From the NCBI GenBank assembly GCA_963576725.1, contig OY755240.1:34414620-34478619 (forward strand): a stretch of DNA of 64,000 nt, in the 5' to 3' direction. A program made the position numbers and the translations under genes. Below are positions 1 through 64,000 of this stretch, one piece after another. Positions within the stretch are counted from its first letter, which is position 1, and every line of letters starts with the position of its first letter. The notes below the pieces were generated by a model. The model was not told where the DNA came from, did not search any database, and saw nothing but the letters and a program-made list of their open reading frames with translations. The stretch is from Azorinus chamasolen (Eukaryota; Mollusca; Bivalvia; Cardiida; Solecurtidae).

Positions 1-2165
1 GAATCTAGTCAAGACCATTCAACAGCTGTATGACAAAGCTTTCAGTACAGTGCTCATCAATGGCTGATTAGGTGAATGGTTCAGTACCACTGTTAGAGTT
101 AGACAGAAATGCCTATTGTCACCAATCCTCTTCAATATCTTATAGCCAATCATGACTGAGTCACTGGATGAACACGCAAGTATTGGAGGCAGAAACATAC
201 CAAACCTGAGCTTTGTAGATTATATTGATATTTACTCAGATAGACTGGCAGGAGGAACATTGCAGGAACTAAAGAATTTAGTGTCATGCCTGAGAAAAGC
301 ATCCACGAAATTTGGGGTAGACATAAGTGCTTAAAAATGACCAAGCTCATGCGGAACACCGCAAACGACCTTTGAGATGATAAAGAGATCAATGGACAAA
401 GGCTCGAGGCGGTATCAGCCTTCAAGTACCTAGGATCTATCATGACAGACGAATGCTTTAGTTGGAATTTCACAAGCAGTACCTGCTCTTGCACGGACAG
501 GATCATTCCACTATACACCAAGATAAGACAGATGTGCTCTCTTCTCGTTTCACTCTACACCAAGATAAGACAGATGTGCTCTCTTCTCGTTTCACTCTAC
601 ACCAAGATAAGACAGATTGCTCTCTTTTCGTTTCACTCTTCACCAAGATAAGACAGATTTGCTCTCTTCTCGTTTCACTCCACACCTAGAAGAGACAGAT
701 GTGCTCTCTTGTCGTTTCTCTCCACACCAAGGTGAGACAGATGTGCTCTCTTCTCATTTCTATCCACACCTAGATGAGACAGATGTGCTCTCTTGTCGTT
801 TCTCTCCACACCAATATGAGACAGATGTGCTCTCTTCTCGTTTCTCTCCACACCAATATGAGACAGATGTGCTCTCTTCTCGTTTCACTCCACACCAATA
901 TGAAACAGATGTGCTCTCTTGTCGTTTCAATATTCATGTATGCTTGTGAGACATGGACAGCTGAATTAGAGAGTAGAATCCACTCCTTAGACATGAGATG
1001 CTAAAGAAGGATCCTAAACATCTCTTACAAGGATGAAGAGCTTATCACTATAGTTAGTAACTAAATAGCGATATGCAAGCAATGCAAATTAAATTTGCCC
1101 GAAGATTCAGAGAGTAATTGTGACCCCGTTCTAAAACGATTCATAGGACAGTAAAGGGTACACACGTAACTTATCTGCCAGTTTCGTAAATTTGCTTTTC
1201 ACAAAGCCACAAAATGTTCAGATTGTGAATCCCAAACCAGTGACAGTTTACATTAAAGATGCTTGTTTGTGATAACACCTAATCGCCGGATTTATTTTCA
1301 AATCGCCCCTAAATTCTACATGTCTAGAGATAATTCCTGTCTGCACAACTCACTTCACGCATGTTACACAGAACTGGAGAAGATAATGTTGGTCAACCTT
1401 AAGAGCCTTTGCACACATAGTAGACGCCGATGAGAAACCTCAAGTAGGAGTTATCTCATAAGGATCGACTATGTTTGCATAGTGAATTTTGTCTAGCTGG
1501 TGTTATTCATTCTGCAGTTAAAGTCTGTAGTACAGAAAAATAACAACGCCAACAGGATATTCATAATTGTTTTAGTTTTCAACGCTTAGAAGGGCCATAT
1601 GAACACTTTGGGATCACCTATCTGGCGTATGTCTGTCCGTTCGTCTGTCTGTCACGCTTTTGGGGACTCTAACTCCTGTTCCACTGATGCTTTGCAGTTG
1701 AATTTTAATTTATGGAAAGAGCTTGATGAGTGGAAGTGGCATGCACACTGTTAATAACTCTTGCATCAATACTGTTGGCAGTTGTTATGTTACAAACCAG
1801 GATAGGCTAAAATCACACCATTTGCTGTTCATAATGTGAAAAAAAATCGCCGCTTCGAGGGAGGGGCAAACCCTCCAGGACCCATGCCCTTGGTCCGAAC
1901 ATGCCTTCTCAAAATCCTGGGGAAAGCGCTGGTTACGAAAATGAAGTTGAGACGGTATGGTCATGACTCCCATTCAAAATGCCTATCCAAGACAATTTTC
2001 CAGGGAATACATATAGTTGATTGAAATAAGAAGGCGACGAAGACAAATAAATAGATGGGAAGATAACATCAAGTAATGGACAGGTTTGAAGTTTGCAACA
2101 TCTCAGAGAAATGTTGAAGACAGAACAAAGTGGAAGGCTTTTAATGCTCCTATCTTCATAAGTGA
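1..2165 (+). mobile_element. LINE (non-LTR retrotransposon) relic, RT and C-terminal part
   Basis: Degenerate reverse-transcriptase coding sequence on the plus strand. Reading across frames, 1-330 gives the middle of an RT: a segment matching RQG-CLLSP-LFN, then NLSFVDYIDI in place of the FADDID catalytic box, then a Leu-rich segment ending near VDISA. At 430-500 comes the FKYLGSIMTDE-type segment. After an inserted minisatellite, coding similarity resumes at 935 with YACETWT and RRILNISYKDE, typical of the C-terminal part of this LINE group. The final piece (QGI...RRR...RWEDNI...WTG...) is at about 1945-2165. Stops, frameshifts and unrelated DNA at 1060-1930 show it is dead. No terminal poly(A) or target duplication was seen. 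Family assignment below LINE level is not attempted. Confidence 0.8.
503..935. repeat. Minisatellite, about 42-bp unit, about 10 copies
   Basis: Tandem copies of a roughly 42-base unit containing GACAGATGTGCTCTCTT followed by YTCGTTTCACTC. Some units are slightly shorter or diverged (AGATAAGA versus ATATGAGA variants). The array sits inside the LINE coding sequence: LINE similarity stops just before it and continues just after it. The open reading frames across it are a by-product of a unit length divisible by three. Confidence 0.9.
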
Positions 2166-2169
2166 CCCC

Positions 2170-3600
2170 AATGGTTATTTATTCACTTTACTGAATTACC
2201 ATTAATATGATAATAGATAAAATGAAGAACTAACTTCAGATGTTTTTAAAACATTTTACTTTCTAACTGACATGCTGGTCCATAAAACTTTACCAAAGTA
2301 TAATAGTTATTCATGCACACTAATATGATAGTTATTCATGCAAAATACTTGTAACTTGTTTTCAGGTTGTCTTAGCAAAACGACTGGGCATACGCAGCAT
2401 ATTGACGAATGATTATTAACACATTATAACAGTTTGTTCATTAAATTGATTTATTTAGCAGTTATTCTTGTATGAAACGGTCTGTGTGTGTCATTCGTGC
2501 CTGCGGCATGGCAACATCGGTTCTCTGCAATGAACTCTGTCCATATTGTGAACTTTTCCAGGTAACATTTTTAACGAGTTTAATTAGAGATCTAAGGTCG
2601 AAAAATAATTGGTCTCTCATTTGAAAAAAAAGAAGTTGGTACTTCACATAACACTTTACTCCGTAAATACACCTTTCTACGCGTTTGCAAATAGAGTAGA
2701 TCCAGATCAGGGTCTACTAAGTACTCTATTTGCTTATGAAATAATATTGATGTGATTCTACAGTTTGTCTCATGGCCAAAACTTCCTGTGCTCATGTATC
2801 AATATAAAATGATTTAATTAATATTCATGACGTCATTATTTATCACATGAATATTCATGGAGTACAAGGATAAATGCCTTTTCACGATTTTGCAAACGGA
2901 GTAGACCCAGATCCTGATGAGAGGGCTCTTGATGAATTTAATCTGGGTTTACACGGTTAACCCGCTGTAAAAAGTAAATGTCTGTTGAAAGTTGGATCTC
3001 ATACAATTTTCACAACTTCAGATTGCATTAAGCTTCTGAGAAACTACTGAACAAGTATAAAACAGCTTAGGTCCTGATTAAACAGCGAGTCTGGGTCAAA
3101 GTATAAAACAGCTTAGATCCTGATTAGACAGCGAGTATGGGTCCTGATCAGACAGCGAGTCTGGGTCCAAGTTGTTTTCAAATGCGAGTCCATGCATGGG
3201 TAGCGTGATAATGGTTACTGGATGTCGCATATTAACCCTGTCCTCCATATCTAGACCCCTGTCCCCCATGTCTAGACGCATTTGCAAACATAGTCGACCC
3301 AGATCAACCGTCTGAACAGGGTCTGCTCTTTTTGCTTAAGACACGATATAGATGCGATGTTACAGGTTATACCAAAGCAAAAGATACCCTTGAAAATTTT
3401 GCATTATACAAATTCAGCTAATATATATTAATGATATCATTATATTGAACAAGAATATTGAACGTGTCCACTAGAATACTTCAAGAGAATGTCAAACTGA
3501 CAGCTTTACATACATGATAACTGCAATATAGCTAGCTATATACTTAGGTAAAACAACCACCCGGCATTGTGTGTGCAAGTTATGAACTTATGAGAGTGCC
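2170..3600. other. Non-coding stretch with dispersed hairpin repeats
   Basis: No gene seen. It holds at least four copies or half-copies of the dispersed hairpin family with a GCAGACCC(A/T)GATC core (near 2685-2741, 2890-2970, 3100-3190 and 3280-3340). A second short module, ATTCATGACGTCATTATT...ACATGAATATTCATG (2820-2862), recurs at about 11940, 27635, 58275 and 63960. Confidence 0.6.
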
Positions 3601-3617
3601 ACAATGTCAGGTTCAAT

Positions 3618-4609
3618 CCACAGGGGTCTGGACCGCTTCATGGGGGTCTACATGTACTATATAATAACAAGGGTTCCAACTAGCAGAACGGACATCCGTG
3701 TACCACAAGTACAAATATGAATGTAACTCTTGCAATTTCAATGATAATTTTGTAATTCTTTCGGCTATTGAAAGGCAATATATTTTACTATCAAATAAAT
3801 ATAATCTTCTCACGGTAACTTACGCGCAATTATCAATCCAACAACGATTTTCTCAAAATTTCACGTGTTTTCTGGGTCATTGACAAACGTTCGTTCACCC
3901 CGGTTTCACTATATCACAGCCATAACCTGGCGATTTTCAGTTCAAAAGATGGTGTGGTTCAATAAAACAACCCACTTATATCACCAATCTCCATTTGTTT
4001 TATCCTCTAAATAAGTAAGCAACTAGCAACAGCGGCCTTACCGTCTGTCGTTATGTTTCTATTTCGGATGCTGCCATTTTGCAACAAATTTGAATTGAGC
4101 CATTTCATTGGATGAGCGAAGGAAAAGTTGAGAAATCCGTGACGTCACGTACAATGGCTCCTTCCTCAACGATTTGAAGCAAACTGACAAAACTCGCTAA
4201 TTTTACATCATTCTTTTGATGCTGGGGACTAATATTTGGAGGTGGGTGATAGAATTGATTCGTTTTATTGAACCACGCCATTTTTAAACTGCAAATTGCC
4301 AGGTTATTGCTGTGATATAGTGAAACCGGGGTGAACGAACGTTTGTCAATGACCCAAGAAATACGTGAAATTTTGAGAAAATCATTGTTGGATTGATACT
4401 TGTTCATAAGTTACCGTTATAAGATTATATTCATTTGATAGAAAAATATATTGGCTTTCAATAGCCGAAAGACTTACGAAATTATCATTTAAATTGTAAG
4501 AGTTACAGTCATATTTGTACTCGTGGTACACGGATATTCGTTCTGCTAGTTGGAACCCTTGTTATTATATAGTACATATAGACCCCAATGAAGCGGTCCA
4601 GGCCCCTAT
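3618..4609. mobile_element. Non-autonomous DNA element with about 370-bp terminal inverted repeats
   Basis: The segments 3620-3990 and 4238-4608 are reverse complements of each other with modest divergence. The ends read ACAGGGGTCTGGACCGC and, on the complement of the right end, ATAGGGGCCTGGACCGC. The flanks GGTTCAAT (3610-3617) and GGTTCAAA (4610-4617) are a possible 8-bp target-site duplication, which would suit a hAT-like element. No transposase is present. The roughly 250-bp centre shows no gene. Confidence 0.75.
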
Positions 4610-4619
4610 GGTTCAAACA

Positions 4620-5714
4620 TGTTGCCACTGGACAACCGGCTGTTAACTATGACGGCATATTTCTTACACCAATTAACCACTTAATTATCATGAAAGTTTC
4701 CTAGTAAGTTTTCATTAAAAACCTTCAGGTTATTTTTAGATACTTATATGAAAAATTGGACCTATAATATTTTTACGATAACCAGATAAATATGTTAACA
4801 CGAATGTTGTCGTGATACTGTTTTAAACTTAGATATTCGTGCTAACTTAGTGAATTTGAAATAGTGTTGTATTTCGATGTAGCGCTGAATATTGGTGTGT
4901 GTATGACAAATCAATATACAGTAAACTTCCTTTAAGCCCGACATTTAGTTTAGTATCGGTGCTGGTTTGTCAGACAGGTTACTGCTTACTGGTGCATGAC
5001 TTTCACCCTATATCAACCCCTGAATATACATGCAAGAAATTATGACATCATGAATAATATAATATTAACTAGATTAATTGTTGTAATGGCGCACGGACAC
5101 TGGAAATGTTGACCATGGAATAAATTGTATAAATATAGTTATGTTATATTACAAACAAACAGTGTAGATCCTGATCAGACTATTTATGGAGCCGTCTGAT
5201 CTAGTATGTTTGCAAATGCGTAGAAAGGCGTATATGTAGAGTAAAGGTTAAAGCCGACTGTTTAAAATACATCAATGGCTCTTTATTACAACTCCGTTTT
5301 AGAAGGGTTTTACTATGTTTAGGTTTTCTCTTCGCTTTTTCAAGCGACAGTAATGTTTCTACCTGGTACTAGTCCATAGGGCAAATCGTGCCCGCTTTTC
5401 AGATGACCCCTTTCCGATATCCGTGACATAAACTCGCATTTGCAAACAGCTTGTATCCAATTGAGATACCGAGTAAACTCAGCTGTTTGTTACTCGACCA
5501 ATAGTTTCTCAACAGAACCAATCGGAAATAGTCACATGATCCAAATTCGAACACCCTAAATGTTTTTCACAGCGTAGTAAAAGTTAGGCCATTAATTTAA
5601 CAATGTCCTCAAGCAGCATACTAGATACATTATCCCATATGTTACCAAATCAACCTAAGTATATTAACAGGCCGGCGCGCTTGAAAACTGGCATTGCGCC
5701 TACGTAAGGTTACA
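4620..5714. other. Intergenic DNA upstream of the cystatin gene
   Basis: No coding sequence recognised. It contains a hairpin-repeat copy at about 5150-5225 and a degenerate AT-rich segment. A TATATTAA string at about 5658 lies 50-60 bases before the cystatin ATG and could be a TATA element, but nothing else supports a promoter call. Confidence 0.4.
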
Positions 5715-7830
5715 ATGAGGCTAACACTGTTTTTTGTTGCTATTTTGGTATGGACAGTGGTGGTGTCTGAGCACATCACAGATAAGGATCACGTAGCTAG
5801 ATACGCCGTGGCCACCTTGGGAAACCATTACAAACTCATCAGAATCAAAAGCGTGCAGAGAAAGGTAATACATAAAAACCTATAAACATCGGCTACTCGA
5901 CTCCCGAGGCAGGAGGCTTCTTTTTGGCGCTTTTGAACGCGCATATCCTGTGTGAAAAGAGCACTATATGAATGTGGTATAATAATAACAATAATCATCT
6001 TATTTTGGAACTCACCCATTTTTCATATTGAGGGAGAACAGTACATAACAGATTTGCTCGTGTAAGCCATTCACATCGATGGGTTCAGCTAACATTGTAC
6101 AGAGCCCGAGCAGAGGGATTTGACTGGGATCTACACATTTTGCCTGTGCCTTTTTAACCCTTCGCTTGCTGAATTTTAAAACACATTTCTCCTTCTTTAC
6201 CCATGCCCTGTTGTATAATTGCATATTTCTTCACTGTGTACAAGTATTTCGCTGTGCAATCACTGCTGTGGAGTGCACTGGTTGCACAATCAAGTTGTAA
6301 ATAGTGCAGACCCTGATGAGACAGCTCCTGCAGGAGCTGTCTCATCTGGGCCTACACTATTTACAGGTAGGTATATTGACGTGAATAGCAAGCGAAGGTT
6401 TAAGACACGCTGTGCACAAGTGGGCTAATGCAGATGTTAATTTTTATCTTTGCACATTGAAAAAAGTATGTTCAACCTGTCTCTGATCTGTTAAACTGTT
6501 TACTGAGTTCAAATTCGTTAGTCTTGGAGAAACAACTGACCGAATGTCAAACAATTTGGATCCTGATGAGACCAATTTGGATCCTGATGAGACGCCGAAA
6601 AACTGCACATACGCTATTTTCAAATGTGAGTCTGGTCGCGTTTAGCGGTAGAGGAGTTCAGTTAATGTAGGACGAAAGAGACACAGACATCTCTGGTTAG
6701 AGATTCGTTCGTTTATTAATAAGCTGCACTCTACTTTTCATACCCCGTTCTTTCTAATTTACCCCTTTCGGCGCCAAATATCTAATTGTCGTCTGCAATC
6801 CATATTTTATTAAATCAGTAGATACAATAAGGAGATGAGATAAATAAATGCCAATTTCAAAGGAATAAAGCACAGTTATAGAAATAGAGATTGAGACAAA
6901 ACGTGAAGTCCCTGATCAGACGCCGCTTCGAAAAGGTGGCGTCTGATCTGGGAATGTACTATTTGTCATAGTGCATTTATGAGACATTGGCTGTGAAAGG
7001 GTAAATCCATGTGTTGCTGTTGTTAAGCATATAGGCATATAGTGTATACCAATATCAGTGGATTCCTGAAGGAAATATCTGATCACGTATTGCTTCACAA
7101 ATTAACTTTTGAAATGTTATTCTTTCAAATACACCTTAAAAAGCTTCATTAACAATTCAGATTTGAATACGGTATTCCAATGAGATAGAAACGTTTATGG
7201 GTTAAGTGACCGCTTGTAAGAGGACGTGTCTTTGTATTGTCTTGTTGCACATTGTAGCCATATCTATGCGCTGTCTTGTTGCATGTTGTTTTCCACTGTA
7301 GCGATATCTCTGTGCTGTCTTGTTGCATGTTTGGTCCACTGTAGCCACATCTGTGCGCTGTCTCGTTGCATGTTGTTTTCCACTGTAGCCATATCTCTGT
7401 GTTGTCTTGGTGCATGCTTGGGCCGCTGTAACTGTATCTTTGTATGGCCTTGGTGCATGTGTGTTCCACTGTAGCCACGTCTTTGTATGGTCTTGTTGCA
7501 TGTTTGTTCCACTGTTCGACTGGCTTGTTCGACTGTAGCTGTGTCTTTGTATAGTCTTGTTGCATATTTATTCCGCTGTAGCTGTATTATCGCAGTGTCT
7601 TGTTGTGTACCTATTGTATTATTGTACGGTTATACCACTGTATATAGTGTGTATCTATGCATTTTATAGCGTCCAATCATTTCCGTACAGTCTCACATTT
7701 GCCGCCAATTGACCTTACTGATAGGTAAATCCGTACAACTCTACACCATTTAGTTAATATCTTAAGGAAAGAAGATACAATATCTGAGGTTTAAATTCTG
7801 CCGACAATTAGAGATAAGACGATTCGGATG

Positions 7831-7870
<40 letters not shown>

Positions 7871-10800
7871 TCTCTCTCTCCCTCCCCCTCTCTCTCTCTA
7901 TCTCTCCCCCTCCAATACGACACTACTACTGCAAAATTTGGTTTGTGACTCCTAGATGTCGCGAATAAAGAATTAGAGCAAGAGTACCAAACATACCAAG
8001 GAACATACCAACTGGGATGTTAATACATGGAATACATTGGTAGAAATATACATATGCATAATCATATTGTCTCATGTTATACTCGCAATTCTTTAGCAGA
8101 CGTCATGTGCCTCTCATATTACATCTCTAGCCACAATTCATTCTTTGGTTTCACTTGTTATTGCCTTGGAAAAGTAATTACCATATGCTGTCTTCTTAAT
8201 CTGCCTCTTATTCATTTTATCGCTGTTTCTAATTAGAGTGCCAGGCTTTAATGACGTGTCCAGCAAGAAATTATAATAATTTTACAATATGCAGTAAGGC
8301 GGGTCAAAGGATCTCTGTTTGTATACACAGTTTGCAAATTTGCAAATATGCTTTTCTGCCAAAATACTATACCCTGTTGCCATTACCTCGTATGTATTTA
8401 ATTTTCAGGATGCGGGTTCTATCTACCATATTAGAGTAAAAATTCGGAATAGAGTGCCTGGCAAGGTGAGTTTGTTGTATTAAAATTTTAGCCCATGCCA
8501 TGCTCATTGTAGGATATAATGTCATCATGAATATGAATTCGAATTAATTTTATAATAGTATATGAACACAAGACTATTTGGCCATTCAGAAACTATAGAA
8601 TCAGAACTATAATATTTCATACGCAACCAAAGTCGACCCTGATCAAACTACTTCTAGGGGATCCGTTATGGGTATGCTGTGTTTGCCAAGGCGTAAAAGC
8701 CCTGTCTACCAGACAACGGGTTAACGTGCAGAAATTTTGAATGTCTGCCGTCCGTCTGTCCGTTAACATTTATATTGTACATCTACTGCATAAACCTGTA
8801 ACCTGTAAAACTGTTTAATTGTGTCTGATTTCATCTGACTGGTCCGATACTTGACAATGACATCAGACTCAGGCGTCTTGTTACCCCAGCACCTGCTCAC
8901 ACTCATGTGTTTAAAAGGATAAGAGTCACATTCTACTAAGGTAGTTGTGGAGCACGGTTTATGAACTAACCTTTAGCAGACTGAGTAAATATTTGCTCTA
9001 TCAAAACTTGGCCTACTCTCTATATTCAAACTAATTAGCTTTATCACATAATCTGCCTTGTTGGAGTGCCGTAACTGAGTGCCGTAAATCACGGAAATGC
9101 ACAAGTGCTTTTTTTTTTATGTAAATAAGCAATCGTTAGCCAATCGTAGCGCTCATTCAAGCGTTAACCAGTCGTAACGCTCTATGTACACATTCAATTG
9201 TATTACTACGCTGTTTGCAAGGAATGGCCGAAACAGTCGTCAGCTATATAGCATTCATTTTCTATGGCATTTTGAGGCTTATGTGACAAAACGAAGCTTA
9301 CATTGTTTTCATGAAATTCGTTTACTATCATGCATATGACACTCGCTAAGGCTCGTGTCATATTATAGTAAACTCGTTTCATAAAAACAATGTGTAATGA
9401 ACACTCATGTAAGATCCTCTTTTCACTGATTGTTTTTACAAACGTGCAATAAATTCATACCTCGTAAACAGCAGTCGTAACTACCCGGCGGTTTTCGGAA
9501 GGCTCGGAAAAAAGTACCGTTAGTATGCGTTAGTCTTTTGCTGCAGTGGTTTGTACCGACGAACTTCGAATTATCGGCCGTGTATATAATCACAATTATA
9601 GTCCGTAGTATCACCAATTTTATTTCTCTTTTCCTGAATGAGATTATTGATAACCTCGATTTTCAATCATTAACTGATACAAATTTTGAATTATTATGAA
9701 AATAGCCAATTCGTTTTGCTGACGACATTGTTTTGTTCACTGCAGATAGTTTACAGTCACAGATTGATAATATTTACCAATACTCTGTTAAATGGGCTTC
9801 GACAGTAAAAGTAACAAAAACAAAGATCTAAATATTCAAAAAGCGTAGAAGTAATCATATTAACGAGTTTTACAGAAAGGTCGAACAAGTAGAAATAGCA
9901 AACAGATTTGTATATTTAGGCATCACATTTAATCACGTTGGAACTTTCACAGATGCTGTACAGTGTTTATATCTTTTTGACAAAATGCCTTTTGATGTAA
10001 AGACCAAACTTGCGCTGTTCGATAAGTATGATTTTTATACGCCCGTTTGAAAAAAATGGGACGTATTATGGAATGGCGCTGTCCGTCCGTCTGTCCGTCC
10101 GTCCGTCTGTCCGTCTGTAACATCTCTAACTCAAGTTCCGCTTGGTGGATCCTTCTTAAAATTTAACACAGTGTTTATCTAGACATGCTACAGTAGCCTG
10201 CTAAGTCCCGGTTTGTTTATCTAAGGTCAAGGTCACACAATTGGACTTAGAATTTGCGTTTAGCAAAAATGTTAACCAGTCTGTCTGTCTGTAACATCTC
10301 TAGCTCAAGTTCCGCTTGGTGGATCCTTCCCAAATTTAACCACAATGTTTATCTAGGCATGCTACAGTAGCCTGCCAAGTCCCTGCACGGGTCGCTCGCT
10401 TAATTGGTGACTTAGAATTTGCGTTTAGCCTTTGCGTTAAGCAAAAATGTTAACCTCAATTTATGTGGAACAAGTACACTTATTTACATAACACTTTGTG
10501 ATAAAGCTTTGAAACTTGGAACACTTGTTCACCGTCACAGCCTTCACCTGTAGGCAAGAGTAAATAACTCTGTCAAGCATTTTGACCGAATTATGCCCCT
10601 TTTTAACTTAGAATTTTTGGTTAAGGCTTTGTTAAAGTCCATTTATTTACATAACCCTTTGAGATAAAGCTTTTAAACTTGGAACACTTGTTCACCATCA
10701 CAAGCTTCACCTGTAGACAAGAGTACATAACTCTGTTAAGCATTTTGACAGAATTATGCCCCTTTTTAACTTAGAAATTTTGGTTAAGGTTTGGGTTAAA

Positions 10801-12393
10801 GTCTACTTATTTACATAACCCTTTCAGATAAAGCTTTTAAACTTGAAACATTTTTTCACGATCAGAAGCTTCATCTGTAGGCAAGAGTAAATACAATGTT
10901 ACTCTGTTAAGCATTTAGACACAATTATGGCACTTTTTAATTTAGAATTTTTGGTTAAGGTTTTTTGTTAAAGTATGCCTATTTACAACATTGAAACTTG
11001 GTCGCAAAATTGGACTTAGAATTTGAGTTAAGCAAAAACGTTAACCCCAGTTTATGTTGAACAAGACCTCGACGGGCGTATATTGTGCTCACTGGCTCTC
11101 TTGTTTCCAATGTTATTAGTCTATACGGGGTTAAGTTTACGTAGCAGACAGCATTATTCGTCATTCTGACCTTTCGTGACATTGTATTTTTTGGGATAAG
11201 TTCCACCTACGATTCTGTAAGTACTTACTATGTGTTAGGAAACAAACACCAAGCTCAGGCGTGTATGGTGTGTTAGGAAGATTAACATTGACGCTTCTAT
11301 GTAAAGAAAGAGCAGTAAGGAATGTCGGTTCACCGATGTACGAAGTTTTATCGATCAGTGAACTTATGTAAACAGTTCTTGTTTGGTCAAAAGAATTGTG
11401 TTTATTATTGATAATCTCGGACTTACTAATGTACATGTTCGGCTAAATGCTGTTGCTGATGCTAATTATGTACCATTTATAAAGAGGCAACTAAGAGACC
11501 AGTTTATTCAAGATTAGAATGATCCCATTAACTGGATGACCAATTTAAGTACGTATTGTAATTTTAAAAATAGTGTTTGCTTTGAAGAATATTTAAATTA
11601 AATTTTGAATGATGAACTGCGCCAATTATTTTCTTGTTTAAACTAAGCTCTCAAACTTACATTTCAATCACTATTTCTGATTCTGCCACGCCATGTTGAA
11701 AGTAGTCCGTCAGTATGGTTGCTTACGCATTGTTTTCGAGATGTTATTTTTGTTTTATCCATAATAAACTCCCATGAGCGCGCGTTTGGGAAAAAGACTT
11801 ACAGTGTAGACCCAGATCAGAGGGGTTTCTGAAGGAGTCCTCTGATTAGGGTCAGCACCGTTTGCTTGGATTTACTGGTTTCTTAAAACTGAGATATGCT
11901 TAACCCTTTAACTGTTTCATATTCATGTAAAAATAATGGCATCATGAATATTTATCAGCTGAATATTTATAATGGTACATGAGCACTTGATTAGTTTTTA
12001 CCTTGGCGAATAATCCAGATTCAAATCTCTACAAACCCATTTGCAAACAGAGCAGACACTGGTCTTATAGGAACTGTCTGATATGGTTCTACTCTTTGCA
12101 TAGACGTAAAACGGCGCTTATATGAATGAAAGGATTAAAATTAATGTTATGTTTCAAAATGCTTTACTAATTTCTCAGAAATACATTTAAATCAACACTT
12201 CTTAGTTCTGTGACTGCATGTTAAGAAAAGTACGTCAAACTGTCGGCCAGCATATTATTCCAAGGCGATTCACTAAGAAATTCCCGAGGTGTTCCGATTG
12301 ATTCAGGGTCTCATTTGGATTCATTCATTAGCAGATTGGTTATTATAGTATATAAACATAATTCTTTTTGACCGCTAGAAACGGTACAGTTAC

Positions 12394-12474
<81 letters not shown>

Positions 12475-12769
12475 CAATCAGAGCAGACCCTAATCAAGCG
12501 GACCCTACATGAGGCGTCTGACCTGGCTAAATGTTCTTTTTTAAAATGCGTCAATATGTTTCTCTGTCATGAAAGAGTTAACTGAATATTCAAATAAGAA
12601 GTTTACCTAATGAGTGATTTGAAAACAATTTCTGATGCGTCTTAAGCCATTTTATATAGCACAAGTTTATTTCCGTTTTCAGGGTAAAAGAAGAGGAAAT
12701 TGTGACTTAGACGTGTGGGAAAGACCAGATGGAAGTATCCAAGTACTTGACCATAGATGCAGATTTTGA
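5715..12769 (+). CDS. Secreted cystatin-like cysteine protease inhibitor, three exons
   Basis: Spliced from exons 5715-5864, 8409-8465 and 12683-12769, all joined in phase 0, giving 97 residues. Exon 1 ends AAG|GTAATA; exon 2 is flanked by TTTTCAG and AAG|GTGAGT; exon 3 follows TTTTCAG and ends in TGA. Residues 1-18 form a hydrophobic signal peptide. The mature part fits a type-2 cystatin fold: an N-terminal helix region (DKDHVARYAVATLG); a first hairpin loop where the usual QxVxG is QRKDAG followed by SIYHIRVKI; and a second loop with VWERPD before a C-terminal Cys. The mature part has two Cys (CDLDVW and HRC), which could pair. The family inhibits papain/cathepsin-type proteases extracellularly or in lysosomes. 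The atypical first loop makes inhibitory potency uncertain. An upstream in-frame TTG is not a credible start; the ATG directly precedes the signal peptide. Confidence 0.85.
6155..6405 (+). repeat. Hairpin-centred repeat, copy 1 of an inverted pair
   Basis: About 250 bp in cystatin intron 1 whose reverse complement recurs at 58030-58272. Its centre is a near-perfect palindrome (about 6296-6366) built around GAGACAGCTCCTGCAGGAGC, flanked by GTAAATAGTG(C)AGACCC arms. Confidence 0.85.
7205..7615. repeat. Minisatellite, about 55-bp degenerate unit
   Basis: Seven to eight degenerate tandem units with the recurring phrases GTCTTGTTGCATGTT and CCACTGTAGCCATATCT. It lies in cystatin intron 1. Long open frames on both strands across it are artefacts of the repeat. 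Confidence 0.85.
7832..7912. repeat. (CT)n microsatellite
   Basis: About 80 bases of nearly pure CT dinucleotides with some CCC interruptions, in cystatin intron 1. Confidence 0.95.
9633..11700 (+). mobile_element. LINE relic split by a Helentron-like element
   Basis: In cystatin intron 2. At 9633-10030 the plus strand reads as RT C-terminal sequence with several stops: SP(I)LF, then IRFADDIVLFT (catalytic box), then RFVYLGITFN. At about 11105-11700 similarity continues to the post-RT domain seen intact in the LINE at 47.8-48.9 kb. The break between the two parts coincides with the element at 10036-11104, so that element inserted into an already integrated LINE. Confidence 0.7.
10036..11104 (-). 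mobile_element. Helentron-like non-autonomous element with tandem-repeat core
   Basis: Read on the minus strand: 5' end ACAAGAG then a box TATACGCCCG (about 11075-11104); a core of about three 164-bp units with the recurring phrase TTATTTACATAACCCTTT; a (GACR)n run (10081-10122 as GTCY on the plus strand); and a terminal hairpin with TACGTCCC/GGGCGTA-type arms (10036-10066). A second short GTCT run with a duplicated flank lies near 10280. No coding capacity. The architecture matches the other tandem-core elements in this window. Confidence 0.7.
12399..12472. repeat. (TA)n microsatellite
   Basis: Uninterrupted TA dinucleotides over about 74 bases in cystatin intron 2, directly followed by a copy of the dispersed hairpin repeat (12474-12550). 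Confidence 0.95.
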
Positions 12770-12770
12770 A

Positions 12771-12776
12771 AATAAA
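12771..12776 (+). terminator. Polyadenylation signal of the cystatin gene
   Basis: AATAAA one base after the cystatin TGA stop, which supports this as the last exon and implies a very short 3' UTR. Confidence 0.6.
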
Positions 12777-13527
12777 GATAGATAATCATGTCAAGTTGTC
12801 AAGACTAGATTAAATATCATCCAGCTACATTTGTTGATTAAATATCAATCAGCTACATTTGTTTTTTATTTCTATTCCTGAACACCGGACATTCCGAAGT
12901 ACTACTGCTGATTCAGTGTCAGATTCCAAATGCGAGCATTATTCTGTAACAACGTATACAAATAGTTTATGTAATTGCGTACCTTTACCAATTTGACAAA
13001 TTGTCGTCAATTTCGATTTTCTTCCATCTTTCTAAAACCAATTCCGGGTCTACGATAAGTCATACAGATGCCATATGTTAGATGTTGGGACTACGAGTCT
13101 ATCTTTAGTTGGCGGGGTCTAGACAGTTTCCTGACGGACTGGCGTGTGTTATTCGTGGCGGAATGACAAACATCAACTATTAGACCCTAATCAAACATAA
13201 ACATAATCCATGCATAAATCTCAAATAACACAGAAACGAAAGAAAATGTTAACTTAATGTATTGTTAGACGGATCGTGTAATGCTAGGCAAATTTAAGAA
13301 AGGTACATGAACTGCATGTATATTAATAATCCTATCATCGCTGAATTGTCAAATGAACTATTCCAGAACTGAAACAGGTCAAGCTTACAGTGAATATTCA
13401 GGGATGTTTTAAAGAAAGGTGCAACACGAGAAAGAGTGCAGACCCCGATGAGAGGGCTCTTCAATATAACAATTTAGAACATAAGCAAACAGACATTCTT
13501 GCTTTATCAATACGAAATACATGTAGC

Positions 13528-14282
13528 TATAGTCAAACAACTAGGTCTGACGTGTCAAAGGTCAGCCGAGTCCATTTTTTAGGGAGATCAGCATTCCGCA
13601 TGTTCTCGGACCATTTTTTTAAACAGACGAGTTTAGTATATAAGATAAAATTGAAGGCGGAATTGTTGTCAGCAGTTTAGCGCAGTGGGTAAAGTCTAGG
13701 TATACAGAAGACATTGCGAGAGTAGTTTTTTTTATTGAGCGTGAGTTCGAATCCCGTGTCGACCTTAAACTTTTTTTTAATTTTTAATGAATAGTAGAGT
13801 ATTATTTTATGTCATATTGTATAATTGTAATGGCCGTTTATGCACATGTTCGTCTATGTTACGGAAGGGTGCCTTTGTTTGAGTTCGAGTCCTATATTAG
13901 CCATATTTTCAATAATAAATCGATGCTAAAATATGAATATCAATATAAGTTTTAGCAAATGTCTTGTACAAGTGGCTTCTTAATGCACAACAAAACTAAT
14001 GCTCTTAAGGGGACTTTCCTTAATATTTTTAGCCAAAAAATATTTTAGGTTGATGCGAGACTCGAATCTGCGCCTAATAAAATGTTCGTCAATCATATAC
14101 TTCTTTATGGTCCTACGTCTTATCCACTACGCTATATTTCGATAACTAATGCGCTTATTGTTTATTCCTATAACTAAACATTTTATTTTATAAATGGCAC
14201 GTGGATATCCGAAATGCTGATCTCTCTTAAAAGTGGACTCGGCGAACCCGTGACCCGTCAGACCTAGTTGTTTGACTATAGT
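13528..14282. mobile_element. Foldback element with a tRNA-like unit in each arm
   Basis: The outer arms 13528-13605 and 14203-14282 are inverted copies sharing CAAACAACTAGGTCTGACG and GGGAGATCAGCATT. Inside, a plus-strand tRNA-like unit (about 13672-13765; A box TAGCGCAGTGGG, B box GAGTTCGAATCCC) faces a minus-strand one (about 14040-14150; A box TAGCGTAGTGGATAAG, B box AGATTCGAGTCTC). A third B-box-like GAGTTCGAGTCC is near 13883. It looks like two tRNA-derived SINE-like units arranged head to head. None folds as a functional tRNA by eye. Confidence 0.6.
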
Positions 14283-14577
14283 TCAGTCTATGGGGATGTA
14301 AACATAACAATGACATTCAGTTTTGATGGTTGGCACTACGAATGTCGCACACACTTGCATTTGATATTGATTTTATTACAGATTACCTCAATTCTAGGAA
14401 TACTGTAGAAAACTCAGGGCTACATAAATATTAGTACAGGTAGTTTGATGGTATGTAGTCCGGTGTAATACGGCACGATGTTACACAACGTCGCACTCCA
14501 TGTACGTTAGGTTTAAAGATTGTTTTGTTTACTGTTACGTTTTACGTGCAGCAACGCATAGGCCTCGTGACAAGCTA

Positions 14578-14705
14578 ACAGGTTACTGTCACTTGAGTGT
14601 GTGCCCAAATATTACCCCCATGACCGGCAGATATGTAACTGCCACTGATTTATGTGCCCAAATCTTACCCCGTGAAAGGCTGACATGTTACTGTCACATA
14701 GTCAC
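14578..14705. repeat. Short tandem duplication, about 52-56-bp unit
   Basis: Two and a bit copies of a unit containing GTTACTGTCAC, TGTGCCCAAAT and TTACCCC. It explains the open frame in this stretch; no protein is recognised. Confidence 0.6.
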
Positions 14706-14819
14706 CTATCAAAGTCGGAACTATGTTTTGGGTATGCATACTTGGCCCCTGGAGTTGAGATTTGTAAATAAAAATGAGGTTTGGATAAAATCACGTTTTA
14801 TATTAGATTTAAACTAAAG

Positions 14820-17200
14820 TATCTACATGTATATGTTAACCACAAAACCGTGGCACAGCTGGAAGACTTGGATGTTGTCCATTTGATGTCACTCGTTGGA
14901 ATTATCGAGTTCACAAGATGAGAGTTACGCTTGAAGAAATCTCATCAAATCCTCTTCATGATTCAAAAGCAACATAAACCGACAGGAATGGTAAGGAAAT
15001 TGTCTGAAATGTCGAGTGTGAGTGACAGTGGTTTTGCAGTCCCACAACCCATGTGAATCTGAATTTCGGAAACTCATTGCGGATTAATTTGGCACCCCTG
15101 TCTACATTGTGACGCTGTCCATTTTCTACCAAACAGAGTGCACATCCTACAGAGCGCACATCCTACAGAGTGACTTAACTTGACATGACCCTTTTATTAC
15201 TGACTTTTCCATTACTATTTTACACTAGTCTCTTTAATGTACAGTGATTACACATTACTCTATGAATCTCTGAGTTGGGCTTATGCTGTTTATTGCTCCG
15301 CGCCCGTGGGCGCAGAGCTATTTGTGTTCACGATTTGTTTGGTTCATGGACCCGGATTTGATATTTTAAACCCTTTCGATCAATGCTCAAGTATCCGTGA
15401 TTAACATTGGGCTTAACGTGTATATTTTGTATGATTTACTTCAGTTTCTATTTTAATTATTTTTATAAATGTATTTAAGATGTATGCAATGGTAAAAAAT
15501 ATGCTTAGCAATATTTACACTATCCGAATATGTCGCGATTTTGTCGGACACGAGTTTTACAGGTCACTCCTTTCCGTGCTCACGTCAAATGTTTACAGAG
15601 TTAACTGCCTCTGTTAATCTCGGAGCTGTCGTGGATTGTTACATTTTGATGATTAATAAAGATTTTTGTTTGTGTGTATTTGTTTTACGAACGCCCTTTT
15701 AGGCTTTTGTATAGAATAATAAGTCATAATACCATACGAAGGTATTTCTGGGAAGCAATGTGCTATTTTTCACTTCAATAACAATCGGACGGAAACGGGT
15801 CGAACCGGTCTAACTTGGCCCAAGTCAAATCAGTCCATGGTCAATCCGGCCTCAAACGAGTCACAGCGGCCCCTAACCCACCCCCTTATATTTTGGCTGG
15901 TCAAACCGGTCATATTTTAGTCAAAACGGCCCTACAAAAAATAATGAAATTTTGATCCTTACATCAACAAACAGTAGCTAAAAATGTTGATTAAACACTG
16001 ATAGTTCTGAAGAAATATTTAACTAAGTAACATACTTTGTTTTTATCTAATATAACGTTATGTTGAATACAAATTTAAATTCACCAATTCCACATTGTGT
16101 TAAATATAATGTGATCTTGATCTGGGTCTTAAACCTTTCCCTGTTCTATGTTTATTACAAATGTACCACGAAGTAAAATTAATACTGTATTTACTTCGTG
16201 TTATTACGAATTTCAATACCTACTGAATACTCATGGAAAAAAGTTTTAACGAAATATGGAAGGTGGATCACTGCATCCATCTTATGAAGTATAGAAAAGG
16301 CTTTAATTCCATTAGCAAAAAAGAGCAGACCCTGATAAGGCAGCTCCTATAGGAGCTTTCTGATCTGGGTTGTCTCTGTTTGCAGATGCGTGAAATACGT
16401 TTGTATGAGGGGAAGTGTTAACTATGAAATCAACAGTATGCGATAATTGTCAGCATGCGCCTATTATATAAGTTAATATAAATTGCTTATATTATATTGA
16501 CAAAACACTCGTAATGTTGAAGAAATATTTACACAAATACACTGTACCATTTAATTTGTTTAATAAAATAAAACATGATCGTGATCTGGGTATGAATTAT
16601 GAGTTGGCGGTTTGCGATAATTGCCTGCACACGCCTGTTTGAAAAGTTAACATCAAACACATAGCCGCGATATACGTGTGAAAACCTAATACCTATACAT
16701 GTATCAGGAAGTTCAGATACTTCAAGATATATTTACATGTATGCATAACGAATTGGTTTGTTCAACACCTTGTATTTTAAAAGACTAGGGGTTTGTCTAA
16801 AAGAACCAAACGCCTTCATGATTTCAAATCTGTCTATAGAAATGGGTTTTTTTTTGTTTTAGAAAATGTGCCAATATTTTAATAGACCCCGTCCCCTTAC
16901 AAAATAAATGAAAATCCGATGTTTTTTACCCATGGCAGAAACTGTAGAATTGGATCTCTATATTATTCCATAACCAATCAGAGCAGACCCTGGACAGTCC
17001 AGATGGGTCATTTGTGATTTGTCTGATCTGGATCTACTCTATTTGCAAATATATGAAAAGTTATATATATGAGTAAAGGGATAATACATGTACTTTTTAA
17101 GGTTAGTTTATATGGGTGAAGGGGTAAAAGGTAGAGTATGTATTCAACCAACATGTATGTTGTTTGCATATTATTTTTTAGAGTTAGTAATTAATAACAA
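14820..17200. other. Non-coding DNA with dispersed repeats
   Basis: No gene seen. A repeat of about 190 bp at 15640-15790 is also present at 47250-47395 (shared TTGTATAGAATAATAAGT and CAATAACAATC). A GTCAAACCGGTC-like degenerate motif recurs at 15790-15950. Two diverged copies of one segment lie at 16090-16500 and 16540-16680. Dispersed hairpin copies lie at 16318-16392 and 16970-17055. Confidence 0.5.
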
Positions 17201-17212
17201 GGGCAGTACTTC

Positions 17213-19846
17213 GTATTAGTTAGTGTCTATTAAGTGTGGATTTAATGATTTTAAATGCCGAAGCGCAGCGAGCGTTAGCGAGCGAGCAAGGCATTTAAAG
17301 TCATTAAATTCGCACTTAATAGACACTAACTGATATAGTGTTTAGCCTAGTTTTTGGACAGGATGTAAAGTGGGCGGAGAGAAGCTGAAATTGGTTGCGT
17401 GCGTTACTAAGGGCAACAGCATAAACCGTGTGTTGCAAAAATGTGTTGAGAAAGATGTCAGAAAGGTAGCCGACGTTCGACCTTCTTTGGGACCATGACA
17501 TGTTTTTAATTATGGACGATGCATTTCAAGATAGATAGCAGTCTAACACAACTGTTAAATGTGCAGACCCAAAAGTTGTTCAACCCCGAAAAAGGTAAGA
17601 CATTTCATTGAGTCACTCTCGGCGTTTCAAGCGCTATGCTCTTAAAAGAAAGCAAATGCATTAAAATGCTTTGAAATAAAATTCAGTTAAACGCTGGAAT
17701 ATGCATCATAAGAAATATTTCCTATATCCTAGCTGACGGTAGCTTAAAGCAGTCTGGAATTATTAAAGCAGAATGCTCCTAAAGGAGCATTCTGCTTTAA
17801 TTTCAGTCTTTTAAGCAACCACCTGTCTTCAATACTACAAGCTATGGAGGAAAAGGTTATTAACCTACATTTAATATTATCATATTTTATAATTTCAGAG
17901 CCGGGGCAAGGGACCAGTGTCATCTAATGAGACAAAAGACAGGAATGACCATAGATACTTATTTAACAGTCAATCGTTGTACAGTAGCCGTTCAACGGCA
18001 AAACAATGAAATCTCTATAGACAGGTGGCTGTTTATTACAGACAAAGGTAGTTCGGAAAGTTCCAAATGGAGCATTCTACATTACATTTGTCCAGCATTT
18101 AGCATACACTTGTCTGACACGCTATTTTTTTATATATATATATATAGGGTCTTCTTTTTGGTGTTTTTAATAATGCTTTTTCTTGTTTTCTAATCTCTGT
18201 ACATGTCTACATATCTACCAATAAATGTTTGAGTTGCATCAATTTACCTCATTTCTTAGCCTTGGTATCTACACATATAACATATATTACATGTATGTGT
18301 AATTGACGCTCGCGCTGTTACATGGTGGGACGAACTAAACGCTCTACGTCACAGGATGTACTCGCGCATGCGCTGGGGACAGCCGACTTAGTCGCTAAGT
18401 CAGCTATTAGTGCCTGACTATATGAAAATAGTGTTTAACCTACATTTTGGGCCAATCACAATGCTGGAAATTTTGAATTTCTCCAAGATTAATTTCATAT
18501 AGTCAGGCACTAATAGCTGACTTAGCGACTAATTCGGCTGTCCCCAGCGCATGCGCGAGTACATCCTGTGACGTACAGTGCTTAGCTCGTCCCACCATGT
18601 AACAGCGCGAGCGTCAAATACACATGTGTATACATGTTCTGTGTAGAATACCAAGCTGAGACTAAGAACTGAGATAAATTGATGCAACTCAAACATTTTA
18701 TTGGTAGATCTACATGTACTGAGATTCGAAAAAAAAGAAGAAAAAACCCAAAGCATTAAAACACCAAAAAAGAAGACCCTATTTAGTTATTAGACAAGTG
18801 AATGCTAAATGCAGGACAAATGTAATGTAGAATGCTCCCTCGAGGCGTTCTGAACTACCTTTGTCTGTATTAAGCAGCCACCTGTCTATAGAGATTTCAT
18901 TGTTTTGCCGTTGAATGGCTATTGTACAACGATTCACTGTTAAACATTATATATGGTCATTCCTGTCTTTTATGTATCTGGTCTCTCGTCCAGACCCTGA
19001 AATAATAAAATATGATAAAATTACCAGCTGTGGGTTAGATCTAACCCTTTCCTCCATAGTTTGTTTCAGTATTGAAGACATACGGTTGCTTAAAGCAGAC
19101 TTTAGGAGCATTCTGCTTTAATTTCAGCCTGCTTAAAGCTACCGTCAGCTAGGATATAGGAAATATTTCTTACGATGCCTACTCATGACGGTATAAAGTG
19201 AAACTAATTTCTTGAGACGAAGAATAATTAAAGGCGTTAAAATAAGTACCTATTGCGTAAAGGGTTAAATAGCATGTGTAGTCTACGTCTACGTCTGTAT
19301 TTAAAACTGAATTTTATTTTTAAAGCATTTTGTTGCATTGGCTTTCTTTTTTAAGAGCACAGCGCTTGAAACATCGACTCAATGAAATATCTTACCTAAT
19401 TCGGGTTTTAACAACGTTTGTGTCTGCACATTTAACACTTGTGTTAGACAGCTATCTTGAAATGCATCGTCCGTAAAAATTAACGTCATGGTCCCCAAGA
19501 AGGTCGAACGTCGGCTTCATTTCTGCCATCTTTCTGAACGACTGACACATTTGTTCAACACACGGTGTCTCGGCTGTTGCCCCTAGCAACGCACGCGACC
19601 AATTCCAGCTTCACTCCGCCCACTTTTAATCCTGTCCAAAAACTAGGCTAAACACTATATCATTTAGTGTCTATTAAGTGCGAATTTAATGACTTTAAAT
19701 GCCTTGCTCGCTCGCTAACGCTCGCTGCGCTTCGGCATTTAAAATCATTAAATCCACACTTAATAGACACAAACTAATACTTAATCCTGGAGAAATTCAA
19801 AATTTCTAGCATTGTGATTGGCCTAAAAAGTAGGTTAAACACTATA
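17213..19846. repeat. Giant inverted repeat, arms over 1.2 kb
   Basis: The left arm (17213-18427) and right arm (18493-19780) are reverse complements over nearly their full length, with small indels. Shared markers include the outer AGTGTCTATTAAGTG, the AGCGTTAGCGAGCGAGC segment, GCATGCGC, and CTATTAGTGCCTGACTATATGAAA at the centre. The 65-bp spacer (18428-18492) also has an inverted copy just outside the right arm (19786-19846), giving the order A, S, A', S'. The left arm contains a 40-bp near-perfect palindrome (about 17761-17800, AGAATGCTCCT/AGGAGCATTCT). No transposase is visible. Probably a foldback or long-TIR non-autonomous DNA element. Confidence 0.85.
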
Positions 19847-20477
19847 AACTGCAATAGATTTATAAACAGCATTTATTGCATTGATACGAATTGAAAGATG
19901 GACACTGTCACTCAGCATTTCGTTTCTGACTTACTGGGGTCAAAGACTGAGTTTCGCTAATAACCACTTTGTTAATGGTTTGACCGTTGTTACAGTCTGT
20001 CATATTTTTGTTATCTATACTACTAAAAGAAGGAGCTCGATTTTTATCGGATTTGCCGTAAATACGACACAACGTACGTATTGTGTAATGTTATTTGCGG
20101 GTAGCTTACACATTGAAGTTGTGTTACTTGATATCGAAAAAGCATTAATATCAGCAGTTTGGGTACAGATAGAGAAATTCCCCGACTTACAGAAATAGTC
20201 CATCTAAAAATAGACGGAAAAAGACCTTCCAAGATGAGTGACGATTGGTGAATATTCCGATACGGACACAATTGTATTATTTTTTGTTTGTTTGTTTGTT
20301 TTGTTTCTCTTTTGGTATTTGTTGACAGAACACTAGAAGATTTGTGACTGTTTATATTACTTGGCCACTTTAAACTGAGACTCATCAATTTCCGTTGGCG
20401 TTTCCGGCTATATTCGGATGAATTCGATTACCATACATCAATACATGGGTTATGCGCTGAGACCAAAATACGGCCTA

Positions 20478-20542
20478 AATTGTGGCGCAGTGGAAAGATC
20501 TTCGCCTGTCATACTAGCGGTTGCAGGTTTGAATCTAACTAA
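20478..20542 (+). repeat. tRNA-like SINE or tRNA pseudogene
   Basis: A box TGGCGCAGTGG and B box AGGTTTGAATC with tRNA-like spacing. The acceptor stem does not pair well and no Pol III terminator was located with confidence, so a working tRNA is not claimed. Confidence 0.5.
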
Positions 20543-20703
20543 AGTCCTTGGATTTATTTAATTTCTATTTTTTTACTTGATTTTGCAATAATAAATTATT
20601 ATATATCAGATGTTTTAATATTTACATATACGTATTTTGAAGTATTATTTTTAATATTTTATGTCTTTTGAAGTACTTTTTTACTTTTATGTTCGTCTTG
20701 TAT

Positions 20704-20922
20704 TCATAAGTAAATGACATACTTGCACAAAAAAGCGTCATTCTCCTTCGCTGGCGGTCTCTGACGTGCCCCCCCACTGGCTGTGTATGTGGTGTCATCA
20801 AGCAGGTCTATGACGACGCTGTTCACGGCCTCTCTCTGGAAATAATTGTCTGCCTTCTTCATTTGGCTGATGAGATTTTCGGTGTCATCACACGCATGTC
20901 TCCATCTAATTTCGCCAATCTC
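20704..20922 (-). pseudogene. Open-frame fragment of an unrecognised protein
   Basis: A 72-codon open stretch on the minus strand, bounded by TAG upstream (20923-20925) and TGA at the end. The composition looks protein-like: charged helix (RWRHACDDTENLISQMKKAD) followed by REAVNSVVIDLLDDTT. It has no ATG near its beginning. It could be a transposon coding fragment or part of an exon. No family is recognised. Confidence 0.3.
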
Positions 20923-21011
20923 CTAATATGCTGCCTTCGTCAGATTCAGTAGACCATTGAGTCAAAAACAAGGAAAATGTAATGTAATGTGCACATTTTT
21001 CGAAGAAAAAC

Positions 21012-21095
21012 ATCTGCCCGAGGTGAGGCTCGATCCCGCTACCTTGCCTTCTGTATGCAACACCCCTTATCTACTGAGCTATTACAGGGACTGAA
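21012..21095 (-). repeat. tRNA-like SINE or tRNA pseudogene
   Basis: On the minus strand: A box TAGCTCAGTAGATAAGG and B box GGGATCGAGCC in tRNA-like spacing. Likely a tRNA-derived repeat. Confidence 0.5.
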
Positions 21096-21343
21096 CAAAA
21101 TTACATACCGTCAATAGTCAATAATCTTCGATTGTTTTTATCTTCGGAAATCTTTATATAGACATACGAATATATACGGAATATGCACGGAGTCTCAGTT
21201 TAATCTGGTCGAGTAATACATGTATTTGGTGATGTCTTCACTGACTTCTAATAAATTAAATTACGTGCTCACAGTTTCATCCCCTTTCGGGTCGAACTTA
21301 TTTTCGTTTAGACCCATGGCGCACGGAGAGCGAACGCAAATGG

Positions 21344-21543
21344 NNNNNNNNNNNNNNNNNNNNNNNNNNNNNNNNNNNNNNNNNNNNNNNNNNNNNNNNN
21401 NNNNNNNNNNNNNNNNNNNNNNNNNNNNNNNNNNNNNNNNNNNNNNNNNNNNNNNNNNNNNNNNNNNNNNNNNNNNNNNNNNNNNNNNNNNNNNNNNNNN
21501 NNNNNNNNNNNNNNNNNNNNNNNNNNNNNNNNNNNNNNNNNNN
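21344..21543. other. Assembly gap of 200 Ns
   Basis: Exactly 200 undetermined bases, probably a placeholder of arbitrary length. Reading frames running through it have no meaning. Confidence 1.
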
Positions 21544-21581
21544 AGTATGATTCAGTTATGAAAAGAAACTTTTCCAAATTG

Positions 21582-22716
21582 AACTAGAGGTTTTTGTCAC
21601 AAAAACGGATGTCTCCCCTCTAATAAAAACAATATGTAAAGGGAAATCACTGAAAATGTTATGGACTTGATGATTGATACTTCCCCTCATTATGCGCTTT
21701 CCACACCACATTTTTCAAGAAGAAAATGATAACAGCTAATAACTCCAAAAATATTGATACCAGAGTTATGGCCCTTGTGCATGACACTTACTTTCATCAT
21801 GCTCTTTCCATAAATGAAATGTCATTCCAATAGCATCAGTCAAACAGGAGTTATTGCAAAGGGCAATAACTCCAAAAGTATTGAAGCCAGAGTAATAGCC
21901 CTTGTTAATGACACTTTATCCCATCATGCTCTTTCCATGTATGAAGTTTCAATACAATGGCAAGATCCATGTAGGAGTTATCGTCCGGACAAGAAAGCGT
22001 TAAACAAATGTACAAGGGCAATAACTCGCAATTTATTAAAGCCAGAGTTAAGGACCTTATGCATGACATTTCTTTTATCATGATCTTTCCATGTATGAAG
22101 TTTCACTCCAATGACATGTGCCATATAGGAGTTATCATCCTGACAAAAAAAATGTGATTTTTTACAAAGGGCAATAACTCCAATATTAGTGAAGCCAGAG
22201 TTATGGACATTGAGCATGACACTTTCTCTTATCATGATCTTTCCATGTATGAATTTTCAATCCAATGGCATGAGCCATATAGGAGTTATCGTCCGGACAA
22301 AATTTTTTGATTTTTTTTACAAGGCAATAACTCCATTATTAGTGAAGCCAGAGTTATGGACCTTGTGTATGACACTTCCTCTCGTCATACTCTTTCCATA
22401 TATGAAGTTTCAATCCAATGGCATGAGCCATATAGGAGTTATCGTACGGACAAAAAAGGTGATTTTTTTACAAGGGGCAATAACTCCTATATTAGTGAAG
22501 CCAGAGTTATGGATCTTGTGCATGACACTTCCTCTCATTATGCTCTTTCCATATATGAAGTTTCAATCAACTGGCATCAGGCATATTGAAGTTATCGTCC
22601 GGACAAAAAGTGTGACGGACAGACGGACAGACAGACAGACGGACAGACAGACAGACAACTCTCACGAAAACAATATGTCTCCCCCATAGTAATATGGGGG
22701 GGGGGGGAGACATAAT
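21582..22716 (+). mobile_element. Helentron-like non-autonomous element with tandem-repeat core
   Basis: 5' end AACTAGAG, then hairpin GTTTTTGTCACAAAAAC (21590-21606) and box TGTCTCCCC (21610-21618). The core is about six degenerate units of roughly 155 bp with the recurring phrases GCAATAACTCC, AGCCAGAGTTATGGACCTT and GGAGTTATCGTCCGGACAAA. A (GACR)n run follows (about 22613-22656), then a 3' hairpin ATGTCTCCCCCAT...ATGGGGG...GAGACAT (about 22675-22716) whose right arm complements the 5' TGTCTCCCC box. No protein is encoded. Confidence 0.75.
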
Positions 22717-23110
22717 AACGATACAACTAACATTCACATATACATCATACTGAAAACTGAATAACGATGCAACCAACATGTACATGTACATAAACACAAA
22801 AAAAACCCAACAAGCACTTGACCTTCGGCAATCGTATAAATGGTTCATATAACTTGCTTGCGTGATACCCTCATTTAGAGGCTTGTTTTCTATACCTAGA
22901 CACTATGGCTGCAACAAAATGGAAGCTTTGTTTCAGAAATAACAGAAGGCCGTTACTATCAATAAAGCAATGGTGTAAGTAAAGCGTTGAATCTAGTAGT
23001 GTGGCATAGAGCTGTTCCTCCGCTAAGAGTGACAAGTCGAGGCTGATACTAGCTAGAAAACGTGCCCTCTCTCTTGAGAAGTGATTGCAAGAAATCACCA
23101 AGTGTTTGTT

Positions 23111-23194
23111 TATCCAGACCTGATCACACACAACTTTTTACATGAATTCCTTCGGAATTCATGCAAGTTGTGTGTGATCAGGTCTGGATTTATA
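23111..23194. repeat. Near-perfect palindrome at a retroelement boundary
   Basis: Left arm ATCCAGACCTGATCACACA... and right arm ...TGTGTGATCAGGTCTGGAT, about 36 bp each, with one 3-base difference and a GAATTCCTTCGGAATTC centre. The left arm is the end of the LINE C-terminal fragment; the right arm leads directly into the truncated Penelope-like element. Confidence 0.9.
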
Positions 23195-23234
23195 CATCGA
23201 TGAACACAATCAAAATGTTATTCAATCTTTAAAT

Positions 23235-24480
23235 GAGAGGGAGTTCATGCTTAGTTTAAAACCTGATACACAATCTGACATTGTTAGTGCTTTTAATAAA
23301 ACGTCTAGGTATTTAGACGATATTTTGAATTTGGATAATCCTTATTTTGAAAATAAGGTTTCGTCTAATTACCCAAAAGAACTTACTTTAAACAAAGCGA
23401 ACCAATCAGACATTCAATCTTCCTTTTTAGATTTGAATCTTTCCATCACTAATGATAAAGTTTCGTCTAAAATATACGATAAAAGGGAAGATTTCGATTT
23501 CAAAATTGTTAATTATCCTTCTCTAGATGGAGATGTTTCCCGGTCTACATCTTACGGGGTTTACATTTCTCAACTAATTCGCTTTGCCCGAGTCTGTTCT
23601 TTGCTAGAAGATTTTAATAGTCGTAAGTTAGTTATAATTCATAAACTTCTTAAGCAAGGCTACACAAATTCGGAAAGCTTTTTCAAAATTCTATTATCGA
23701 AATTTACCCCTCATTAGTAAATATAACTGCAATTTACTGACGTTACTGCAACAAGGTATTTCTCATCCAGATTTCTATGGTGATGTTATCTACAAACTAA
23801 GGAAAAATCGGGGTCATATCCATTTTCATGATTTGTTTATTAAACGCATTAAAACTTTTAGGAAGAAAGGTTATGACCCTATTATATTGCAACACACTGC
23901 TTGTTTGGTTATCGACCCCTTTACAGACGGTCGCTACGCTTTCCTCTTTGCTTGCACATTGACAGGCCGAGGGTAGTACTCTATGATGGTATACTCTTAA
24001 ACCCAGAAATAGGATGAGCTTACCAGACTCATGTATTACCTTTTCTCTGTCGTGCCCTTAAAGGCTTCCCTGCAGTTGCTCTGTCTTCAGCAAAGTCATT
24101 GAGTACATATTTGACGGACTTTCACAGTTGTTATGCTATGTTTTACATTTTGTACTGTGATTACTGTCGTCTATGTTGTGGGGAAGTCCGGCGGGGATAC
24201 CTTTTTTTTTTACTATGTTTGTTTAGCTAGGGTGACTGAGATAAGTGTGATGTTAGGACGTCCGAAAATTGGTTTAACCCCCCAGTGGTGATTTTGCTAC
24301 TGACCGTACCAAGGCGGTTCTCTCTTTGTCACCCTTAGTTTTGTTTGTCTTGTGTCTGTGCTTGTGCTTTGTTTATGTTTGTCTCTGGTGCTTGTGTATT
24401 TGTTGATGTTTTCTGTGTTCTTCTCGTGTGTTTGCGTGTGTTTGGTTGTGTATGTGTGCCATGCTGTCTATCGATGGTGG
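23235..24480 (+). mobile_element. Penelope-like element (Naiad type), 5'-truncated copy 1
   Basis: Carries the C-terminal half of an RT: EREFMLSL, then RYLDDILNLDNP (motif C, YLDD), FLDLNLSI, KIYDKREDFDF, and YGVYISQLIRFARVC. After a frameshift near 23660-23680 it continues through GISHPDFYGDVIYKLRK to FACTLTGRG and a TAG stop (23974-23976). It is colinear with the longer minus-strand copy at 50.8-54 kb, including the 3' UTR: GGTTTAAMCCCCC and TGACCGTWCCAAGGCGGT occur in both. The T-rich tail to about 24480 also matches that copy. No in-frame TGA falls in the retained part. The 5' end is truncated within the RT between motifs B and C. Confidence 0.85.
23983..24027 (+). promoter_or_regulatory. 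Candidate SECIS element, Penelope-like copy 1
   Basis: Starts six bases after the TAG stop. ATGA (23983-23986) opens a 10-position helix TGGTATACTC/GAGCTTACCA with eight Watson-Crick pairs. An apical loop has TT then AAA (23999-24001), then CCCAGAAATAGG forming a short upper stem, and GA (24026-24027) closes the quartet. These are the defining parts of a form-2 eukaryotic SECIS: AUGA/GA quartet, about 12 bases to AAA, and a mini-stem. It would direct UGA recoding to selenocysteine. The same structure follows the stop of the second copy. Confidence 0.65.
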
Positions 24481-27049
24481 TGATTGCGTCTTGTATGTGA
24501 CTTTCTACTGTATGTGTGTATGAATTGCTATATAAATTGCTTTTTGTCGGGTGTTTTTTGGTGATGGTGGCGTTTTGTGTGTGTCTTTTCCTGCTTGATT
24601 TTACTACTTTTTCATTTACTACAATGGATTTTTCGTTATTAGAGCGCAATCGCCACGTATTCGCATAACTTAGCGTCTGTTTCACCATTTGGCCAAGGTT
24701 TACAAAGTTGTTGGCCACCAATGTAAGATCGTCAGCCAATGTAGGGTCGCTGCATGCAAGTGAAGCGATGTTGGTCCCTAAACCTAAAGAGAAACTAGAA
24801 GCTCATTAATGAACAATAGGTAGCACCAGCTCGATAGGACACACCTTGCCTGATTCCTTGTTCTATCGGAAATGTATCGGAATTAATTACATTGACTACA
24901 ACATTACTCGCCATTGTTCGATAGCAGTTAATAAACCAAACAAGAGTTTTCCCTCTAATTCCAACTCGCAACATTTTGTAGAATAAGCCATTGTGCCATA
25001 CCGTGTCGAATGCTGCGGCCGCGTCCATGAAAGCTACATAGGTATCGTTGCTCAATTCACGGTTATGCCAGATAGTCTCTTGTAAGTTAAAAGAAACAGT
25101 GAGTGAGCCTAAGTGAGGTTGATAAGCGTCCTGTTGCACATCAGGGAATATATGACCGGTTCGCAACAATTCATTTTCAAACATTTGCCTCACAATAGAT
25201 TCAAATAACTTAAAGATGGAAGAAAGCAGTGTAACGGGTATGTAGCTTTTAGTGTAATTACTAGGTTTACCTTCTTTCAAGATTGGCACTGTAATACCAA
25301 CTCTAAAGGAACTAGGGGTGTACTGCAATTGTATCATAAAGTCAAACATTTCCCTCAAGTATGCAAGGAGAATCGAACCTCCGAATAAGATGTGTTCGTT
25401 TGTAACATCATCTATATCAGGTGCTTTTCTAGTTTTAAGCCGTTTACCTGCGGTATAGATTTCATCGATCGAAACATGTTCACTTAAGCGGTCGCAGTCA
25501 TTTAGAAAATCAGAAGCTAAGTACTCTTCAACGGTTTTGTTAACCTGCTCACTAAACTAAATGTCGAATTCTCCATGATGATTTGGGACGAGTAAATATG
25601 AATAATAGTCTTTAAAAGCTCTAGTTATGTGATAGGGGTCATTGAGCATTTTACCAGTTGAATCCATCACACAACGTAAGTGAGAAGAATAACGTTTACA
25701 CTTCCGGTTTACTAGTGACCAGAAAAGTCTTATATTCAGGGAATCGTAAAACTCATTCTCTACGTATTCACTCGCCTGCGTTTGTAAGCGCTTAAATTCG
25801 CGTTTTGGATTTTTGTATTTTACCTAAGACACATGCGCACTACCCCTCGGTCTGCCTTCATTTATCCACATTCTACGGTACATGCGCTGCAGTTTATGTG
25901 CCAACTTTACTTCAGGTCTCCAGTACGGCTTTGAGTGACGATTGAAACCGCTTTTAGGGAGACACCGCGCAGCAGACTTATGAATAGACATACTATGGTC
26001 TGTAAACTTTTCTATGTGTTCACAAGTTATTTGACTACGAGTTAAACTGTCTAACGTTACAGAAGAGAGGTTCGCTGACAGTTCTTCCTGGTAACGTGCA
26101 ATATGCTGCGCATTACACTTGTTCCAAGCAATGTAATGTTTGTTTAACGTTGTGTGGCGTTTTAAGTGTTTACGCAAACTTGTGATTATAGGCAAATGAT
26201 CAGAGACGGAGCACAGATCATTGTCTATAACACAGTTGCCTTCTACGAGGTTCGAACTTGCTGAATCGACAATAATATAATCGAGGGTTTTCTTTGACTG
26301 ACGAAATGTAAAAGGTACGCATGTCGTAGACAGCATATGAGCGTTTGACTCGCTTGAAAACTTGAAAACTCTCTCACGTCTTGTACAGTTGACATCATGT
26401 ATGGAACAATTAAAACCACCACATAACATTACTGAGCCATATTGCATGTATGTATCAAGGAGGCCTTTGAGAATGTCTATTGTTTCTGTGAAAACATTAT
26501 CATTATAATTCACTGATGGTAAATACACAACAAAGGCAAATATGCACTGATTACCCAACTCATTGTTTACCTGAACACCACATATTCTTTCACTTGGTAG
26601 ATCGCTGATTTCTCTGATTGAGAAAATACAGTCTTTTCGGTACATTATTCCAACTCCAGCTTTACCATATCTCCTATTAGAAACATCAGACTTACAACAA
26701 ATGCATGGTAATTCGTGTGTAGAGAGCATAAGAAGCAAACCTTTTCTGATAAGAACTTGTGCTCTGATATAAAAGCAACATCAACGTTATAATTGTCTAG
26801 AATCATACTTAAGCTCCCTGTGCTCGACATAATGCCTCTGACGTTCCAAGTAAGAAAAGTGCACGGTAAGCTTGACATTAAAGTCCACAAGAGAAGCAAA
26901 TGTATAACAGAAAACCCGTTTTTAAACTTATTCATTACATGTGGCATATCTTGGCTCAAGGAAGAGCGAGTTCCAGTGCTTTTCGTCATACCAGCGACGG
27001 CCAAAAAGAGTTCTCTCCAACCAGATAACAATGTTGACTTTCTATGGTA

Positions 27050-28560
27050 AGCTTTGCAGCAAGATTACCGTTATAAGCTTTAATCATTCTGATACCAACG
27101 GGTTTTACACCATTATCATCTAATCAAAGGCCTGAATGGCCATAATGGCTTTCGGGTTTGCTATGGATGTTAAGTGTAAGGGGAGAAATTGCTGTACACG
27201 TTAATAACAATAACGTCTTGGAATTTATAAAAGTATTAATAACAACACATTTTTGTGAAACACTATGCCCCTGATTGTGACCAATATAAAGTTGACCGTT
27301 ATGTGACATTTAACCGTTATATGACATTGATTTTAATAAGCCCCCCCCCCCCTCACCCCACAAAAAATAAATAAAAATGTTCGCCTCCGTAAGTTGCATG
27401 CCAGGTTTGAAGTATGTATGTGCAATGGCAACAAAGTTATTGCCAACATTAAAGTTTGAGCCAAGCCAATAAACCAACAAAATCATTCCCCCCCCCGCCC
27501 CCCCCCCCCACCATTGATTGGGGGCATAAAAATATGACAGACTGAAACAAAAGGAGCCATCTCATGATCTGCAGTTTATATATAGACATGCTTCTAGTTT
27601 CTACTATGGCTAACAGAATATCTTAATTATATTCATGATGTCATTATTTCTTACATGAATATTCATGAAGTAAAGGGTCAATTAATGCTTTCATGTCCAA
27701 AGCTGATGCAAAAACTGAAGCACAACATCAAAGTTATACAAAGGCTACCTATAATCCTACACTTGTTCGTTCAACTAATTCTTACATATAACATTTATTT
27801 TTCCATGTTCGGCACTCGTTTATTTTGAATAAATGTAGTCTGCTTACAAAATCAAGGTAGACCGTTTTTATTTTTAATTACTAAGTAGATCCATACATGT
27901 ACATACAATTTTACGGTAGTTGTTTGGAACCTGATGAAACTCAAATTCAGAACTACAGTCTGAAGTAGAGTTGTAATCTGGGAAAGACATTTCAACAAAT
28001 TGCTACCTACTTTCGCTTTTACACGACACAAACGTCTTGAGCAAACGACAGTGTCGGCGACTCGGCGGTTACACGATACATAGAAGAGGCTCTATTTTCA
28101 TAGTTGTTATTGACACTGGAATATAATTTGATTGAATATGTGTTGAAAACCTTCTATGGATAATACTTACTTTGGTAAGCCGATAGAACCCCGTGTTTTA
28201 CGGTTCTACTTCTTGTAAGACTTATGACTTGTGTCGAGGTTGGGTGCCATAGTCAAAACACGCTGTTCGATGCGTGATATATGTGTATATGGGAATTCCC
28301 GAATTTCGTTGGTTGATTATTTTAGATTTCTTTGACCTTGTCCTTTATGAAACTTCCTATTTCTAATTTGAGTACGGGTCAAACGGAAATGACCGAATAC
28401 GACGCAAAAGGCAGTTTGATTGGCTGAAGATGTAGGTCTATATGCTAATCAATTACGAATGTGTATAAAAATGCAATCGGAAACCTCGGCTATATTCCTT
28501 CTGCTTTAGAACGCCAAGGTGTTGTTACCGAGGGCTTTATATACGGCTAGTATATATGCA
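27050..28560. other. Non-coding stretch
   Basis: No gene recognised. It contains two C-homopolymer tracts (about 27342-27351 and 27488-27508) and a copy of the ATTCATGATGTCATTATT...ACATGAATATTCATG module (about 27635-27675). A CCAAT-like ATTGGCTG followed by TATAAAAATG (28418-28472) resembles a core promoter, but no transcript structure could be attached to it. Confidence 0.4.
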
Positions 28561-28837
28561 GGTTCTGAGAGTTGTGTCAAGGCCCGAAACAAAGGACTGC
28601 AAATATATATGAAATATATATATTTAATACGATGTTGACCAAGTCAAGTGTATCAGTGGAAGTACAAAGAAGGTTTTTAATTCATTACAAACAAACATGG
28701 CTGCCTGTCGATGGAAATTACCACATGAATAATTAACAAATAACTCATCTATTACATGCTATCAACAATAAGATTTACAAACTCTTTACATTTAGAAAGC
28801 TAATGTAAACTAATAAGCAAATAATAAGATATTTACC

Positions 28838-29290
28838 TGCAAATATATATGAAATATATATATTTAATACGATGTTGACCAAGTCAAGTGTATCAGTGGA
28901 AGTACAAAGAAGGTTTGAATTCCAGCGATCCACTCGATTGGGCAACGGCCGCGTGATTTGCATAATAATGGACGGGAAACGTACGATCGCGGGAAAGCTA
29001 GAGCGAGATAAATAGAGAGGAAGTACGAGTTTAGAACGTCAGTCATATTACTGGAAAACTGGATAACCTACATTAAACTGAATTACATCTAACTACTGCT
29101 ACTGCTATTCAAATGATAACTACTTAATGGATCCAGGAGTTATATAAGTACGTGAACATATAACTCATTCAACAGGTAAGCATTACTTATAAGGGGAAAT
29201 AGACAAATAACTCTTTCCTCACTCTCTCTGGTTACAGTGTATTTATTGTAAACGTATCTGTACATAATATACGATTTCTGCACTGTGACA
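28838..29290 (-). repeat. Candidate 3' LTR of the Ty3/gypsy element
   Basis: On the minus strand, about 650 bases after the pol stop, a polypurine tract (CAGAGGGGGGCAATA) is followed directly by TGTCACAGTG, the expected PPT-LTR junction at 29290. Within the next 450 bases are a TATA-like CTATTTATC and an ATTAAA. A plausible end is ...TATATTTGCA at 28838. The last 80 bases of this segment are repeated at 28598-28676 in the same orientation, so the true 3' boundary is unclear. No matching 5' LTR was found next to gag, which limits confidence. Confidence 0.45.
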
Positions 29291-29946
29291 TATTGCCCCC
29301 CTCTGAAAAATTATCGTCCTCGATAATATCAAAGGATTTCACATATCAAAGAAAACAACCGATAGTTAAGTAGAAGCTCACTACCTTAAACATATGTTAT
29401 GGTACCAATAGGAGTATATACTTTACAAATAACCCACATTAGTGCAGTTCTACTCAGGAAAATGCAAAATTGAACAAAACTTGTATACAAAGGTATAATT
29501 GAACATTACTCATTCAAACAAAATGGTAATTACGACAAAAAAACTATTCACCCTTATTCAATGCGTACAAAGACAAAAGTACAAATTCTGTCTAGAAAAG
29601 TCTAATATGCGAAAGTAGATCCATGTAGAATGGATTACCAAGAGCCCAAAGTGTTAACAATGGCCTACAAAGAAAGCTGCGTCCTACGCATGTTAATTGC
29701 ATCCAATGTAAATAGCTATCCAAACTGAAAAATAATAACATGGAAAGTAGTTATCTACTAACATGCTCTAGACCAACGCTCTGTTTGCATTGAATTCATG
29801 AAATATAATAACATAGCATTAAAACATGTGATAACACAATGCTGCATATTATCATATAAACTATCAAAATAGATAAAACAAATCTTTCTGCTACGCCTGT
29901 GGTATCTGTGTCACTATCTGCTTCTCTGTTACAGCGCTCTATAATG

Positions 29947-32900
29947 CTAGTTGGCATCACCTCTGAACCAATTTGGTTTCCGCCTGACACGCTTGGAGCG
30001 TCGGGGTAAAACACCTGGCTTACCTGGCTGGCGTCTGTATGGTGGCACATAAACACCCGTTTCAGGCTCTTCAGAAGAGTCACTGGAACTGGTCTTATGG
30101 AATGGTTCTGACTCAGATTGAGGTGGAGGAGCTGAGTCTGACTGCTCATACAGGTTATCGGATTCGGAATCTGCAGGAATGGGAAGATGGCTGATGGGTA
30201 ACAGGTTATTTCTGTGTATGGTTTTCGTGTAGACACCATCCTCACTCCTTATCCTAAACACTGGGATATTAGGGTCTGGTTGTTCCGTGATTCGGTATAC
30301 TGTTTCACTCCAAACGTCTGCCAATTTGTGTTTTCCTTTAAATGCCAAATTCTTTACTAAAACACGATCTCCGGGTAAGAGTTTGGTTTCTTTGACTTTC
30401 CGGTCATAGTATTGTTTTGCTTTCTTTCCACTTCCAATTGCCTGTTTATTGGCGGTCTCGTATGCCTGTTTCAAATGGGATTCTAGGTCTTTCATATATT
30501 CAGATGGGATTGATCCGGAAAGCTTTTGGTGCTTGAGTCCGAGAACAGCGTCTATTGCAAGACGTGGTTTCCGGCCAAACATCAACTGGTACGGCGAAAA
30601 GCCCGTAGATGAATGCATAGTTGCATTGTATGCATGTACCAGTGATGGTATTGCAGATTTCCAATCTGTTTTCCTTTTGTTTGGTAACGTCCCCAACATC
30701 TGTATTAAGGTTTGGTTAAACCGCTCACATTGTCCATTTCCTTGAGGATGGTAAGCAGTCGTACGTGTACGCTTGATACCAGTTATCCTGCATAACCTCT
30801 GGATGACTTTCGAGAGAAAGTTCTGACCCCTGTCACTATGCAGCTTCTGAGGGAAACCATAGTGAACAAAGTAGTGGTCGAATAGTGCACGAGCTGTAGT
30901 TCTGGCAGTTTGGTTCCTAGTAGGAATGGCTTGCGCGTATCTAGTAAAGTGGTCAGTGATTACGAGGACGTTCTCAAAGCCGCCTTTGGAAGTCTCGAGA
31001 GACAAGAAATCAATGCACACCAGTTCCATCGGACCAGACGAACTGATGTTCACCAACTCTGCTCTTGTAACGGGCGATGTTTTCCGTCGAACACAGCGAT
31101 CACACTTTCGCACCCACCTTACCACATCGGCATTCAAGCCGGGCCAGTAAAATCTTTCTCTGAAAAGACTGATGGTTCTGTCTCTGCCTTGATGTCCCAG
31201 GTCATCATGAAGTGCCTTAAAAATGGTCTGTCTTGCTGATTGTGGAAGAACTACTTGGCTCACTGCTTCTTCTTTCAAATATGCTTTGTGTTTAAGAATT
31301 CCATTTTCCAAGAAAAGACGATCTAAATGTTTGAGATATTTGCGCACTTCAGATGGTTCCTTAAGCAAGTCAGACGTCGAAGGAGATGATCCAAGCGCTA
31401 CATATGCCCTAACTTTGTGTAGAATAGGGTCCGACTCCTGTCCACTCACCCAGTCTGTATCACTCAAAACGGCTGTGTAGTGTGGTTCAGCATTATGAGA
31501 AGGATGATCAAGCCCAGGGACATCAGTAGCCGGGCAATCTGATGCAGATGATCTATAGTGTCCAAGAAATGCCTTAACAACATCCTGTTCTACATTTTGA
31601 ACTTCAGTGTAAAGCAACTCGTCAGTACTCAGTTCCGGCTGAGGCTGTCTTGACAATGCATCTGCAGCAACATTCAGTTTCCCAGGTTGATAATGGAGCT
31701 TGAAGTCATAATTAGCAAGAGATGCAACCCATCGGTGACCACATGCATCCAGTTTTGCAGTACTCTGAACATAGGTCAGAGGATTATTGTCAGTATAGAC
31801 GTCGAACGGAACACCATACAAATAGTCGTGGAATTTATCCGTTATTGCCCATTTCAAAGCAAGAAATTCCAACTTGCTGGAGTGATAATTCCGCTCGGAC
31901 GGCTTGAGGCTTCTACTGGCATACGCTATGACACGATCAATCCCATCTTGCTCCTGATACAGGACGGCTCCAAGACCACTACTCGATGCATCAGTGTGCA
32001 GTTTAAAGGACTTTTTGTAGTCTGCATACGCTAACACTGGCGTCGTGATAAGCTTAGCTCTGATTTTATCAAAGGCGTCTTGTTGTTCTGTTTCCCATTT
32101 GAATTTAGAAGATTTTGCCTTTGTTTTCGAATTCTTTCCAGAGTTTCCAATAAGTAGATCATTAAGTGGTCGAACAATCTTTGAAAAATCTGCAATGAAT
32201 TTCCTATAATACCCAGCGAATCCTATGAAGCTCCTGACGTCCTTGATGTTCTTGGGAACTGGCCAGTTTTCAATTGCTTTGATCTTTTCAGGGTCTGCTT
32301 TGATACCATCTTTCGAAACTACGTGGCCTAAATAAGTGACTTCACTATGCATAAATTCACATTTGGATGCTTTCAATTTCAAATTATGAATCTTTAATTG
32401 TTTGAATACGGCTTCTAAACGTTCAAGATGTTCACTGACTGTTGAAGAAAAAATGATCACATCGTCCAGGTAAATCAAACATTTTCTCAGATTTAGCTCT
32501 CCCATACAACGCTCCATCAATCTCTGAAACGTAGCTGGTGCATTGCAGAGGCCAAAGGGCATGCGGTTGCATTCATAAAACCCCAGGCTACCCACTTGGA
32601 ATGCTGTCTTTTCTTTGTCCTCCTCTGCCATCTCAACTTGCCAGTATCCAGACTTCAAGTCAATTTTCGAAAACATTCGCGCTCCGGCAAGGAGGTGCAA
32701 TGTGTCATCAATACGTGGTAGTGCGTATGCATCCTTGTGCGTACGGGCATTCAATTTTCTGTAGTCAATACAGAATCTAATAGTCCCGTCCTTCTTCCGC
32801 ACGATGACAACATTTGATGCAAATGGACTTTGTGACGGCCTAATAGCTCCCATTGCTAACATCTCCTTCAAATGTTCACGGACCTCTTCTATTAAACCGG

Positions 32901-33918
32901 GAGGAACACGTCGGTATGGCTCTTTGAATGCTTCAGGTTGGTCTAACTTGATCTTATGTTTAACTAGGTCCGTGTTACCGATGTCCAAAGAATGTTGAGA
33001 AAATATGTCTTTCCACTTCCAAAATAAATCCTTTAATTTCTGAGCGTTATCTGAATTTAAATGATCTAAATTAACTTTGATGTTGTTCAAGAACTTTTCT
33101 TTATCCTTCGCTTCTGTTTCTTGCTTTTGAATTTGATCTTCCTCGGGAACCCAGTTTCTCAAAACTTTCGCCTCATGGAGTTCACAAATAGGAGTATTTG
33201 GTTGAATTGTTAAAACTTTCGCAGATGTGTTGAATATTCTTACAGGAACTCGAGCTGTTTTCCCAGGTTGGTCTAACTTAACCACTCTAGGGCATACCCC
33301 AATGCGTGAAGAAATCACTGTTGATGGTTCAGTAACTGCGGTTTGCTGATCTGTCATTTTACGTACAAGGCCTGATAAGGTTACTGTTTCAAATGGCTGT
33401 ACTTGTATGTTTTTCTTGTTTGTACTCTTGACTGTACCAAGACAGTTACTTGCGGAAATTGAATAGAGAGCTGATTTCCACTCATCAGGTAGCTTGTCCA
33501 CATCTACTGTTCTTAGAAACTTTATCACATTAGTTCCGATTACTAAGGGTACTTTAAGATTGTAGTCCGTGCTGTTCACTACAAGAACTGGAACGATATA
33601 TGTCTCATCGTTGATATAAGGTATTTGTATTTCCACCTCGATGTAACCTTTGTATGGAATGACGTTTCCACCTGCTCCTTTGAGTGATATATTTAACCCT
33701 TCTATACTATGTAATTCTGGTTGCGGCTGAAGTGTCTCATAAAAATCTTCACTAACAGATGTTATCATAGATCCGCTGTCAACGAGTGCTTTTGTTTGAA
33801 CTCCATTTAAATACACATCCGATTCGTTGGAGTAGCCTATGAGTCTATTCAAAAATGACGTATTTCTTTTCTTAGAAACGCTACTTTTCTTTGGGTCTTC
33901 TGCTTCGGTGTCATCCAT
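29947..33918 (-). CDS. pol: Ty3/gypsy Pol polyprotein (protease, RT, RNase H, integrase)
   Basis: Intact 1323-codon frame from ATG at 33918; the frame is also open upstream into the end of gag, so translation probably enters by frameshift. Domains in order: retropepsin with ALVDSGS (about residues 44-50); RT about 330-520 with IDYRKLN, KIDLKSGYWQ (motif A), MPFGLCNAP (motif B) and YLDDVIIF (motif C); RNase H about 610-740 starting KLHTDASSSGLGAVL; integrase zinc finger with H-H-C-C (LGHQGRD...CDRCVRR); DDE core (VCIDFLS, LHSDRGQNF, and GQCERFN with the Glu); then a GPY/F-like region (GDRVLVKN...HRNNLLPI). No chromodomain and no envelope gene. It copies element RNA into DNA and integrates it. 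Lineage within gypsy is not assigned. Confidence 0.95.
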   Translation of the reverse strand: MDDTEAEDPKKSSVSKKRNTSFLNRLIGYSNESDVYLNGVQTKALVDSGSMITSVSEDFYETLQPQPELHSIEGLNISLKGAGGNVIPYKGYIEVEIQIPYINDETYIVPVLVVNSTDYNLKVPLVIGTNVIKFLRTVDVDKLPDEWKSALYSISASNCLGTVKSTNKKNIQVQPFETVTLSGLVRKMTDQQTAVTEPSTVISSRIGVCPRVVKLDQPGKTARVPVRIFNTSAKVLTIQPNTPICELHEAKVLRNWVPEEDQIQKQETEAKDKEKFLNNIKVNLDHLNSDNAQKLKDLFWKWKDIFSQHSLDIGNTDLVKHKIKLDQPEAFKEPYRRVPPGLIEEVREHLKEMLAMGAIRPSQSPFASNVVIVRKKDGTIRFCIDYRKLNARTHKDAYALPRIDDTLHLLAGARMFSKIDLKSGYWQVEMAEEDKEKTAFQVGSLGFYECNRMPFGLCNAPATFQRLMERCMGELNLRKCLIYLDDVIIFSSTVSEHLERLEAVFKQLKIHNLKLKASKCEFMHSEVTYLGHVVSKDGIKADPEKIKAIENWPVPKNIKDVRSFIGFAGYYRKFIADFSKIVRPLNDLLIGNSGKNSKTKAKSSKFKWETEQQDAFDKIRAKLITTPVLAYADYKKSFKLHTDASSSGLGAVLYQEQDGIDRVIAYASRSLKPSERNYHSSKLEFLALKWAITDKFHDYLYGVPFDVYTDNNPLTYVQSTAKLDACGHRWVASLANYDFKLHYQPGKLNVAADALSRQPQPELSTDELLYTEVQNVEQDVVKAFLGHYRSSASDCPATDVPGLDHPSHNAEPHYTAVLSDTDWVSGQESDPILHKVRAYVALGSSPSTSDLLKEPSEVRKYLKHLDRLFLENGILKHKAYLKEEAVSQVVLPQSARQTIFKALHDDLGHQGRDRTISLFRERFYWPGLNADVVRWVRKCDRCVRRKTSPVTRAELVNISSSGPMELVCIDFLSLETSKGGFENVLVITDHFTRYAQAIPTRNQTARTTARALFDHYFVHYGFPQKLHSDRGQNFLSKVIQRLCRITGIKRTRTTAYHPQGNGQCERFNQTLIQMLGTLPNKRKTDWKSAIPSLVHAYNATMHSSTGFSPYQLMFGRKPRLAIDAVLGLKHQKLSGSIPSEYMKDLESHLKQAYETANKQAIGSGKKAKQYYDRKVKETKLLPGDRVLVKNLAFKGKHKLADVWSETVYRITEQPDPNIPVFRIRSEDGVYTKTIHRNNLLPISHLPIPADSESDNLYEQSDSAPPPQSESEPFHKTSSSDSSEEPETGVYVPPYRRQPGKPGVLPRRSKRVRRKPNWFRGDAN

Positions 33919-33938
33919 TTGACCCGCAATGGTGACTT

Positions 33939-36107
33939 TTACTGGTTTAAAGTTTGCTTCTTGTCTAACGTTTCTGTTCTCTGATCCATTCCTTCTCTGT
34001 AGCCGTATCCATTTCTTCTTGTACTTGATGATCCTCTTCTATACCCTCTACTATATCCTCTACCTCTTTCTCCAAAATTGGTATATCTTACCGGTTCTGT
34101 TCCACTTCTCTCGTGTGGTCCTTCTTGTGCCTTTGTTAATTCCTCTAATTTCTTATCCATACTTTCAATTTTCCTCATCAAAGTTTCGATGGCTTCATTT
34201 GTTGTCTTGGTATGCGTTTCTACCGCTGTCTGGTTGACCTTTCCCATTTTTGTTTTAGTGGTTGATCGATCTCGCTGAAGTTGGATTTCATATTCCTCTG
34301 CTCTAACTCTGTTTCTCAGTTCTTCATAAGGCATCTTACTTTCGAAGTGTACTCTTGTGGCTTGCTTCAATTCATCATTTTTCAAACCTCTCCAAAATCT
34401 TTTCTTTAGCATGGCCTTTCTATCTTCGCTGTCCATTCTGGATTTTCTTTCAATTTGAAGTACGAGTTCTTCAAGTCTTAGACTCCACTCTACTATTGAC
34501 TCTTCATTCTTCTGTTCTGCAAGTAAGAACTTGGACAGTAAACTATCTTCACTTGCTACATTGCCGAAAGTTTCCTCTAGATTCTGCATTATGTTTGATA
34601 CTGATGCTCCCGCTCCTAGGTGTAACATGACTTTCCTGGCCTGGTCTCTTAGAGATTTCCGTAAAGCTTGCTTCAAGACCTGTTCAGAATAGATTTCTCG
34701 TACGCTATCAAACTCAAGTTTGAACTCCTCAAATGATGCTTCATTCTTTGGCACGGGTTCCTTTCCAGAGAATGGCGTTAGATTGAGCTTTACACTTAAC
34801 GCGGCATTCCTCTCAGCCGGAGATTCGACTTTAACTTTCTCTGTTCGTTCACAGATCAATGCTCTCTGGTTTTGCAACTCCTTAATCCTTTCATCCAAAT
34901 CTTCTATATGCCCCTTCTGATGTCCTCTGTCCGATTCCTGTTTGAGAAAGTCGGCAGGTATACTGACTTCCTTCTTTGTTGGGTTGTACCTCTCAAACTG
35001 TTGGAAGTATTCCTCGGGACTTATCATTCTTTGCATTGGTCCATTCTCATCAAAGTGTGCAAACCTCTCATTTCTTTCCTCATTCGCATTATTTTCCCTT
35101 TTGATCTGTTCTGTAGTACAGCTTCTCCATGTCTCGCTCTTGTCTCTTAACGTTCTCTCCATATCTACAAACCTTTGCTCCATCTTCCTTTGTAACTCTA
35201 CCAATCTGTCTTCTTGGATCTGTAACTTCGTGTGTCTTTGTTTCAAACTTTCATCTATTTCTCTCTCACGAATCCTCATTTGTTGTTCTCTCTTACTCAG
35301 CACTTCTTCCTTACGCTCTAGCATAGAACTCCATTTCTCAAAATGGTCTTGCTGTGCTTTACTTTTGGTTTCAAATTCATCCATGTATGAATGTTTGCCT
35401 TGAAAACAAACATGTTCTTCAAGGTATCTGATGCTCTTCTCAAGCTCGCTTGTCTTCCTGGTTATATCTTCTTTGCTTTTGTTTGTTGGATCCGACATTC
35501 TCCTATTATCCTTAATTTGAGATTGGGGACCCTCAAGCTGTAACAGTTTCTCATCCAGTCTCATTTCCTCTAGTGTTAGGTTAAAGTCATCAAGTTTCCT
35601 TCCTACTTCATCTACAGTGATAAAGCTCTCCTCAATAACACCTGCTGGAGTATATAGACTTCCATCGTCGGTTGCAAAATTCACTTGATTCCTTTTCCTT
35701 TCTATCTCACTCAACCTCTCTCGTATCCGGTCCTCTTCTGCTAACTCGTTTTCGTTGAGGGTTACTGTTTCTTTCTCACGTGTTGTTTCCACCGTGTGTA
35801 TGTTGTCATGGTTTGTCTCACTGTGTGATCTATCTTGGTGCTCTAATGTCTGTAAAGGCTCCATGTCATCTACCTGTGTCATGTTAAGTCTACGTCTGCT
35901 TCTAATAATATCCTCTCTTTGTTGGCGGACAAGACGCAATTCATTATCTCTCTGGCGTCTCTCCTCGAGTTGCAATCTCCTAAGATTCATAGCATCCTGT
36001 AGATCTCTTGGATTCTCATCCCTTTGTAGTCTGGCTCGCCTTGTATCAATCGTCGAATGTCTGAGACGATATGGCGATCTACTGTTGTCTGCACCTCCTT
36101 CTGCCAT
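33939..36107 (-). CDS. gag: Ty3/gypsy Gag protein
   Basis: 722 residues, intact, ATG at 36107. The first 370 residues are highly charged and coiled-coil-like (RLQLEERRQRDNEL; RKEEVLSKREQQMRIRERE). A capsid-type Retrotrans_gag region follows at about 440-610 (VREIYSEQVLKQALRKSLRD; EESIVEWSLRLEELVLQI; RFWRGLKNDELK). There is no CCHC zinc knuckle; instead the C-terminus is Arg/Gly-rich (GERGRGYSRGYRRGSS), which could bind RNA. It forms the particle in which reverse transcription occurs. The stop lies 21 bases before the pol ATG, and pol is in the -1 frame. The coiled-coil N-terminal extension is long for a gypsy Gag. Confidence 0.9.
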   Translation of the reverse strand: MAEGGADNSRSPYRLRHSTIDTRRARLQRDENPRDLQDAMNLRRLQLEERRQRDNELRLVRQQREDIIRSRRRLNMTQVDDMEPLQTLEHQDRSHSETNHDNIHTVETTREKETVTLNENELAEEDRIRERLSEIERKRNQVNFATDDGSLYTPAGVIEESFITVDEVGRKLDDFNLTLEEMRLDEKLLQLEGPQSQIKDNRRMSDPTNKSKEDITRKTSELEKSIRYLEEHVCFQGKHSYMDEFETKSKAQQDHFEKWSSMLERKEEVLSKREQQMRIREREIDESLKQRHTKLQIQEDRLVELQRKMEQRFVDMERTLRDKSETWRSCTTEQIKRENNANEERNERFAHFDENGPMQRMISPEEYFQQFERYNPTKKEVSIPADFLKQESDRGHQKGHIEDLDERIKELQNQRALICERTEKVKVESPAERNAALSVKLNLTPFSGKEPVPKNEASFEEFKLEFDSVREIYSEQVLKQALRKSLRDQARKVMLHLGAGASVSNIMQNLEETFGNVASEDSLLSKFLLAEQKNEESIVEWSLRLEELVLQIERKSRMDSEDRKAMLKKRFWRGLKNDELKQATRVHFESKMPYEELRNRVRAEEYEIQLQRDRSTTKTKMGKVNQTAVETHTKTTNEAIETLMRKIESMDKKLEELTKAQEGPHERSGTEPVRYTNFGERGRGYSRGYRRGSSSTRRNGYGYREGMDQRTETLDKKQTLNQ
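33945..33951 (-). promoter_or_regulatory. Canonical -1 ribosomal frameshift heptamer between gag and pol
   Basis: On the minus strand the gag frame ends ACT TTA AAC CAG TAA. T TTA AAC is an X XXY YYZ slippery heptamer in the correct gag phase, six bases before the stop. A -1 slip gives TTT AAA CCA GTA..., which is exactly the open pol frame leading into the protease. A downstream stimulatory structure was not modelled. Confidence 0.75.
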
Positions 36108-36120
36108 TATTCACTGTGCA

Positions 36121-36480
36121 ATCTGATATCTAATTCTGTATCAATTCAGTCGCCCTTGTTAATATCTCTCTGCTATGCTTTTCTCCTATATCTGATATCT
36201 CACAATATATATTCCTACTCTAGACCATCTAGTCTTAATATCGCCGTAATATTCTAGTTGCTTTTTTTTTTTAATCCGCCAATTCCATGAACCATGTAAT
36301 GTTTAATTTCCTTCTATAGCGTCTATCCTGGATATCTGCGTGATATCTGATATCCTTTTGTCAATTATATCTAAGAGATATCTAGCTTCACTGTCACAGA
36401 TATCTAGTATCACTTATCACGGATATTTAATTGATATCTAATATCACTATCGCGGATATCTAATATCGCTATCTACTGCG
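36121..36480. repeat. GATATC-rich degenerate repeat upstream of gag
   Basis: More than ten ATATCT or GATATC motifs in 360 bases, with a loose unit CGGATATCTAATATCRCTATC near 36418-36474. It occupies the position of a 5' leader for the gypsy element. No LTR matching the 3' candidate was found here. The flank at 36480-36720 has no recognised gene. Confidence 0.5.
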
Positions 36481-36726
36481 AAAACTACGGTAAAAATATT
36501 CGTTCACGTCTTCTTTGGAGTTTATTAAAATTCAAGACTTTTAAAAAGTTTATCTTTGAGTAGATTAGTAGTAATTATCTTACACAGCGAATTATTATTA
36601 AATACATGAAGAGTAAACAAATACATGAACATTTTACAACGAAACTAGCGCAGACTTGAAGAAAACTATTTTGTCTTGCGCATGTTCACTAGACAAGTGA
36701 ACTCGTTGCCGTAAAGAGACCGATTG

Positions 36727-37300
36727 CTATATGGCTCCGAAAGCCATAAAAATTGATACAAACCCGCTCGATTCGAACCGGAAGAGATGCCGCCAACGTA
36801 GAATCTTACTGTACGCTTTGAACACTGGCTGTTCTCTTGGATTTACATTTTCACTAGCTGCCTGCGGATCGAAACTGTTTAGTACATGGACACTTCGCGA
36901 TTGTTTGTCATCCATAACACGCTTACTAACACGAGCATTTATCGGCCACCCGCCATGGGGCGTACTGTCAAACTCACTGGGTGAGTGTATATTTGATCCC
37001 TGAAAATTACAACGGACCTCGGCACGCCTAACAGGAGATTGTCCATGTGTATCTGGAGTAACTGGCTTATCAACGCCTGCATGGTGTCTCTGCTCACGTT
37101 GAGAACTCAACAGCGCAACGTTATCACCAACGTTGTCATGGGCGTCAGATGCACTATCCCTATCCCTAGACCGATGTCGAGTAACCACTGACGTAACGTT
37201 GTCCGGTTCGTTTACATGAGCGTCAAGTACACTATCGCTTGTCCGGCGTCGCGAAACAGATGACGTAACAGACGTCAGTCCTACTGTTGCCTTCGCCTAT
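36727..37300 (-). CDS. Hypothetical open frame, possibly a transposon ORF fragment
   Basis: Open for about 190 codons on the minus strand. The N-terminal half has an internal repeat: SRRRTSDSVLDAHVNEPDNV, then the related SRDRDSASDAHDNVGDNV. The rest is polar (SQREQRHHAGVDKP; VRRAEVRCNFQGSN) with no recognised domain. No good start codon or splice sites were identified, and the region upstream is frameshifted. Lying between the gypsy gag and a LINE, it is more likely a fragment of a mobile-element ORF than a host gene. Confidence 0.35.
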
Positions 37301-37449
37301 GCTTCTACCACCAGCGTAACGTTCTCACGGACGTCATTTGCTTCCAAAGGTCGTACCGATCTCGACGCAAGGCGCATTAGAATTACGCATAGCCATGTGT
37401 CCTAGCGAAGACTGACTTCCAGCTGCTAAGCTGCTAACTCTAACTCATT

Positions 37450-39621
37450 AAGCCAATGGAATAAATACAAATATTTTAGAAACAAAGTCAATAACATGGA
37501 ACATTCAAAATTTGCATTGTAACAATCAAAAACAATATTGGAAATTATTAAAGCAGCTAATTAAAACTAAATCATTTTCTGATTTAATGCCTCCGTTGAA
37601 AACAATTAGTGATGACGGCAATGAAACCTACCATATATCTGATGTGGAAAAAGCAAACTGCCTTAATAGATATTTCGGATCTATATCGAAATTAGATGAT
37701 ACTTCTGTAAACCTTCCTAACTTTCTTTCATTAACAGACACCAAAATTGACCATATTCTCATTACCGAATTAGAGGCAATATATGTTGTAAGTAACTTAA
37801 TTACAAATAAGGCTGTAGGGGAGGATTTAATAACTCACCTTGTTCTTAAGAAGACGTGCAACACTATTGCCAGACCTCTTACTGCACTCTTTAATAAGTC
37901 TTTACATGAATCTATATTTCCAACATGTTGGAAATCGGCAATTGGGATGCCTCTTTTTAAGAAGGGTGACACTGGGGTTTCTTCTAATTACCGCCCAATA
38001 TCACTCTTAAGTTGTATCGGCAAAGTTATGGAAAGGATTGTTTATAAACACTTTTATGACCACTTAATTTCTAATAACTTAATTTACGCTAAATAGTCCG
38101 GGTTTTTAAGAGGCCACTCAACAGTTTCTCAACTAACTGACATATACGATCAAATAGCCAAGGCATTTGACAATAAAAACTTCACATGTATCGTCTTTTG
38201 TGACATATCCAAGGCTTTTGATCGAGTTTGGCATAAAGGGCTTTTGTTTAAACTAAACCAGAATGGCTTCGATGGAAAGTTGCTCGACTGGATTCAAAGT
38301 TATCTTGAAAACAGAACACAGAAAGTTTTTGTGGGTTGTTCTTTTTCAGATGAAGTATCTATATCTGCTGGTGTACCTCAAGGTTCTGTCCTTGGTCCTC
38401 TATTCTTTCTAGTGTACGTCAACGACATCATTGATCAACTTTTGAGTATTTCGCATCTATTTGCAGATGACACTTCTTTATCGGGTACAACATTAAATTT
38501 GGAAGGAATACTTAACCATGACCTTGCGCTTATTCATTCCTGGTCTAGGTAGTGGTTGGTAGATTTCAACCCAAATAAAACGGAGGCCATACTTTTTACG
38601 CTAAACTCAAGTATTGTAAACCCCAACATTTTGTTTGATAATACCCCCATTAATTTTGTTAAAACCCATAAACATCTTGGATTAACCCTGAGCTCAGACG
38701 GTAAATGGCATGAACATATTGAAAACATAACTAAATCTGCCGCTAAATTATTAGGTATCATGAGAAAATTACATTTTTCAGTTAAACTACAAACACTAAA
38801 CCAAATCTATGTATCCTACATTAGACATATCATGGAATATGCATCTGTTGTCTGGGATGGCTGTACGATTTATGAAAAAGAGCTCTCGATAAGATCCAAA
38901 ATGAAGCAGCAAGAATAGTATCCGGCCTAACAAGATCTGCTTCTCTTTATAATCTCTATTATGAAGTTGACTGGTTAACGTTATCAGACCGTCGTCGTTA
39001 TTTAAAGCTTGTTTATATGTATAGAATTCACAAAGGCGACTGTCCTGATTATCTGAAAAAGTTGGTGCCTAACATCGTTAGCTCAAATACAAGTTACAAT
39101 CTGAGAAATTCTGACGATTATACAATTTCTACCAGAAGACCCAAATCTATGCAAAGTCTTTTATTCCTTCCGCTGTTAGTCTGTGGAATGATTTACCATT
39201 AGAGATTCGTAACATTAACACCCTGTGTGGTTTTAAACAAGCCCTGCGTAATTTATTTTCGAATACGAACCATGTTCCTAAATACCTATTAAGCGGCGAT
39301 AGGAAAACATCAGTCTTGCATGCTCGGTTGCGAAACAAGTGCAGTAACTTGAACTCGCACCTGTTTAAAAACCACTTATCCTTTACTGAAAGTTGTTCAT
39401 GCGGACACCAAGTTGAAAGTATCGATCATTACTTTTTTAACTGTCCAACGTTTGCTACTCCACGGCTGAATATGTTCCGCGAATTACGCACCTTTCATTC
39501 ACTTAATTGTCAAATACTTCCCTACGGTAAACCGACATTAACGTTTGGTGAAAACGTTCAAATTGTTTCCGCAGTTCAAGTCTATATAAAAGCGACAAAA
39601 ATGTATTCACAACAGGCTTAG
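37450..39621 (+). mobile_element. LINE, 5'-truncated, RT and C-terminal domain, inactive
   Basis: Plus-strand non-LTR coding sequence. Order: pre-RT linker (YWKLLKQLIKTKSFSDLMPP); RT with NYRPISLLSCIGKVMERIV; CDISKAFDRVWH (motif A); SAGVPQGSVLGPLFFLVYVNDI (motif B); HLFADDTSLSG (motif C); then NPNKTEAILF and KHLGLTLSSDGKWHEHI; and a post-RT domain ending in a Cys/His cluster (CSCGHQVESIDHYFFNCP). Two in-frame TAGs (38094 and near 38549) and frameshifts near 38900 and 39160 inactivate it. The endonuclease and ORF1 are missing, as in ordinary 5' truncation. The style is that of the CR1/Jockey/I group. Confidence 0.9.
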
Positions 39622-40318
39622 ACACTTTTATATAGTTGTATCCATTAACAAAATGCTGAAGTACTCTGGATAAGACATCAGTCATTAATCGTTTCATTCA
39701 GTTGAATTGTTCTTTACTTTTTCATGTTTATTCTTCTTTCTTGTATGCTTGTGTTAAGTGACCGATATAGAGATTAATTGTTTTTGTATAGCCCTTCACG
39801 ACGCACAACATAGTTGTGTGCTAAATTTCCGTACGTTGATATATATTGGTGCTAATTATTCTATCAATTACTCGCTACATGTTGCTACTTTCGACTTTGT
39901 TTCTGCATGATGACTGATTTAATAGTTCATATTTTGTTATAGACAAATTAGAGAACTACAATGTATATGAAATTACGCAATTTATCGCGATTTTGAGCAA
40001 TATTATGACTTTAAGAAAATGTCCGTAGAATTCACATACAAACAGTGTTGGTTCGGGTTAGAGGACTAATACAGGAGCCCTCTGACCAGGATCTGCACTG
40101 TTTGCTCCCGTTTTGCTCATTACATTCTTCAAGGATGTTACCTAGTTACAGTTGATATAGTTATCCATGAAATTATAGAGGAAACATAACGCCAATTTAT
40201 TCTTAAAAATGGGTTAAATACAAATATCATATTCATCTACTGTTTACATTGCAATTATTTCCAAATCTTACAGATACCAAATTGTCTACTACCATCTAAC
40301 ATATGAAAGTTTCCTTTA
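39622..40318. other. LINE 3' flank and a dispersed hairpin repeat
   Basis: No gene. The LINE 3' UTR probably ends in the first 250 bases. A dispersed hairpin copy lies at 40043-40105 (AAACAGTGTT...GAGGACT...AGGAGCCCTCTGACC...CACTGTTTGC). Confidence 0.5.
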
Positions 40319-41113
40319 CTAGGGGAAGGTCTTATTTAATGTTGTTAGAACTTGTGACCTAACCATTTTTCCTTTATGCAAATGTATAGTAATGAAAGAT
40401 AAGTGTCTGTAAATTTCTTGGAAATAAAATATGTTTAAACTAAAAAAAGCTACGCTAGACGTCCTTTGACTGGGCGCCTCAGTTTCGATAGTTAGAGGCC
40501 ACGAACTGACACGTGTAGCTCCACGCACAATTTGTGTATAAGATGCACGACTATTCTGCCTGTGTAAATGTAACTCTTTCTCTAACGCTTCAATTTTAAG
40601 AGAATCTTCAGTGCGCTTTACCTTAAGCTCTACAACATCTTGCTTCAGTAAAGCAACAACGGACTTCAATTAAGCTAATTCAGTCTGAAAAGTAATAGCA
40701 TTGCCTGACGCAGACGTGTTCCGTTTCGGGGTTTCGTCTACTCTTGACTGGGTTTTACGTCTGCACAGAGTACCATTCAATATTTCCGGATCACCATTAC
40801 AAATGAATGAGTACAGCTAAAAGCAGTCTTGAGCGTACTTCTCAGCTACTGTACCGCAAGTAGTTGTGCACCAGCTTATCAGCTGGCCCGATGGACACTG
40901 TTGCAACTCTTTGGCTCTTTTGGCTAGAACTGATCTGCAGATTGATATCATGGTTTCACAATTGTCAGTTTCAGTTAGCAACTTTTCAATATACATGTCT
41001 TTTTGAAGCCAGTTTAATTTTTCATCTAATGCCAGGCTCACGCTCACACTGACGCTGAGACATAGACAAACTAAGTCGCGAGGCAGAAAATGGTGCCTCT
41101 GCGTCTGCTTCAT
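40319..41113 (-). pseudogene. Secreted Cys-rich/coiled-coil protein, C1q-family-like N-terminus, broken
   Basis: One minus-strand frame from ATG at 41113 carries a signal peptide (LVCLCLSVSVSVSLA), then a Cys-rich segment (DNCETMISICRS; LQQCPSGQLISWCTTTCG; YAQDCF; FICNGDP), then a coiled coil (LLKQDVVELKVKRTEDSLKI). It ends in RTSSVAFF, which resembles the first strand of a C1q domain. Two in-frame stops interrupt it (TAG at 40817-40819 and TAA at 40670-40672), and no C1q body follows. Bivalves have many secreted proteins of signal peptide, coiled coil and C1q layout, often lectin-like immune factors, but the C1q link here rests on a few residues. No splice donors were found that remove the stops. 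Confidence 0.4.
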
Positions 41114-41410
41114 ACCATGAACCTATGTTATTGGGCAAAATCCTGGAATAGCCCCGGCGGGATTTATTCTTTTAAGTTAAAAGTTTTAACACTTCACCAG
41201 TTAACACAAATAGTATGCATATTCGGAATACCTTTGTTTTTTTCGATTGGTCCTGACATATTCCAAATGATTAAACTTCAATTTGACGGAATGTTTCGTT
41301 ATTATTCGGTATAATTCGGCTGAATAGGTTTGACAGATTGGCGGTAAAATGCACGCTGACCGAAACTAATATAAAACGGTCATTGAAACGTGAATGAAAT
41401 CTAAATTTAA

Positions 41411-43335
41411 AACAAGAGATGTTTGTAAAACATGTATACCCCCCCAGACCCCCTGACCTTTGATCTAGTGACCTCAACTATAGAGGTCATCTAGCGGTCA
41501 TGACTAATCACCACAGCAACTTTGAAAATCCTCAGCCAAACCACTGACTATAGGGGTCATCTAGTGGTCACGACCAACTACCACAGCAAGTTCGAAGATC
41601 CCGAACCAAACCATTGAGCAGTTATTAATTGGAAACCATTTCATCAGTTAAGGTCATGATGACCTTGACCTTTGACCTAGTGACCTCAAAATTAATAGGG
41701 GTCATCTAGTTGTCATGACCAACCACCACAGCAAGTTTGAAGATCCTAAGCCAAACCCTTGAGCAGTTATTGATTGGAAACCATTTCACCAGTTAAGGTC
41801 ATGGTGACCTTGACCTTTGACCTAGTGACCTCAAAAACAATAGGGGTTATCTACCTGTCATGACCAACCACCACAGCAAGTTTAAAGATCCTAAGCCAAA
41901 CCCTTGAGCAGTTATTGATCGGAAACTATTTCACCAGTTAAGGTCATGGTGACCTTGTCCTTTGACCTAGTGGCCTAAAAAACAACAGGGCTCATCTAGT
42001 TGTCATGACCAACCACCTAAGCAAATTTGAAGATCCTAAGCCAAACCCTTGAGCAGTTATTGATCAGAAACCGTTTTATAAGTTAAGGTCATGGTGACCT
42101 TGACCTTTGACCTAGTGACCTCAAAAACAATAGGGATCATCCAGTTGTCATGACCAACTACCGCAGCAAGTTTGAAGATTCTAAGCCAAACCCTTGAGCA
42201 GTTATTGATCGGAAGCCATTGAACCAGTTAAGAGCATGGTGACCTTGACCATTGACCTAGTGACCTAAAAAACAATAGGGTCATCTAGTGGTCATTACCA
42301 ACCACCACGGCAAATTTGAAGATCCTAAGCCAAGCCCTTGAGCAGTTATTGATCGCAAACCATTTCACCAGTTAAGGTCATGGTGACCTTGACCTTTGAC
42401 CTAGTGACCTAAAAAACAATAGGACTCTTCTAGTTGTCATGACCAACCACCTAAGCAAATTTGAAGATCCTAAGTCAAACCTTTGAGCAGTTATTGATCA
42501 GAAACCATTTTACCAGTTAAGGTCATGGTGACCTTGACCTTTGACCTAGTGACCTCAAAAACAATAGGGGTCATCCAGTGGTCATGACTAATTACCGCAG
42601 CAAGTTTGAAGATTCTAAGCCAAACCCTTGAGTAGTTATTGATCGGAAGCCATTGAACCAGTTAAGAGCATGGTGACCTTGACCATTGACCTAGTGACCT
42701 AAAAAACAATAGGGGTCATCTAGTTGTCATTACCAACCACCACGGCAAATTTGAAGAACCTAAGCCAAGCCCTTGAGCAGTTATTGATCGCAAACCATTT
42801 CACCAGTTAAGGTCATGGTGACCTTGACCTTTGACCTAGTGACCTAAAAAACATAGGACTCATCTAGTTGTCATGACCAACCACCTAAGCAAATTTGAAG
42901 ATCCTAAGTCAAACCTTTGAGCAGTTATTGATCAGAAACCATTTTACCAGTTAAGGTCATGGTGACCTTGACCTTTGACCTAGTGACCTAAAAAACAATA
43001 GGGGTCATCCAGTGGTCATGACCAACTACACTGCAAGTTTGAAGATACCAAGCCAAACCCTTGAGCAGTTATTGATCGGAAACTATTTTACCCTTTTAGG
43101 TCATGGTGACCTTGACCTTTGACCTAGTGACCTCAGAAACAATAGGGTCATCTACTTGTCATGACCAACCACCACAGCAAGTTTGACGATTCTAGGCCAA
43201 GTCATTTATTAGTTATCGTTCGGAAACCATCGATCTACCGACCGACCGACCGACCGACAGACCGACAGACCGACCGACCGAACGACCGACATGTGCGAAG
43301 CAATATACCCCCATTTTTTCAAAAGGAGGGTATAA
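41411..43335 (+). mobile_element. Helentron-like non-autonomous element, family A copy 1
   Basis: 5' end AACAAGAG, hairpin ATGTTTGTAAAACAT (41419-41433), then GTATACCCCCC. The core is about ten tandem units of roughly 175-180 bp with the recurring phrases GGTCATGGTGACCTTGACC, CCTAGTGACCTCAAAAACA and CCTTGAGCAGTTATTGATC. The 3' end has (GACC)n (about 43235-43290) and a hairpin TATACCCCC...GGAGGGTATA (43304-43334) whose right arm complements the 5' box. It encodes nothing. An inverted copy lies at 59021-60580. Confidence 0.8.
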
Positions 43336-43454
43336 TAAATGTATAACTTACCTCATACGTTCTCATTTCCACGTGGCTGTCCTCCATTTTACAAAACATT
43401 TATAACAAAAGTACTACTATGTTCCAATATTTTTGGCCCGATGAAATGAACTTA

Positions 43455-44780
43455 AACAAGAGTACCGCATACGGTACATAATACGCCCACTTGCAAACTT
43501 TCTCTGATTCAACATGCCTTATAAGTGTTGACATTTTCTAATCTGTGCTTCAGATCTTGATTTCCATATTAAGGAATGAACCTCAAAATAAACTCAGCTT
43601 CAAATTTTGTTGCTTAAAACATTTGTGTTAAGTTTCATTTATATTATTTTAATAGTTTTCCCAGAAAACAACAGTCAAACTAAAAGTTGACCGACAAACA
43701 AAGCAACAAACACACAAAGTTCAAGGAGCATAACTTTAGAATAAAATGACATATCAAAACTCCCGCAATATATGTGAAAATTCACATTAAGGTTTAACCA
43801 TATAAAAAAAATTGAAGTAAATATCATTTCAAATGAAAAGGTTATTGTCATCCTCATATTTGCATAGATTTGCATTATTTTTTTAAGTGCAAGGGCCATA
43901 ACTCCGAAACAACAAATCAAATGATCCTCAGAATCGAATTACCTTCAGGTCTTGATGCATTAAACATGTGTATGAAGTTTCATTAATATCTGTCAAACAG
44001 TTTTGCCAGAAAACAGCGGCCAAACTATATGCATATATTTGAATTATTTTTTAAGTAAAAGGGCCATAACTCAGAAACGACAAATCAAATAAACCTCCAA
44101 ATGGACTCAGCATCAGATCTTGATGCATTAAACATTTTTGTGAAGTTTCATTAATATCTCTCAAATAGTTTTCCCAGAAAACAGCGGACAAACTATTTGC
44201 ATGTATTTGCATTATTTTTTAAGGACAAGGGCCATAACTCTGAAACGAAAAATCAAATGATCCTCAGAATCAATTCAGTTTCAGATCTTGATGCATTAAA
44301 CATTTGTGTGAAGTTTCATTAATATCTGTCAAATAGTTTTCCCAGAAAATAGCGGACAAACTATTTGCATATTTTTTAAGGACAAGGGCCATAACTCCGA
44401 AACGACAAATCAAATGAACTCAGAATCGACTCAGCTTCAGATCTTGATGCATTAAACATTTGTGTGAAGTTTCATTAATATCTCTCAAATGGTTTTCCCA
44501 GAAAACAGCGGACAAACTATTTGCATATTTTTTAGGACAAGGGCTATAACTCTGAAATGAAAAATCAAATGAACCTCAGAATCAAATCAGCTCCAGATCT
44601 TGATGCATTAAACATTTGTGTTAAGTTTCATTAATATCTGTCGAACAGTTTTCCCAGAAAATAGCGGACAAACAAAATGTTGACGGACGAACGAACGAAC
44701 GAACGTACGAACGAACGAACGAACGGACGGACGGACAGGGCCACGACAATAAACGACCACCTTTATTAGGTGGGCGTATA
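43455..44780 (+). mobile_element. Helentron-like non-autonomous element, different core
   Basis: 5' end AACAAGAG, hairpin GTACCGCATACGGTAC (43462-43477), then ATACGCCC (43481-43488). The core is about six tandem units of 150-170 bp with the phrases AGGGCCATAACTC, TCAGATCTTGATGCATTAAAC and GTGAAGTTTCATTAATATCT. The 3' end has a (GAAC)n/(GGAC)n run (about 44685-44735) and a hairpin CCACCTTTATTAGGTGGGCGTAT (44757-44779), the latter complementing ATACGCCC. It ends about 30 bases from the 3' end of the Merlin coding remnant. Confidence 0.75.
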
Positions 44781-44810
44781 AAAAGTAATAAAATGTTGCA
44801 CATATATAAG

Positions 44811-46319
44811 TTACTTTGGGTCAGTTTGGAAGTCATCGTCTGATGACCAGTCCCAATTGAAATTGGCCCGTGAATAACGATTAGATTTCTTTGGCAAAAG
44901 TACACGCCGTTCATCTTGAAGTGCAGTAAATCCAGGTGGATGGCAGACATGTTCTGTGTTTTTTGCTTTTTTCGTTTGCCAAGATTTGTCTTTGAAGCGT
45001 GACTAGTTCCCGGTCCCAACTGACTATTGACTGCTTGGTAAGCGCCATCTGTGGCATGTGTATTTTCAACGTTGCCAGACTTTCAGCAAGTAAATTTGCT
45101 AATGGATCACTTTCAGGAGACAGTGTACTGGCAAACTGAGGTTGATTTGGTCAAAACTGCAACCTTTGACCTGGTGTCAGTCGCTCATTCCCTTCTGTGT
45201 TTGGATCATTGTCAGAGTATTCCTGGTATGTGCATGCTGGATGCACCTGTTCATCCTCCGTGAAGCCAGGCCATGATTCAAAAAGTGGTACTGTGTAGGT
45301 GTACTGTGGTGGCTGGTCAAGAGAATATACCTCACGGACAAGTCTGAAGAAGGTTTCATATACATTGCCCTTAACTTCACTCCGCCACATGATCTGCGCC
45401 AGATGACTTTCCCATTGTTTGGCCTTGGTACCTGCCATTGTTCTAAAGTGGTCTTTAGCGTGTTTCCACGCACCTTCTATCGTATTGGTATGCACAGTAA
45501 CCAATTGGCCTGTTGCATTATTTTTGTATTCCTTTCGGAAAGCATATTTATGTACGACACTGAAATGTTCATACCCCAGTTAGTTCAAGTTGCAGTAGTC
45601 CCCGACCAACCATCGCTGAAAGTCCTGGAACCGGGTGCCACATGTCTTTGTAAAATGGCCATTAAAGTCTCCTCACTTCTGTTTGTTACTAGAAACACTA
45701 GGACAGTGTTGGCGGACCTCTCCACCAGGCCAAACACCCACACCCTTAAACCTTGATTCTGGTTTCCACGGTGGTACTTTACTTTCCGTCCAAATAAAGA
45801 CTCATCAATCTCAACTTCACCGTTGGTAACTTTGTCTTTTATGACACGCGTGTAATGTTCTTTGAAATTTTCACGCAAGAAGCAATCCCTGTCTACTGTA
45901 CTACTTTTGTAAGTAATTCCTGTAAATTTGGCGCATTGTTTCAAGGTCAAACCGTCTAAGTAGGATTTGACAAAAAGAAATATGCCCTGTAGCATTAGCT
46001 TTGAACGTTCAAAAAAGGAGTGTTTGCGAATTGTTACCTCATGGTTATGGTTTTGACTGCATCTGAATGATGCACGATCTATTTCACTGGGCCGTTGCGA
46101 AACCCTTAAACGGCCACAGCAACCATTTTTCTTACATGGTAATGATGAGTTCAGAAGTCCATTGCTTATGCACCGTTGTATGACCGTTTCATTCGGCTGG
46201 CTAAACAAGTAGTAAAAACTCCAGGGAGTTTCAAAATCCTTAAAATTAATGTCCATTGCACCCTGTTTTCTCTGCCTAAAATGTCCAGGTATAGAAATAG
46301 TTCTGCCTGAAGTCATTGT
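44811..46319 (-). pseudogene. Merlin/ISXO2-type DDE transposase, frameshifted
   Basis: Minus strand. An N-terminal zinc-ribbon-like segment (LPCKKNGCCGRL...FRCSQNHNHE followed by RKHSFFERSKL), a helical region, then the DDE core: VEIDESLFGRK (first acidic residue), a segment to FSDGWSG (second), and VHTNTIEGAWKHAK (N-x-I-E, third). This is the ISXO2/IS1595-type domain found in eukaryotic Merlin elements, which cut and paste DNA. A frameshift just after FSDGWSG (near 45590) and a TAA in the new frame break it. The following frames carry an extension ending in an acidic tail (NWDWSSDDDFQTDPK) and TAA at 44811-44813. Terminal inverted repeats were not identified. Confidence 0.8.
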
Positions 46320-46586
46320 GAAAAAACATGTGACTCTTTCCTATGATTCAAACCACATTATGTCTAAAATGCGCACTAGAATTAAGGGTACATGTGTTAT
46401 ACCCCCATAACAATAGATTATGAATTCAATAGCGCAATTAAAGATACATTGTTCTGGGCTTGGATGACACTTGAGTAATAGAACTTACCTGTGTCTCTTT
46501 AACGATTATACGCATGCACGTAGTGTCTAACCGATCCATCGAGATATTCATAACGGTTATTTAACACATGCCATGCATAAAGTGAC

Positions 46587-46823
46587 CTAGAATAGCTCCC
46601 TGTCTCCAAATACACAAACAACTGCATTTCTTTTAGCGTCTCTGTCCCTAGCTAGTCCAATTAAGTCTACCCATTCAAAGAAAAGCTCGGGGTTTAAACC
46701 ATTCACATATACAAAAGCGCAAAGAATATACCTGTCGAAATGTTTCAGATTAATGGTAAAAAATCTCCGTATACGTATTGGCCACTTAGAACATGAACCA
46801 ATTACATCTTGTATGGAAGTCAT
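46587..46823 (-). CDS. Short ORF upstream of the Merlin transposase, possible accessory exon
   Basis: 78 codons from ATG at 46823, with protein-like composition (FVYVNGLNPELFFEWVDLIG, then LARDRDAKR). It points the same way as the transposase and ends 270 bases before it. It may be an N-terminal exon or accessory ORF of the same transposon. A TTCAG acceptor-like site precedes the transposase near 46310, but no donor was chosen with confidence. No named domain is recognised. Confidence 0.35.
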   Translation of the reverse strand: MTSIQDVIGSCSKWPIRIRRFFTINLKHFDRYILCAFVYVNGLNPELFFEWVDLIGLARDRDAKRNAVVCVFGDRELF

Positions 46824-46829
46824 TTTTCA

Positions 46830-47370
46830 AAAGATACTTCTATTCCGCGATATTCGATTAGGATCGATCCCGTAGGAATCATGTAAATTTAAATTAAGCA
46901 AACCACAGACGAGAATATCAATAACCGTGCTTAGCAAAATGAAATCAATTACAGCTGCACAGGTGAACAAAAATACTAGGTTCAAATAACGCATGAAAAT
47001 CCCGTGCGCAAAACGGACAAGGTAAATTTGTCGCTATATAGATAATCCGGGAATAGCACCCATAGGGCTATACTTTATATCGTTAGCAAAATGGCATTAT
47101 TCCTTAATAAGAAACTTTAAAAGCCTATCCCCAAAATAATACCGAGCCCCTTTTATTATATATGTAATAACACATCGCCGTTATATATATAATCCTGGAA
47201 TGATTACAGAATTAATTACTCATGAATACTCTCCATCATTACGGCACTGTTAAGTTTTGCTGATAAATAAAGATTTTAGATTGTATGGATTTGTTTTATG
47301 ACCGATATTTTAGGAATTTGTATAGAATAATAAGTTATAATGCCATACGATAGTAGTTCAGGGAAGTGAT
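46830..47370. other. Non-coding stretch with a dispersed repeat
   Basis: No gene seen. The second half (about 47250-47395) is a diverged copy of the repeat at 15640-15790, in the same orientation. Confidence 0.5.
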
Positions 47371-47597
47371 ATGCTGCTTTTTATTGCAATAACAATCAAA
47401 AGAAACTTTATAAATGGTGCAACGGTAAGGAGAAAAAATCTGCATAAAAACTGCCCGTGTTGGGAGTCTTACAAACTGCACACCATTTCTCGCAGTGAAG
47501 AAGTGCGCTTGCAGTGGGTCAAACATTTCAACGTCAGTCGCGAAGACTATAAGCCAATTTCTAAAGACAGGGGCGTAACTAGCGACACGCATTTATG
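47371..47597 (+). pseudogene. Possible degenerate THAP-like DNA-binding fragment
   Basis: Reads NCPCWES, then YKLHTISRSEEVRLQWVKHF, then SKDRGVTSDTH. This recalls the THAP pattern of paired Cys, a small-residue/basic helix with an invariant Trp, and a C-x2-H end. The Cys spacing and the final C-H pair do not match properly, so the call is weak. The sequence is cut where the minus-strand LINE 3' tail begins. Confidence 0.2.
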
Positions 47598-47843
47598 AAC
47601 AGAACAGAACAGAACAGATAATTTATTAAAGACTTGTACATAGTACATCGTCATAATATACATACAGAATATCAAAACATTTTGAAAAGATAAATATATC
47701 AAAACATTTTGATTGCAAAAAAACACACGCAATCTTCGAACTTGGCTTTATTCTTTGTATCGATAGGAGAGTAAATAGTATAGATAAATAACATTTTTGT
47801 TTAATATGTGCATAGAAAGAAACTGACTTGAACCTGTTCAGAA

Positions 47844-50330
47844 TTAATTCGATATATTATTAAGATGTTTATTTCTTTTGTCTGTTGCACACTTTAAATA
47901 TAATGCTAATTTATACAAGATATCTTTATTTGCAGTTTTCATTAAACCGTTAAATTTAAAAACAGATGGTCTTTCATAATAACATATTTGTAGATATTTT
48001 TCTCTTACTTCTTTATAGAGAGGACAAATACAAATAAAATGATATGCGTCTTCAAGATCATGCATATTACAACATAAACAATATATTTCATGTCGTGGTA
48101 TGTGTACTCTTCCGAATCTACCGGTATGAATTCTTAAAGAATGTGCAGACAATCTATAGCGTGATATAAATAAACGTAAATCATACGGAAGTTTATCTAA
48201 ATACATTTCGTATATAAAATGTTCTTTGAAATGTTTATATTCGTCTAATACAGGACTTCGCTCAATAGCCGCTGACCACTCTTGGATGAAACAATCGACC
48301 ACTCGTTGTCTAAAAACTGAGTGAAATTTCGACACATCAATAATATCAACATTTGCAAATAAGTTGGAGAAGCCGTAATCATCTAATAACTTTTTAACAT
48401 TTGAAACCCAGTTTTTATAGCCTAATTGACAATCCTCCAATCCCAGTTCATACATTTTCTTTAAAATTATATTTTCAGATTTACAAACTTTACACCAATA
48501 CCTAACAATTCTACAGTAACGGGCAATGTATAATGGATATCTCGCTAATTCGCCATATACACCAACAGAACAACAAGTTGTACGTACATTAAGAAGACGC
48601 TTACAAAACTTTAAATGTATTCTCTCTAATTCTTTCGACTTCGTATACCCCCACACTTCAGAGGAGTAATTTAAAATCGATCCAACAAATGCATCGAATA
48701 ACTGGCATAAAACTTTTGGTTTAAGTGGGACTGTTTTACAATTAATAAATAGCGTATTTAGAGCTCTGAATGCTTTACCTATAAGGTGTTCATTATTCAT
48801 GCCAAAGCTTCCAGTATAGCTAAACACTGTGCCTAAGTAATTAAAATTATCTACTATCTCAACCTCCCTTCCATCATATACCCAACTTTCGTTTTGCAGA
48901 ACCCCACCCCTTTTACGAAAAACCATAATTTTTGATTTCTCAGCATTGACTTCCAGACCCTATTCTGTACAATAAGAGCGTAATAAATTCAAACTGTCTT
49001 GTAAATATTTTGGCGAATTACCTAACAGAGCCATATCATCTGCAAATAAAAATAAAATAAGAACAATCTCATTTATAGTAAGCCCCGAGTTAATATTTTG
49101 TTGTAGGAATAATTCTACGTCTTCCAGGAACAACGATACTAAAATTGGGGAAATTACCTCCCCTTGTCTGATTCCAATTGCATACTCTAAAATTTCAGAG
49201 AAACTATTACAGTGCTTAACACAGGATCTAATTTTTTCGTACATACTTTTTACTATCCGCAGTATCTTACCATCTATTCCACTCTTATACAATTTAAAAA
49301 TCAAACCATTTCTATAAATGCTATTGAAACACTTTTTCAGATCTATGAAAGCTACATACAGACGCTTATTGTGATTAAGATAGTGTTGAACCAGAGTATT
49401 TAGAGCGAAAATATCATCTGTTGTGGAGAAACCCCTTTTAAAACCAAACTGTGCATCAGAAATAGTACTATGCTTATCACAAAAATTCACAATTCGCTGG
49501 TTTAGAATCAGAGTAAATAATTTGGAAAGACAACTCAACAGTGTTATGCCACGATAGTTATTTACATTCTCTTTATCTCCCTTTTTATGTAATGGTACAA
49601 TAATCCTATCTCTCCACTGATCAGGAAAATAACCTGAATCTAATATAGCATTGAATATATCGCATATATATGGACATAAAATATCGATACTGTGTATAAA
49701 ATATTCATTCAGAAGGCAATCCAAACCAATGGCTTTATTAGCATTAAGTTTCTTCACAGCACTCTCAATTTCCTTAAATGTTACCTGGAAATCAAGATCT
49801 TCATTAAAATCATTATTATTAAAATCATAACTTTTAGAGAAATCCTCTGACTGCTGATTTGTATTTCTAAAAATATCATTTTCAAGATTAGAAAAATAGC
49901 CAAAGAATTCTTGTAGCGATATGTCAGCTTCAGATCTTGGGCTTCTTTTGTTAAAATATCTCCAAAAATCCTTTGGTTTGCAACGTCTTAAATTTTCTAT
50001 ATCCACTAACTTTTTTAGTTTGAATTGCCTCTTTTTTCTACGTATAATAATTTTGTAGTCAGATTTGCAGTCACACAAATATTTACGACTATGATCGGTT
50101 TTACACCGATTAAACATATGCAGAGCTTCAATGTATTTATTCTTTGCCCTTACACACTCAGTGTCGAACCATTCTTTATTATGAAACAATGTGTTTGTCC
50201 CAGTTTTTAACCTGCCTTTCGCACGCTTATTTTTAAAGAATAACGGATCCGCAACTTCTCGAATTAAAGTTGTTATATCCTGTATTGTGCGATTGATCGA
50301 TTCTTGACTTGAAGAATCAAAGTACAAAAA
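47844..50330 (-). pseudogene. LINE ORF2, RT and C-terminal part
   Basis: Begins near 50330 (SQESINRTIQDITTL) just after the Penelope-like 3' tail. RT features: FWRYFNKRSP; VPLHKKGDKENVNNYRGITLLS; AFIDLKKCFNSIYR (motif A); AIGIRQGEVISPILVSLFLEDV (motif B); LILFLFADDMALLG (motif C). A single TAG (48960-48962), where Trp would fit, separates this from the in-frame continuation (KIMVFRKRGG; NYLGTVFSYTG; NYSSEVWGY; KFCKRLLNVRT). The C-terminal domain ends in a Cys/His cluster (CLCCNMHDLEDAYHFICICP). An ATG-initiated reading from 50504 would include about 58 residues that are really Penelope-like 3' UTR. Confidence 0.9.
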
Positions 50331-50773
50331 TGAGTCATGCAGGAAACACCACATACAGAACAAACACTCGCCCGAACAGCAACACAAGGAAACAGCAAAT
50401 GTACATAGGTAGAAAAAACAACAAGAGACGCACAAAGACAAAACAAACATACAATAGGAGGAAGATGGAAGTACCGCCTTGGAACGGTCAGTGACAAAAG
50501 TCACCGGGGGTTTAAACCGGTTTATGGGCGCCCAACCTCACCCTTATTCCATCCCCATCCTAAAAGACAAACAGTGTAAATAAACGTATCCCCTCTCCGA
50601 CTAATCTACAACAACCGCGACAGCAAATACAGTGGTAAAGTGCATGTATAACAAAAACATTTAATTGAACATACTGTATCCACCTATCGCTAGTGTACTC
50701 AATGATTGAGCTGCAAACAGAGTAACTGTAGAAAAGTAATAAAGGGTACGACAAAAATGAAATAGTACAGATA

Positions 50774-50818
50774 TCCGACGTTCTCCTTCCATTTCTGGAT
50801 TTAAGAGGTCGCCTTCAT
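50774..50818 (-). promoter_or_regulatory. Candidate SECIS element, Penelope-like copy 2
   Basis: Minus strand, six bases after the TAG stop (50825-50827). ATGA (50815-50818) is followed by helix AGGCGACCTC/GAGAACGTCG, loop TT-AAA (50800-50802), and mini-stem TCC-AGAAAT-GGA, then GA (50774-50775). Seven of ten positions pair, including one G-U. The two central mismatches fall at the same positions as in copy 1. Two pairs changed on both sides (T-A to C-G and A-T to G-C). Loop lengths are identical. Confidence 0.65.
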
Positions 50819-50824
50819 AGAGTA

Positions 50825-53800
50825 CTAAACCTTTCTTGTCGGCGTACATGCAAAGAGGCCAGCGTGATTGCCAACTGTAAAAGGGTTCACAACCAAACAT
50901 GCAGTATGTTGTAGTAATACAGGATCATATCCCTTTTTAATGAATTGTTTTATATATTTGATGAACAAAGTGAGAAAATGGGTCCAATAATTTTACGAAG
51001 TTTGTAAATCACATCACCATAAAATTCAGGATGTGAAATACCGTGTCGCAAAAGTACCTTGAGATTACATTTGTACTTGCCAATAAGCGAGAGATTTCGA
51101 TAGTAAAATTTAGAGAAAGTTTTTCTTAGTTTATGGTATCTATATCCTTGTTTAAGCAGTTTTTCAGTTAAAATGAGATTTCGACTGTTAAAATCGTCAA
51201 TAGATGAACAAGCTCTAGCAAAACGAATAAGTTGAGATATATAAACCCCGTAAGATGGAGCACGGGGAACATCCCCGTCAAGATGAGGAAAATTTACAAT
51301 ATTAAAATCAAAATCATCTCTTTTGTCATATATTTTAGAAGAAATCATTCCATTATTAATTTTAAGGTCTAGGTCAAGAAACGCTGCATAATTGTCGGAC
51401 GGGTTAGCTTTATTCAATTTGAGTTCTTTAGGATAAATTGTAGGAATCAGAGCATCAAAGAAAGGGTTATCTAAGTTAAAAATATCATCCAAATATCGAC
51501 AAGTTTCATTGAAGGCTTTTATAACATCTTCTTGTGATTGAGGATTCAAACTCAACATGAAATCTCTCTCATAGCAGTACAAAAACAAATCTGCGACAAG
51601 TGGTGCACAATTCGTACCCATGGGAATACCAATTACCTGACGGTATATAGCATTCCCATAACGTACAAATATGTTATCCAAAAGAAAGGTTAGTGCTTCG
51701 CAAACTTCTGAGCAAGTCCAATTGGTGTAATATTTCATTTGCTCGTCAGTAAAGAAAGCTTTTTCAGCATTACATGCCAAGAATGATGTTTTTTCTCGGG
51801 CAAATACTTTCTGGATCAAGTTAGTAAGCTTATCCTTAATTAAAATATGAGGAAGAGTTGTGTACAGAGTAGAAAAATCGTACGTGCTTACAGTGGATGC
51901 AAGATACCTTTGTTCTGAAGTTTGTTTAAGACTTCTGAAGAGTTCTTAATACACCAGAAGAGATTTATTCCAGAATTTTCATAAGTCTTATCACAGTAAA
52001 ATTTTACATGTTCCTTTACCTTCGTTAAACAAGAAGTCAAAAGTATAGACAATTTAGTAGTTGTACATGAACTAGAATTTGCAATGAAACGCGCTTTATA
52101 TGGTTTTTATGTAGTTTTGGTAACCAATACATAGTAGGAAGTTTATGTTGTGTAATTTTAATATCGGTTCCAAATTGTTCACACTTTTTGACATGGTCTG
52201 AAATGATGGTCTTTTCGTCAGTGGTAACTGAAATGTATGACTTGGTATTAATAATTTCCTGCTTCAAGACATCGATATAATGTAATCGTCAAATAATAAT
52301 CACATTATTTGATGCCTTATCAGCAGGAACAAACACGTATTTTGAATGGAAATCCTGTAAACCCTTTTTAAGATGTCTAAATGAAGTTCTAGGTTTAGGT
52401 GGAAGAAGGTGTTTATTAGAGCTGTAAAAGGAAATGCGTTTATCAATTATATCAAAAATTAGTTTTTTCCAACAAGAAAGGGCATTAGACTCAACATGTT
52501 CTCTTCGACACCATTTAATACTAAAATTTTGTAAAGCCTCCGCAATCTGAAATCGACAAGAGTTAAAATCTATCAAGGATGGTATTCTATATTTGGGACC
52601 TTTATTCAACAGAGATCGTAGACGTTTATCTTTAATTATCTCAAAATTACCAGTAATCACGCGACCAGCCGGAGAATAGCAAAATTTTGAGGTGGCGCAA
52701 TCTCAATTATCAGGAATATTAAGGTCGGCCACAATTTTATTATAGTTGAAAATTGTATTTCTGATGGGTTTGTTATATTTGTAGCAGATGATAGGTGGTT
52801 CTGTATTTTTAAAGTATTTAGGAATAGTGTCAATTACATTTTTGTCTCTAAAAATACTTTGGAGGTCAATAAAATCAATACCTTTATTAATAAAAGGAAT
52901 TTTCAAGAAGAATCTTTGGTGTTCAGATAATTTGTCGATGTGCGGTCTGAGAACATGTAGAGTAAAGCTTTGTATCAAACTAGCCGTTCCTATGAGAGGA
53001 TCTGATCGAAAAATAATTTTATCGGCTTGCTCGTCAATTTCTTTTAATGAACATATAGATAAGGAGGAAAGTCTAGAAAGCATGGCATGTTTACCCGAAG
53101 TTAGGCGTAAAGTATGTAGATCAAGAAGAGTCATTTTCAAACGAAATTTTCGTTTAATAGTACCATTTTTGCGAATGCCATGCGATCGAGATTTGCGTTT
53201 TCTAATAGAAAAAATTGAAAAAATATCTATATCTGGTTCTTTTGAAATATTTCCAGTCTGGTAAATATTATCATTCAGTCCTAAAGGAAAAGGTGTTTGC
53301 AATTTTTTTTATCCAATTTAATTCAGATATAAATCTAGCTTTCGATTTAAAGCTACTAGTCGCCTCCTTATCATATGTAATATGCTCAACAATTTGTACT
53401 AAAACATCTTTAAAAGAATGGCCAGATTTCCGAAAGTGTTGGTATAAAAAATTGTTTAGTTTACGATTTCGACACTGATATGCATGCTCACGAAATCGAG
53501 TTTTCAAAGCACGTCCTGTTTGTCCTACGTACTGTATACCGCAACTAGGCGCGTTTCAAGTTAAAACATAAATAACGTTAGTAGTAGTACAATCAACGTC
53601 TGAGTTTATCTTGACATTAAATGTTCTACCATTAACTGTAGATTTTATAGTGGAATTACAAGAAATGTTACTACAACATATGCACCTCTTAGCAAAGCAC
53701 TTTTGGATAATTGGATACACTCTGTGTCGCCTGCATAAGGACCGTTTACGAATAGAAGAAACATTTTGGATAACAGATTTTAAAGGTGAAAGTACAACTC

Positions 53801-53999
53801 TTGGTCCATTGAAAAAACATTTATTAATAGAAAGAGATGGTATGTGAAAAGATGAAGCCGACTGAAGATTAAGTTGTTTTAAACGAACAAAAGGTTGAAG
53901 GGAAGAGAAATTAGAAATATTTCTGGGTACTTGTACAGACGACACAGATTGCATATTTAAAGCTTTTAGTTCTATTCGAGGTATTTTAACTTTATTCAT
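50825..53999 (-). pseudogene. Naiad-type GIY-YIG/RT protein with three in-frame TGAs, probable selenoprotein gene, frameshifted copy
   Basis: About 1050 codons. The endonuclease has VIYVLT-TGA-NAPSCGIQYVGQTGR, then RFREH and FRKSGH, giving the C-C-H-H set with TGA for the first Cys (53556-53558). The linker has PDN-TGA-DCATSKFCY, where the family's CxC motif has Cys (52703-52705). The next segment has ADKASNNVIII-TGA-RLHYI (52289-52291), again a Cys position. The RT has STYDFSTLYTTLP (motif A), VIGIPMGTNCAPLVADLFLY (motif B), CRYLDDIFNLD (motif C) and FLDLDLKI. No in-frame TAA or TAG occurs before the terminal TAG (50825-50827). Four frameshifts (an A8 run at about 53303, and near 52100, 51905 and 50985) make this copy inactive. 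With the SECIS downstream, the TGAs are best read as selenocysteine codons. Confidence 0.8.
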
Positions 54000-54269
54000 A
54001 TTGGAAAGTGATAGAGGGGCACCTGTATTGTGTTCATCAACACGTCAATTACATTAGTGTAGCTACCAAGTGCATCAAATTGTTGGTGAACACAACACCT
54101 ACCACGAGGTGCATGACATACTTATGATGATGTAAGAGGCGAATGAGAGTTGTGTATGTTACTTGCATATCCTGCAAGAGAATGATAACAACATCGATTA
54201 CGTGTACGGGGAGACTTTTTACGGCCACCACACGGCACAAGCAACACTGTTGTGATAATAGAAATATTA

Positions 54270-55213
54270 TTAAAAATTGGTAATGTTTCAATAAGACCTG
54301 ACCGAAAGGCAGATTTATTATCATTATTCCATCTAAGTTTTAGCTCTGGTTGTACATCAGGTAAAACATCTATATAATCACAATACAAATCAAAACGGAC
54401 TGGCGTATGATCACTCCATTCATTCAAACTTTGAATGATAAAGCTCGTGATACCTGTAAAATTCTCTTCATGGGTGAGCACATAATCAACTACGGACGCT
54501 CCCTGAGGAGCTACAAAAGTGAATGAACCTATGTTACAATCTTCACCAAGACGACCGTTCACAATACGCAAGCCCGTGGCTTTACATGTATCTAATAGCT
54601 TTGTCCCGAATGAATTACATTTTTTATCAAGAGAGGCCCGGTTTATGAATTGATCGGGAACATAGTCAACATCATCTAAATCAGTATTCATGCGATCAGA
54701 AACTATAAAATCATATTTATGACCAACTCTTGCATTAAAATCACCTGTTATATACACAGACCCAATGTTCTTATAATAATCAACATCTTCTTCAATAATA
54801 GAAAAGAAATCTGCATTAACAATGTTATATGCTGGAGAATCTTCTCCCCACAGGTATACGCCGCATACATATATATCTTTGTCAACATGAAAAAAATGTT
54901 TATCAAGTTTTATCCAAATAACAGTATTATGGTGGTTACGAACTATTTCTATACCATCTTTAAGAATGTCTCTGTAGTACAGCGCCACTCCGCCACTGCA
55001 CCTTCTCGCCTGTCTATGCTGGAACGGTCTATAAAAGTTATGCACAAAATAACCTGGAATATCTATATTGCTTGCTGCTGACGACCATGATTCATAAAGG
55101 AATATTACATCATTACTAGTCAATATTTTCAAGAAATCTGAGTCATCAAGTTTTTCTTTACTAAGACCATGGACGTTCCACGATAGCACAGATACACGAC
55201 CCCCCTCGTAACC
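54270..55213 (-). CDS. LINE ORF2, APE endonuclease part
   Basis: Starts right after the ORF1 TAG, in the same frame. Catalytic features of an apurinic-endonuclease-like nuclease: LSWNVHG near the start, YESW (metal-binding Glu), VYITGDFNARVG (Asp/Asn), VVDYVLTHE, and WSDHTPVRFD (catalytic His). It nicks target DNA to prime reverse transcription. There is no ATG between the TAG and these motifs; the first Met is about 170 codons in. It ends at the Penelope-like insertion. Everything after LPIFNNIS in this frame belongs to the insertion. Confidence 0.9.
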
Positions 55214-56269
55214 CTAATCTTTAACCGCCTTCCCGTCAATATACAAGGTATCGTAGGCAATCCAAGCACGCTTGCCTTCTTCTTTAGCCTTCCTTAGCCT
55301 GGGTCTGAGTTTCTTTCTCTTATCGTCGACTTCTTTCGGAAACTGCTCCGTTACGTAGTATTGTGTTCCCTCAAGAGCCTTCCATTGTTTTCTAACCAGA
55401 TCCTTCTCCTTATATTCATGAAACTTTGCCACTATCCTTCGTATTCTTCCACCCTGTTTCTGTCCCATTCTGTGCACTCTATCAAGCACCATTTTATCAA
55501 CGAGATCTTTAGCAAGCTTCATCTCCTCAATTAAAAATGTCTTCACTACCTTCTCACATTCATCGTTACTTTCTTCTTCAGCTTCCGGAATGTTTGTAAA
55601 GATGAGGTTATTCCGCATGGACTGTGATTGCAGATACACAACCCTGTCTTTTAGAGCATCTCTCTCTTTCTCAAGCGTATTTACTTTATCATTTGTGGCA
55701 GCCAGCACAAAGTCACAACTATCAACCCTCTCCTCCACTGATACAATTTTGTCTTCGGTCCTCTTTGATCTATCTTCGACCGTCAGCCACATTTTTCTCA
55801 TTTCTTTTTCAAAACCATCGACTTTAGTCTTCAACTCTTCTAACGCCCCTAACCTTCTGTCCATATTACTGAGCCGTCCTTCAATGTTCTTTAAACACTC
55901 CATTATGTCTCTGTTTGATGGCTCTTGTTGACTTTGGGGTTGACACATATTTTGAGGCGGAGCTGCCCCACCCGTCGCCATTACGTTACAGTCTCTGGAT
56001 CCAACACAACAGTTTATAGAATCAGTATGAAATACACTATCGTCGGCGTTATTACAGTCTACATATAGTACAGAGTTTGTCTGATTTAATAAAGCACTCA
56101 CCGAGAAATCAGTCTCTGACGGGCCTCGTGATGGCGATATTTTCTTTCTTTGATTTCTCACATTCCCGCTACCACTACCACTGCTCCTATTTTTCCTTTT
56201 TCCGTTTTCCCCATCACATATACACAATCTAGCTATATACACATGAAGCACGTCACTTTGTTCCTTCAT
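55214..56269 (-). CDS. LINE ORF1 protein (coiled coil, RRM-like)
   Basis: 351 codons from ATG at 56269; an in-frame GTG at 56290 is less likely. A polar N-terminal third (KRKNRSSGSGSGNVRNQRKK), then a Gln-rich patch, then a long heptad-type coiled coil (about residues 125-225: LKNIEGRLSNMDRRLGALEE; ATNDKVNTLEKERDALKDRV), then an RRM-like start (MRNNLIFTNIPE) and a basic C-terminal domain (DRVHRMGQKQ; KKLRPRLRKAKEEGKRAW). This is the layout of L1-type ORF1 proteins, which trimerise and bind the element RNA. It ends KAVKD-TAG and is in frame with ORF2. Confidence 0.9.
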   Translation of the reverse strand: MKEQSDVLHVYIARLCICDGENGKRKNRSSGSGSGNVRNQRKKISPSRGPSETDFSVSALLNQTNSVLYVDCNNADDSVFHTDSINCCVGSRDCNVMATGGAAPPQNMCQPQSQQEPSNRDIMECLKNIEGRLSNMDRRLGALEELKTKVDGFEKEMRKMWLTVEDRSKRTEDKIVSVEERVDSCDFVLAATNDKVNTLEKERDALKDRVVYLQSQSMRNNLIFTNIPEAEEESNDECEKVVKTFLIEEMKLAKDLVDKMVLDRVHRMGQKQGGRIRRIVAKFHEYKEKDLVRKQWKALEGTQYYVTEQFPKEVDDKRKKLRPRLRKAKEEGKRAWIAYDTLYIDGKAVKD

Positions 56270-56559
56270 TATTAACACAGATAAGTCCACAAAACCCCAT
56301 TAATAATATGAAAAACACTTCATTTTCACTCCGCTAATAAAGAACGTCCATTACCGCGAAGACCACGTGACCATTTAGCACGTGTGTAACAGAAATGATA
56401 GGTGAAAACATTAACTAGTATGACCGAAATGGAACAAAACTCGAAGGCTAAGTAGGGATATACTTTGATGAACATTCTGTCTTGTCGTGTAAGATTTAAC
56501 CCACTCCTCCTATTGACGCCTCTGTAAAAGTCACTTTTTGAAACCACCCAATTCTAAAT

Positions 56560-57390
56560 TTTCACGAGGGAGCAAGCCCCCGGGCACCTATAGCCACGGT
56601 GTTTAAACTCTATTTGGATTCAGCTACGCTCCTTAAAGATGTGTAAATCAATTTCTAGGTCTGAACATTTTAGTTTTAATTACTGTTGCATGCATCGGAG
56701 CATTCACGAAATTCGGATACCACAATATATATGTATGAATGAAGAATTAGTTTATTAATCACTTTGAAAAGACTGGTGTTTGGTTTAAACAAGAACTTCT
56801 GCTATATTAATTGCAATGAGAGAATCCCCTGCGTAAATAATGATTGGAATTTTTTTTAATACACCCCACACACACTCGCACACACTCACGCACAAACCAG
56901 TCAAGTACCTTGTTGACTTGAGAGTGCTACTTCTTTGGCATAAACTGACCACATGACACCAGCCTTAAATAGTCAGGGAATAGTAGGGCAGAAAAAGGAC
57001 AACCCTGCTTAAATCCTTCAATACAAAGCTCTCGACTTATCAATCAGCCCTCATATGCCATAGGCTGTAGCTGACCTGTATCAACACTTGTACAGAATTG
57101 CTATGCAATCCGGCTTTTATCGTGCCGCAGTAGATTATTTGACTAGGAATCTCGAGGACTCAAGTTCGCTCCCCACACCCGATGAGTATATTTTCTCTAG
57201 AGAAACCCTGGTTACAGAAATCTTGATTAAATCATTAATGCTTTTCTTCATATAAACTCATTTTTACACTTAGGAGCCGTCTGATCTGGATCTGCTGTTT
57301 GCTTATGACATTCCATGTGTAGATTTATAGACCAAATTATTTTATTTTTTGTCAAAAGAAATACCCTACTTGAAAATATTACATTGCACA
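56560..57390. other. Non-coding stretch with tRNA-like and hairpin repeats
   Basis: No gene recognised. A tRNA-like unit is near 57112-57175 (GTGCCGCAGTAG and CAAGTTCGCTCCCC). Half of a dispersed hairpin (GGAGCCGTCTGATCTGG) is at about 57268-57305. Confidence 0.4.
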
Positions 57391-57557
57391 ACTAGAACTG
57401 TAAGCCACAGGCTAACGAATACCCCCCCCCCCCCCCACACACACACACCTGTCTGCTTGTCAGAACACCTATCATCAATCTGAACATATGTACATACAGA
57501 AACATGAAGATATTTAAAAACAATACATTAAGTTCAAGGACCATAACTCTGACAAAA
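57390..57557 (+). mobile_element. 5' end of a Helentron-like element
   Basis: ACTAGAAC, then a weak hairpin TAAGCCACAGGCTAA (57401-57415) and AATACCCCCC followed by a (CA)n run. This is the 5' layout of the other tandem-core elements here, and a GGACCATAACTCTGA phrase follows. No 3' hairpin was found, so it appears truncated at the hammerhead motif. Confidence 0.45.
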
Positions 57558-57562
57558 ATTAT

Positions 57563-57597
57563 ACACTCTGATGAGCCATTAGGCGAAACATGTTAGT
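57563..57597 (+). ncRNA. Hammerhead ribozyme motif, minimal helix III
   Basis: CACT then CTGATGAG, stem II GCC-ATTA-GGC, CGAAAC, ATGTT and AGTG. The flanking CACT/AGTG pair forms helix I. The conserved CUGAUGA and GAAA boxes are intact. Helix III would be a single C-G beyond the A-U pair, and cleavage would follow GUU. Hammerheads with a nearly absent helix III are known from canonical Penelope-like retroelements. A stretch ending in AATAAAG follows. Self-cleavage is inferred, not shown. Confidence 0.65.
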
Positions 57598-57721
57598 GAT
57601 TATTAAGAAATAAAGAAGATATTTAAAGGCATGTAAGGTCATTTACTTATTTTTACATATTTATCTTCATGAAATGATTGCCTTGGCAAAAGGATAGAGC
57701 ACGCAGGTATGAAGTTTCCAT

Positions 57722-57800
57722 GGCAAACAGTGCAGACCCAGATGTGAGAGCTCCTATAGGAGCTCTCTCATCTGGGTCTACACTGTTTGCAAATGCAACA
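57722..57800. repeat. Dispersed palindromic hairpin repeat, well-preserved copy
   Basis: AAACAGTGCAGACCCAGATG, then GAGAGCTCCTATAGGAGCTCTC, then CATCTGGGTCTACACTGTTTGCAAATGC. It is a near-perfect inverted repeat of about 75 bp and a good example of the family scattered across the window. Confidence 0.85.
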
Positions 57801-57944
57801 ATAGGTGTGAGTGGCGGGCTATGGGTGGTAAATACATGCCGTAGACACACACACCTAGTCACATTATAATCTGACACTGGCTGGCCCGATCAGTTCGTAG
57901 CGCTCAAATTATAATGCCGATGTTTAGCAAGGGAGCTGCTACTG

Positions 57945-58035
57945 CCATGAATACGACTTTTGTATGTCTTGGATGGAAATTGAATCCGCGACCTTCAGAG
58001 TCTGAAGCTTGTTCATACCAACAAGTTACCCCTTC
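57945..58035 (-). repeat. tRNA-like SINE or tRNA pseudogene
   Basis: On the minus strand: GGGTAACTTGTTGGTAT (A-box-like) and GCGGATTCAATTTCC (B-box-like), about 45 bases apart. It directly abuts the inverted-pair repeat at 58030. Confidence 0.45.
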
Positions 58036-58272
58036 GCTTGCTATTCACGTCAATATACCTACCTGTAAATAGTGAAGACCCATATGAGACAGCTCCTGCA
58101 GGAGCTGTCTCATCAGGGTCTGCACTATTTACAAGTTGATTGTGCAACCATTGCACTCCACAGCAGTGATTGCACAACGAAATACTTGTACACAGTGAAG
58201 AAATATGTAATTATACAACAGGGCATGGGTAAAGAAGAAGAAATGTATTTTAAAATTCAGCAAGAGAAGGGT
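58030..58272 (-). repeat. Hairpin-centred repeat, copy 2 of an inverted pair
   Basis: Reverse complement of 6155-6405 with few differences along the full 240 bases, including the central GAGACAGCTCCTGCAGGAGC palindrome and the CTTCGCTTGCTATTCACG / TTCAGCAAG(C/A)GAAGGGTT ends. Confidence 0.85.
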
Positions 58273-58339
58273 TAATATTCATTATGTCATTACTTCTTAC
58301 CCGAATATTCATTAGTAAGTTAGATAAAATGGATACATG

Positions 58340-58888
58340 ATATAATTACTCCAGTCTAGCACTCAATTGAACATACAAGAGATATATAAATGTGTTCTTT
58401 TCTTTACAGTATTTACTATATCATTGCAAGGATTCTTACAGTTTAAGCCAGGTCATATGATAATATTTTATTTACTATAGAGAATACGGTTGAGGAACCT
58501 TTAAATAATTTCATTCTCAAACAACACCTTTCACCCACATATGCCAAACCTTATATACACAAACATACGAATATCACAACAATTAAAATAGTATCATAAA
58601 GTTGAAGATTCTTCACTTAAACACTGTTAGTTCGGTATAACACTCATGTAACAGTTCGTCCGCATACGGTCTAGAGCTGGTAATGACGTGATCTCATATG
58701 GCTGCTAACACTGCTTCTGTCAAAATGCACATAACCAATATCATATCAAAATGACTTAGCTACAAACACACATGAAACACACATGCTATCAACTTATGGC
58801 ACATTTTTATAGGCACCGTCGCACGTATCTACTAACAGATAGCATGTGGTTACATAAGCACAAAGCCGACCTCACATAACGTTTACAG
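58340..58888. other. Non-coding stretch
   Basis: No gene or named repeat recognised; AT-rich DNA before the inverted-repeat-flanked element. Confidence 0.4.
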
Positions 58889-60668
58889 CACAGGTGCTAG
58901 GCGTGTGGCCATTTCACAAATACTGCTTATAAATACCTTCAAATACGTTTAGACATCATAACTTGACAGTATAAAAAAATGATTTTTTTTTATTTCGTAT
59001 AGTACATTTTTTTCATTTATTATACCCCCCTTTTGAAAAAATGGGGGTATATTGCTTTGCACATGTCGGTCGGTCGGTCTGTCGGTCGGTCGGTCGGTCG
59101 GTCGGTCGGTCGGTAGATCGATGGTTTCCGAATGATAACTAATAAACGACTTGGCCTAGAATCTTTAAACTTGCTGTGGTGGTTGGTCATGACAAGTAGA
59201 TGACCCCTATTGTTTTTGAGGTCACTAGGTCAAAGGTCAAGGTCGCCATGACCTAAAATGGTGAAATAGTTTCCGATCAATAACTGCTCAAGGGTTTGGC
59301 TTGGGATCTTCAAACTTGCTGTGGTGGTTGGTCATGACCACTAGATGACCCCTATTGATTTTGGGGTCACTAGGTCAAAGGTCAAGGTCACCATGACCTT
59401 AAATGGTTAAATGGTTTCCGATCAATAACTGCTCAAGGGTTTAGCTTAGAATCTTCAAACTTGCTGTGGTAGTTGGTCATGACCACTGGACCACCCCTAT
59501 TGATTTTGAGGTCACTAGGTCAAAGGTCAAGGTCACCATGACCTTAACTGGTAAAATGGTTTCTGATCAATAACTGCTCAAGGGTTTGGCTTAGGATCTT
59601 CAAATTTGCTGTGGTGGTTGGTCATGACAACTAGATGAGTCCTATTGTTTTTTAGGTCACTAGGTCAAAGGTCAAGGTCACTATGACCTTAAAGGGTGAA
59701 ATGGTTTGCGATCAATAACTGCTCACGGGTTTGGCCTAGGATCTTCAAATTTGCTGTGGTGGTTGGTAATGACCACTAGATGACCCTTATTGTTTTTTAG
59801 GTCACTAGGTCAAAGGTCAAGGTCACCATGCTCTTAACTGGTCAAATGGTTTCCGATCAATAACTGCTCAAGGGTTTGGCTTAGAATCTTCAAACTTGCT
59901 GCGGTAGTTGGTCATGACAACTGGATGACCCCTATTGTATTTGAGGTCACTAGGTCAAAGGTCAAGGTCACCATGACCTTAACTTGTAAAATAGTTTCTG
60001 ATCAATAACTGCTCAAGGGTTTGGCTTAGGATCTTCAAATTTGCTTAGGTGGTTGGTCATGACAACTAGATGAGCCCTATTGTTTTTAGGTCACTAGGTC
60101 AAAGGTCAAGGTCACCATGACCTGAACTGGTGAAATGGTTTGCGATCAATAACTGCTCAAGGTTAGGCTTAGGATCTTCAAACTTGCTGTGGTGGTTGGT
60201 CATGACCAATAGATAACCCCTATTATTTTCGAGGTCACTAGGTCAAAGGTCAAGGTCACCATGACCTTAACTGGTGAAATGGTTTGCGATCAATAACTAC
60301 TCACGGGTTTGGCTCAGGATCTTCAAACTTGCTGTGGTGGTTGGTCATGACCACTAGATGACCCCTTTTGATTTTGAGGTCACTAGGTCAAAGGTCAAGG
60401 TCACCATTCCCTTAATATGTGAAATGTTTTCAGATCAATAAATGATCAGTGGTTTGGCTTAGGATCTTCAAAGTTGCTGTGGTGATTAGTCATGACCGCT
60501 AGATGACCTCTATAGTTGAGGTCACTAGATCAAAGGTCAGGGGGTCTGGGGGGTATACATGTTTTACAAACATCTCTTGTTTTTATACTGTCAAGTTATG
60601 ATGTTTCAACGTATTTGAAGGTATTTATAAGCAGTACTTGTGAAATGGCCGCACGCCTAGCACCTGTG
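58889..60668. repeat. Inverted repeat flanking a Helentron-like copy
   Basis: 58889-58975 and 60583-60668 are reverse complements at over 90 percent by eye (GCTAGGCGTGTGGCCATTTC..., TGCTTATAAATACCTTCAAA, ACTTGACAGTATAA). The Helentron-like element fills nearly the whole space between them. Confidence 0.85.
59021..60580 (-). mobile_element. Helentron-like non-autonomous element, family A copy 2
   Basis: Inverted copy of the 41411-43335 family. On the plus strand: hairpin TATACCCCCCTTTTG...GGGGGTATA (59021-59051), (GGTC)n, about eight units of 175-180 bp, then GGGGGGTATAC, ATGTTTTACAAACAT and CTCTTGT (60574-60580). It has fewer core units than copy 1, so unit number varies within the family. 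Confidence 0.8.
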
Positions 60669-60679
60669 GTTTACAGCAC

Positions 60680-61412
60680 ACAACAAAACATAGCAGAACC
60701 TACCACGTAGCTGTATTTCTTGAAATATAGCGTACTACTACTAATACGTCTACATCAACGTTTACGTTAATTACAGAGCCCAACAAACACCTTCACTTTA
60801 CAACCTGGACCGGAATACAAGAGCCACGCCTTAATTAAAAAGGGTCACAGTACAATCCATCTAACTTGCACAAGTTCTATTCTCGCTCCCTAGACACAAA
60901 CTATTCCCCAGATGTTGCTCCTCTGTTGCTCAGTACTAAAACTGACTGCGTTACAATGACCAATGGGTAAACTAGCCACACTGAGACATGCTGGTTTATA
61001 GCTGTACTACTGATGCCACCGGGTGGTGGGACTGGGCAGTACACCTCTACTGGGCAACTGAAACAGTTAGCCTATTAGAAACAACTATCTGACATTGATG
61101 ATGAATAAAAGAAATAAATCCCCGTATAACAACCATTTAATAAAGAAAATAGGTTTTTAAAATGCAGACGGAAGCATAAGGCATAATGAAATTAATACAG
61201 AAAGTTCCCTTAGGAGCTTTCAGTTGTGCTTTCTTTATGCTTTAAGCAACCACATGTGTACAAAATGCAATAAGCTCCATTTAAAGAATGTTACGTCCTC
61301 GTGGAAATCTATTACTAGTGCTATATACACATACTACAGGAACAGCTTGGTGTAGGTCTGTGCCATCTATTGGCAAGTTTAGCTGGCATACTATTTCAGG
61401 CAAATACGGTAA
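60680..61412. other. Non-coding stretch downstream of the sulfotransferase
   Basis: No gene seen. A degenerate hairpin (GAAAGTTCCCTTAGGAGCTTTC, about 61200-61225) belongs to the AGAAWGCTCCT family also found at 17761, 19100 and 63450. The 3' UTR of the minus-strand sulfotransferase must lie here. Confidence 0.4.
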
Positions 61413-63802
61413 TTAGACGGGTGGATAATTATCATAACCGAACATTTCGAAATCGAAGCGGTAGTAATTCTGGAGTGCTTCTAACTGGTCTGTGGACAGC
61501 TGTCGATAAGCGTCTTTTAGCGCTTGTTTGCGAAATGCTTTCTTTGTTGTTTTATTGGCACTACTGCGTTTACGGGCAGAGCGAACCATGGCCACCATTG
61601 TCACCGTACTAATGTTCTCCGTGTTCGGATGAATCAGGAACTCATCACCGGGTTGCAGATATCCATTTAATTTCATTGCTGTCCAAATTCGTTTGGCCAG
61701 TTCAAATTTTATAATACATTTTGATCGTGCGCGATACAATCGAAAATTGTAATCAATTTCAGTTTTGATTTCGAACTCGTCCTGGTCTAGTTCAAGTGCT
61801 GGTTGTTCAGTTTGCAACAAATCTACATAATCTAACACGTACTTAAAGTCAGATAAAAATGTTTCTTGTTTCATGATAAAATATGGCTTGAATATACATG
61901 GGTCACATATTTGTGTAATTGGTAACCAATGATTGTCCATATCCCAGGATATATAATGTCCTTTCGTTAACACGTACCGTACGAACTCTGGAAATGTGAC
62001 GTCATTGCCACAACTTTTAGCAAGACTTGTAGCATTGTTTCGAACTGACTTAATGATATCTTTTCCTTTACCGAACCAGAAGTCAGGAAGGAGTAACTTG
62101 TCGATATAGGCTGACCATAGTCTTGTATACGGATCTCTTGCGGTCAATACCCGTACAGCTCTGCTAATAAACGCGATGTCTTTACCGGTGAAGTTAAACC
62201 TTTTAAACTTCCTACCTGATGGGAAAAATATGTCGAACTTTGAGTAGGCAGTGATGGGCTTGTTAGACAAATCTTTGTTGTTTAGGTATGTGAAAAGACG
62301 AAGCCAAATTGAACATGCAGCTTTAGGCACCACACATAATGTCACATTAGCTGGGACGTGCCCAGCTACTTTTGCTACGTAGTTCTGTGGCATGGTTGAA
62401 GAAGAACATTTCTTTTCAATCAATAAACGTCGATTGGAAAATCTCAACGCGACGTCGTGTTCGGCTTTAATGGCGTCCTGAAAAGTAATTGCGAAAATAA
62501 TTGATAATTGATAAAGATATATTTATGTTTTATTAGAATATAGAGGAATTATAGTTGTACCCATTTTAACCCATTAACTCTTAGGCTATTTTAGACCCAC
62601 CCTATTTGAATAAATCTAGTGAAAAAGAGTATTTACTAGAAATTATAGAAAAAATTGTGTAGTTTTTAAATCATTGTGATAAATAGAGCATTTGCTCCAA
62701 TGAAGCAAAAGGTCTATCTATCACAATGGTTTCAAAAACTAGACTTTTACAAAGGCGCCAAAAAGGCATCGACATGAAGGAATGTGTTAACACTGTTTGA
62801 ATATTGGACTAAACTATCCGTTCACCTTATAAGTACGGAGTGATATAGAATTGATTCTACAGATTCTGTCATGGACAAGCATTTCTGTGTTGTTCTCTAG
62901 CCGTATTTGACTGGGCCTGTAAGCAACAAAAACAATTCCCAATCGAATACATTACACGTTGAGCAACGAAAAAAATCATGCAACGCGGGTTGAAAACCGT
63001 TGAGATTAGTCGTATTCGACTGGGCTTTTTCTTGCTATTCTGTCACATAAACGTCTCCCACCTGTTGATTTCAACCAATCAAATTATAATTTATGAATTA
63101 ACTTTACCTTGCATTACTCCACAATCTAAACGGTTTCAACCCGCGTTGCATGATTTTATTTCGTTGTTCAACGTGAACTGTATTCGACTGGGAATTGGTT
63201 TCGTTGCTTATTGATACAGGCCCAGTCGAATACGGCCATTGTTGAGTAACGCAAGGTAAACTATCAACTATAATTTGATTGGTTGAATTTAATAGGTGGG
63301 AGAAGTTTATGTGACGGAATAGCAAGAAAAAACCCAGTCAAATACGGCTACTGTTTAAGTAATATTCACATACTGTATAACATGTCTACAGAGATTTTTA
63401 AAGTAGGTCTAGTTCTTGGGGGTTATGAGCTTAATGTATTTATGCAGAAAGCTCCTCTAGGAAGTTTGTACATTAAGCAACCAACTGCCCTTATCGAACT
63501 CCATATGTATTCGTTATATGATGGCTATAAGCTATATGGTGGCTAATATGGTGGCTATAAGCATGTTATATGGTGGCTATAAGCACGTTCTATTGTATCT
63601 GACTGTGCTTCTCGCATAATGGATAAAAGGTAAATGAAAAAAAGAATACCATCGGAACGGACTCTAATGCCGAAAATGTCATCACCTTTAGGTCGTCTGT
63701 CGTTAGTAACGTGGAGTATATGTAAACTCCTATAAGGACCAGAAACGTCATCACAATCAGACAATAGATGTGACATTTCCTCAGCTTGGAATAGTAAGAC
63801 AT
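61413..63802 (-). CDS. Carbohydrate sulfotransferase (HNK-1/CHST8-14 family), two coding exons
   Basis: Exon with ATG 63686-63802 (39 codons), then intron 62478-63685 (AAG|GTGATG ... TTTTCAG), then exon 61413-62477, both in phase 0, giving about 393 residues. The first exon follows TTGTTTCAG directly before the ATG, so a 5' UTR exon lies beyond the window. Residues 1-11 are basic/cytoplasmic; 12-29 (IYCLIVMTFLVLIGVYIY) are a signal anchor, so this is a type II Golgi protein. Catalytic part: VVPKAACSIWLRLF (5'-phosphosulfate loop) and VLTARDPYTRLWSAYIDKLL (3'-phosphate site with Arg and Ser); then FPEFVRYV...DNHWLPITQICDPC and a conserved-type YFIMKQETFLSDF. It transfers sulfate from PAPS to glycan chains. 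Substrate cannot be told. The small exon is joined by phase and topology, and a further exon between is possible. Confidence 0.85.
62900..63348. repeat. Interleaved inverted repeats A-B-A'-B' in the sulfotransferase intron
   Basis: A (62900-63001) is the reverse complement of A' (63129-63237), and B (63011-63120) of B' (63242-63348). Every outer end reads GCCGTATTYGACTGGG or its complement. The two inverted repeats overlap rather than nest. No gene is inside. Confidence 0.85.
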
Positions 63803-64000
63803 CTGAAACAAACCAACAGTATGGTAAAAAATTCAATCCACTTAAGCAGTAATCAAAATATTCAGTAAATACTCTTCATATTCTTCAAATGTCTGATGGT
63901 AACAAAGGCGAATGTTGCTGACTAGTTTATTCGATAGTTTATTAACAGTTTAACATTTTACTTCATGAATAATCATGTAAGAAATAATGGCATCATCCAT

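Follow-up and report, generated by a model that had tools for sequence, protein, structure and literature searches.

What do three in-frame TGA codons mean in the reading frame of a damaged retroelement of the bivalve Azorinus chamasolen? The window (the whole stretch of 64,000 nucleotides that was analyzed) carries on its minus strand the open reading frame (ORF) of this element (50828..53999), which comprises 1063 aa in intact copies and is broken here by four frameshifting indels. An earlier note had proposed that the TGAs are selenocysteine (Sec) codons, fossilized in a copy of a Naiad-type Penelope-like element (PLE) that was later damaged. The feature is very probably a frameshift-damaged Naiad-type Penelope-like retrotransposon, the intact relatives of which encode a 1063-residue predicted selenoprotein.

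Architecture of the element and position of the TGA codons

The ORF encodes an N-terminal GIY-YIG endonuclease, a CxC linker, and a C-terminal telomerase-like reverse transcriptase (RT), which is the domain order of Naiads and agrees with the earlier assignment. The endonuclease piece of the window copy matches the GIY-YIG family (Pfam ID PF01541) with 23.8 bits (cut-off, 22.6), and the same family is present in several long homologues. The full-length ORF of the intact copy L016 returned no Pfam family, though the endonuclease piece alone passes the cut-off. Residues C148, C153, H172, H188, and H194 are conserved and account for the C-C-H-H set of the endonuclease, with the candidate ligand histidines among the three. 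In the linker, C436 is found in 80 and C438 in 85 of the 88 homologues that have a letter there. Searches by sequence against solved structures gave no match to the protein. No hammerhead family is present among the 21 Rfam matches in the window up to an E value of 10, as is typical of Naiads. Further features of Naiad-type PLEs include an insertion-in-fingers domain and an insertion bias for microsatellites.

The element extends beyond the region noted earlier and forms a single unit at about 50319-54260 (minus strand). Its limits were set by comparison with 20 other copies and by the head-to-tail junction, in which the element end is joined to the element start. This junction is the same in all 7 copies inspected, consistent with the pseudo-LTR/tandem arrangement of Naiad-type PLEs, and tandem arrays of the element have a spacing of 3961 to 3962 bases. 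The unit sits inside a LINE with an endonuclease-like ORF (55213-54122) and an RT ORF (50543-48960), both on the minus strand and both with frames that extend slightly into the PLE. No target-site duplication was seen by eye in the flanks inspected. An exact search for the first bases of the window copy found no match in other copies, because the copies differ there.

The three TGAs lie on the minus strand, exactly where they had been placed before. The one at residue 148 (53556..53558) takes the place of the first Cys of the C-C-H-H set and ends the model strand 142-148; the one at residue 436 (52703..52705) replaces the first Cys of the CxC linker; and the one at residue 574 (52289..52291) replaces the Cys of an NNxxxxC[KR] motif and ends the model strand 566-574. 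The claim that the frame blocks 53999-53271 and 53302-52037 stay open except at TGA was borne out, and the TGA that closes each block falls in a frameshifted tail, outside the true frame. Residue 137, located at 53589..53591 (minus strand) when counted from residue 148, is encoded by TGT (Cys) in the family of the window element (family A) and by TGA, a predicted fourth Sec codon, in a sister family (family B).

Database searches found 331 related proteins, the best 120 of which were used for residue counts. Among the homologues aligned at each site, Cys occupies residue 148 in 39 of 41, residue 436 in 90 of 99 (with 4 Trp and 5 Pro), and residue 574 in 107 of 115 (with 8 Trp), so the TGAs indeed stand at conserved Cys positions, as had been claimed. 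In the 1063-codon frame, they fall on 3 of the 13 columns that have Cys in at least 80% of the homologues with a letter (counted only where at least 20 homologue letters are present); the chance that three random codons would all hit those 13 columns is about 2 in a million. In an alignment of the query with 92 of the 120 homologues (28 were left out by choice), columns 436 and 574 are the sole Cys-majority columns that contain any Trp. These Trp residues are found in relatives with 49 to 64% identity and are probably TGA codons that gene callers rendered as Trp. Some other close relatives have Cys, among them P0001, with Cys at both 436 and 574.

The SECIS element and the host Sec machinery

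The ORF ends with a TAG stop codon (50825..50827, minus strand), the A and G of which open the basal helix of a SECIS element with an AUGA ... AAA ... GA core (50764..50826, minus strand). The match to SECIS_1 (Rfam ID RF00031) starts with the A of the stop codon (50826) and scores 26 bits (E value of 0.01 in 701 nt) against a gathering score of 35. No other SECIS match is listed for the window up to an E value of 10, and in that whole-window search this one has an E value of 0.94; at the gathering threshold, Rfam finds nothing in the window. Seven of the nine loci scanned have a SECIS match up to an E value of 1, the two loci without one being L012 and L018. In L020, the match is in a neighboring fragment only, and its own stop is followed by an altered AUGA. 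A fragment of a third family (family C) in locus L011 scores 36.3 bits, above the Rfam cut-off, and one of two family-B loci, L029, scores 23.2 bits, with no match in the other, L030. Thus, the SECIS search suggested in the earlier note did yield matches downstream of the frame, above the cut-off in a family-C fragment and below it in families A and B.

The window also contains, at 23233..24361 on the plus strand, the 3' part of a diverged relative of the element (family D; 68% DNA identity). A SECIS-like core follows its stop at about 23974; Rfam does not list this core among the matches in the window up to an E value of 10.

Between families, the SECIS has changed in a compensatory manner. 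Across nine sequences of families A to D, 86.4% of the pair cells are standard pairs, compared with 34 to 49% when the pairing is slid; a two-sided change in 15 cells and a covariation score of 0.335 versus 0.216 were each reached in 0 of 500 shuffles, although the shuffle tests flatter these three of the five measures because the sequences are related. The other two measures do not stand out: there are 6 pairs with change on both sides versus 4.8 in shuffles (138 of 500) and 12 further pair types versus 13.8 (484 of 500). The final base of the stop codon takes part in a pair that is A-U in family C, with its TAA stop, and G-C or G-U in the sequences that end in TAG. Fold z-scores are -3.2 and -3.7 for two family-A sequences, -3.2 for family B, -1.9 for family C, and -1.8 for family D.

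The host genome contains a tRNA-Sec gene with one strong match (80.7 bits, anticodon tca), and two more tRNA-Sec matches are just above the cut-off. The SECIS would recruit the Sec machinery of the host, and each UGA would be decoded as Sec. In the predicted endonuclease/RT, the Cys/His cluster of the endonuclease would contain one Sec in family A and two in family B, and the CxC linker and the RT would each contain one more. The conserved groups C101-C106-C109-C137, C148-C153-H-H, and C436-C438-H450-C574 might conceivably bind metal or act in redox chemistry, with Sec instead of Cys serving either as a ligand or as one partner of a selenenyl-sulfide pair.

UGA is the leakiest stop codon. It might be read by a near-cognate tRNA without any Sec, perhaps for the sake of several shorter products, and several inefficient codons in one frame would yield a ladder of truncated products. 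Such a readthrough is nevertheless quite improbable here, as all four positions are conserved Cys positions, a covarying SECIS is found at the stop, and the host has a tRNA-Sec gene.

Conservation of the TGA codons among copies and families

Family A is very abundant in the genome (1.72 Gb in 137 contigs searched). The 20 copies that were compared with the window copy were those in rows 2 to 21 of the best 40 scored among 2627 candidates; their main aligned stretches are 98 to 99% identical to the window copy. Both these copies and the scored matches come from the top of the score ranking and are biased toward young copies. When TGA is read as sense, one frame runs for 1081 codons in six of the 20 (L009, L016, L018, L019, L020, and L027), free of TAA and TAG and with TGA at the three sites. 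A further TGA precedes the first ATG in five of these six, and L020 has its first ATG 15 codons downstream of where the other open-frame copies have theirs. When the window copy is included, TGA is found at residue 148 in 16 of 16 aligned copies and at residues 436 and 574 in 21 of 21 each, whereas residue 137 is TGT in 16 of 16 aligned family-A copies. Only one further in-frame stop, a TAA in L021, is seen in the entire set.

Exact-flank patterns gave a similar picture in the whole genome. The patterns for sites 148, 436, and 574 match 689, 1190, and 1881 places, with TGA in 99, 100, and 97 of the first 100, respectively, so that the three sites are nearly uniform, as the check put forward in the earlier note had anticipated. 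That note had also named a TGT/TGC family consensus, or TAA/TAG in other copies, as outcomes that would contradict it; neither was observed. At site 574, TGT or TGC is found in 8 of the 1881 places, and TAA is only sporadic, seen among the first 100 places once at site 574, once at site 148, and never at site 436. Four of the 8 Cys codons belong to one tandem array (G000:C18:57989923-58001840), in which all four copies have TGT at site 574 with a spacing of 3961 to 3962 bases. Two protein queries of the Cys type retrieved 48 and 46 scored frames, partly from the same places, and in all 48 and all 46 of these TGAs are the only in-frame stops, three in each frame and four in one copy. Accordingly, no Cys-type Naiad family appears among the best 48 of 30008 and the best 46 of 30568 candidates.

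Family B is represented by L029, an open frame of 1063 codons from the ATG with about 70% protein identity to family A. It has TGA at 148, 436, and 574 and, in place of the TGT of family A, a fourth TGA at 137. The family-B pattern at site 137 matches 680 places, the first 100 of which comprise 99 TGA and one TTA; the broken family-B copy L030 does not extend to this site. Over the whole frame, the comparison of family A with L029 gives a dS of 1.55 and a dN of 0.22 (ratio, 0.14). The ratios after the TGAs are 0.08 (residues 149-435), 0.21 (437-573), and 0.13 (575-1063), indicating that the protein past each TGA is kept by selection. The frame past each TGA is thus under purifying selection, a reading that rests on the comparison with L029 instead of the short fragments, which gave ratios of 0.5 to 0.8. 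In one further locus, L012, a long open frame combines a 5' part of family A with a 3' part that resembles family B, which suggests template switching.

These data bear on the view that the TGAs arose by simple nonsense mutation of Cys codons in dead copies. The window copy is indeed broken, in line with the frameshift damage proposed in the earlier note: compared with one intact copy, it has the four frameshifting indels and one in-frame deletion. However, the same three TGAs are present in long open frames and in nearly all of the listed genome places, they recur in a sister family at a dS of 1.55, and the codons do not vary freely among TGA, TAA, TAG, and TGY. With TGA conserved at 148, 436, and 574 in both the codon counts and the pattern listings, nonsense decay was rejected as very improbable. 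An altered nuclear code with TGA as a sense codon, for which nothing was found in favor, was likewise rejected and is the least credible explanation of all, as a 1323-aa pol-like ORF in the window is open under the standard code and therefore holds no TGA, and within the element TGA is confined to Cys positions.

Interpretation of the TGAs as Sec codons is therefore favored by TGA conservation, the SECIS, the tRNA-Sec gene, and selection past every TGA, all of which are sequence-based. The description of these codons as fossilized applies to the frameshifted window copy and does not hold for the family, which keeps intact copies. A more tentative proposal is that Sec is actively retained as better than Cys in the enzyme, that the overlap of the stop codon with the SECIS may couple termination to Sec decoding, and that retrotransposition might be selenium dependent. 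This proposal, which we consider possible but rather doubtful, draws on the replacement by Sec of ligands of the putative metal or redox sites, on the Cys/Sec swap at 137 between families, and on Cys revertants that arise without spreading (counted at site 574 only).

Relation to known systems and other features of the window

Naiads were reportedly described by Craig et al. in 2021, with Sec-containing ones in clams and spiders. The element shares with the Naiad clade the GIY-YIG domain before the RT, the CxC linker, the tandem junctions, the absence of a hammerhead match, and multiple in-frame UGA codons at Cys positions; in these respects, it belongs to an already known kind, the Sec-coding Naiads. 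Among the titles and abstract openings listed in a literature search, none dealt with Sec in Penelope-like elements. No published counterpart was found for the stop/SECIS overlap, the Cys/Sec exchange at 137 between two abundant families of one genome, or the rare Cys revertants at 574, though the published Naiad work may already describe them.

Canonical Penelope/Poseidon PLEs, with the domain order given in PMC11167929, also combine an RT with a GIY-YIG endonuclease. In contrast to them, the window element has the endonuclease first and carries predicted Sec codons. Among host proteins, the multi-Sec selenoprotein SELENOP shares the decoding of several UGAs as Sec, which is predicted for the element. 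Unlike SELENOP, the element encodes a mobile-element enzyme with predicted Sec in the nuclease, linker, and RT, and its SECIS starts within the stop codon.

A single genome here has 1881 matching places for one predicted Sec codon of a multi-Sec retroelement, the intact frames are under selection, and one Cys/Sec exchange separates the sister family from family A. The question of why a selfish element would use an inefficient codon three or four times thus becomes directly testable. The data suggest that most in-frame Sec codons of this genome belong to transposons, which, if so, would have consequences for selenoprotein annotation and selenium biology.

The window contains several other repeats and ORFs. 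A large inverted repeat at 17213-19780 has arms (17213-17688 and 19305-19780) that are 87% alike; miRNA-family-like matches in it are far below their gathering scores. An LTR (Ty3/gypsy-like) element at 29947-36107 (minus strand) has two long open ORFs, one pol-like, with RT, RNase H, integrase, and protease matches, and the other PNMA/gag-like. A 145-bp tandem repeat forms two large arrays, at 41550-43230 and 59151-60539, which lie in opposite orientations and are roughly 84 to 91% alike. On the minus strand, an ORF at 45585-46316 matches the ISXO2/IS1595-like DDE transposase, and an ORF at 61413-62447, perhaps a host gene, has a strong match to the sulfotransferase family Sulfotransfer_2.
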